Below, in pieces: positions 1-34,998 of a DNA stretch of 34,998 nt. Origin of the DNA: Streptomyces sp. NRRL S-1022 (GTDB lineage: Bacteria > Actinomycetota > Actinomycetes > Streptomycetales > Streptomycetaceae). The DNA lies in the NCBI RefSeq assembly GCF_000720135.1, contig NZ_JOIU01000045.1, positions 1 through 34,998 of the forward strand, given 5' to 3'. Within the stretch, counting starts at the first letter, position 1; each line of letters starts with the position of its first letter. Position numbers and translations under genes: made by a program. The notes beneath the pieces were generated by a model. It made no database searches and was not told the DNA's origin. It saw only the letters and a list, made by a program, of their open reading frames with translations.

Positions 1-99
1 CGTACCGCATGTCCCGGCCCATCACGTAGAGCGTGCCGCGGCTGTTGAGGAAGTCCTGGACGTCGAACTTCTGCTCCCCGGGGCGGGGGCTGACGATCT
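1..99. repeat. Terminal direct repeat, left copy (circular join)
   Basis: This stretch is identical to 34900-34998. It lies inside the coupling-ATPase gene, which continues in frame from this edge into the right end of the window. The simplest explanation is an untrimmed assembly overlap of a circular replicon rather than a biological terminal repeat. Confidence 0.93.
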
Positions 100-1231
100 C
101 GATGACCTCCGGGTGGGACATGAACTGGAAGCTGCGGACCAGCGTCAGGTACACGCTGTCCCTCGTCTTCTCCGGGGCGTTCAGCATCTGGCCCAGGAGT
201 TGGGCCCAGCCTGCCGGAACGCGGTCGTAGTGCCCTTCCAGGATGTCCAGCGGCTCGCGGTCGAGGCTGTTGGTCACCCACCTGCGGACCGTCATCAGGT
301 CACTGCCTTTGAGCGCGGCCGCCATCAGGTACGAGGACAGCACCGTGAAGCTGTGACCCTCCCAGAAGGAGGCATTCTCCATGTCCTCCCCGGAGGCCGA
401 GGCCGCCAGGATGTAGCCCGCGCGCCGGATGGCCACCGAAGGGATCTCGCAGCCCTCCACCAGGTTCCAGCGCAGCGTGTTGGGAACCCCGGAGACCCCG
501 GCATTGAAGACCCAGAGCGGCCGACCGTGAGCGCGGCGCAGCTTGTGGGTGTGCTCGTACAGGTCACCGCGGGTCGAGGTGGCCACCACGGCGCCGGCCG
601 CGTCGATGACCGCGTTGCCGAGCTGGGCGGACTTGCCGGAGCGGGGCGGGGCGTACATCAGCAGCAGGTCCTCGCAGGCGATGAACAGCCCCCGCTTGTA
701 GAGGAGGTCCGTCCCCAGGTGGTAGCCGAGGTCATGCGGACTGATCGAGCGTCCCTTGACCCCGGCGAGGGACGGGCGCAGGACGTCGGCCCGCTTGCGC
801 AGCCCCGACTCAGACAGCCACTTCCGCAGTTCCTTGGGTTCGGCGAACCCGACCTTTTCCGCATCCTTCGGCCTGGCCGTGGGGCCGGACTTGCCCAGGT
901 CCCACTTCTGCTTCAGCGCCAGGTAGCCGACGACGCAGCCGCCCGCCGCTGTCACGGCGAAGCCGGGGATGCCGCCGAGGGGCCAGTGCGTGGCCACGGT
1001 ACCGAGCGTTTCGAGGAGGCCGGGCACGTCGTCATTGGGGTCGTTAGCCACCGTCACCGCCACGGCGGGGAGACCCGCCGCCAGGGACGCGGGGCCCATG
1101 CCCCGCCGAGGCTTGCCGACGATGAGGCCGGCGGGCTTGTGCGTGTCGATGATCCGATGCATCCAGTGCGGCCGCACGGCGCCGGGAAGGTCTGTGCTGT
1201 TGGGGGACGTACTCTCTTCCTTGCGTGACAC
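1..1231 (-). CDS. VirD4/TraG-like conjugative coupling ATPase, N-terminal part (continues at 34097-34998)
   Basis: N-terminal 410 residues of a type IV coupling protein that would link the relaxase-DNA complex to a membrane pore and drive DNA export with ATP. I start it at GTG 1231, preceded by GAGGAGAAG. A hydrophobic segment at about residues 84-105 is the likely membrane anchor. The Walker A motif reads APPRSGKSAQ, with the lysine near residue 200, in the usual VirD4 position. Joined across the circle to the right-edge part, the protein is about 677 aa, normal for the family. It follows the DUF2637 gene by about 125 bp on the same strand, and its 3' end overlaps the DUF4913-like gene, so it sits in a transfer operon. 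An FtsK-like TraB is unlikely because the motif layout and the Walker B context (LDEAA) match VirD4/TraG. Function is family knowledge; pairing with the MobF relaxase is inference. Confidence 0.9.
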   Translation of the reverse strand, partial: MSRKEESTSPNSTDLPGAVRPHWMHRIIDTHKPAGLIVGKPRRGMGPASLAAGLPAVAVTVANDPNDDVPGLLETLGTVATHWPLGGIPGFAVTAAGGCVVGYLALKQKWDLGKSGPTARPKDAEKVGFAEPKELRKWLSESGLRKRADVLRPSLAGVKGRSISPHDLGYHLGTDLLYKRGLFIACEDLLLMYAPPRSGKSAQLGNAVIDAAGAVVATSTRGDLYEHTHKLRRAHGRPLWVFNAGVSGVPNTLRWNLVEGCEIPSVAIRRAGYILAASASGEDMENASFWEGHSFTVLSSYLMAAALKGSDLMTVRRWVTNSLDREPLDILEGHYDRVPAGWAQLLGQMLNAPEKTRDSVYLTLVRSFQFMSHPEVIEIVSPRPGEQKFDVQDFLNSRGTLYVMGRDMRY

Positions 1232-1357
1232 GAGCTTCTCCTCTTGTCGCGAAGTCCCCGGGCCGGCGGTACCAGCGCCTCCCGGGGGCGCCCATTTGAT
1301 CCGGTGACCTCACAGATCACCGTACGAGCCAGGGCTGACATTCAGCCCCGGCATTTC

Positions 1358-2800
1358 TCAGCTGTGCTTCCTGATGACGTCGCCCAGGTACTTCCGGGCA
1401 CTGCCTTCCGTCAGGCCAGCAGCCGCGTGCCACTGGCGAGCCAGGGCACTGGCCGACTGGTGGGGAGCCCGCTGTTCGAGAGGAAGCTGCAGGTAGAGGT
1501 ACTCCAGCAGTTCCTTGCCTGCCAAACCCTCCGGAACCGTCGCCTTCTCCGAGGCCGCCACCTCGTCTTCGTCCAGGGCCCCGTCCTCCACCTCGTACAC
1601 GGGCAGCTCAGGCGACGTCGCCGGGCCCGGCACGAAGGGCACGCCCTGGCTGTCGCCAATTGGCGACTGGCCCACCGCCCCGCCCGTCAGCGGCAGCTGC
1701 GGGTCGACGTCGGCCCACTCGAGGCTGTCGATCCGGGCCTGCACCACATGCGGCCGTCCGTTGTCTCGGGCCGCCACGGGCACCGAGGCACCCGCCTGAC
1801 TGCCCGCGCCGTATGGGGCATACCCGCCGCTGAACTCCGCCTCCAGGTCAGTCCACCCGTGCACCTCGTCCGTGCCGGGAACCGACTGCTCAGGCTCCGG
1901 CTCTGAGGGGCCGGCCGTCTGCTCCACCGCAGCGTCCAGCGCCTCGGCCGGGCCGTGATGCTCGGTCTTGTCGACGCCTCCCTGCACCGGCTCCAGCTCC
2001 GGCACGGACACCTTGGGCAGTTCCTCGCGGACGTCGAGGCGCTGCAGCTCCGCAGGCACCGGGATTCCGGCAGCCTCCAGGCCCGCCGGCACCGTCTCCC
2101 GGAGCGGGACACCGTACCGGGCCAGCCGCAGCGGCATCAGGGCCTCCACCGGAGCCTTGCGCCGCCAGGCACGGCCGAACCGCTGCCGCAGACGCGCCTG
2201 ATACACGAGCCGTTCCTGTTCCAGCTTGATGACCTGCTCGTAGGAGCGCAGCTCCCACAGCTTCATCCGACGCCACAACTTGAAGGTGGGGACCGGGGAA
2301 AGGAGCCAGCGCGCGATGCGCACGCCCTCCATGTGCTTGTCCGCCGTGATATCCGCGATCCGGCCGATAGCGTGCCGGGCCGCCTCGACCGCGACGACGA
2401 ACAGGACCGGGATCACCGCGTGCATCCCGACGCCGAGCGGGTCGGGCCAGGCGGCCGCACCGTTGAAGGCGATCGTGGCGGCCGTCAGAAGCCACGCCGT
2501 CTGACGGAGCAGCGGGAACGGAATCCTGATCCAGGTCAGCAGCAGATCGAGCGCCAGCAACACGACAATGCCCGCGTCGATGCCCACAGGGAACGCGTAC
2601 GCGAAGTTGCCGAACCCCTTCTTCAGCGCGAGTTCGCGCACGGCCGCGTACGAGCCGGCGAAGCCGATACCCGCGATGATCAAGGCGCCTGTGCAGACGA
2701 CCCCGATCAGCACCCGGTGAACCCGGGTCAGTGTCGGCGGTTCTTTGGTCGGGATCGGGGCTGACCTGGGGGTCTGACCCGTACCCTGGTCCTGACGCAT
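1358..2800 (-). CDS. DUF2637 four-TM protein with C-terminal helical domain (Spd-like)
   Basis: A 480-aa protein starting at ATG 2800, with GGAG four bases upstream. The N-terminus carries four hydrophobic helices at about residues 30-52, 66-90, 98-116 and 124-142, in the arrangement of actinobacterial DUF2637 proteins, which are frequent on Streptomyces plasmids and integrative elements and often called spread proteins. A basic segment follows (about 165-220), then a long acidic, low-complexity linker, and a compact C-terminus (about 430-480) with an ARQWHAAAGLTEGSARKYL helix pair that looks like a DNA-binding winged helix. The linker holds a QSPIGD hexapeptide encoded by a palindrome that recurs at 6478. 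The gene lies between the RHH gene and the coupling ATPase, so a role in transfer or plasmid spread is likely. The exact biochemical job of DUF2637 is unknown to me. Confidence 0.82.
   Translation of the reverse strand: MRQDQGTGQTPRSAPIPTKEPPTLTRVHRVLIGVVCTGALIIAGIGFAGSYAAVRELALKKGFGNFAYAFPVGIDAGIVVLLALDLLLTWIRIPFPLLRQTAWLLTAATIAFNGAAAWPDPLGVGMHAVIPVLFVVAVEAARHAIGRIADITADKHMEGVRIARWLLSPVPTFKLWRRMKLWELRSYEQVIKLEQERLVYQARLRQRFGRAWRRKAPVEALMPLRLARYGVPLRETVPAGLEAAGIPVPAELQRLDVREELPKVSVPELEPVQGGVDKTEHHGPAEALDAAVEQTAGPSEPEPEQSVPGTDEVHGWTDLEAEFSGGYAPYGAGSQAGASVPVAARDNGRPHVVQARIDSLEWADVDPQLPLTGGAVGQSPIGDSQGVPFVPGPATSPELPVYEVEDGALDEDEVAASEKATVPEGLAGKELLEYLYLQLPLEQRAPHQSASALARQWHAAAGLTEGSARKYLGDVIRKHS
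1650..1669. repeat. Near-perfect 20-bp palindrome inside the DUF2637 gene (copy 1)
   Basis: The inner 16 bases GTCGCCAATTGGCGAC (1652-1667) are a perfect palindrome; the 20-mer has one mismatched pair. It encodes QSPIGD in the linker of the protein. The same palindrome occurs at 6478-6497 in an unrelated gene. Confidence 0.85.
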
Positions 2801-2864
2801 CTGACTCCAATCTCAGCGTCGTCTGGGCCTCGGTGGTGCTTCCTCACCGCCGGGGCTCGCTCTT

Positions 2865-3095
2865 TTAGCTGTCCTCCGGCGTCGCCTTCGCGTAGCCCTT
2901 GCGGGTCAGCCACTCGTCATACGCCTGCGCGACCTGGTCCTTCAGGCTCATGCCGGTGTCGAGCTTGCAGAGGGTTCCGCGTCGGTGCAGTTGGAGGTCT
3001 TCGGGAACCTCAACGTTGAGCGGACGCATCTTGCCCGTGTCCTCCTTCTTCGGTCGCCCCCGCTGGCGCTTGGGCTTTGGGGGTTCATCTGTCAT
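2865..3095 (-). CDS. Small ribbon-helix-helix/AT-hook DNA-binding protein
   Basis: A 76-aa basic protein. I start it at ATG 3095 because GGAGAGG lies upstream; an upstream in-frame start would add 16 unlikely residues. The N-terminus has an AT-hook-like KRQRGRPKK. The rest fits a ribbon-helix-helix fold: a strand (MRPLNVEVPEDL), then two helices (HRRGTLCKLDTG, SLKDQVAQAYDEWLTRKG). Such proteins act as dimeric operator- or centromere-binding proteins. It is the first gene of the transfer operon, and the divergent gap just upstream holds a cluster of TTCCTAG-type sites (3162-3229), so autoregulation of the transfer genes or a ParR-like partition role is plausible. No ParA or ParM gene adjoins it, which favours the repressor reading. 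Confidence 0.65.
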   Translation of the reverse strand: MTDEPPKPKRQRGRPKKEDTGKMRPLNVEVPEDLQLHRRGTLCKLDTGMSLKDQVAQAYDEWLTRKGYAKATPEDS

Positions 3096-3161
3096 CGGTC
3101 CGCCACCTCTCCGGAGCTGGTGCAGGTGGAGAGATGATCTCACCCCGCCTATGTAACCAGC

Positions 3162-3229
3162 TTCCTAGTTTCCTAGCAAGATTTATTCTTAGGAACCTTG
3201 TAACCTAGGAAAAATTCGCTACCTTGGAA
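3162..3229. promoter_or_regulatory. Cluster of TTCCTAG/CTAGGAA sites in the divergent promoter gap
   Basis: Seen directly: TTCCTAG at 3162-3168 and 3170-3176 (8-bp step), then inverted copies TTAGGAA at 3189-3195, CTAGGAA at 3205-3211 and CTTGGAA at 3223-3229. The segment is conspicuously AT-rich for this plasmid and separates the minus-strand RHH/transfer operon from the plus-strand operon starting at 3334. The layout suggests a multi-site operator or centromere for the adjacent RHH protein. Confidence 0.7.
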
Positions 3230-3333
3230 TCAGCAAGACGAGAGGGCCGGGGTTGCAGCCCCGACCCTCTCCACCCGGGCGAGCGAGCGACCGCTTCCCG
3301 GGCTTGGGACACCCCTGAGTGGAAGGGATCTCC

Positions 3334-3627
3334 GTGAGCAAGTCTGTCATCTCCTTTGCCGTCACCAGCACCCCCCTGGCGACGGTCGACCTCTCCATCA
3401 ACGGCGGCCGCCGGCTGGTCGCCGTGGGCAAGTGGGGCCCGGCGTTCGAGCAGCCGAAGCCCGCGTGCGGTAACTGCGCTGACTTCCAGCAGGTCATGGT
3501 CCGCCGAGGCGGCCGGCTGGAGGCCGTCACCTGCCAGTGCGTCAGCACCGGCACCGGCGACGACCTCCCGGCGCGCATCCCCACCGGCTCCCCGAAGCCG
3601 CACGCGGTGCTGGCGGTGGGCGCATGA
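3334..3627 (+). CDS. Small hypothetical protein with paired cysteines
   Basis: A 97-aa protein starting at GTG 3334, with GGAAGGG six bases upstream. I do not recognise the family. It is mostly beta-type (VTSTPLATVDLSINGGRRLVA) and contains CGNC in the middle and CQC about 25 residues later, a spacing that could bind a metal. Its stop overlaps the next start by four bases (ATGA), so it heads a translationally coupled trio with 3624-3761 and 3758-3859. It is transcribed away from the TTCCTAG cluster and may answer to the same regulator as the transfer operon. Confidence 0.6.
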   Translation: MSKSVISFAVTSTPLATVDLSINGGRRLVAVGKWGPAFEQPKPACGNCADFQQVMVRRGGRLEAVTCQCVSTGTGDDLPARIPTGSPKPHAVLAVGA

Positions 3628-3761
3628 CGCAGGAGGAGCAGGCGCGGGCGGCCGCCGAGGCCGCAGCCGCAGCCCAGCGCGCCGAGCAGACCCGCCAGCA
3701 GGCGGAGGCCGAACTGCAGCGCCACGGTCAGGCCGTGAGCGGGATCGGGGGCGCTCGATGA
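3624..3761 (+). CDS. 45-aa alanine/glutamine-rich helical protein
   Basis: Starts at ATG 3624, inside the stop of the previous gene, and ends in another ATGA overlap with the next. The sequence is almost entirely E/Q/A/R (MTQEEQARAAAEAAAAAQRA...), predicting one long helix or coiled coil. Too small for a family call; the coupling on both sides is the main evidence that it is translated. Confidence 0.5.
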   Translation: MTQEEQARAAAEAAAAAQRAEQTRQQAEAELQRHGQAVSGIGGAR

Positions 3762-3859
3762 GCGACACCCGCCCGCCCCTGCCGGTTCGTCCGCAGCCGC
3801 ACGAGCGCGACGGACGCCAGCCGCAGCAGCAGCCCGCGCGGCCGCACCCCGCCCGATAG
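3758..3859 (+). CDS. 33-aa proline/glutamine-rich micro-protein
   Basis: ATG 3758 overlaps the stop of the preceding gene; the stop is at 3857-3859, just before a large hairpin. The composition is disordered and rich in P, Q and R. It may be a true last cistron or only a coupled tail. No function can be assigned. Confidence 0.35.
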   Translation: MSDTRPPLPVRPQPHERDGRQPQQQPARPHPAR

Positions 3860-3885
3860 GGCCTCCTGCAGGCCGTTCCCCTGTG

Positions 3886-3925
3886 GTTGAGCGGAACCCG
3901 GCAATTTTGCCGGGTTCCGCTCAAC
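3886..3925. terminator. Perfect 19-bp-arm hairpin
   Basis: Arms 3886-3904 and 3907-3925 are perfectly complementary around a 2-nt centre. It follows the small-protein trio and precedes the GGDEF gene by about 50 bp, as expected for a factor-independent terminator, although no T-run follows. Its core (GGAACCCGGCAA and complement) is shared with the hairpin at 9679-9716. Confidence 0.75.
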
Positions 3926-3972
3926 CGGGCGGCTTGCCTCCCCCTTGCTCGCCTTGTTGGAGAGGCACACCC

Positions 3973-4560
3973 ATGTCTTTGATCGAACCCCTCGTAGCCG
4001 CTGCCCCGTTAGCGGTCGGCTGGACGACCCACGGTCTGCTGTTCCGCCGCCGCCTGGCCGCTGCCCGGCATTGCCCCTTGACCCAGCTCCTCACCCGTGA
4101 AGGGTGGGAGAAGGCCGCTATCCGGCGCATCCTGCGAGGTGGCGCCGCCGTAGCTGTCATCGACCTGGACGACTTCAAGGCCGTCAACGACACGTTCGGC
4201 CACGCCGCCGGGGACGCCGTACTCAAGGCCACCGGGCACCGTCTCCACCTGTGGGCCGGAGCCTCGGACGGCACCGCCGGCCGTCTCGGAGGCGACGAGT
4301 TCGCCCTGGTGATGACCGCCGACAACTTCGAGGACGGCATCGAGCAGCTGCACGAACTCCTGACCGCCCCCATCGACTGGCAGGGCGTGCAGCTCCAGGT
4401 CGGCGCGTCCATCGGAGCCGTCCCCACCGACGGACTCACCCTGTCCGAGGCCCTGGGCCACGCCGACCAGGCCATGTACCAGGCCAAGGGCAGCGGCGGC
4501 CGCCGCCAGCACCGCCGCCACCAGGACACCACCCAGGACAGCCAGGAGGTGGGCCGGTGA
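3973..4560 (+). CDS. GGDEF-domain protein (probable diguanylate cyclase)
   Basis: A 195-aa protein; start ATG 3973 with GGAGAGG upstream. A short hydrophobic N-terminus (about residues 4-20) may tether it to the membrane. The rest is a single GGDEF domain: VIDLDDFKAVNDTFGHAAGD for metal and substrate binding, an intact GRLGGDEFAL signature, SIGAV, and ADQAMYQAK near the end. All catalytic residues look present, so synthesis of a cyclic dinucleotide is expected. The inhibitory RxxD site five residues before GGDEF is not conserved (GASD), so product feedback is probably absent. No sensory domain is attached. The stop overlaps the GTG start of a three-helix membrane protein, which makes that protein its obvious partner, and the same operon continues into a DNA methyltransferase. 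Confidence 0.9.
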   Translation: MSLIEPLVAAAPLAVGWTTHGLLFRRRLAAARHCPLTQLLTREGWEKAAIRRILRGGAAVAVIDLDDFKAVNDTFGHAAGDAVLKATGHRLHLWAGASDGTAGRLGGDEFALVMTADNFEDGIEQLHELLTAPIDWQGVQLQVGASIGAVPTDGLTLSEALGHADQAMYQAKGSGGRRQHRRHQDTTQDSQEVGR

Positions 4561-4844
4561 GCATCGCCCGTGAACGCCTGATTGCTGCCGCCGCCCTCGT
4601 CCTCTCCGTGCTGGTCATGGCCACCTCCGTGGAGATCGGGCGGAACGCGATCGAGGCCCTGCTGACCGCCGTCACCACGTACGGCACCGCCGTGCTGGCC
4701 GCCGTCCTGGCCCTCGCCCTGGCCAAGGCGCCCATCGGCTTCTGGCCCGTCCTGAAGGCCACGCGCACCGTGGTGACCACCGCCGTGCTGATCGCCCTCG
4801 TCCTGTACGGGATGGGCCGATCCGTCTGGGCGGTGATCGCATGA
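4557..4844 (+). CDS. 95-aa three-helix membrane protein coupled to the GGDEF gene
   Basis: GTG 4557 lies within the GGDEF stop (GTGA), and its own stop overlaps the methyltransferase start (ATGA). Three hydrophobic helices are visible at about residues 8-25, 42-60 and 72-90, with almost no soluble part. I do not recognise a family. Because it is always translated with the GGDEF protein it could be a membrane scaffold or an effector responding to the nucleotide product, but there is no obvious ligand-binding domain. Confidence 0.7.
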   Translation: MSIARERLIAAAALVLSVLVMATSVEIGRNAIEALLTAVTTYGTAVLAAVLALALAKAPIGFWPVLKATRTVVTTAVLIALVLYGMGRSVWAVIA

Positions 4845-6376
4845 CGCTGACCCTCTACGACGAGTTCGCCGGAGTCGGCGGCTCCAGCAAGGGCGCCACC
4901 GAGGTGCCCGGCACGGAACTGATCTTCGCGGCGAATCACAAGAAGGACGCCGTGGAGGACCACGCCAGGAACTTCCCCAACGCCGACCACTACGAGGGCG
5001 ACGTGGCCCGCGCCGACATCGCCAAGTTCCCTCGGGCGGACATCTTCTGGGCCTCCCCGAGCTGCCCGCCATGGAGCAACGCGCGGGGCAAGCGCCGGGA
5101 TTTCGACTCCAGCACCCAGGGTGTCCTGTTCTGGGAGGAAGAGCCGGACCCGGAGACCAAGCGGGCCCGCGCGCTCATGGAAGAGGTCCCCCGCTACCTG
5201 CAGGCGATGATCCGACGCGGCAAGCCCGTGCTGTGCGGGGTCGTGGAGAACGTCGTGGAGTGCAGGAAGTGGGACCAGTGGACCCGCTGGCTGCGCGAGG
5301 TCCGGTGCGATGGCCTGTACGAGGTCCGCGTGATCGCGATCAACTCCATGCACGTCAAGGCGCCTCGCAGCCGGCGGGCCCCGCAGTCACGGAACCGCCT
5401 GTTCGTCGCCTACTGGCTGAAGTCCCTGGGACGGACGCCGGACTGGAACAAGTGGCTGCGGCCCCGGGCGTACTGCAAGGTGTGCGACACCACGGTGACC
5501 GCGCTGCAGGTGTTCAAGCGGCAGGGCGTCGACATGGGTGCGTACGGGCGCAACGGCCAGTACTGGTACCGGTGCCCGAACGTGAAGTGTCGGGGCTCGA
5601 TCGTGGAGCCCGAGGTGATGCCCGCGGCCGCCGTTATCGACTGGTCGATTGAGGCCCGCCGCATCGCCGACCGGGACGAGCCGCTGGCCGAGGCCACCAT
5701 GGAACGCATCCTGCGGGGCATCCAGCGGTTCGCCACCCCGTTCACCGTGCCCGCCGGCGGGACCTGGCGGACCGAGCCGGTGTCGGTCGAGGAGCCGATG
5801 CCGACCCGGACCACCCGTGAGACGGACGCCTTGGCCGTGCCGCCGCTTCTCGTGCCGACCGAGGGCAGGGACGGGAAGGTGGCCACCAGCGCCGAGCAGC
5901 CGATGCGGACCCAGACCGCCCGCAACGAGACCGGCCTGGCCATCCCGCCGTTCCAGATCAGCCTTCGGGGCGGAGGGTCGAAGAAGATCACGTACGGCGT
6001 GGACGAGCCACTGAACACCGTCAGCGCTAGCGGGAACCACCACGGCCTCGTCACCGGTCAGCGACTGCTGATCCCGTACTACGGCAACGGCACCGCCCGC
6101 ACCGTCGAGGACCCCGTGGGCACCGTGACGACCCGCGACCGCTGGTCTCTCGCGGAAGTCCGCGAAAGCGTCGACCTGGGCGACGTCAGGTTCCGCATGT
6201 TGGAGCCGCACGAGATCGGCGCCGCGATGGCCTTCCCGGACGAGTACATCGTCACCGGGTCCAAGCGTGACAGGGTGAGGAAGTACGGCAACGCCGTCAC
6301 CCCGCCCGTGGCCGAGGTCATCGTGTCCGCCCTCGTGGAGGCAGTCACCGGCGAGCCGCTGGAGACGGCATGGTGA
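4841..6376 (+). CDS. Solo DNA (cytosine-5) methyltransferase
   Basis: A 511-aa protein with the ordered C5-methyltransferase motifs: motif I LYDEFAGVGGSS (residues 5-16), the catalytic loop SPSCPPWS with Cys75, motif VI VENV (135-138), motif VIII PQSRNRLF (181-188), and motifs IX-X near the C-terminus (FPDEYIVTG, YGNAVTPP). The proline-cysteine loop is SPSCPP instead of the common GPPC, but the nucleophile is there. Residues 212-250 hold four cysteines (C212, C215, C245, C250) that likely bind zinc. The target-recognition region (about 300-430) has loosely repeated blocks (EPMPTRTTRE, EQPMRTQTARNE, DEPLNTVSASG), a pattern met in actinophage methyltransferases. No cognate restriction enzyme adjoins it, so protection from host restriction, or marking for another system, is more likely than a classic R-M pair. 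Confidence 0.92.
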   Translation: MTLTLYDEFAGVGGSSKGATEVPGTELIFAANHKKDAVEDHARNFPNADHYEGDVARADIAKFPRADIFWASPSCPPWSNARGKRRDFDSSTQGVLFWEEEPDPETKRARALMEEVPRYLQAMIRRGKPVLCGVVENVVECRKWDQWTRWLREVRCDGLYEVRVIAINSMHVKAPRSRRAPQSRNRLFVAYWLKSLGRTPDWNKWLRPRAYCKVCDTTVTALQVFKRQGVDMGAYGRNGQYWYRCPNVKCRGSIVEPEVMPAAAVIDWSIEARRIADRDEPLAEATMERILRGIQRFATPFTVPAGGTWRTEPVSVEEPMPTRTTRETDALAVPPLLVPTEGRDGKVATSAEQPMRTQTARNETGLAIPPFQISLRGGGSKKITYGVDEPLNTVSASGNHHGLVTGQRLLIPYYGNGTARTVEDPVGTVTTRDRWSLAEVRESVDLGDVRFRMLEPHEIGAAMAFPDEYIVTGSKRDRVRKYGNAVTPPVAEVIVSALVEAVTGEPLETAW

Positions 6377-6831
6377 CCCGCCGCCGCGATCCCCGCCAGA
6401 TGAACGGCGGATACCAGCTGACCATGTTCGACACCGAGCCGGAGCCCGCCACCCAGGCGGCCCCGGCCCTGGGCCCCCAGTCGCCAATTGGCGACTGCCC
6501 CCCGGCGGCCGCCACCACCACGGTGGTGGACCTCCACGGCCACCAGGACGACCCCGAGTACGCGGACGTCGTGTACGTCGGCCGCCCCAACTTCCAGGGC
6601 GGGTGGCGCCTGCACGGTCACGTGCTCGCCAACCCCTACCGGGTGGGCAAGCACGGCGACGCCGCCGAGGTGGTCGAGCGGTACCGCGCCTGGCTCGCCG
6701 AGCGGCCCCAACTGGTGGCCCGCGAGCTGTCGAAGCTGCGCGGCCGGCGGCTCGGTTGCTGGTGCGCCGAGGGGCAGCCATGCCACGCCCGCGTCCTGGC
6801 TGAACTGGCAGATCAGGGGGTGAGCGCGTGA
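6370..6831 (+). CDS. DUF4326-like protein
   Basis: A 153-aa protein; ATG 6370 overlaps the methyltransferase stop. The C-terminal half matches the DUF4326 pattern found on phages and plasmids: YVGRPNFQGGWRLHGHVLANPY, then a helix, then LRGRRLGCWCAEGQPCHARVLAEL with a CWC...C-H cluster that could hold a metal. The molecular function of DUF4326 is not known to me. The N-terminal linker carries QSPIGDC, encoded by a perfect 20-bp palindrome. It is part of the same coupled operon as the methyltransferase. Confidence 0.75.
   Translation: MVTRRRDPRQMNGGYQLTMFDTEPEPATQAAPALGPQSPIGDCPPAAATTTVVDLHGHQDDPEYADVVYVGRPNFQGGWRLHGHVLANPYRVGKHGDAAEVVERYRAWLAERPQLVARELSKLRGRRLGCWCAEGQPCHARVLAELADQGVSA
6478..6497. 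repeat. Perfect 20-bp palindrome inside the DUF4326-like gene (copy 2)
   Basis: CAGTCGCCAATTGGCGACTG is its own reverse complement. It encodes QSPIGD, the same hexapeptide as copy 1 at 1650-1669 in the unrelated DUF2637 gene. Confidence 0.9.
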
Positions 6832-7241
6832 GCCAGGAAGAGGAGTTCAACCCCTGGAAGTGGGACCGCAAGAACTACATGGCGGGCAAGTCCCGGCTCA
6901 CCGTCGAGCGGCACGGCCACGAGGTGACGCTGGACCACCAGGGCGTGTCCATCGACGGTCAGCGGATCGTGCGGGACAACCCGGGCCGGGGGGAGCACGG
7001 ATTCGAGATCACCCCGTCCGGGAGCGTGCTCTACCGCGGCAAGGAGATAGCCGCCATCGACCCCCCGACGAACGGCACCGCCAACCCCGGCGAGGTCACC
7101 GTGTACGGCGAGAACGGCCCCGCCGCCCGCGAGCGGCAGAACAGCGAGGAGGCCGAGCGGCGGCAGCGGGACGACCGGTACCGCGCCAGCGAACAGCACC
7201 ACCAGCAGGAAGTCACCCGAGATCAGGAGATGACGCTGTGA
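6828..7241 (+). CDS. Hypothetical 137-aa protein
   Basis: GTG 6828 overlaps the previous stop (GTGA), and its stop overlaps the next GTG, so it is firmly in the operon. The N-terminus is mixed (EEEFNPWKWDRKNYMAGK), the middle alternates beta-strand-like segments (LTVERHGHEVTLDHQGVSID), and the C-terminus is charged and helical with many Q, E and R. I do not recognise the family. Soluble, cytoplasmic by appearance. Confidence 0.65.
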   Translation: MSQEEEFNPWKWDRKNYMAGKSRLTVERHGHEVTLDHQGVSIDGQRIVRDNPGRGEHGFEITPSGSVLYRGKEIAAIDPPTNGTANPGEVTVYGENGPAARERQNSEEAERRQRDDRYRASEQHHQQEVTRDQEMTL

Positions 7242-7951
7242 CCGAGCAGCAGAGCCCCGCGCCGTTCGATCCGGCGCTCTACCTCATCGAGCAGGCCCAC
7301 CGCCAGATCCCGGGGACATTCCGCCCGGCCCCGCAGCTGCCGCCCCGGCAGTCCGTCGGCCGCTGGCTCTGGACCCACTTCGGGCGCCTCGCGCCGGGCC
7401 TGGCGACCACCACCATGTCCGCGCTCGCGTGGAGCTGGAACGGGCAGATCCCGGACGGCTCTACCCGCCCCCTTTGGGTCACGGGCACCCTGGCCGCGCT
7501 CGCGGGATGCGCCGGATGCATCGCGGCCGCCAAGCCGCACGGCGACAACGGAACCGTTCGCATGAGCTTCTCGGCGGCCGCCGTGCTGGCCGTCTCCGGG
7601 GTGACCGCCTGGACACCGGACTGGCAGCTGGCTGCCCTGCTGTGGGCCCTGTCCACCGCCGCGGTGTACGCGGTGTGCGCCCCGCTCTGGCGCAAGGATC
7701 GCAGCGAGGCCCGCGCCCAGGCCCACGAGCTGGCCATGGAGGAGACCAAGGGCGCCAACCAGGCCCGGGTGAAGGCGATCGAGACCGCCGGCGCCGTCGC
7801 CCAGGCCCAGTGGGAGTACCGCCAGGAGCAGGCGAAGGTCGAGGCGATCGTGGCCGCCGCCCACGCCCGTCAGCAGCGCGCGATCCAGCCCGGCGAGGAG
7901 CTGGACGTGCAGGCACTTCTCCGGGCCGCGAACGTCGCCGAGCTGAACTGA
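7238..7951 (+). CDS. Membrane protein with C-terminal coiled coil
   Basis: A 237-aa protein from GTG 7238. Hydrophobic segments at about residues 45-65, 75-95, 108-124 and 130-148 give roughly four membrane passes. A long charged helix follows (about 155-215, rich in E, A, Q, K), probably a cytoplasmic coiled coil. The layout recalls DUF2637/Spd-like plasmid membrane proteins but I cannot assign the family. Last gene of the GGDEF-methyltransferase operon; a strong hairpin lies 13 bp after the stop. Confidence 0.7.
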   Translation: MTEQQSPAPFDPALYLIEQAHRQIPGTFRPAPQLPPRQSVGRWLWTHFGRLAPGLATTTMSALAWSWNGQIPDGSTRPLWVTGTLAALAGCAGCIAAAKPHGDNGTVRMSFSAAAVLAVSGVTAWTPDWQLAALLWALSTAAVYAVCAPLWRKDRSEARAQAHELAMEETKGANQARVKAIETAGAVAQAQWEYRQEQAKVEAIVAAAHARQQRAIQPGEELDVQALLRAANVAELN

Positions 7952-7964
7952 GCGCAGGCATTTC

Positions 7965-7992
7965 AGGGACCCCCACGGCGGTGGGGGTCCCT
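7965..7992 (+). terminator. 12-bp-arm hairpin after the membrane-protein gene
   Basis: Arms 7965-7976 and 7981-7992 (AGGGACCCCCAC and complement) enclose a GGCG loop. It sits between the operon end at 7951 and the ParA-like gene, consistent with termination. Confidence 0.75.
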
Positions 7993-8058
7993 ACGCATTT
8001 CTCGGCATGGCAGCATCATGCGGGCCACCGCCAGACCGAGGGAGAAAGAAGCCCCGCC

Positions 8059-8703
8059 GTGCTCATCGCGAACATCAGCCCACGATCCATGGGCAAGACC
8101 ACGGATACGGGCTTCATGGCCCACGCTCTGCACGAGGTCGGTTACACCGTCCGCGCGTGGGACGCCGACGAATCCCAGCACCTCACGCAGTGGTCGGAGG
8201 CCGCCGGCGGTTTCCCCTTCCCCGTCGAGAAGAACGCCACGGCCACCTTCGCAACCGATGTCGAATCGCTGAAGGGCGGGATCGACATCGTGGACGTCGG
8301 CCACACCGAGAACCACCCGCACATTGCCGACTCTGTGTTGAAGGTCGCAGACCTTGCCATCCTGCACATGGAGCCATCCATGGCCGACTGGCAGCGGGTC
8401 ACCCAGCCGCGCACCTCCACCCCCATCACGGACATCGTGGCCCGCTCGGCGTTCGCACGCCCCGGACGCCAGGCCCCGCCGCTGTGGGTGCTGTTCAACC
8501 GGGTTCGGACCGGGGTCCGGTCGGCGAAGGACATCCGCGACATGATGCGCGAAGAGGGCTGGAACCTGTTCACCGTGATGATCCCGGTTCGGGACGAGAT
8601 CAAGCAGGCGACAGCGTTCCCCGTCGAGCGCGCCGCGCACGGCCCCTTCGGTGAGCTGGTCACCGAGATGGAGACGAGGGGACTGATCAAGCGTGACGCG
8701 TAG
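8059..8703 (+). CDS. ParA-like partition ATPase with a divergent P-loop
   Basis: A 214-aa protein starting at GTG 8059 (GGAGAAAG upstream). The start MLIANISPRSMGKTTDTGFMAHAL fits the ParA/MinD deviant Walker A region, but the signature first lysine of KGGxGKT is missing: the loop reads SPRSMGKTT. DADES and IDIVDVGHTENHP correspond to the A' and Walker B segments, and a FNRVRTGVRSAKDIR stretch matches the usual later helix. ParA proteins form dynamic nucleoid-bound gradients that separate plasmid copies. The next gene overlaps its end by 11 bases and would be the partner DNA-binding protein. Loss of the signature lysine could alter ATP-dependent dimer switching. Confidence 0.8.
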   Translation: MLIANISPRSMGKTTDTGFMAHALHEVGYTVRAWDADESQHLTQWSEAAGGFPFPVEKNATATFATDVESLKGGIDIVDVGHTENHPHIADSVLKVADLAILHMEPSMADWQRVTQPRTSTPITDIVARSAFARPGRQAPPLWVLFNRVRTGVRSAKDIRDMMREEGWNLFTVMIPVRDEIKQATAFPVERAAHGPFGELVTEMETRGLIKRDA

Positions 8704-9682
8704 GCGTGACCTGCGGGCGGGGGCCGCCGCGACAGCCGCCACCCAGACCCCGACGAACGGCTCGACCGCTACCGCCGCCTCCACCGGCACCGCCCTGGAC
8801 ACCACTCAGGACACGAGCCCGTCGAAGCTGCGGGACCAGCCGTTCACCCTCGCGCACTGGGGCGCCACCCTTCCTGAGCGGGACGTGACCCCCGAGGAGG
8901 CGAGCGGACCGCTCCGCCCCGATGAGCTGGAGCAGCTGGCCGAGTGCCACCGTGCCATCGACAACGCCCGCTCCGCCCAGTGGATGCTGGGCCGCGCTCT
9001 GGAGATCGTGCGCCGGCGACGTCTGTACCGCGGTGACGGGTCCCGGACGTGGCCCCAGTACCTGGCCGCTGAGCACGACGGCATGACCGAGCGAGACGCA
9101 CGCCGGCTGCAGGAGGAGTGGCGGCTGGCCAAGGCCGTACAGGACGCCCTGGGCAAGCCCGCCCCGGCGTCCCATGTCCGGGCCATGCTCGACTACGCCG
9201 ACAGCACCTCCGACGAGCAGGCCGCCCACGCCTACGTGATGCTCCGCTCCGCGTTCGAGGCAGCCCAGGTACGCCTGGCCGCTCACCAGATCACGGCCCG
9301 AGTCGCCAAGGCCCTGGAACCCGCTGCCGCCGAGAAAGACCCCGAGAACCGCCGTCAGGCGGTCGAAGTCCGATGGCGCGAGATCCACGCCCCCCGGCCG
9401 TCGATCCCCGCGCCCGCGAAAGCCCCAGACGCTGCATTGACAGCCCCAAAGACGAAGGAAGCTGCCGATCCCCTCGCGGAGGCCGTGACCGCCGTAGAGA
9501 GGGCCCTGGAGCGCGTCGACAATGCCCTGATGGATGAGAGTGCCACCCTGCGACGCTCCGCCGTCGACGCCGAGCACCTGCAGAAGCGCCTCCGCAAGGT
9601 GGGCCGCATCCTCGCCAAGGCCACCGTCCCGGCCGATGACGTCATCGACGCCGAGGTAGTGGAGGACCGAGCCCATGATTAA
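8693..9682 (+). CDS. Probable ParB-like partner of the ParA-like ATPase
   Basis: A 329-aa protein; GTG 8693 lies inside the ParA-like gene. Disordered Thr/Ala-rich N-terminus (1-50), a central helical domain (about 80-200) with SRTWPQYLAAEHDGMTERDARRL as a possible HTH, a Pro/Ala linker, and a C-terminal helix pair (about 260-310) suited to dimerisation. It lacks a clear ParB CTPase motif (GERRxR), so it is not a canonical ParB. The call rests on the ParA neighbour and the coupled arrangement. It ends in the stem of a perfect hairpin. Confidence 0.6.
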   Translation: MTRRRDLRAGAAATAATQTPTNGSTATAASTGTALDTTQDTSPSKLRDQPFTLAHWGATLPERDVTPEEASGPLRPDELEQLAECHRAIDNARSAQWMLGRALEIVRRRRLYRGDGSRTWPQYLAAEHDGMTERDARRLQEEWRLAKAVQDALGKPAPASHVRAMLDYADSTSDEQAAHAYVMLRSAFEAAQVRLAAHQITARVAKALEPAAAEKDPENRRQAVEVRWREIHAPRPSIPAPAKAPDAALTAPKTKEAADPLAEAVTAVERALERVDNALMDESATLRRSAVDAEHLQKRLRKVGRILAKATVPADDVIDAEVVEDRAHD

Positions 9683-9716
9683 GGGGAACCCGGCAAAATT
9701 GCCGGGTTCCCCTTAA
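9679..9716. terminator. Perfect 18-bp-arm hairpin between convergent genes
   Basis: Arms 9679-9696 and 9699-9716 are perfectly complementary around two A bases. It overlaps the stop of the ParB-like gene and lies 12 bp from the convergent Mrr-type gene, so it can terminate both directions. The core is the same as in the hairpin at 3886-3925. Confidence 0.85.
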
Positions 9717-9727
9717 CGAGGCCTTTC

Positions 9728-10420
9728 TCAGCTCAACGGCGTTGAGCGACGCGGGGGCGGTACGGCCCGCAGCAGCTCCCACAGCGGGCGCGAGCCCGCC
9801 GCCCACACGCCCAGCGTCTGGCGGTCGACCACGTGCAGCCGTTGCTGCTTGGCGAACGTCACCGCCGGCGCGGTCACCCGCCCGTTCGTCACGATGACCG
9901 CCACATCCGCACCATGCACCTGCCGGGCCGTGCCGTTGAGCACCTGCAGGTCCGGGGTGCCCACCGCCGAGCCCCGGACCCCGTTGCGGCGGTGCTTGCA
10001 CTGGATCACCCAGCGCCGCCCGTACGGATCGGTCGCCTTCACATCGGCGCCCAGGTCCCCACCGCCGCCGACCCTCTGAGCATCCCGGCAGCCGTCCCGG
10101 CGCATCAGATCCCGTATCGCGTCTTCGAACCGGGAGTGGTGCAGTGCGTCCAGCTGCGGCAGCCCGTAGCGCAGCCCCTGCGCCCGCACCGCCTCCCACC
10201 GGGCCTGTTGCCGAAGGCTGTAGAGCCAGCCGCCGCCCGCGAGGCCAGCGAGGACCAGGAGCAGGGCGATCACCCACCAATGGGCCAGCAGCCAGTGGAC
10301 CACCGTCACCACCACCGCGAGCGCCACGGCCGCCGCCAGGAGGAAACCGATCAGATCGGAGTCCTTTCGCCGACGACCGGGCCGCCTCGTGCGCCGCCGC
10401 GCCGGCGACCGCCGCGTCAC
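9728..10420 (-). CDS. Membrane-anchored Mrr-type restriction endonuclease-like protein
   Basis: A 230-aa protein; GTG 10420 overlaps the upstream stop (GTGA) and has GGGGGA before it, which decides the start over a longer frame. An Arg-rich N-terminus (RRSPARRRTRRPGRRRK) precedes two adjacent hydrophobic helices (about residues 24-44 and 49-65). The C-terminal half is an Mrr-type PD-(D/E)xK domain: LHHSRFEDAIRDLM, GGGGDLGADVKAT, and VIQCKHR with the QxK catalytic pair, then GADVAVIVTNGRVT. All expected catalytic residues are visible. Mrr enzymes cleave modified or foreign DNA; membrane anchoring suggests action on DNA near the envelope. It shares architecture with 24497-25195 and, loosely, 20176-20916. 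Confidence 0.88.
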   Translation of the reverse strand: MTRRSPARRRTRRPGRRRKDSDLIGFLLAAAVALAVVVTVVHWLLAHWWVIALLLVLAGLAGGGWLYSLRQQARWEAVRAQGLRYGLPQLDALHHSRFEDAIRDLMRRDGCRDAQRVGGGGDLGADVKATDPYGRRWVIQCKHRRNGVRGSAVGTPDLQVLNGTARQVHGADVAVIVTNGRVTAPAVTFAKQQRLHVVDRQTLGVWAAGSRPLWELLRAVPPPRRSTPLS

Positions 10421-10632
10421 CGGGTCCCCCGCTGGGACGGGAACTTGATCGGATACGACACCGTGGGCGTTGGCTGCGGTCTCCGCTTCCACGTCGGGGT
10501 CGTGTCGAACTTGATCGGGTAGTGGACCGTCGACCGCGGGCCCGGCCCCCTCTTGTCGCCCGCCCCGTCCGCCGACGCGTGACCGTTGCCGAACCCGACC
10601 ACGGCTAACGCGAACAGAGCGAAGATCGTCAT
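10417..10632 (-). CDS. Small exported or membrane protein with a TVxYPIKF repeat
   Basis: A 71-aa protein from ATG 10632, with weak GAGACGAGAA upstream; a longer start at 10740 is possible. The first 20 residues (MTIFALFALAVVGFGNGHAS) form a signal peptide or membrane helix. The remainder is basic and proline-rich and carries the octapeptide pattern TVxYPIKF twice, as TVHYPIKF and TVSYPIKF. It overlaps the Mrr-type nuclease start by four bases, so the two are co-translated. I do not know a family for it; a partner or immunity role for the nuclease is inference only. Confidence 0.55.
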   Translation of the reverse strand: MTIFALFALAVVGFGNGHASADGAGDKRGPGPRSTVHYPIKFDTTPTWKRRPQPTPTVSYPIKFPSQRGTR

Positions 10633-10845
10633 TTCTCGTCTCGCGCCCGGAGCCCGCCGCGAATGCCCGCGAACCGGTGTCCCGTCAGAGCGCACGTACG
10701 GCCGTACCCAAGGCATGGAGCCTCCCCCTCGTAGGACCATTGCTGCAACCAGCCATGATGACAGTCGCCACTGACAACGGATCAGGAGTCGCGGGGGCTC
10801 GCCTCCTACCCCGGCACCCTCGGACGGGACGGGCGAAGTTGAAGA

Positions 10846-12069
10846 TCAGGGAGCGGGCGGGCAGGGGAGCAACAACCCCTCAGGTGGACTGTCCAGCCAG
10901 ATACGGTTGAGAGTAGGCGGCTTCTTCCATGACCCGACCGAAGTCATGTCGACCGTGCCACCGGAGAACTCCGCGTTACGGAAGTCCACCTTGCCACCGG
11001 AGAACCTCGCCCAGCGGAAGTTCACCGTGCCACCGGAGAACTCCGCGTTACGGAAGTCCACCGTGCCACCGGAGAACTCCGCGTTACGGAAGTCCACCTT
11101 GCCACCGGAGAACCTCGCCCAACGGAAGTCCACGGTTCCGCCGGAGAACTCTGCCCCGGCGAAGACCACCTGACCGTTGGAGAACTCCGCGTTGCTGAAG
11201 TCCACGGTGCTGCCGGAGACCTCCGCGTAGTGGAAGTCCACGGTGCTGCCGGAGAACTTTGCCCGGCGGAAGCTCACGAAGCCGTCGCGGAACTTTGACC
11301 CGCGGAAGTCCACGGTGCCGCCGAAGAACTTCGCGTCGCCGAAGTCGAAGACGAAGCCGGAGAACCTCGCCCAGCGGAAGTTCACCGCGCCGCAGAACTT
11401 GCTGCCGGACAGGTCACCGCCATCGAAGGTGGCGCCAGTGAAGTCAAAGTTGCAGCTGGACCAGGATGTGTGGGTTCCCGGGTCCTGCAGGTGGTCTCGG
11501 ATGACACGGATGAGGGTGAGGCGGACTTGGCGTTCCGCCTCTCTATGCTCTGGTGAGGTCGGGTCGGTTTGGTAGGGCATGCGCAGGTAGGCACACAGGA
11601 CGTCGATGCACACCTGACGCTGTTCTTCCCAGTCGTCGGCGAGCCGGGCGAGAGCGTAGACGCCGGCGAGACGCACGGCGGGTTTGTCGTCGCCAAGCTG
11701 GCTGGCGGCCGTGGTGTAACGGTCGGCCAGTTGGCCTGCATCGGCACGGTGGGCGTCGCCCTCGGCGAGACGCTGTTTGCGGTAGGCGTAGACCCCGGCC
11801 AGGATGGCGCCGACCAGGGTGAGGATGGCGATCGTGGTTTTGAGAGCGTCCGCGGTGCCAGTCACCCGAGGGGCGACGACGAACTGATAGATGAGGCAGC
11901 CGGCGCCGATGGCTGCGAGCACGGCGAGCGGGGCCACGATCCACACACGCCACAGCTCCGGGGCGTAGTGACCGCGTGCCTGCCGACCTTGATGTCGCCA
12001 CCTCGATCCACCTGTCACCTCTCCACCCTGCGGCGCTGTCGACACCGACTGGGCCGCTGGGACATCCAT
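10846..12069 (-). CDS. Membrane protein with 12-residue pentapeptide-type repeats
   Basis: A 407-aa protein from ATG 12069; the start is uncertain because no clear ribosome site is visible and other in-frame starts exist at 12111 and 12015. Two hydrophobic helices (about residues 40-62 and 78-96) are followed by a conserved helical block (ADRYTTAASQLGDDKPAVRLAG...) seen in actinobacterial pentapeptide proteins, then about 13 repeats of the form GGTVDFRNAEFS. Phenylalanines alternate at 5- and 7-residue spacing, so the unit is 12 residues rather than five. Such repeats build a right-handed beta-helix. Several 36-bp DNA units are nearly identical, indicating recent expansion. Role unknown; the N-terminus would hold the helix at the membrane. 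Confidence 0.78.
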   Translation of the reverse strand: MDVPAAQSVSTAPQGGEVTGGSRWRHQGRQARGHYAPELWRVWIVAPLAVLAAIGAGCLIYQFVVAPRVTGTADALKTTIAILTLVGAILAGVYAYRKQRLAEGDAHRADAGQLADRYTTAASQLGDDKPAVRLAGVYALARLADDWEEQRQVCIDVLCAYLRMPYQTDPTSPEHREAERQVRLTLIRVIRDHLQDPGTHTSWSSCNFDFTGATFDGGDLSGSKFCGAVNFRWARFSGFVFDFGDAKFFGGTVDFRGSKFRDGFVSFRRAKFSGSTVDFHYAEVSGSTVDFSNAEFSNGQVVFAGAEFSGGTVDFRWARFSGGKVDFRNAEFSGGTVDFRNAEFSGGTVNFRWARFSGGKVDFRNAEFSGGTVDMTSVGSWKKPPTLNRIWLDSPPEGLLLPCPPAP

Positions 12070-12205
12070 CCGGAGGTGTTTTAGGACCCCAGGGAGTGGC
12101 CTGCACTCCAATGCCGTACCTTGCGGCCGGTGCCAGAGAGAGGAGCACGGGCGCCGACGGGCCGACCTACGGCGAAAGGCTCGCGCGACACCCGCACTAG
12201 CCAGT

Positions 12206-12221
12206 TACGGTGCTGACCATG
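12206..12221 (+). promoter_or_regulatory. Leaderless-type -10 element before ATG 12219
   Basis: TACGGT at 12206-12211 is followed by seven bases and ATG at 12219, the spacing of leaderless actinobacterial transcripts seen elsewhere here (21418, 25437, 27273, 32813). It points to 12219 as the original start of the gene whose main frame now begins at 12352. Confidence 0.5.
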
Positions 12222-12351
12222 GCAACCAGCACGGCAGCACCGACCGAACACCCGGGACACGCACTACTGGTAGCTGCCGAGCCGCCCGTGCGCCATCCGC
12301 TCGCCGCCGGCGACGCTGCCCCAGCTGTCCGCGATCGCGCCAGCACGGCTG

Positions 12352-13389
12352 GTGGGTGCCTCGTATGCCAACTCTGTGCAACTGGCCAACCCCTACGACC
12401 CCCATACCGTGCTGACGACCATCCGCACCGCGGCTGCAGTCCAGGGCCAGTTACTCGTCTACGTCGTCGGACACCTGGCCGTCGACCACCGCCAGCACCG
12501 CCTCCACCTGGCTCTGGCCCGCACCACGGCTCGCACCGTCCGGTACACCGCGCTCCCATGGCACTGGCTCACCGCCGAGCTGCAGCACCGACCGCCGGAC
12601 AGCACCTCGGTGATGGTCGATCTGGCCGCCGGCACCGACGTCTGGCAGGCCCTAGTCCAGCGAAAGCAGACTCTGGACGGGCCCTACGCGCTGCACGGTG
12701 CTGTGCAGCTGCAAGACCGCCGTCACCGGCCCAGACCCTCGTACACACATGCGCTCGCGCACATCCTGCGCACCACGCCGACGAGACCGGCCACCGACGA
12801 CCTCCACCACCTGGCCGTCCGCGCCGCCAAGGTCGAGCCTACTGGCATCCTGTGGCTGGGCCCCGCGCCGCTAGACCCGACGCAGCCGTCACCCACGGTC
12901 GACGTCTCCGAACCAGGGCCTCGGCCAACGCAGCCAGCCGCTCCACCCTCATCGGCCGCCGAGGATGACCCACACCGCGCTATCAGTCAAGCAATCCAAA
13001 CCGGGCGCCATGCGGAGGCCGCCGCCATCGCAACCGCGTGGGAGCAATCAGCCCTCCGCCGGCACGGCCCGCACTCTCCAGAGGTGGCCCACTGGATCGA
13101 GGTCCGCGCCGTCATCGCCCTGGAACAGGACGCGCCAGACTGGGCATGTGAGTTGTGGCTACGTGCTGCTGTGATGCGACTGACCGCCGACCAGCCCGAG
13201 ACGCACCCCGATGTCGTCGCCGCCGTCGACCGCGCCCACTACGCCTGGCACCGCGTCACCAACCCGGAGCGAGCGCGTGAGTTGGGTACCGAGTTGTTGA
13301 CCCTGCGAACCCATGTCACTGGATCGAGTGGCGCTCGCGAAGACGTGCAGCGACGCCTGGCGAAACTGCCGACAGCCCTGCTCCCTTGA
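12352..13389 (+). CDS. Caspase-like/TPR-like protein, apparently frameshifted near the N-terminus
   Basis: The open frame from GTG 12352 gives 345 aa. The first part (LLVYVVGHLAVD, then VMVDLAAGTDVW) resembles a degenerate caspase-type peptidase: the Gly-His strand is there but the place of the catalytic cysteine holds LAAG. The C-terminal part (about 205-330) is helical with HGPHSPEVAHWIEVRAVIA, reminiscent of tetratricopeptide proteins of Streptomyces. A good leaderless start at ATG 12219 opens a coherent frame (HPGHALLVAAEPPVRHPLAAG) that would join this one if one base near 12305-12315 were removed; the present frame also reads sensibly just upstream of 12352 (LPQLSAIAPARLVGAS). So the gene is probably broken by a single-base insertion, or the read has an error. 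Function in its current state is doubtful. Confidence 0.6.
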   Translation: MGASYANSVQLANPYDPHTVLTTIRTAAAVQGQLLVYVVGHLAVDHRQHRLHLALARTTARTVRYTALPWHWLTAELQHRPPDSTSVMVDLAAGTDVWQALVQRKQTLDGPYALHGAVQLQDRRHRPRPSYTHALAHILRTTPTRPATDDLHHLAVRAAKVEPTGILWLGPAPLDPTQPSPTVDVSEPGPRPTQPAAPPSSAAEDDPHRAISQAIQTGRHAEAAAIATAWEQSALRRHGPHSPEVAHWIEVRAVIALEQDAPDWACELWLRAAVMRLTADQPETHPDVVAAVDRAHYAWHRVTNPERARELGTELLTLRTHVTGSSGAREDVQRRLAKLPTALLP

Positions 13390-13478
13390 CGCCCCAAGGA
13401 TTCGGTACGTCTGCATGGCGTGGATGCTCGACAACTGGGCTCCGCACACCTGGGAAAACTTCCAAGACACGGTTGAAA

Positions 13479-13512
13479 GTGTGATCCACACAGACCACTT
13501 CCCCGCTAAGAT
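13479..13512 (+). promoter_or_regulatory. Dyad GTGTG-ATC-CACAC and leaderless -10 before the RHH-like gene
   Basis: GTGTG (13479-13483) and CACAC (13487-13491) form a small dyad. TAAGAT at 13507-13512 lies six bases before GTG 13519, a leaderless promoter geometry. The dyad would fall between -35 and -10 and could be an operator for the encoded protein. Confidence 0.45.
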
Positions 13513-13518
13513 CCCCCC

Positions 13519-13785
13519 GTGGCAGTACGTGGACGCAAGCAACCGCACAGGCACGGGACGGGACACCTCCCGCCCAACGAAACCGTGCGCGCGAGCGTTG
13601 TGCTGAAGCCAGGCGACTACGTACGCGGGCTGTACGAGGAGCTGGTCAGAGACATGGGCGTTTCCGGCGCTGAAGTCCTCCGAGAAGCCCTCATGGAGCT
13701 GCACAAGCGCGAGTCGCGTCGCAAGGCGCGCGAAGCCGCGAAGAACGCCGCCGCGAACCCACAGGAGCTGCCTAAGGCCGGATGA
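13519..13785 (+). CDS. Small RHH-like DNA-binding protein
   Basis: An 88-aa basic protein from GTG 13519. After a flexible N-terminus, VRASVVLKPGDYVRGLYEELVRDMGVSGAEVLREALMELHKRE has the strand-helix-helix pattern of ribbon-helix-helix repressors or antitoxins; the C-terminus is a charged Ala/Lys-rich helix. No toxin gene follows: a hairpin lies downstream and then the large 13917 gene. It is probably a regulator of its own promoter, where a small dyad is visible. The short gap to the possible replication gene makes copy-number control conceivable. Confidence 0.6.
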   Translation: MAVRGRKQPHRHGTGHLPPNETVRASVVLKPGDYVRGLYEELVRDMGVSGAEVLREALMELHKRESRRKAREAAKNAAANPQELPKAG

Positions 13786-13847
13786 CGACAACATCCGGAC
13801 GTCAAAAGGCCCCGGCCTTACCAGCCAGGGCACTTACGACGTGCGGA

Positions 13848-13889
13848 GGGATCTCAGCTGAGTTCGCACGCCAGCGGGCCTGAGATCCC
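13848..13889 (+). terminator. Inverted repeat after the RHH-like gene
   Basis: GGGATCTCA (13848-13856) pairs with TGAGATCCC (13881-13889) across a 24-nt loop. Just before it, AAGGCC/GGCCTT at about 13806-13819 forms a smaller stem. Either could terminate the RHH-like transcript. Confidence 0.5.
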
Positions 13890-13916
13890 CATCTTCTGCT
13901 GTTAGCCGCGAACCAG

Positions 13917-15668
13917 GTGCCGGGTTACCAAGCCGCCACCGGGTCCTCGTGTGCCCTCAACGCATCGCTGAAAGGCATTCGCATCGTAGCTCATGGCTGC
14001 GGTGTTGGCCCAGTGCGCCCTGGCTCCGGTGTGTCCATCTCATCGGCGTCGGTGCAGGCCAGCCCGCATTCGTTGATTCGAGATCACGCTGCTGTACTTC
14101 GGTTTCCCAAGATCACCCTGACCATGTGGTACCGGGTAGCGGAGCTGGCGTACGGGCGTGGCTTGCTGCCCGACATGAAGTACCGCTTGGCCCGGTTCCT
14201 CTCCCAGCAGGAGCTGGACCCCGCGACCGGTCGAGTGGTCGGTCAGTGGGGCACCGGCCGCACGGACGGAGGTATGACCCTGGCCGCCCGCTACGCCTGG
14301 CAGTTCGGCGTAGGAGAGGACCGGTTCTGGGACGACCTTAAGGGCCTGTACCGCTATGGGTTCGCCGCCCGGGTCGTGGCTCCGGCCCCCGGCCGGCGGG
14401 CGGTCTACGCCCTCGTCCTCCGGGTCGACGCCATCCCGCGCGACCTCCCGGACGACCTGGCCCAGCAGCTGAAGGTCTGGGACCTCCCCGAGGTCGAGGA
14501 CCCCTACGAGGACGTCCGGTACGGCCACCTGACCGATGCCGCCGATGCCGCGGTGCTGTCCGGCGAACCCGAAGTCGTCGCTGTGGACGAGGAGGGCGCC
14601 GCCGAGCTGGACGCCGCCCCGCGCTGGGAGCATGCGGCCGGCTCCCCGGCGGCCGCAGCAGCCGAGGCCATCCGCCGCTCCGCCAAGGCCCTGGGCAAGG
14701 GGGCCGGGCCGCAGGATCTGCGGTGCTGGGCCGTGGCCGACCGCGACCGCGCCGAGGCCCTGACTCACCGCCTGATGACCAATGGCAAAACGTCCCCTCT
14801 TAACGCGAGGGAAGTTTCACCACTATCTGGTGTTCTTTCTACCGGTAGTAGGGGGTTGAGCTGGTCAAACGAGATGGGACAAGCAAAAACGACGCCTTCG
14901 GCGGCGCCTGGAAAGCAGCCTGCGTTCCTGTCCGGTGACGACCCTCACGCCGTCGCAGACAGGGTCTTGCGCCGCGCCTGGCACGCCTGGCGGGCCCAGC
15001 TGGGCCACGGCAAGGTTCTTTTGCCCTCCGGGCACTGGGACGAGCTTGGACGCTGGCAGGCGGCTTCCGCGTGGACCGACCTGCAGCGCACGGTTCGGAT
15101 CGCACTGCGCCGGGCCACCGAGTACGAGTTGGTCGAGCTGTTGTCCAGCAGTGTGACCGGGGTGGACGACGTGGGCCGCCTGGCCGCGTGGAGGCTGTGG
15201 CGCCTGATCAACGACCGGCGCAACGCCCACCGCTACGGCGGCCGCCGGCGCCCCGTCGCCCAGGCCGACCACGTCACGAGGTGGGACCACGTCCAGACCG
15301 CCGTTGCCGAGCGGACCCGCATCATGGCCACCCCCGCCACCCCGGCGGACCTGCACGACCGCCAGGCCGAGCTGCGCGAGCAGGAGCGCCGCCGCGAGGC
15401 CGCGCGGATCGCGGCGGAGGCCGAGCTGCGGCGGGAAGCCGAGCGAGCCGAACTGTCCGGCCGCTGGGGACTGGACCGGTATGCCCCGCGCCCGCAGCAG
15501 GAGCAGCCGCGCCGCTGGGCATCCCGCGAGCCGGAGGCCCTGCACGAGGCGCAGATGGAGGACCGGCGCCGTCTCGACATGCCCCTGACGCGGTCGAGAG
15601 ACGAGGAGACCTACCGGGCGGCCCTGGCCAGGGCCCGCGCCGAGAAGCGCGCCCGACGCCACAGCTGA
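13917..15668 (+). CDS. Large hypothetical protein, candidate plasmid replication initiator
   Basis: Open frame of 583 aa from GTG 13917, but the true start is unclear: residues 1-50 look non-coding, no ribosome site is seen, and coherent protein begins around LIRDHAAVLRFPKITLTMWYR (14074-14136). The N-terminal domain (about 65-200) is helix/strand mixed and could be a winged helix; a middle linker follows; the C-terminal region (about 340-430) is Trp/Arg-rich and helical (LRRAWHAWRAQLG, WRLWRLINDRRNAHRYGGRR), ending in a long charged helix. I cannot name the family. A replication role is suggested by size, basic character and an AT-richer patch with three dyads inside the gene (14795-14848), but this is inference. 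A 5' frameshift is possible. Confidence 0.5.
   Translation: MPGYQAATGSSCALNASLKGIRIVAHGCGVGPVRPGSGVSISSASVQASPHSLIRDHAAVLRFPKITLTMWYRVAELAYGRGLLPDMKYRLARFLSQQELDPATGRVVGQWGTGRTDGGMTLAARYAWQFGVGEDRFWDDLKGLYRYGFAARVVAPAPGRRAVYALVLRVDAIPRDLPDDLAQQLKVWDLPEVEDPYEDVRYGHLTDAADAAVLSGEPEVVAVDEEGAAELDAAPRWEHAAGSPAAAAAEAIRRSAKALGKGAGPQDLRCWAVADRDRAEALTHRLMTNGKTSPLNAREVSPLSGVLSTGSRGLSWSNEMGQAKTTPSAAPGKQPAFLSGDDPHAVADRVLRRAWHAWRAQLGHGKVLLPSGHWDELGRWQAASAWTDLQRTVRIALRRATEYELVELLSSSVTGVDDVGRLAAWRLWRLINDRRNAHRYGGRRRPVAQADHVTRWDHVQTAVAERTRIMATPATPADLHDRQAELREQERRREAARIAAEAELRREAERAELSGRWGLDRYAPRPQQEQPRRWASREPEALHEAQMEDRRRLDMPLTRSRDEETYRAALARARAEKRARRHS
14795..14848. other. Three dyads in an AT-richer patch inside the 13917 gene
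   Basis: CCCTC/GAGGG (14795-14799, 14807-14811), CACCA/TGGTG (14818-14822, 14828-14832) and the palindrome CTACCGGTAG (14839-14848) sit within 54 bp. The surrounding 14780-14900 is less GC-rich than the rest of the gene. Candidate origin or regulator site embedded in a coding region. Confidence 0.5.
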
Positions 15669-15807
15669 CGGCTGGGGCCCGCCGGGGGCCGGCCGGGGCA
15701 GTAACGTGTACGGAGCCATCGGGAGAGGGGACCCTGTGAGCCTGAAAGGCAAGCTGGCATCGTGCGTGCACCGGACTAACGGGCGCCCTCGACCGTACGA
15801 TGATCAT

Positions 15808-16032
15808 GTGACAGTCCGCCGCACTCTGGGCGCCGGCCCCCAGGCGTCCCCCTCCATCCGTGCCACCGAGGCCGACCTGCTCGACGCCCTGCCCGGCGTC
15901 CGCCTGCCCGACCTGGACGAGCTGCGCGCCCGGGGCGTACTCGGCGCCCACTCGGCGACGACGCCGACACCGCGGCGCACGCTCGGCGCCGGCGGCCACG
16001 CCGACGAGAAGCTGCCGCCTCGCACCACCTGA
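15808..16032 (+). CDS. Small hypothetical protein with two RRTLGAG motifs
   Basis: A 74-aa protein from GTG 15808, chosen because TACGAT lies six bases upstream (15796-15801) in leaderless geometry; an alternative GTG 15736 with GGAGAGGGG upstream would give 98 aa. The heptapeptide RRTLGAG occurs near both ends, separated by a helical middle (ATEADLLDALPGVRLPDLDELRARGVLG). I do not recognise the family. Confidence 0.5.
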   Translation: MTVRRTLGAGPQASPSIRATEADLLDALPGVRLPDLDELRARGVLGAHSATTPTPRRTLGAGGHADEKLPPRTT

Positions 16033-16094
16033 TGCCTCACCCGGGTTATAGAGCGGGCGCCGCTTCCCGTACGATGCAGGGGACTCACCGCACC

Positions 16095-16340
16095 ATGAGC
16101 TGGCTGACCAGGATGCACGTCCTGCGACGCCACGAGGGGGTCCGAAGCCGGCGGCAACCGGCGACAGACCCCCTGCGGCGAGTACTGCAGTCACCGGGCC
16201 CGGCCGTCCACACATCGGCCGGGCTCACTGCTGAGCACAGACCTTGCGGCGGGGCGATCCGGCTTCCTGGTCACGACCAGAAAGACCGCAGTACGGTGAT
16301 GGCCGTGACGATCACGGGCGCCCAGTCCAAGAACATCTGA
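16095..16340 (+). CDS. Doubtful 81-aa open frame
   Basis: ATG 16095 with GGGGA upstream and a possible -10 TACGAT at 16069. The first 50 residues (MSWLTRMHVLRRHEGVRSRR...) are very basic. Its 3' part overlaps the minus-strand small gene 16271-16393. Codon bias fades toward the end. At most one of the two overlapping frames is likely real. Confidence 0.22.
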   Translation: MSWLTRMHVLRRHEGVRSRRQPATDPLRRVLQSPGPAVHTSAGLTAEHRPCGGAIRLPGHDQKDRSTVMAVTITGAQSKNI

Positions 16341-16393
16341 CGTAAGGCCAGAGCGTTCTCGTAGCAGGCGCAATGCTCGTGCTGGTCCACCAT
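16271..16393 (-). CDS. 40-aa small membrane protein
   Basis: ATG 16393 follows GGGGAGG closely. The peptide has a His/Cys-rich start (MVDQHEHCACYENALALRQM) and a hydrophobic C-terminal half (FLDWAPVIVTAITVLRSFWS) that could span the membrane. The upstream leader contains a GGCCC/GGGCC stem and may be a regulatory hairpin. No family recognised; single-helix peptides of this size are sometimes toxins or transfer accessories, which is speculation here. Confidence 0.45.
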   Translation of the reverse strand: MVDQHEHCACYENALALRQMFLDWAPVIVTAITVLRSFWS

Positions 16394-16577
16394 GCCTCCC
16401 CTTGCTGAAGCCCCAAGTGGCCCTTGGGGAAGGGCCTCCGTTCCGGGAGGAACGAAGCAGGTGAGGGGCCTGCGCGGCGAAGTAGCCCCAAGCATAGGCC
16501 AGTTCGGGTCTGAGTCGGACCCGGGGGACCACAACTTCTGGGCTGCTGTAGCCATCCAACCACCACATGTAGTGGCT

Positions 16578-16892
16578 TACCTGAGTGCCTGTTTCTGAAC
16601 CCCCGAAGGCGCGGGCTCGGTAGCCTGGTGCCAGGTGGCGGTAGGCCAAGGTCACCGTCATCACCTTGAGATCGATCAAGGTCGCGGCCACCTGGTGGAC
16701 TCCCGGCGACGCTGATGACCGTCAGCGCCACGGCGTTCGTAGCGTTCTATCGCTCGCGTCACACCATCCCCGGCAGTTGCCGTTCGGGGAACGGTCACCG
16801 TGACCGTTCCCCGAACGTTTGCGCAAAGCGCCTATTTCGGTCCTGTGGCTCTTGACCTGCTGATACGGGGTTCAGAAACAGGCACTCAGGTA
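16578..16892. mobile_element. 315-bp MITE-like element with 26-bp inverted ends
   Basis: The 26 bases at 16578-16603 (beginning TACCTGAGTGCC and ending CCCC) are repeated exactly, in reverse complement, at 16867-16892. Both outer ends show TA, fitting a TA target duplication as in IS630/Tc1-like and some IS5-like elements. The 263-bp interior has no convincing gene but holds a 37-bp perfect palindrome. An alternative reading takes the inward GGGG ends as two Tn3-type termini facing each other, since a resolvase lies 2 kb away; no transposase is present for either. Confidence 0.7.
16781..16817. repeat. 37-bp perfect inverted repeat inside the MITE-like element
   Basis: Arms 16781-16798 and 16800-16817 (CGTTCGGGGAACGGTCAC and complement) pair perfectly around one base. 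It is at the centre of the interior segment and could be a terminator, a protein site or a structural part of the element. Confidence 0.8.
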
Positions 16893-17238
16893 TCGGGTGA
16901 CCGCGCGTGTCGCGGGGGCTGGCCAGCGGAAAGGTGCTAAAGCGGATGCCGTGGGCTGGCGGCATGCAGGCTGGACCGGCTGCTTCCGAACGACTCCTTG
17001 GAGTCCCCGCCTGTACAAGAATTAGCTCAGTGCTGCCGTGAAACCGTGGGCCTAGGCGGCATGTGCCGCGCCAACTTGGCCAGGGCGCGCGGGCCAGCGG
17101 GATGTCGATCCCGCCTGGCTACCAAGCCGACTCCGGCCAGGCTCCCCGCACCAGCCATGGTGCCGAGGTGGCGCCGATGACCGCGGATCCCGGCAAGTCT
17201 TTCGCACGTTTTCACCCGAATGAGTGTTTGGAAAGCAA
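16893..17238. other. No convincing gene or site
   Basis: Open frames here are short, lack ribosome sites and do not keep consistent third-position GC bias. I see no repeat or strong hairpin. Confidence 0.5.
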
Positions 17239-17382
17239 CTAGCGTTGTGCGGCAGGGAGACCACTGAGAGAGGGGCCGGCGAAGCCACCGTCGAGGGCGG
17301 TGACGCCAATCACTGGGGGAGGACCGCTCCCGGAGTCGGCGCCGACCAAGAGGGCGACGATGGCGCCGTCCATCTCCGTCAT
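17239..17382 (-). CDS. Coupled micro-ORF 3 (47 aa)
   Basis: ATG 17382 overlaps the stop of micro-ORF 2 (ATGA). The peptide begins MTEMDGAIVALLVGADSGSG, a hydrophobic strand-like start, and ends in a Gly/Ser/Pro-rich tail. It may be the 5' remnant of a longer gene. Its evidence is mainly the chain of start-stop overlaps. Confidence 0.4.
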   Translation of the reverse strand: MTEMDGAIVALLVGADSGSGPPPVIGVTALDGGFAGPSLSGLPAAQR

Positions 17383-17498
17383 GCCCGCAGCGACGGCCCC
17401 GGCACCGCGGCGGACGCTCGGCCCCGGCAGTCGCGGCGGCTCAGCAGGATGACCCGGCCCATCGACCGGATGCGGTGGCAGCCGGCTGGGTCCCTCAC
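17379..17498 (-). CDS. Coupled micro-ORF 2 (39 aa)
   Basis: GTG 17498 lies in the stop of the 73-aa gene (GTGA), and its own stop overlaps the next ATG. Basic peptide (MGRVILLSRRDCRGRAS in its middle). No family recognised. Confidence 0.35.
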   Translation of the reverse strand: MRDPAGCHRIRSMGRVILLSRRDCRGRASAAVPGPSLRA

Positions 17499-17716
17499 TC
17501 TCCGCTCGGGGATCCGGCGATGCGCATCGCACTGTCCATGACCGCGCACATCGTGGCGAGTTCCCCGTCAGCGATGGCGCCGCCCAGGGACCGCAGCCAG
17601 TCCGCCGCCCGCCGACCGGTGGTCGCCACCTGCGCGAGGGCCGCGCCCTCTCCGGGCCACGGCTCCCTCGGCGAGTCCACGTCGCAGGCAGGCCGCGGCA
17701 GTTCATACAGCGTCAT
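17495..17716 (-). CDS. 73-aa acidic helical protein (head of a coupled trio)
   Basis: ATG 17716; no strong ribosome site. The composition is protein-like: an N-terminal MTLYELPRP, then GEGAALAQVATTGRRAADWLRSLGGAIADGELATM, suggesting two or three helices. It overlaps micro-ORF 2 by GTGA. Such small coupled proteins in Streptomyces often sit beside regulators, but I cannot assign one here. Confidence 0.5.
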   Translation of the reverse strand: MTLYELPRPACDVDSPREPWPGEGAALAQVATTGRRAADWLRSLGGAIADGELATMCAVMDSAMRIAGSPSGE

Positions 17717-17797
17717 GCCCGGACCAACGACCGTCCTGGCCGGGAGGCCACGTCGACATGGCCGGGCGCGCGGCGCCCGGCCGCTACCCGTAGGTGG

Positions 17798-17968
17798 TCA
17801 TGTCCGCCACGCCGTGGCCTCCCCTCCCCGCCGGGCCGCCCGGCGGACTCCTGCTGCCTCCCCCGCCGCATCCGCCGCGAGCCGTACGCGTCCCCGGCCG
17901 GGCCATAGATCCTGGATAAGCTCCCCGCCTCCCGGTTCCTGACGCCCCGACGGTTCGTTCAGTGTCAC
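17798..17968 (-). CDS. Possible 56-aa basic protein
   Basis: GTG 17968 lies in the right edge of a dyad (17964-17989), and the frame ends in a TGA at 17798-17800. The C-terminal half is Arg/Ala-rich and helical. High third-position GC supports it weakly. No family recognised. Confidence 0.3.
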   Translation of the reverse strand: MTLNEPSGRQEPGGGELIQDLWPGRGRVRLAADAAGEAAGVRRAARRGGEATAWRT

Positions 17969-17989
17969 AGTTATGCCGCTAACAGTGAC
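17964..17989. promoter_or_regulatory. 26-bp operator-like dyad
   Basis: GTCACAGTTA (17964-17973) and TAACAGTGAC (17980-17989) are inverted around TGCCGC, with one mismatched pair. It lies between the 18030 gene end and the possible 17798-17968 gene, overlapping the start of the latter. Size and half-sites fit a dimeric repressor site. Confidence 0.55.
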
Positions 17990-18029
17990 GGACCCGCCTG
18001 CTTGTGAACGGGGACGTGATGGCCCGCAA

Positions 18030-18881
18030 CTACAGATACCTGGGGTCGGGCGAATCGCCGGTGCGAGCGCCGATTTCATTGATGTATTCCTCGAAGCTGG
18101 GCGGCTTCACAAGATCGCTAACGACTGCTTGGACCAGGATGTCATTGGCCTTGCGAATGCTATTGACACCTCGGTACGCGAGGACAGCCATGGGGATCAC
18201 CAACAGTAGCCACAGCAAATGCACTTGAGCAACCATCACACAACTCAGGAAAGTTCCAGCTAGCCCTACGTTCACCCTCAGATCGGCTTCGGCTACCAGG
18301 CGGTCGTAGTCGCCATACATGTCCTTGCTAGCGGTGTATAGCCGTGTGGGCAACTGTGGCAGATCCCCGAGTAGACGCGCCACAGCTTCTCCGACGTAAG
18401 GCCTAGCCTCGGACGGGTCTGAGATCCTGCTGGGGAAGACCTTGTATTCGCTGTACTCCGAGATCCGCCTAAAAGCCGTCTCGCTCAACTCACCCGAAGC
18501 GCCGAGGCTGATGAGACGTCCCTTTCCTGCTGTTACCTTCAGGCTCGGCAAGTATGAGTCCAAGAGCCTTGACTGCCGCCGCAGTGGCGCAAGGATTCCA
18601 CGGTCGATATTCGACAGACCAGCCCGCAGCAAGCGGCTGAATGTTGTCGCGGTAACTTCCAGCACAGCTCCCAAAAGGTAGGCAAGGAAGGCGCCAGCCG
18701 CCAGGAGCGTCGGCTTCCCTAACCAGTGCGCTAGGTCGTAGAACGGTTTTAGGTGCTGCCCCGCTTCGGTCTTGGTTGGGAGCTTGTCCCCTAGAAGCAG
18801 ATAGAACCCGAGGCCGTAGAGATATCCGATAGCCAATGGAGTACGAAGTTCCCGGAGTCCGGGGAGAAGGGAGGCGAGCAT
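18030..18881 (-). CDS. Lower-GC membrane protein of unknown function
   Basis: Taken from ATG 18881 (283 aa); an upstream GTG at 18926 would add 15 residues but would have to be read through a 33-bp perfect hairpin. Hydrophobic helices at about residues 12-32, 56-80 and, near the C-terminus, 205-235 (probably two). A soluble, charged middle (about 85-195) lies between. The C-terminal sequence VSDLVKPPSFEEYINEIGAR looks ordered. Codon choice is clearly less GC-biased than in neighbours, a sign of transfer from another host. I do not recognise the family. It is downstream of the resolvase, on the same strand, but separated by a probable terminator. Confidence 0.68.
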   Translation of the reverse strand: MLASLLPGLRELRTPLAIGYLYGLGFYLLLGDKLPTKTEAGQHLKPFYDLAHWLGKPTLLAAGAFLAYLLGAVLEVTATTFSRLLRAGLSNIDRGILAPLRRQSRLLDSYLPSLKVTAGKGRLISLGASGELSETAFRRISEYSEYKVFPSRISDPSEARPYVGEAVARLLGDLPQLPTRLYTASKDMYGDYDRLVAEADLRVNVGLAGTFLSCVMVAQVHLLWLLLVIPMAVLAYRGVNSIRKANDILVQAVVSDLVKPPSFEEYINEIGARTGDSPDPRYL

Positions 18882-18914
18882 ACGACCATCGTCCGCTCGG
18901 CGGACGATGGTCGT
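18882..18914 (-). terminator. Perfect 15-bp-arm hairpin after the resolvase gene
   Basis: Arms 18882-18896 and 18900-18914 pair perfectly around a 3-nt loop. It lies 32 bp past the resolvase stop on the minus strand and ends directly at ATG 18881 of the next gene, so it may terminate the resolvase transcript and also block or gate the downstream gene. Confidence 0.75.
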
Positions 18915-18945
18915 GGACTTAGACACGCAGCTACAGCGGTGGCGG

Positions 18946-19626
18946 TCAGCGCGGTGCGGGCAGAGTTGTGGGGGGAGCAGACGACACTAGTGAATTCCGG
19001 CCACCCCTTAGCTCCGGCACGTACTTGTAGATCGTGGTCCGCGAGACGCCCAACAGCTTCGCAATCGACGTGATGCTGTTCTCCGGATCGGTCAGCAGCG
19101 CGCGAGCGTGACGAACTTGTTCCTCCGTCATGGCGGGCGGCCGACCGATCCGCTCCCCCCGCGCGCGGGCCGCCGCCAGGCCCTCGTGGGTGCCCTGCAC
19201 GATCAGTTCGCGGATGAACTCTGCCAGGGCCGCGAAGACGTGGAAGACGAGGCGGCCGCCGGGCGTGGTGGTGTCGAGCGATTCGTGCAGCGACTGGAAG
19301 CCGATCCCGCGCTTCCGCAAGCCGGAGACGATCGCGATCAGGTCTTGGATCGAGCGGCCCAACCGGTCGAGGGAGGGCACCACCAGGGTGTCTCCGGGCC
19401 GGAGGTAGTCCAGGCACTTCCACAGTTCCTCGCGCTCCGCGTTCTTCCCCGACTTCTTGTCGGCGAAGACCCGTGCGCAGTGCGCCGCCTCCAGAGCCGC
19501 GATCTGCCGATCGAGCAGCTGCCCCTTGGTAGACACGCGCGCGTACCCGACCCGGGCCCCGGAGGGGTTGTCGGGGAAGGCTTCCAGCGGGCTGTCAGCG
19601 TCCGCCCACTCAGCGGTAGTCGTCAT
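18946..19626 (-). CDS. Serine resolvase/invertase family recombinase
   Basis: A 226-aa protein from ATG 19626. After a 26-residue extension it shows the family start VGYARVSTKGQLLDRQ with catalytic Ser32, then VVPSLDRLGRS (Arg88, Arg91), a long E helix, and a C-terminal HTH (ITSIAKLLGVSRTTIYKYV). Length and order match small Tn3-type resolvases. These enzymes resolve cointegrates or plasmid multimers at a res site; a 28-bp dyad and accessory boxes of the right form lie just upstream (19678-19772). No Tn3 transposase is present, so multimer resolution for the plasmid is the likely job. A hairpin follows the gene. Confidence 0.93.
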   Translation of the reverse strand: MTTTAEWADADSPLEAFPDNPSGARVGYARVSTKGQLLDRQIAALEAAHCARVFADKKSGKNAEREELWKCLDYLRPGDTLVVPSLDRLGRSIQDLIAIVSGLRKRGIGFQSLHESLDTTTPGGRLVFHVFAALAEFIRELIVQGTHEGLAAARARGERIGRPPAMTEEQVRHARALLTDPENSITSIAKLLGVSRTTIYKYVPELRGGRNSLVSSAPPTTLPAPR

Positions 19627-19677
19627 GACACGGCACCGTACAGAAAAGGGCCCCAGAGGGTTCCTGGACGCCCTGAG

Positions 19678-19772
19678 TTGTTGAACACCCTTGTTGGACA
19701 CTAGAAGTCGCTTCCGGCCGGGCGTGTCGACGTCCCGCCGCCCCTGTCCAAGAACCGATCGGTTGTTGAACA
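19678..19772. promoter_or_regulatory. Candidate res site of the resolvase
   Basis: A 28-bp imperfect dyad at 19745-19772 begins TGTCCAAGAACC and ends GGTTGTTGAACA around a central AT (CCGATCGG), the size and centre expected for a resolvase crossover site. Two more boxes, TTGTTGAACA (19678-19687) and TTGTTGGACA (19691-19700), lie between it and the resolvase gene, as accessory sites would. Binding there would also cover the resolvase promoter. Confidence 0.72.
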
Positions 19773-19775
19773 AGT

Positions 19776-19919
19776 TCACCGCAGCAGGGTGTGGAGCAGG
19801 CCGACCACCGCCAGGCCTACGAGAAGCGCGACCCCGACCGCGGGGTGCAGGAAGGCGATGTACGTGCCGCCGGCGCCCGCGAGCAGCAGTACGGCGGTGC
19901 GGGTGTCGAGACCGTTCAT
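19776..19919 (-). CDS. 47-aa hydrophobic Spd-like protein
   Basis: ATG 19919 with TTGGAG six bases upstream. After an eight-residue start (MNGLDTRT) two hydrophobic segments follow (AVLLLAGAGGTYIAF and AVGVALLVGLAVVGLLHTLL) joined by a short LHP turn, giving a tiny two-helix membrane hairpin. This form is common among small spread (Spd) proteins of Streptomyces plasmids, though I cannot fix the exact family. It stops three bases before the res dyad and reads toward the resolvase. Confidence 0.7.
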   Translation of the reverse strand: MNGLDTRTAVLLLAGAGGTYIAFLHPAVGVALLVGLAVVGLLHTLLR

Positions 19920-20134
19920 GTTGAACTCCAAGGCAGGGTGAGACGCGGCCCGTCCGCGTCAGGACCGCACCTTCAGGTACGCGAGGGTTAGCCCCGCAAC
20001 TCTCGCGAAAATTCGCACCCCAGCCCGGGAAATCCCCAGCTCAGATGGCACGCCGCCCGGACAGGTCCGAATGGTGCCCGGATGATTCCGCCTGGCCGTC
20101 GATCCTGCACCAGCAGCCCAGCGTGGGGACGGCG

Positions 20135-20162
20135 AAGGGCCCGGCCAATCGGCCGGGCCCTT
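20135..20162 (-). terminator. Perfect 12-bp-arm hairpin after the NERD gene
   Basis: AAGGGCCCGGCC (20135-20146) pairs with 20151-20162 around AATC. It lies 13 bp past the stop of the minus-strand NERD gene. Confidence 0.85.
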
Positions 20163-20175
20163 CTGTAGTTCCTCG

Positions 20176-20916
20176 TCAGGAAGCCGGGGGCAGCGTCCGT
20201 TCCGCCAGCTGCCCGACCGCCGCCATCCGGGCCGAGTCCCACCCAGGCTGGGGCGGAAGGCTCCGGAGCAGGCCCCGCAGTCGCTTCGCTTCCACCACGG
20301 TCACGCCCTGCAGTTCGAGCCGGCCGCGCGGCGCCGGGACCTTCGCCCCATGCACGGCGACCACCGGGCGGACCGGGACGCCGAGCGCGCGGGCCGCCTG
20401 TTCGGCCTCCCAGACCACCGTCTGCAGGGCGCGAGTCTGGTCGTACCGGCCGTACCGCAGGGTCCCGCCCTGCACGGCCAGCCGGGACTTGTCCGACGTC
20501 CAGTTCTTCGTGTCGACGTACGCCGCGCCGGCGGCCGTGAAGACCAGGTGGTCCAGGTTCGCGCGGCTCCCAGGGATGGCCCGATCGTGGAGCACCACGG
20601 CGTGGCCCCGGCGGACGAGCGGGGCCAGGAGCCGCGCCGTCCGGGCCTCTCCAGCGGCGCCCACCGCCCAGCTGTTGTGGGCCCGCCGGTATAACCGCCG
20701 GACGCCGAGTCCCGCGACGACGAGCGCGGCGACCAGGCCGAGCTGCCAGTTCCCCACGGTGGCCACGGCCCAGCCGACCACCGCGGCGGCCGCCGCGAGG
20801 AGCGGCAGCACCACCTTGGCCCGCCGATGCTGTGCCGCCCGTTCCGCCGCCCGCGCGGCCTCTCCCATCCGTCCCGCGCTCGCGCCCGCGCCGCCCCGGT
20901 ATCCAGCCGTCGTCAT
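20176..20916 (-). CDS. Membrane-anchored NERD (nuclease-related domain) protein
   Basis: A 246-aa protein from ATG 20916. A helical N-terminus (about 1-32) precedes two membrane helices (about residues 34-52 and 57-73). The NERD domain follows at about 82-185: GAAGEARTARLLAPL, HDRAIPGSRANLDHLVFTAAGAAYVDTKNW, with the D...D-x-K catalytic pattern of PD-(D/E)xK nucleases intact. A C-terminal region with VTVVEAKRLRGLLRSL ends the protein. NERD proteins are widespread on actinobacterial plasmids; their substrate is not well established. It is one of three membrane-tethered nuclease-fold proteins here. Confidence 0.88.
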   Translation of the reverse strand: MTTAGYRGGAGASAGRMGEAARAAERAAQHRRAKVVLPLLAAAAAVVGWAVATVGNWQLGLVAALVVAGLGVRRLYRRAHNSWAVGAAGEARTARLLAPLVRRGHAVVLHDRAIPGSRANLDHLVFTAAGAAYVDTKNWTSDKSRLAVQGGTLRYGRYDQTRALQTVVWEAEQAARALGVPVRPVVAVHGAKVPAPRGRLELQGVTVVEAKRLRGLLRSLPPQPGWDSARMAAVGQLAERTLPPAS

Positions 20917-21024
20917 GTGATGCCCGTACTGCTCCGGTCGCTGCCGGTCGAGAGCGTGGCGCCGACGCGCAGCCCGTCGCGCGAGACACCAGGCGTGACG
21001 TGCAGCCGTCACAGAATCGAGCAC

Positions 21025-21036
21025 TACTCGCGAGTA
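21025..21036. promoter_or_regulatory. 12-bp palindrome upstream of the NERD gene
   Basis: TACTCGCGAGTA is a perfect palindrome about 110 bp upstream of ATG 20916, in the non-coding leader. Possible operator for NERD expression. Confidence 0.35.
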
Positions 21037-21289
21037 TGACGGCTTGACGCCACAGCCTCTCGGCCACGGTGGGCGGTTTACGTGGCGCGAGCGCTGCCGT
21101 CTGCGGCGGATCGGTTGTGCCGGAGGAAAGGCTGGCTACGGGAGGGGGATGGGTGGCCCGGGACCGGCTCGCCGTCGACTCCGCCGGAGTCGGGCCGGGC
21201 GCCGTACTCCCGCCGTCGCGGATGCGGGCGCATGAGGAGACCGCACCGCCGGCCGTGGCCGAGGGGGAGCAGCTGCTGCCGCGATGTGG

Positions 21290-21338
21290 CCGGGCCCGTC
21301 GTGGGCGCTCCGCTCACCGCGCCACCGCCGTGGTGACC
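21290..21338. repeat. 49-bp direct repeat, left copy flanking the HTH gene
   Basis: Matches 22205-22253 at 46 of 49 positions by eye. Contains GTCGTGGGCGCTCCGCTCA followed by a short stem (CCAC/GTGG). Confidence 0.8.
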
Positions 21339-21380
21339 GGTCCGGCGAACCCGCCGCATGCCCCAGATCGGCATATGCCA

Positions 21381-21427
21381 TGTCAAGAATTACCTGACGA
21401 CCACTGTTTGTCAGGCGTAACCTGACA
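21381..21427 (+). promoter_or_regulatory. Twin operators and leaderless promoter of the HTH gene
   Basis: Two dyads of the form TGTCARG-N5-CCTGACR lie at 21381-21399 and 21409-21427, 28 bp apart. Between and within them are a -35-like CTGACG (21394-21399), an 18-bp spacer and a -10 TAACCT (21418-21423), six bases before ATG 21430. A protein bound to either dyad would block the promoter. Confidence 0.75.
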
Positions 21428-21429
21428 CT

Positions 21430-22161
21430 ATGAGCGATGACGCGACACACGACGTCTCTACCGACCGATACGCCTACAGCCGCCGGGCTCTGAGCCGCCT
21501 CGTCCTTTCCTTCGAGCAGCGCGATCTCGCAGAGCGCGCCGCCGCCGGCGTTCCCACCGATGACACGTACGCCCATCCTGGCGAGCTGGTCGAGGAAGCC
21601 CAGACCCTGGTCGAACTCGCGCAGCAAGTGCTGCGGTGGGCGGTCATCCACGAACGGCAGAAGGGCACCAGCTGGGAGGAGATCGGCCAGCGGCTTGGCG
21701 GCATCACCCGCCAGTCCGCCCACGAGCGCTACAAGGACGCCGTCGATGAGTGGCAGTTCTCCCTGGTACAGCCCTACGAACCCGGCACCGCCGCCAGCCC
21801 ATATCCCGCCCCGGTCCTGCACGAAGCCGCGCTGGAGCCCACCGCCACGGGGGCCCGGCTGGACGCCTGGGCGCGTGAGCACGTGCCCTCCGCGCGAGGT
21901 ACGGAGCACCCGGTGACCGGACACCTGCCGCCACTGACCACGGTGGAGGAGATGAACCAGGTCCTGGCTGCCATCCAGCACCTGACCGCGCACGGCGCCA
22001 GCCCCGCCGAACGTGCCGCGGTCTACGAGCGCAAGGCCGCACTGCTGGAGCGCATCGCCGCCGAGGACGGGCGGCCCGAAGCCGCCGAACAGGCCGCAGA
22101 CGCCCGCGCCCGCGCCGCCCGGCTGCGCGAGGAAGGCCGCCAGCCTGGTGCGGGCGGATGA
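21430..22161 (+). CDS. HTH protein, probable autorepressor
   Basis: A 243-aa protein; ATG 21430 fits a leaderless transcript because no ribosome site precedes it. The N-terminal half is helical and includes a helix-turn-helix, GTSWEEIGQRLGGITRQSAHERY (about residues 79-101), of the type that scans DNA in small regulators. The C-terminal part (about 165-243) is an Ala/Glu/Arg-rich coiled coil suitable for dimerisation. Twin dyads overlap its own promoter, strongly suggesting autoregulation. A pair of 49-bp direct repeats flanks the gene, so it may have entered as a cassette. It lies next to the iteron region and could be a copy-number or replication regulator; that is inference. Confidence 0.7.
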   Translation: MSDDATHDVSTDRYAYSRRALSRLVLSFEQRDLAERAAAGVPTDDTYAHPGELVEEAQTLVELAQQVLRWAVIHERQKGTSWEEIGQRLGGITRQSAHERYKDAVDEWQFSLVQPYEPGTAASPYPAPVLHEAALEPTATGARLDAWAREHVPSARGTEHPVTGHLPPLTTVEEMNQVLAAIQHLTAHGASPAERAAVYERKAALLERIAAEDGRPEAAEQAADARARAARLREEGRQPGAGG

Positions 22162-22204
22162 CCAGCCGCCTGCAGAAGAGGCACCCGTGCCCGGAGTCGA
22201 CGGA

Positions 22205-22253
22205 CCGGGACCGTCGTGGGCGCTCCGCTCAGCGCGCCGCCGCCGTGGTGACC
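22205..22253. repeat. 49-bp direct repeat, right copy flanking the HTH gene
   Basis: Right partner of 21290-21338, starting 43 bp after the HTH gene stop. Confidence 0.8.
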
Positions 22254-22789
22254 CGGCGAGCGAGTTGAAGGTGAAGCGGGCCGGCCGCGCTCGCGGCCCC
22301 TCAGCTCCGGGACGAGGACGGCTGGCACCCTGAGACCGTCCACCGGATGCTTGCGAACCCGGCCGACAAGCCACCGATCGTCTACCCCGTCCGCGCACCG
22401 TGTGGCCTCGTGCTGTTAAACAGCACGCCAGGACATGGCACCTCCCGTGCCGTCAAATGTGGTCCCGAGGTGACGGCAGATCAAAAGCTCCAAGTCACCC
22501 CCAAGCCTGCTCCAAGTAGGCTGTATGGGCGACCTGGGGCTGCCATTTCGAAGCCCGCTGGATCGGCAATGAAAAAGCCGCGAACCATGAAAACGCGCAG
22601 GTCAAATACCTGTATGCCCGTTCCTCGCACGTTGACATGCCCACGACATGCAGGGTGACTGCTCCGCGCCGGCAACGCTTGCAGGCGCCGGGCAATTGCC
22701 TGTCCCAAGAGTCAACTTGACCGGCTTGCCTCTGAGCCGTCGGACCTCTTGCCTGCCGTGCGCCGCCGGCGACCAGCGCGCCGCGACCC
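22254..22789. other. Gene-poor spacer with possible gene remnant and a hairpin
   Basis: No convincing complete gene. A short coherent reading just after the direct repeat (LRDEDGWHPETVHRMLANPADKPP, about 22305-22376) may be a remnant of a truncated gene. CGTGCTGTT/AACAGCACG (22409-22427) is a perfect hairpin around one base. From about 22430 the sequence is less GC-rich. Confidence 0.45.
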
Positions 22790-22872
22790 GGTTCACTGTT
22801 CACGGGGTTCACCGGTTCACGGTGGTTCACGGTTCACGCTGTCCACTGGTTCACGGTTCAAGCGGTTCACGG
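22790..22872. repeat. Iteron array of GGTTCACGG-type 9-mers
   Basis: Directly visible copies at 22790 (GGTTCACTG), 22797 (TGTTCACGG), 22806 (GGTTCACCG), 22814, 22824, 22831 (ending GC), 22848, 22855 (GGTTCAAGC) and 22864: nine copies in 83 bp, all in the same direction. This is the form of a Rep- or regulator-binding iteron array. Long open frames cross it, but repeated DNA in different phases makes coding unlikely. Confidence 0.8.
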
Positions 22873-23093
22873 TGGAAAGGAGTAGACCAGCGCGGTGGAC
22901 ACGGGTGGACAGAGCTGTTCCATCCGGCTCTCACCACTGTCTCAGCCGGGGGCCTCACGCTGTCCCAGCCCGCACTCACGGCGTTGTGTCGCAGGTCCAG
23001 GCGTTCCAGGTCCGGTCTACAGCCCGTCTACCGCGCGTATACAGCAGTCCACGAGAAGCCGCTGGGTTCACAGTCTCTTGCCCCTGGCTCACC

Positions 23094-23187
23094 GGTGTCT
23101 CACACGTGGTGCAGGCCTCTCTCGCGGTGTCTCACCCCTGTCTCACGGGTGTCTCACAGCCATTCAGGGTGTCTCACCCTGTCTCGC
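23094..23187. repeat. Second array, GGTGTCTCAC-type repeats
   Basis: Copies begin at 23094, 23126, 23139 (TGTCTCAC), 23148, 23168 and 23180 (TGTCTCGC). With the GGTTCACGG array 300 bp away it makes 22790-23224 a repeat-dense, apparently non-coding locus, best read as a replication origin or incompatibility region. Confidence 0.75.
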
Positions 23188-23200
23188 GCCCCGGGTTGCC

Positions 23201-23224
23201 CCGGTCAACCCCCTTGTTGACCGG
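23201..23224. repeat. 8-bp-arm inverted repeat closing the iteron region
   Basis: CCGGTCAA (23201-23208) and TTGACCGG (23217-23224) flank eight bases. Confidence 0.6.
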
Positions 23225-23619
23225 AGGCACGACCTGCGGCTGAGGCAACCCTTCAGCCTTGACCGCCGCTCTGGCTCAGGGCGTCGCCAGCTCCCGCTGC
23301 CGACGCCGGCGGAGTGCCGTCCCCCACGAACGGGGACGCAACGCGGGACTGTACGTGGAGTTCAGCGCTGGACAGATTCACGAAGTGCACTGTGGATTCC
23401 AACGCTGGACAACTTCGCGAACTACGAAACAAGAACGCGGCAGACGCTTTGGAATCCGTCACGATGATTCCAGCAACGTGGAAAATGAATCGGGGTGAGC
23501 TGACACATTTGGAGATCGTGCCCGGGAATCCAAACAGATACCAGCCGGGCGAAATTGATTTACTCCATGGTAGTCTGTCACCAGCGCGACCAAGTGTCGT
23601 TGCGTCAACGTCCACATGC
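23225..23619. other. AT-richer segment next to the iterons
   Basis: No convincing gene. CGCTGGACA occurs twice (about 23365 and 23404), and GATTCCA/GGAATCC-type words recur between about 23390 and 23530. The lower GC beside an iteron array is what one expects of a duplex-unwinding element. Confidence 0.4.
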
Positions 23620-23664
23620 GTGAGGCCCCACTCCTCGCCTGGCAGCAAGTACGTGGGGCCTCAC
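23620..23664. repeat. 12-bp-arm hairpin
   Basis: GTGAGGCCCCAC (23620-23631) and 23653-23664 are perfect complements around 21 bases. First of two tandem hairpins downstream of the 43-aa gene on the minus strand. Confidence 0.75.
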
Positions 23665-23687
23665 GGTTCAGCATGGTGTAGGACGAT

Positions 23688-23732
23688 CGATGGGCCCACC
23701 CTTGGTCTGCAGTGCCGGGGGAGGGCCCATCG
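23688..23732. terminator. 10-bp-arm hairpin downstream of the 43-aa gene
   Basis: CGATGGGCCC (23688-23697) pairs with 23723-23732. It lies about 18 bp past the minus-strand stop at 23750 and could terminate that transcript. Confidence 0.6.
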
Positions 23733-23749
23733 GCTTCTTCAGCCGCAGG

Positions 23750-23881
23750 TCACCAGTCCTTCCGGCCGTAGTACACGGCCTGAAGGACGGCTCCTACGAG
23801 CCGAGCCACGTCCGTGGCCCAGCGAAGCAGCTTCGCCCCCACCGGATCGTTGCCCCCTTCGGGGCCCGTTCCAGTGGTCAC
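23750..23881 (-). CDS. 43-aa small protein with a strong ribosome site
   Basis: GTG 23881 is preceded by AGGAGGTGA, the best Shine-Dalgarno sequence in the window. The peptide has a flexible Gly-rich start (MTTGTGPEGGNDPVG) and one amphipathic to hydrophobic helix (AKLLRWATDVARLVGAVLQA) ending YYGRKDW. Its 3' end coincides with an inverted repeat (23757-23769/23775-23787). No family recognised; it is the only gene in the 2.3-kb stretch from 22162 to 24496 that I can support. Confidence 0.6.
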   Translation of the reverse strand: MTTGTGPEGGNDPVGAKLLRWATDVARLVGAVLQAVYYGRKDW

Positions 23882-24473
23882 ACCTCACCTCCTCTCGCCG
23901 GTGGAACCAGCTGGATGCCACCCGGGCAGCCGAGGAGGTGTAATGCTGGGAACAATACCATCAACGGGCGGTAGCCTCCGAACAGTTGGAGGCCTTTAAG
24001 GCCGCCTTCCACCGTACCGTCGAATGCATTGCCCAGTAATGCCTAAGCGGGGTCATGAATTCTCTACCCTAGAAGCCCGGACCCCTGGTTTAGGAAACCG
24101 CAGCTCAAGGCCCCATTGTGTAGATACACAGTCAGGCCTTCTCGTCGTGAGAAGGCCCCGGCAACCCCACCGAAGGACCACCGGCCCGCGGCGAGTTGAA
24201 GCAGACTCGTGATGTGACCGAGGCCACAGGTCGACCGGCAGGCGGCCCTGCACAGCACCGTGCTCGACAAGGTGGCCTGCCAGAACGCACGTTGCTCGGA
24301 AGAACATGCTGGCGGTTGGGGGGGGGAGCGGTACCGGCTTGGATGCCGGTTGAGCCGGTCGGAGCCGAGCCACTCCTCCGTACTCCCGCCGTCACGACCG
24401 CACAAGTGCGAGGAGGAGGTCTGCGGCAGCCCCTCGTTTCCTGGTGGGTTTCCGGAACCTTCGCAGGTCAGCA
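23882..24473. other. Gene-free stretch with hairpin
   Basis: I see no convincing gene. GGCCTTCTC/GAGAAGGCC (24135-24143, 24149-24157) forms a perfect hairpin with a 5-nt loop, and GGCCTTTAAGGCC near 23991 is a short palindrome. A run of nine G bases near 24320 stands out. Confidence 0.45.
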
Positions 24474-24503
24474 GGGGTAACAGTCGGAGCGGACTGTTAC
24501 CCC
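24474..24503 (-). terminator. Perfect 12-bp-arm hairpin overlapping the stop of the 24497 gene
   Basis: GGGGTAACAGTC (24474-24485) pairs with 24492-24503 around six bases. The TAA stop of the minus-strand gene lies inside the stem, an unusual but workable terminator position. Confidence 0.75.
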
Positions 24504-25195
24504 GACCGTGCCGGAAGACCGAGGTCGTCCAGTGACTCTCCAGCCGCCCAACGCTGTAGCTGGCGGCCGTCGAGGAGCTGGACGCCGCCCTGGCGGGAGG
24601 CCCAGAGCACGTCCGTGCGGCTGAAGCCGCCGAGGTGGACCACGACCCGGATCAGGCGGTCGATCCCGGGTCGGCCGGCCTCCCGCAGGGGGGCGGGCAC
24701 GCCCTCGTCCTCGTCCGTGGCGGCCGAGCTCGCCACCGGGCGGAACGCGACGTCGAGTTCACGGCCCCGGCGGTCCCGGGCGTACAGGCGCGGCCGCCCC
24801 TCGCGGGCGGTCAGGTCGACCACGCGCCAGCCGTCGCGCCGCAGCATCCGCGCGGCCGCCACCGCCAGGCCCTGGTCATCGAGCCGGGTCAGCTCCGCCG
24901 CGGTGTAGTGCCCGCCGCGCCGGCGGACCACCGCCCGGCGCCAGCGCACGCCCACCGCGGCGGCCGCCGCGAGCAGCACGACGCCTAGCACCAGGCCGCC
25001 GACGCCGAGCGCGCGGTAGAACCAGACGAGCAGCAGGACGGGCGCGAGCACGGCCAGGACGAGGCCGACGAAGCCGGGGAGCACGTCGCGGAGTTCGGGC
25101 CCGTACCGGCCCTGGGCGCGCAGTTCGGAGACTGCCCGCTGCCGTTGGGAGCGCCGGGACCCAGGCACGGGAGGATGCCTCCACCACAGATCCAC
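24497..25195 (-). CDS. Membrane-anchored Mrr-like protein, probably inactive
   Basis: I start it at GTG 25195 (232 aa), eight bases after GGGGAG; a frame from 25351 would add 52 residues of poor quality. A basic N-terminus with RRSQRQRAVSELRAQG leads into two membrane helices (about residues 38-58 and 64-84). The soluble part has the Mrr-type order: LDDQGLAVAAARMLRRDGWRVVDL, RDRRGRELDVAFRP, then VQLLDGRQLQRWAAGESL, which lines up with LHVVDRQTLGVWAAGS of the 9728 gene. The QxK catalytic pair is not apparent, so it may be a non-cutting homologue. Third of three membrane-tethered nuclease-fold proteins on the plasmid. Confidence 0.65.
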   Translation of the reverse strand: MDLWWRHPPVPGSRRSQRQRAVSELRAQGRYGPELRDVLPGFVGLVLAVLAPVLLLVWFYRALGVGGLVLGVVLLAAAAAVGVRWRRAVVRRRGGHYTAAELTRLDDQGLAVAAARMLRRDGWRVVDLTAREGRPRLYARDRRGRELDVAFRPVASSAATDEDEGVPAPLREAGRPGIDRLIRVVVHLGGFSRTDVLWASRQGGVQLLDGRQLQRWAAGESLDDLGLPARSG

Positions 25196-25423
25196 CAGGG
25201 TCAACTCCCCATCACCACCACGTCCCGTCGTGCGGTAGAGATACCCGCTTCCTCCCGCGACTCGCCAGTCACGCCACGGTTCGGCCACGGAAGTGGCCGA
25301 AGGGCTTGCCCCGAACCCGACGCGTACGACGACTGACCACGAGCCGTCCACGGCCGCCGCTGGAATCGGGGTTCCAGCGGCGGCCGTCGCCGTTCCAGCC
25401 CCCGCCGACCCCTCCCCCGAAAT

Positions 25424-25442
25424 AGCGTGTGCACGCTACGAT
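25424..25442 (+). promoter_or_regulatory. Operator copy 1 (AGCGTGTGCACGCTA) and leaderless -10
   Basis: The 15-mer at 25424-25438 is a dyad (AGCGTG-TG-CACGCT). It runs into the -10 TACGAT (25437-25442), seven bases before ATG 25450, so binding would repress the SprT-like gene. Identical 15-mers occur at 26761 and 26898. Confidence 0.75.
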
Positions 25443-25449
25443 TTGCAGC

Positions 25450-26241
25450 ATGACGACTCAGGAGGGGACTCGGATCATCACCGCCCTGGAATCGGTCTGG
25501 GGCGCGATCCAGAAGCACCACCCCGACGTTCCAGACGTCGTGATCGTGACTGGAACCGGGCAGAAGCGACGCAGCACCAAGCGCCTGACGCTGGGCCACC
25601 ACGCGGCGGACCGCTGGCAGGACGCAACAGCTGCCGGCCGCCGAGCGGAGCTGTTCGTGTCCGGCGAGGCCATCGCTAAGGGAGGCGAGGTGGTCGTGGA
25701 GACGATGCTGCACGAGGCAGCGCACGCGCTCGCGGCGGTCCGGGGCATCCAGGACACCTCATGTGCGGGCCGCTGGCACAACCGCCGGTACGCGGCCCTG
25801 GCGCAGGAGCTGGGGCTGGAGCCGCCGAAGCGGGCCGCGAAGGTGATCGGGTTCTCGGAGGCCCTGATCACGGCCGCCACGGTGAACCGGTACGCGGCCC
25901 AGATCCGGAAGCTGGACGCGGCCGCGCTCGCGCACATCGAGGAGTCCAAGGGCGACGAGACCGAGCCCGGCGAGGACCAGGAGCAGGACGAGAACAACCC
26001 GGGCCCCCGCGGCGGTCGAGGCCGGGCCGGGAAGCGCCTGGCCGTCGAGTGCGGCTGTGAGACGCCCCGCCGGATGCAGGTCACCCCGGCTTTCCTGGAA
26101 GAGGCTCCGGTGCTGTGTGGGCGGTGCAGGCAGGAGTTCCAGCCCCGGGAGCCAAAGCCGGAATCGACGCTGGAACTGGTGCTGCAGCTGGGCGAGGAGC
26201 CCGCGCCGGCCGAGCCCGTCGCGGCGCGGGTGACGCCGTGA
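25450..26241 (+). CDS. SprT-like zinc metalloprotease-type protein
   Basis: A 263-aa protein from ATG 25450 (leaderless promoter, no ribosome site). The core ETMLHEAAHALAAVRG carries the HExxH zinc motif (His88, Glu89, His92), and RWHNRRYAALAQELGL about 18 residues later supplies the likely third ligand, His110; this order matches SprT-like proteins, some of which degrade DNA-protein crosslinks. An acidic linker follows (about 175-195), then a zinc ribbon: CGCETPRRMQVT and LCGRCRQEF, similar to the C-terminal ribbon of SprT proteins. Its stop overlaps the HNH gene start (GTGA). Actual protease activity and substrate are not shown by sequence; trimming of proteins bound to transferred DNA would be a fitting role. 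Confidence 0.82.
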   Translation: MTTQEGTRIITALESVWGAIQKHHPDVPDVVIVTGTGQKRRSTKRLTLGHHAADRWQDATAAGRRAELFVSGEAIAKGGEVVVETMLHEAAHALAAVRGIQDTSCAGRWHNRRYAALAQELGLEPPKRAAKVIGFSEALITAATVNRYAAQIRKLDAAALAHIEESKGDETEPGEDQEQDENNPGPRGGRGRAGKRLAVECGCETPRRMQVTPAFLEEAPVLCGRCRQEFQPREPKPESTLELVLQLGEEPAPAEPVAARVTP

Positions 26242-26756
26242 CTGCCGAGCCGACCACGGCGGTTCCGTGGCAGGCCCTGGCCGCCGACCCGGCGACCGTG
26301 GAACGGTACGAGGCCAAGGTGTACCGCGGCCCCGGCCCGACGTCATGCCACTGGTGGCTGGGGGCCATCAGCGACTCCGGACACGGCAAGCTCCGGGCGG
26401 GCAGCCGCCCGGCGGGCACCTCCCGCGTGGTCTCCGCCCACGTGCTGGGCTTCGCCATCCACCAGGGCGCGGCCGCCCTGCAGGCGGGCGCCATCGTCCG
26501 GCACAAGTGCGACGAGGCCAGCTGTCAGAACCCGACGCACTGGCTGATCGGTGACCGCCTGCAGAACATCCTGGACTTCCAGGCCCGTCGCGGGCTGACC
26601 GGTCACCCGCTCGCGGACGTGCGGGGCGCGGCGGGCCGGGCCGTCGCCGTCCGGGACGCCATCCTGGCGGCCGCCCCCGGCGAGGAGGCCGCCGCCATCG
26701 CGGCCGCGCTCGCGGCCGGGCACCCCTCCGGCGACCGCCAGGACACCCTCTGGTGA
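26238..26756 (+). CDS. HNH endonuclease-like protein
   Basis: A 172-aa protein; GTG 26238 overlaps the previous stop. The middle matches the phage-type HNH_3 pattern: CHWWLGAISDSGHGKL, then VVSAHVLGFAIHQGA, then IVRHKCDEASCQNPTHW, LIGDRLQNILDFQARRG. The histidines, asparagine and the two cysteines of the zinc-like knuckle are present. An Ala-rich C-terminal helix (about 125-160) follows. HNH enzymes of this group nick or cut DNA and include free-standing homing enzymes. Co-translation with a SprT-like protease is unusual. A copy of the repeated 15-bp dyad begins four bases after its stop. Confidence 0.82.
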   Translation: MTAEPTTAVPWQALAADPATVERYEAKVYRGPGPTSCHWWLGAISDSGHGKLRAGSRPAGTSRVVSAHVLGFAIHQGAAALQAGAIVRHKCDEASCQNPTHWLIGDRLQNILDFQARRGLTGHPLADVRGAAGRAVAVRDAILAAAPGEEAAAIAAALAAGHPSGDRQDTLW

Positions 26757-27248
26757 ACGAAGCGTGTGCACGCTAGGCCGAACGGACGCACCGGGCCCAG
26801 GTTGAGGGGTCTGCCTCGCACCGCCGGAGGACGCTCCCGGCGGTGACCCCGGTATCCCGTAGCGGCCGGGCAGGGGCCCGGTTGCCGGGCCGCGTGAAGC
26901 GTGTGCACGCTAGACCTGGAGGCGTCCGGCCGAGCCGGACCAGGCGCCGCACCCGCCGCCGAAAACCACGCCTGGTAACAGTCGAGGCCCGCCCACGCGC
27001 TGCGGGTCGGGCCTCTGTCGTCGTCGGCACAGGGTAGCGGGCAGCCGCCCGCAGTCGTCAACACCCGCCCGTCCAGCGTCCCAAGGAAGGCCAGCCAACC
27101 CGCCCAGGTCCATCGGACAGGTAGCACCCCAGCAACGACCCAGACCACCAGCACCTAGCAGGTCATCGGACCCACGACAGCCACCCAAGGACCCAGACCA
27201 CCTAACGATCCGTCACTCTCAAGGTACAAGCATCTCTCTAACACACCC
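26757..27248. other. Intergenic region upstream of the relaxase: operator copies and candidate oriT
   Basis: No gene is convincing here. Dyad copies AGCGTGTGCACGCTA at 26761-26775 and 26898-26912; an 8-bp-arm inverted repeat GAGGCCCG/CGGGCCTC at 26984-26991 and 27008-27015; a 13-mer GACCCAGACCACC twice (27137, 27190); GACAGCCACCCAA at 27176-27188, found again after the relaxase at 32054. From about 27050 to 27250 the plus strand is visibly C-rich and G-poor. Position just upstream of a MobF relaxase makes this the best oriT candidate. Confidence 0.55.
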
Positions 27249-27278
27249 TTGCATTACCATCCGATGGCCACTTACAGT
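27249..27278 (+). promoter_or_regulatory. Leaderless promoter of the relaxase gene
   Basis: TTGCAT (27249-27254), an 18-bp spacer and TACAGT (27273-27278) lie seven bases before ATG 27286. No ribosome site is seen, as expected of a leaderless transcript. Confidence 0.65.
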
Positions 27279-27285
27279 GATCTGC

Positions 27286-30200
27286 ATGACTGCCACCGTG
27301 AGCCCGGGATCTGACCCCGGGTACCTGATCAATCAGGTCGGTAAGGGTGGCGAGCACTACTACTTGAAGTCGATCGAGCAGGCGGGGGAGCCCGCCGGGA
27401 TGTGGCTCGGGGACGGTGCTAAGGATCTTGGTCTGACCGGCGAAGTTGATCACGAGCTGATGTCAGACATGTACTCGAAGTTCACGCACCCTCAGTTCCA
27501 CGCGCGGGTTCGCGCGTCACTCTCCGCAATCATCGCCGAGCCGGGTTCGGACGAGTGGAAGGCGGAGGTGGCGGCCGTCTACGACGCTGCCCGGGTCGGC
27601 CGGAAGCCGTACGACTACGCGAAGTCGACGGAGGAGAAGGTGGCGGCCGCGCTGGAGAAGCTGGGCCCGGACGCCACTCCTGAGCAGCGCCGTGAGGCGG
27701 AGCTGAAGGTGCGCCAGAACGCCCCCTCCAGCCGCTCGTACTACGACGTCACGTTCAGCGTGCCGAAGTCGTACAGCCTGCTGCACGCCGGGTTCCAGAT
27801 CGAGGCCCAGCGGCTCCGCGAGGCCGGCGACCTGGAGGGCGCGGCCGCGGCGGCCGCCAAGGCGGACGCGGTATGGGAGGCCGTGATGGAAGGCGTCCAG
27901 GCCGGGCTGGAATTCCTGCAGGAAGAGGCCGGGTACGCCCGCGACGGACGCCATGGCGCCAAGGACGCCGAGGGCGCCCCGACCGGCCGCCAGGTCGACG
28001 CCCACCGGTGGACGATCGCAAGCTTCCGCCAGCACACGAGCCGGGACAACGACCCGCAGCTGCACGTCCACAACGCCATCTGGAACCGCGTGCAGGTCGA
28101 GGAAGTCGACCAGGTGACGGGCGAGGTCCGCTCCAAGTGGCTGACCATCGACGGGCAGGAGATTTACCGGCACACCAAGGCTGCCGGGCACATCGCCGAG
28201 AAGGCGTGGGACGAAGCGCTGTACCGCAAGCTGGGTATCCGCGCCGCCATGCGCCCGGACGGCATGGCCCGCGAAATCGTCGGCATCAGCGAGGAGAAGC
28301 GCGACAAGTACAGCTCCCGCCGGCGGACCATCACCAAGGGCACCGCCGAGCTGGCCCGCGCGTACGAGGACCGCGAGGGCCGCCCGCCGGGCGCCCACGA
28401 GCTGGCCCGGATGGCGCAGTGGGTGAACCTGGCGGAGCGCAAGGGCAAGACCGCCGCCGTCCCGCGCGAGCAGCTGCTGGAGCAGTGGGAGGCGGACATG
28501 GTGGCCGACACACGTGAGTCCCTGGCGGACATTCCAGCTCAGGTGGAACGCGCATCGGCGGAGTTGGAACAGCGCGCCGTCGACCTGGAATCGGGGCTGG
28601 AATTCGACCCCGCGAAGGTGGTGCGGACCGCCGTCGAGAACGCCCAGGATTCCAAGAGCGCGTGGCGTCGCGGTGACCTGATCGTGGAGATCACCAAGGC
28701 GCTTCCGGACTGTCTCGGCGGGTTGGAACGCAGCCAGGTGCGCGCCCTCGTCAACGAGCTGGTGGACGCGGCGTTGCAGTCGGGCGCGGACACCGAGGTG
28801 GTGCGGCTGACCGCCCGCAACCTGGTTCCGCTTCCCCCCGAGTTGACCCGTGATGACGGGCTGAGCGTGTACGCCCGCCACGGTGCCGTCCGGTACGCCA
28901 CGAAGGCCCACCTGGAGCGCGAAGGACGGGTAATCGAGCAGGCGACAGAGCTGGGCGCCCCCGCTGTCTCCCGCGAGGCGATCGAGGCGGCCGTGGCCGA
29001 GGCCGGGCTGAACGAGGGCCAGGAGAAGGCGTTCCGCTCCATCCTCGCGTCCGGCCGGCGCATGGAGGTTGTGGCCGCCCCCGCAGGTACTGGAAAGAGC
29101 CGTCTGGCGGGTGCGATCCACGACACTTGGACGCAGCAGTGCGGCCCCGTGATCGGCCTGACCGTCAGCCAGCGCGCGGCCCGTGTGCTGTCCGAGGAGG
29201 GCGTGCGGAACGCGCAGAACATCGCCAAGTTCTTGGACGTTCACCGTCGCCTGGAATCCGGTGCACCCGTGGCCGAAGACGAGCGGGCAGCGTTCCAACT
29301 GCAGTCCGGTCAGCTGATCCTCGTGGACGAGGCATCCATGGCGGAGACGGGCCAGCTGGACGAGATCCGCCGCGTGGCCGCCCGCGCCGGCGCCAAGGTG
29401 CTGTACGTGGGCGACAACGCCCAGCTGGACAGTGTCGGTTCCGGCGGCATCTTCTCCCAGCTCACGGACGAGCTGCCGAACGTGCACCGCCTGGACCAGG
29501 TGATGCGGTTCAAGTCCGAGTGGGAGAAGCGGGCGTCTTTGCGGCTGCGCCAGGGCGACGCGGCCGTGCTCGCGGAGTACGACGCCCGTGGACGTCTCCG
29601 GGCTGGAACCCGTGAGGAGATGCTGGAAGCCTCGTACCAGTTCTGGCTGGCCGACCACGTGGCCGGTAGGGACGCGGTGCTGATCGCCCCGACGAAGGAG
29701 CAGGCGGACGAGCTGGCCGCCCGTGCACGGCAAGACCTTGTGCGGCTTGGCCAGGTCGAGGCCGAGGGCATCGAGCTGCCGGACCGCGGGCTGACCGTCG
29801 GCAAGGGCGACATGATCCAGCTCCGCAAGAACAGCCGGCGGATGACCACCGCGTCCGGCGAGCGGTTCGCCACGAACCGGGACGTGGTGAAGGTGCTGGG
29901 CATCGCCGAGGATGGCGCGGTGACCGTCGCCTACGACGACGGGGACACACTCCAGCTTCCGCCCGAGTACGTGCAGGAGCACGTCGACCTGGCGTATGCG
30001 GGCACCATCCATTCCACCCAGGGCCGCACGGTTGGAACAGCACACAGCTACTGGGACGGCACCGGTTCCAGGGAAGCCTTCTACGTCGCCATGACCCGCG
30101 GCCGCGAACGGAACACCGCCTACATGTCCACGGACATGCCAGGCGTGCCCGCCGAGCAGCGGCCGGACCCGATGGCCCTTTACAAGCAGACGCTGGAGAA

Positions 30201-32016
30201 CAGCAGCGTCGAGAAGTCGGCCACCCAGGTGCAGCGCGACGAGGAAGCGTGGGCGCAGTCCCTGGCCAAGCACACGTTCGAGCTGGAAGACCTGGCGACC
30301 GAGCACGCCACCACGAAGCTGGGCCGCGTGCTGTATGAGGAGCTGGGCGCTGAGCGGTACAGCGAGCTGGCCAGCAGCGAGGCGTTCGGGTCCCTGATCC
30401 GTCTGGGCCGGGCCGCCGAGGCGGCCGGGTACGACGCCGAGGGCATCATGCGGACGGTGGCCCAGGGACGACTGGAGGATGCCAAGGATCTGGGGAAGGT
30501 GCTGCACTGGCGGGCGGAGCGTGAGCTGGAGGCCGCCGAGCGGCGTCAGGTCCGCGCGGACGAGCAGCGCGTGCGCGAGGCCGTCGAGCGGCAGGAAGCC
30601 ACGGTCAACGACCTCATGGGGCAGCTGGCCACCGCGCCCGTGGCCCACGTCGGCCACGAGGTGAGCGACGAGGCGCAGGCGGAGGCCCTGCGGCAGGCCG
30701 AGGTCATGCAGCAGGCGCCCATCCTGGCCTGGAACGGCAGCCAGGAGGACGCCCTGGCCGCGCAGCAGGCGGTCATTCAGGCCCAGGTCATCGACCCGGC
30801 GGGGACCCAGCGCGCGGCCGAGGCGGCCGCCGCCGAGCAGGCGCAGCAGCAGGCCGCCCTGGACCAGGTGATGGCCATGCAGCTGGGCGCCGAAGTGCTG
30901 CACGGGCAGCAGGAGGGCCAGGAGCGCCACCGCATCGCGGAGGAGCACCGGGCGGCCGCCGAGGAGCGCACCGACTGGCGGAACCGCGTCGCCGACATCG
31001 AGGGCCGCAAGGGCGAGTACGCCCGCGCCGTGGCGGAACTGGCCGAGGAGAAGCGCCTGGAACTGGGCCGCCAGTTGCTGGAACAGGCCGAGGCCGGGGA
31101 GCTGCCGCAGTGGGCGCAGCAGCTGGGCCCGGTGCCGGACGCCCCCGAGTGGCGGGAGCGCTGGATCGAGCGCGCTGGCACCGTGGCCGCGTACCGCGAG
31201 GCTCACGAGCACGACCACGAGCGCGACCCGATTGGCCAGCGGCCGGGCCGCGGTGCGGTCGACGTCCGCCAGGACTGGGACCGGGCATACCGGGCCCTGG
31301 GCGAGCCGGAGGGCCGGATCGAGCTGGTGGGCGCCACCGACGCCACACTGCGGCGCATGGTCGAGCAGTACGAGCGCGAGACCGAGTGGGCACCGCCGCA
31401 CGTCGCTGACCAGCTGCGTCTGGTCAGCGAGTCCGTGACCGAGCTGCAGCGCGAGGCGGTACAGAAGCTGATCGAGGCCCGCGAGGCGGAGGAGCCGGCA
31501 CGGGCCGAGGAGCTGCAGGCCGCCGTCGAGGGCTACGACGCCCTGGCCGCCCAGCTGGAAGAGGACCGCGAGGCCCTGGAAGAGGTCCATCAGGCACGGC
31601 AGGCCTGGCACGACCACACAGAGGACGTTCGGGCCCAGGCGCAGGAGGCACAGCGGCAGCTGGAACTCCGCGCGCCGGAACCCCAGGCGGCGCCGGAGGC
31701 CCTGGAACTGCAAGAGGACGTGCAGGAACCGACGCTGGCACCGGAGCTGGAACGGCCGGAGGCCGGCGAGCAGGAGCGGCTGCGCGAGGCCCACGAGCGG
31801 GCCCACGCCGAGGGCCAACCGCTCACCCGGGAGGAGCTGCAGCAGGCCGTCCAGACCGCAGCCAGGGCGACGGAGATCCTGGCCGACCGCGAGCAGACCC
31901 GGCAGATGGAGGAAGCCGAACGCGCCCGCCGGGACGAGCCCGTGGTGGTGCAGCAGCCGGAACAGCAGATCGAGGTCCCGGAGATCGACCCCAAGGGGCA
32001 CGAGGTCGGGCTGTAG
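27286..32016 (+). CDS. MobF-type (TrwC/TraA-like) relaxase-helicase
   Basis: A 1576-aa protein from ATG 27286. The N-terminal relaxase domain (about 1-400) has a tyrosine pair in GGEHYYLKS (Tyr25/26) as likely nucleophile, SYYDVTFSVPKSYSLLH, and the metal-binding DPQLHVHNAIWNR near residue 255. A RecD-like SF1 helicase follows: Walker A VVAAPAGTGKSRLAG near residue 600, LILVDEASMAETGQLDE (Walker B), VGDNAQLDSVGSGG, and motifs V/VI GTIHSTQGRT and YVAMTRGRERN near 910-945. The remaining 600 residues are a long Ala/Glu/Gln-rich coiled coil. The enzyme nicks oriT, stays bound to the 5' end and unwinds the plasmid for transfer. The coupling ATPase on the other side of the circle would receive it. 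Length is typical of actinobacterial TraA-type MobF proteins. Confidence 0.95.
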   Translation: MTATVSPGSDPGYLINQVGKGGEHYYLKSIEQAGEPAGMWLGDGAKDLGLTGEVDHELMSDMYSKFTHPQFHARVRASLSAIIAEPGSDEWKAEVAAVYDAARVGRKPYDYAKSTEEKVAAALEKLGPDATPEQRREAELKVRQNAPSSRSYYDVTFSVPKSYSLLHAGFQIEAQRLREAGDLEGAAAAAAKADAVWEAVMEGVQAGLEFLQEEAGYARDGRHGAKDAEGAPTGRQVDAHRWTIASFRQHTSRDNDPQLHVHNAIWNRVQVEEVDQVTGEVRSKWLTIDGQEIYRHTKAAGHIAEKAWDEALYRKLGIRAAMRPDGMAREIVGISEEKRDKYSSRRRTITKGTAELARAYEDREGRPPGAHELARMAQWVNLAERKGKTAAVPREQLLEQWEADMVADTRESLADIPAQVERASAELEQRAVDLESGLEFDPAKVVRTAVENAQDSKSAWRRGDLIVEITKALPDCLGGLERSQVRALVNELVDAALQSGADTEVVRLTARNLVPLPPELTRDDGLSVYARHGAVRYATKAHLEREGRVIEQATELGAPAVSREAIEAAVAEAGLNEGQEKAFRSILASGRRMEVVAAPAGTGKSRLAGAIHDTWTQQCGPVIGLTVSQRAARVLSEEGVRNAQNIAKFLDVHRRLESGAPVAEDERAAFQLQSGQLILVDEASMAETGQLDEIRRVAARAGAKVLYVGDNAQLDSVGSGGIFSQLTDELPNVHRLDQVMRFKSEWEKRASLRLRQGDAAVLAEYDARGRLRAGTREEMLEASYQFWLADHVAGRDAVLIAPTKEQADELAARARQDLVRLGQVEAEGIELPDRGLTVGKGDMIQLRKNSRRMTTASGERFATNRDVVKVLGIAEDGAVTVAYDDGDTLQLPPEYVQEHVDLAYAGTIHSTQGRTVGTAHSYWDGTGSREAFYVAMTRGRERNTAYMSTDMPGVPAEQRPDPMALYKQTLENSSVEKSATQVQRDEEAWAQSLAKHTFELEDLATEHATTKLGRVLYEELGAERYSELASSEAFGSLIRLGRAAEAAGYDAEGIMRTVAQGRLEDAKDLGKVLHWRAERELEAAERRQVRADEQRVREAVERQEATVNDLMGQLATAPVAHVGHEVSDEAQAEALRQAEVMQQAPILAWNGSQEDALAAQQAVIQAQVIDPAGTQRAAEAAAAEQAQQQAALDQVMAMQLGAEVLHGQQEGQERHRIAEEHRAAAEERTDWRNRVADIEGRKGEYARAVAELAEEKRLELGRQLLEQAEAGELPQWAQQLGPVPDAPEWRERWIERAGTVAAYREAHEHDHERDPIGQRPGRGAVDVRQDWDRAYRALGEPEGRIELVGATDATLRRMVEQYERETEWAPPHVADQLRLVSESVTELQREAVQKLIEAREAEEPARAEELQAAVEGYDALAAQLEEDREALEEVHQARQAWHDHTEDVRAQAQEAQRQLELRAPEPQAAPEALELQEDVQEPTLAPELERPEAGEQERLREAHERAHAEGQPLTREELQQAVQTAARATEILADREQTRQMEEAERARRDEPVVVQQPEQQIEVPEIDPKGHEVGL

Positions 32017-32033
32017 GCGGACGGTGCACGTCC

Positions 32034-32063
32034 GGTGGCTGTAAGGAACCTCTGACAGCCACC
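32034..32063 (+). terminator. 9-bp-arm hairpin after the relaxase gene
   Basis: GGTGGCTGT (32034-32042) pairs with ACAGCCACC (32055-32063). The right arm is part of the 13-mer also present upstream of the gene at 27176. It may be a terminator or a relaxase-related site. Confidence 0.5.
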
Positions 32064-32123
32064 CAAACATCCAGGCCCACTTCCCCCATAACCATTTGGG
32101 GAGATGCAGGGCTCTTGTGGGGC

Positions 32124-32157
32124 TGACCCGGTTGTGCCCGATGACGCAACCGGGTCA
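32124..32157. terminator. 10-bp-arm inverted repeat
   Basis: TGACCCGGTT (32124-32133) and AACCGGGTCA (32148-32157) flank 14 bases, in the 385-bp gap after the relaxase. No gene is visible in the gap up to 32401. Confidence 0.5.
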
Positions 32158-32401
32158 TCTACCGGGCTCTCGACTCTCTTGAGGACTTCGAGGGAAGAGT
32201 TGCCCGCCGATTCATTGAATGCCGTCTGGCGGACTGTTCCTCTGCTCTTGCGCCTGGGGCAGTGACTTCTTCATCGCCCCGGGCTGGGTGTTGACCCATG
32301 AGGCAGGAGCACGACCTTGCGGGACTAACCCGCGGCTCCCTCACCCTCACGACTGCCCCGATCTGTCGGGGCCGGGAAGACTTTCGAGACCTGGAGGATC
32401 A

Positions 32402-32578
32402 GTGAGCACCGAGCAGCCCGACCAGCAGCCGACCCAAGTGCCGGCGCCCCAACGGGATCCCCGCCGCGAGTTCGTGAAGAAGGGCGTCTTGGCCGCGATC
32501 GGCGGTGCCGCCTCCGCCCTCACCCGCGAGGCCGTGAGGGCGGCGATCAGCGCCGACGTCTTTGGCGACGGCTCCTGA
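32402..32578 (+). CDS. 58-aa mini-protein with a Tat-like twin-arginine segment
   Basis: GTG 32402 follows GGAGG at a good distance. After a polar start (STEQPDQQPTQVPAPQRD) comes PRREFVKKGVLAAIGGAASAL, which has the twin-arginine pattern RRxFxKK and a weak hydrophobic stretch, but only about 20 residues follow. As a Tat signal it would export almost nothing, so it may instead act as a membrane-associated peptide. No family recognised. A 30-bp palindrome ends the unit. Confidence 0.6.
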   Translation: MSTEQPDQQPTQVPAPQRDPRREFVKKGVLAAIGGAASALTREAVRAAISADVFGDGS

Positions 32579-32584
32579 CATGAC

Positions 32585-32614
32585 AGGGACCTGTATCGCG
32601 CGATACAGGTCCCT
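32585..32614 (+). terminator. 30-bp perfect palindrome after the mini-protein
   Basis: Arms 32585-32599 and 32600-32614 (AGGGACCTGTATCGC and complement) are perfect with no spacer. It lies six bases past the stop of the mini-protein. Confidence 0.8.
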
Positions 32615-32657
32615 TGGCTCTGTCCACGAGAACGGACATCAGATGTTCACCACTTCG

Positions 32658-32733
32658 GGAGGCACCAGGATTCGAACAGACCGCAATCTGAGGCGGAAGG
32701 TCCTGAGTCCACGACGCCGACGTGCTAGTCCCC
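32658..32733 (-). other. Degenerate tRNA-like segment
   Basis: Read on the minus strand, the 3' part has GTTCGAATCCTGGTGCC, the usual T-loop and acceptor look of a tRNA, and a CACG-loop-CGTG stem further 5' resembles a D-arm. The T-stem and acceptor stem do not pair properly and no anticodon arm fits, so it is not a working tRNA gene. It could be a remnant or an attachment-site core taken from a tRNA 3' end. Confidence 0.3.
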
Positions 32734-32825
32734 ATGAACCAAGTGTGGTGAGCCGACCTACGGCGAACCGCCGGAGAGACACGACCCCTGGCCCGGTGTC
32801 AGTCCCCGCGGCTACCGTCGTGCAC

Positions 32826-33386
32826 ATGGCCAGCAGCAGCGAGTCGCAGTGGCACCCACGCCGACTCCACCCGCCCGTGTCGGACGTCCTCCCCGTCCCC
32901 GAGCGTCCGACGATCGCGCCTGGAGCCACTCCGTCCTGGCCTGGCCACGAGTACGGGCCCACCCGCATCCCGACGCCGGCCCCGAGCACGCCAGGGCTTC
33001 CAGGAGGAGTCCGCCGGACACGGGAGGAGCTGGAAGCGCTGCGAGACGACGCCGCCCGGCAGTTCCACGTCGGCGAGCAGGCACTCGTGCAGCTGGACGA
33101 GGACGAGGACGAATACGACGTGAGCCGGCCCGCTTGGTTCGCCCAGGGAGTGTGGGCGGTGACCGCCTGGCTGCTGGGGGAGCTGCAGAACGCGCCGATC
33201 AGCGGCGAAGTCCACGATTACCCGTACACCGTCCGGCAGGTAGGCCTGGAGAAGACGCACGCGATCGACCGCCTGGAGGGCAACGACTGGCCCGACGTCG
33301 ACCGGGACTATGCCCTGGGCGTTCGGGAGGCGGTCCGCTGGGCGCTGTTCGTCGGGAAGGCACGGCCCGTGCCGGCGGCCGCCTGA
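32826..33386 (+). CDS. Hypothetical 186-aa protein
   Basis: ATG 32826 has TACCGT seven bases upstream (leaderless geometry); longer frames from about 32562 look non-coding. The first 60 residues are Pro-rich and disordered. An ordered helical domain follows (about 70-175): RRTREELEALRDDAARQF, an acidic DEDEDEYD patch, AWFAQGVWAVTAWLLGELQNAP, and ALGVREAVRWALFVGK. I do not recognise the family. A shared bidirectional terminator separates it from the convergent DUF4913-like gene. Confidence 0.65.
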   Translation: MASSSESQWHPRRLHPPVSDVLPVPERPTIAPGATPSWPGHEYGPTRIPTPAPSTPGLPGGVRRTREELEALRDDAARQFHVGEQALVQLDEDEDEYDVSRPAWFAQGVWAVTAWLLGELQNAPISGEVHDYPYTVRQVGLEKTHAIDRLEGNDWPDVDRDYALGVREAVRWALFVGKARPVPAAA

Positions 33387-33399
33387 CGTGCGCACGCGA

Positions 33400-33430
33400 A
33401 GAGGCCCGGACCCCATCGGTCCGGGCCTCT
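33400..33430. terminator. Perfect 13-bp-arm bidirectional terminator
   Basis: AGAGGCCCGGACC (33400-33412) pairs with 33418-33430 around CCATC, between convergent genes ending at 33386 and 33444. Confidence 0.88.
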
Positions 33431-33443
33431 GTCATTGCCGGGC

Positions 33444-34100
33444 TCAGGCTGGAACTTCGCCCGTCTTCAGCATGTGGATGTACTGCTGCAGGTCTGGGGG
33501 AGTTTCCACCTTCTTGTTCTCCAGCGGGTCCTTGTGGCCGTTGTACGGGTTGGTCCTGCCGTACTGGTCGGGCGGTTCCGGGCGCACGTTGCAGCCGTCG
33601 AGGATGAACCGGCCCTGCCGCACCGCGTCCGGCAGCCACCGGCCCAGCCACTCGGCTACCCGCAGCGGCCCCGATTCCGGGTCACGGAAGGCCCAGTTCC
33701 AGGCGGCCATCAGGCCGGTGAGGGCTTCCACCATGTCCGGGTGCAGGTGCCAGCAGGACACCGGCATCTTGTGGTAGCCCAGCATCTCCGCAAAGGACCG
33801 CGGATACCGCACCCGGAAAGTGCCCATCGTCCATTCCAGCAGGATCTCCCACGCCTGTGCCTGCTGCTGCGAGTTGAACGTCGACCAGTCCCAGACGGGG
33901 AACTTCTGCGCCTCCGGCTTCTCCGTCAGCTTCTTCACGGTCAGCGCCAGGTCCGCCACCGTGTCCGGGAGGCCGAAGCCTTCCAGGGCCTCCAGCCGTT
34001 CGGACACCCCGTCGAGGCGCTTGCCCAGATCCCGACTGCGTTCCCAGAGTGCCAGCACGTCGCGCGACGGCTCGGCGGCCCCACGGCTGCGCTCGCTCAT
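33444..34100 (-). CDS. DUF4913-like protein of the transfer operon
   Basis: A 218-aa protein; ATG 34100 overlaps the stop of the coupling ATPase (ATGA). A helical N-terminus with coiled-coil character (about 15-55) precedes a Trp-rich domain: VWDWSTFNSQQQAQAWEILLEWTMGTFRVRYP, then CWHLHPDMVEALTGLMAAWNWAF. This pattern fits the DUF4913 proteins that accompany VirD4-like ATPases on actinobacterial plasmids; the family label is from memory. No enzymatic motif is seen. As last cistron after the ATPase it is probably an accessory adaptor of the coupling complex. Confidence 0.72.
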   Translation of the reverse strand: MSERSRGAAEPSRDVLALWERSRDLGKRLDGVSERLEALEGFGLPDTVADLALTVKKLTEKPEAQKFPVWDWSTFNSQQQAQAWEILLEWTMGTFRVRYPRSFAEMLGYHKMPVSCWHLHPDMVEALTGLMAAWNWAFRDPESGPLRVAEWLGRWLPDAVRQGRFILDGCNVRPEPPDQYGRTNPYNGHKDPLENKKVETPPDLQQYIHMLKTGEVPA

Positions 34101-34998
34101 GCGGTGTACCTCCGGTCAGCGTCAGCGGCCGGGTAGCCGTACCCCGGCTGGGAAGGCACGCCCGGAGCCTGCACGGGCTGCTCATGGACGATCGGGGCCG
34201 TCGAGGGCATCTGCGGAGGCAGCACCGGCTGCTCCGGCCGGATGCCCAGCTTCTTCAGATCCTCGTTCAGCTTGCCCCTGGCCTTGGCTGCCTTGGCGAG
34301 GTAGCGGGGGCCCTTCCTGTTCAGCTTGGCCTCCAGTTCCAGCCGGGCCTTGTCATGCTTGGCGAGCGCCCTGACGTCGGCACGCTGCCAGACCGGCGTG
34401 AAGCGGTACCGGATGGGCGGCAGGTGCCGGTAGAAGATCAGGCCGGTGCCTTCAGCCATCTGCCGGATGGCGTCCTGGGGCATGACCCGGGCCCGCCGAA
34501 CGGAGATGCTGCGCGACTGCTTGTCGTCGTCCGTGCGGTTCGGGGAGGCGATCTCCTCGTCTTTCTCCCCGCACAGCAGGGAGAGTTCTTCCAGATCCTG
34601 TGGCAGCGACAGGCCGCCCAGGACCACGCGCGTGCTGTTGTTCATGATGGTCTGCGCGCCGTTCGTTCCCCATCGGTCGCGCAGCTGGGACGGGGACTGG
34701 ACGGAGATCAGCAGCTGGATGTTGCGGCCGCCGGCATCCGCCGACCACAGGTGAAGCGGCAGGGGACAGATCACGGCCGCCTCGTCTAGGACCATCCGCA
34801 GGTACGGGTCCAGTCGTCCGCCGGGGGAGTTGTCCGCCCGGACGTAGGCGGCATCGTAGATTTCGCCCACCAGCGCAGAGAATAGCGGGGCGACGGAGCC
34901 GTACCGCATGTCCCGGCCCATCACGTAGAGCGTGCCGCGGCTGTTGAGGAAGTCCTGGACGTCGAACTTCTGCTCCCCGGGGCGGGGGCTGACGATCT
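34097..34998 (-). CDS. VirD4/TraG-like conjugative coupling ATPase, C-terminal part (continues at 1-1231)
   Basis: C-terminal part of the coupling ATPase that begins at 1231 and crosses the circular join; 34900-34998 duplicates 1-99. It carries the Walker B strand LRMVLDEAAVICPL (aspartate near residue 449 of the joined protein), then LLISVQSPSQLRDRWG and NNSTRVVLGGLS, the sensor region seen in VirD4/TraG proteins. The tail (about 590-677) is Lys/Ala-rich and then Pro-rich, probably a flexible partner-binding region. The stop overlaps the DUF4913-like start. Confidence 0.9.
   Translation of the reverse strand, partial: IVSPRPGEQKFDVQDFLNSRGTLYVMGRDMRYGSVAPLFSALVGEIYDAAYVRADNSPGGRLDPYLRMVLDEAAVICPLPLHLWSADAGGRNIQLLISVQSPSQLRDRWGTNGAQTIMNNSTRVVLGGLSLPQDLEELSLLCGEKDEEIASPNRTDDDKQSRSISVRRARVMPQDAIRQMAEGTGLIFYRHLPPIRYRFTPVWQRADVRALAKHDKARLELEAKLNRKGPRYLAKAAKARGKLNEDLKKLGIRPEQPVLPPQMPSTAPIVHEQPVQAPGVPSQPGYGYPAADADRRYTA
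34900..34998. repeat. Terminal direct repeat, right copy (circular join)
   Basis: Identical to 1-99; see the left copy. Removing one copy gives a closed 34,899-bp circle. Confidence 0.93.

Follow-up and report, generated by a model that had tools for sequence, protein, structure and literature searches.

Beside the relaxase operons of two lineages of Streptomyces MobF plasmids lies a gene for a membrane-anchored relative of Mrr that, judged by its sequence, is a conserved pseudonuclease held under purifying selection without its catalytic residues, and that is in many of these plasmids accompanied by a membrane NERD protein. We describe this arrangement from a 34,998-nucleotide stretch of DNA from Streptomyces sp. 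NRRL S-1022 (hereafter the window; contig C45 of the host genome assembly G000). The window is most likely a circular plasmid, because a coupling-protein frame of 736 codons runs through the joined contig ends. It carries three minus-strand genes whose products have, as a preliminary description had reported, a membrane segment at the N-terminus and, after it, a PD-(D/E)xK-type domain: a membrane Mrr-type nuclease (9728..10420), a membrane NERD protein (20176..20916) and the Mrr-related pseudonuclease, pseudo-Mrr (24497..25168, with a reading frame extendable to 25351). That description took the three for a set with a shared task at the membrane. We tentatively favor another explanation, plausible if somewhat short of probable, in which Mrr is an ordinary member of a restriction family while pseudo-Mrr and NERD form an establishment pair, encoded where the leading region of MobF plasmids likely lies.

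Pseudo-Mrr combines a helical hairpin with a degenerate Mrr-like domain in which the catalytic Asp and Lys of Mrr are both replaced by Arg. The earlier characterization of this protein as degenerate and Mrr-like is borne out: it is homologous to the membrane Mrr across 178 columns that include the membrane part (hhalign 96.6%, E 6.6e-10), and its predicted structure (AF2, pLDDT 84) matches solved PD-(D/E)xK enzymes. It has no Pfam match at E 0.1, and hence falls below the cut-off of Mrr_cat (PF04471). Catalytic loss extends through the family. In two overlapping sets of 119 relatives and 105 loci, the latter including the window, the position of the Mrr Asp holds Arg in 118 and His in 1 of the relatives, and Arg in 83, His in 20 and Ala in 2 of the loci. 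The position of the Lys is Arg in 116/119 relatives and 102/105 loci and Lys in none, and that of the Gln is Ala or Gly in 96/119 and 84/105, respectively. Among the more distant plasmids that we call lineage II, these positions read His, Ala and Glu in all six aligned proteins. Because every aligned relative is without the catalytic residues, pseudo-Mrr is not expected to cut DNA alone. Omega values (NG86) are 0.25-0.52 for 15 pairs from six plasmids of the window's own lineage and 0.23-0.65 for 10 pairs from lineage II; pairs are not independent, and NZ_CP108823 was excluded because its pseudo-Mrr gene crosses the record start. We therefore reject the idea of a decaying pseudogene, as the Asp and Lys are absent family-wide and yet both sequence and selection are conserved.

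The membrane Mrr has a basic N-terminus, a hydrophobic membrane segment and an Mrr_cat domain (PF04471: 1.4e-22, 80.5 bits against a curated cut-off of 21). The residues of its D...QxK motif, D150, Q164 and K166, are each at 100% in 121 aligned rows, and omega is 0.20-0.25 (NG86, 3 pairs). It is the sole one of the three proteins to score against PF22722, weakly, at 18.1 bits for a cut-off of 27. Relatives of Mrr amount to 1466 proteins at E 0.001 and occur in 173 plasmid records, and among the best 120 of the 1466 several sit on chromosome-sized contigs; those from Streptomyces are named restriction endonuclease and, once, putative transmembrane restriction endonuclease. The host genome itself holds six further Mrr_cat matches; among them is a protein encoded on a different contig that is closely related to the plasmid Mrr (3.4e-100) and retains the full motif. 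No phage copies of Mrr were found in a phage search. These sequence data mark the membrane Mrr as a common, catalytically intact Streptomyces family of chromosomes and plasmids, and its most likely role is the restriction of foreign DNA at the membrane. The protein resembles other Mrr_cat enzymes that have a membrane segment in domain, catalytic residues and the segment itself, and differs from the family only by its place beside partition genes. In the window its gene is convergent with the gene that follows a ParA-like gene (8693..9682, plus strand), 45 bp away; the same convergence is seen in NZ_CP108823 and NZ_CP043961, with gaps of 45-115 bp across the three. NZ_CP107842 likewise has the pair, which brings to four the plasmids with Mrr beside partition genes. 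A remnant of the Mrr gene (L009, 28560-28793, minus strand; 35 residues at 94% identity) also adjoins a counterpart of the gene after ParA. We considered, and do not favor, a restriction-modification system formed by Mrr and the plasmid's cytosine methyltransferase, as sister plasmids without Mrr also have methyltransferases.

The membrane NERD protein consists of a helical hairpin and a PD-(D/E)xK-type fold, the latter evident from a structural match of its predicted model (AF2, pLDDT 92), and it matches Pfam PF08378 (7.3e-10, 39.8 bits against a curated cut-off of 22.1). Its catalytic-type residues are intact and conserved in 121 rows (E126 97%, D158 100%, D171 99%, K173 100%), so that the earlier claim of intact catalytic residues in Mrr and NERD holds with 97-100% conservation at the key positions; omega is 0.12 (NG86, 1 pair). 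No profile relation was detected between NERD and either Mrr or pseudo-Mrr (2.1% and 21.3% in the two comparisons). The repeated architecture on which the preliminary description built thus reflects descent in the case of Mrr and pseudo-Mrr, but for NERD it is a likeness of fold and layout, and common ancestry of all three is unsupported at the profile level. Phages of Streptomyces likewise have NERD relatives, in seven records at 44-45% identity and annotated as hypothetical; among these phages are Keanu, Galactica, Spocter, Hiyaa and ZL12, and the membrane NERD protein also matches PHROG 38277 at 4.7e-31. The phage search found no copies of pseudo-Mrr. The phage NERDs suit a tool that different types of mobile element employ better than they suit host defense. 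In two Nocardiopsis plasmids (NZ_CP074136 and NZ_CP080600) a distant NERD match (37%) lies less than 1 kb from a MobF relaxase match, and the neighborhood of NERD and MobF may extend beyond Streptomyces.

The distribution of the three genes among related plasmids separates Mrr from the other two. The window encodes a MobF relaxase-helicase of the TrwC/TraI type (27277..32016, plus strand; Pfam TrwC 1e-39 and AAA_30 9.7e-51), annotated as mobF in sister plasmids, and the C-terminal part of a VirD4/TraG-type coupling protein (34097..34924, minus strand; TraG-D_C 1.1e-21), whose frame runs on through the joined ends as far as roughly position 1300. With these two transfer genes present, no VirB4-like mating-channel gene was found among the window's open reading frames scanned with Pfam. 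Six sister plasmids of 31-46 kb, with relaxases 75-88% identical to the window's, make up lineage I together with the window. Pseudo-Mrr is carried by 6/6 of them (7/7 with the window), Mrr by 2/6 (3/7), with a remnant in one more, and NERD by 1/6 (2/7): one plasmid has pseudo-Mrr and NERD, two have pseudo-Mrr and Mrr, and three have pseudo-Mrr alone, one of these with the Mrr remnant. A conserved three-gene module is therefore rejected, and with it the proposed set with a shared task, since 0/6 sister plasmids carry all three. Among the matches listed (120 per family), with contigs equated by their length and, where given, their strain, apparently at least six more contigs have pseudo-Mrr with Mrr, including a chromosome of 9.4 Mb; at least two more have pseudo-Mrr with NERD, and there is no further trio. 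All seven lineage-I plasmids have pseudo-Mrr next to the relaxase operon and on the other strand. The operon's first gene (25429..26241, plus strand; a phrog_6361 relative), divergent from pseudo-Mrr, is retained in 5/6 sister plasmids, and the gene at 26115..26756 (plus strand), which precedes the putative oriT, in 6/6; the latter is without a Pfam match here, and its counterpart in NZ_CP043961 is annotated as an HNH endonuclease. A further lineage-I contig, L044, has Mrr about 1.2 kb from pseudo-Mrr and no NERD within its covered sequence, and two lineage-I genome contigs (S. virginiae and S. niveus) have both pseudo-Mrr and NERD, about 3 kb apart.

Other genes of these plasmids include a GGDEF (diguanylate cyclase-type) domain gene in the window (3883-4560, plus strand), with relatives at 74-83% identity in 2/6 sister plasmids, and, in the sister plasmid HNM0561 (L008, 31421-31885, minus strand), a gene annotated as a Pycsar system effector family protein. 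A 583-residue protein (13917-15668, plus strand) that is 88% identical in two sister plasmids has no Pfam or PHROGs match; as a guess, it is a candidate replication protein.

The same placement of pseudo-Mrr recurs in lineage II, which comprises 13 plasmid records with relaxases 42-44% identical to the window's. Pseudo-Mrr is present in 12/13, encoded on the other strand from the relaxase at a distance of 2.2-4.1 kb from its match. Six aligned proteins match the pseudo-Mrr family profile at 6.9e-37 to 1.5e-30, and in the plasmids examined in detail the gene is divergent from those preceding the relaxase, as in the window. A NERD match of at least 72% identity occurs in 10/13 records, and in the five examined plasmids that have both, NERD and pseudo-Mrr are convergent and 61-67 bp apart. 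Of the remainder, NZ_CP109180 has neither gene in the sequence searched, NZ_CP109353 has pseudo-Mrr and no NERD within 44 kb, and NZ_CP108170 (L121) has pseudo-Mrr with a NERD remnant at the usual convergent place (6822-7172, minus strand; E 6e-08). Across 57 plasmid records with NERD matches, 11 reach at least 72% identity across no less than 58% of the query, and pseudo-Mrr is present in 11/11; because ten of these belong to lineage II, they amount to about two independent cases of the pairing. To say that NERD always comes with pseudo-Mrr would be too strong, as none of the remaining 45 records (below 60% identity) is in the pseudo-Mrr lists, nor is NZ_CP109251, which has a 54-residue NERD piece at 71%. 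The plasmid link proposed in the preliminary description accordingly stands for pseudo-Mrr and NERD, which repeatedly neighbor the relaxase operon in two MobF lineages, but not for Mrr, so that the earlier interpretation as a whole is partly supported.

Between the relaxase gene and the gene before it lies a putative oriT (26974..27022; GGTAACAGTC), in which two bases separate GGTAACAG from an inverted repeat with arms GAGGCCCG (26984-26991) and CGGGCCTC (27008-27015), followed by TGTCGTC. This layout is present in 19/19 sequences that include the relaxase start, 18 of them distinct and drawn from three relaxase lineages: the window, the six sister plasmids, L044-L046 and L017 (with the same letters as NZ_CP043961) from lineage I; L114-L119 and L121 from lineage II; and NZ_CP109058, which has a more distant relaxase (35%). 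The sequence of L113 excludes this stretch and is not counted. Single-base shuffles of the window gave such a site in 0/200. Two arm pairs change on both sides between lineages, from GAGGCCCG/CGGGCCTC to GACCCCCG/CGGGGGTC, the pattern that a stem would give, and the conserved hairpin is probably the oriT. Two copies of AGCGTGTGCACGCTAG (26761-26776 and 26898-26913) precede it, with variants in lineage-I plasmids, and may be bound by a relaxosome or regulatory protein. In the window, pseudo-Mrr and NERD lie across the hairpin from the relaxase, which is the expected leading side. The available part of one report describes plasmid leading regions as enriched for anti-defense genes and relaxase genes as typically lagging (PMC11541004); on this basis we infer the nic site and a direction of transfer in which the strand leaving the hairpin would run towards pseudo-Mrr.

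If this orientation is correct, the plasmid would enter a recipient oriT side first, and pseudo-Mrr and NERD would be made early there and insert in the recipient's membrane, with their nuclease-fold domains predicted to be cytoplasmic. Pseudo-Mrr, as a dead relative of the host's membrane Mrr, might bind the incoming DNA or pair with the host enzyme in hetero-oligomers, and either could lower restriction of the incoming plasmid; NERD might act on the transferred DNA by trimming or processing it. The establishment pair is suggested by the placement in two lineages, the pairing with NERD, the oriT side, purifying selection on pseudo-Mrr and the intact Mrr relative in the host genome. Against it stand the many pseudo-Mrr copies on genome contigs with no transfer genes close by (66 of 69 loci), the patchiness of NERD in lineage I (2/7), the 45 records of distant NERDs outside the pseudo-Mrr lists, and SmdA, the one membrane NERD protein met in our search whose role has been studied, which works in cell division rather than in DNA processing. 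A narrower version, in which a membrane-anchored dead copy of the host Mrr enters first as a dominant-negative or decoy anti-restriction protein, paired with the membrane NERD, is in our judgement rather doubtful on the sequence evidence.

The alternative that survives best, which we consider unlikely, holds that three independent membrane restriction or defense genes were gathered by chance, with Mrr and NERD cutting foreign DNA and the third gene a decaying Mrr copy. The Mrr_cat domain does score against the PADLOC models for a type IV REase (5.2e-08) and for the Mrr-like part of ZorD (1.1e-06), Mrr relatives are widespread, and the trio is not a conserved set. However, pseudo-Mrr is not decaying, being conserved without its Asp and Lys and with its position kept in two plasmid lineages. 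NERD and pseudo-Mrr, moreover, have no PADLOC match at E 0.05 in a library of described systems only, and the presence of NERD relatives in Streptomyces phages would be odd for an anti-phage nuclease.

Somewhat less likely still is a structural role, in which NERD and pseudo-Mrr would serve as membrane scaffolds of the transfer site, located for instance at septa or hyphal tips, and would anchor the relaxosome or transferred DNA near the coupling protein with no need of nuclease chemistry. The catalytic residues missing from all aligned relatives of pseudo-Mrr are consistent with such a role, as is the position of both genes flanking the relaxase operon, and the available part of the work on S. 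aureus SmdA describes a septum-enriched membrane NERD protein that acts in cell division (PMC9040797). Weak scores of NERD and Mrr to SepX/GlpR divisome models, far below cut-off, would also point this way, but the SepX match may be low-complexity membrane similarity only. NERD retains its catalytic-type residues, however, and most pseudo-Mrr loci on genome contigs have no transfer genes nearby. Entry or surface exclusion, in which a resident plasmid's membrane proteins would block or destroy a second plasmid of the same type arriving by conjugation, is improbable, since for all the membrane segments and linkage to transfer genes that would suit it, pseudo-Mrr has no catalytic residues and lies mostly away from plasmid genes.

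Pseudo-Mrr is not confined to plasmids. Its family is matched at E 1e-8 in 57/392 Streptomyces genomes, the host included, although the lowest-scoring rows could be Mrr proteins of other kinds. A plasmid-type relaxase and neighbors accompany just 3 of 69 loci on genome contigs; the other 66 have no relaxase or coupling-protein gene in the covered DNA, which is short at some loci. A plasmid-only gene is thereby rejected, and the scattering among chromosomes that the preliminary description had named as evidence against itself is what we find for Mrr and, in part, for pseudo-Mrr. At the 66 loci, pseudo-Mrr either has a use outside transfer or is a relic. Clustering of neighbors across the 69 loci yielded no partner gene common to most; the commonest, at 19/69, is a secreted protein, which we take to be chitosanase-like. 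We built a tree of 52 rows in which every other one of the 66 relaxase-free loci was sampled (33, with 31 left after a length filter). Its longest branch leads to the active Mrr and its forks within lineage I are open. Read from that branch, the root itself being assumed, the deepest split sets lineage II (98/96) apart from a group of lineage I and all sampled relaxase-free rows (99/97), and 23/31 relaxase-free rows form a later group (91/96). As the two plasmid lineages part at this deepest split, the putative pseudo-Mrr decoy may have originated on plasmids, with chromosomes acquiring it later.

Each element of the proposed establishment pair has known counterparts. Proteins of the NERD family (PF08378) such as SmdA likewise have a membrane anchor followed by the NERD domain; SmdA, as far as the available part of its description goes, is predicted to have a single membrane helix and acts in division, whereas the plasmid NERD has a helical hairpin and recurs beside pseudo-Mrr. 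The same source states that the role of the NERD domain was unstudied before that work and its biochemical function in bacteria then open (PMC9040797). Nuclease chemistry has been lost in PF22722, a NACHT-associated inactive restriction endonuclease, and in other inactive REase-fold domains, as in pseudo-Mrr; unlike PF22722, pseudo-Mrr is a stand-alone membrane protein without a Pfam match and is tied to plasmid relaxase operons. With the leading-region anti-defense genes the pair shares its expected leading-side position by a probable oriT in MobF plasmids, although the available part of that report does not mention membrane pseudonucleases (PMC11541004) and NERD and pseudo-Mrr have no PADLOC match. 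In the partial literature coverage of our search, no title dealt with a pair of pseudo-Mrr and NERD or with a membrane pseudo-Mrr beside MobF relaxase operons. Inactive REase-fold proteins and leading-region factors are thus already known, while a membrane pseudo-Mrr with a set place next to MobF relaxase operons is apparently new.

Overall, what began as a similarity in protein architecture has become a gene pair that can be tested and that has a constant location, next to the likely oriT in two MobF lineages. It bears on how Streptomyces plasmids that have a relaxase and a coupling protein, and no recognized mating-channel gene, become established in new hosts. If the proposed role is true, a dead restriction enzyme acting as a counter-restriction protein, which we did not meet in the literature searched, would be a simple principle.
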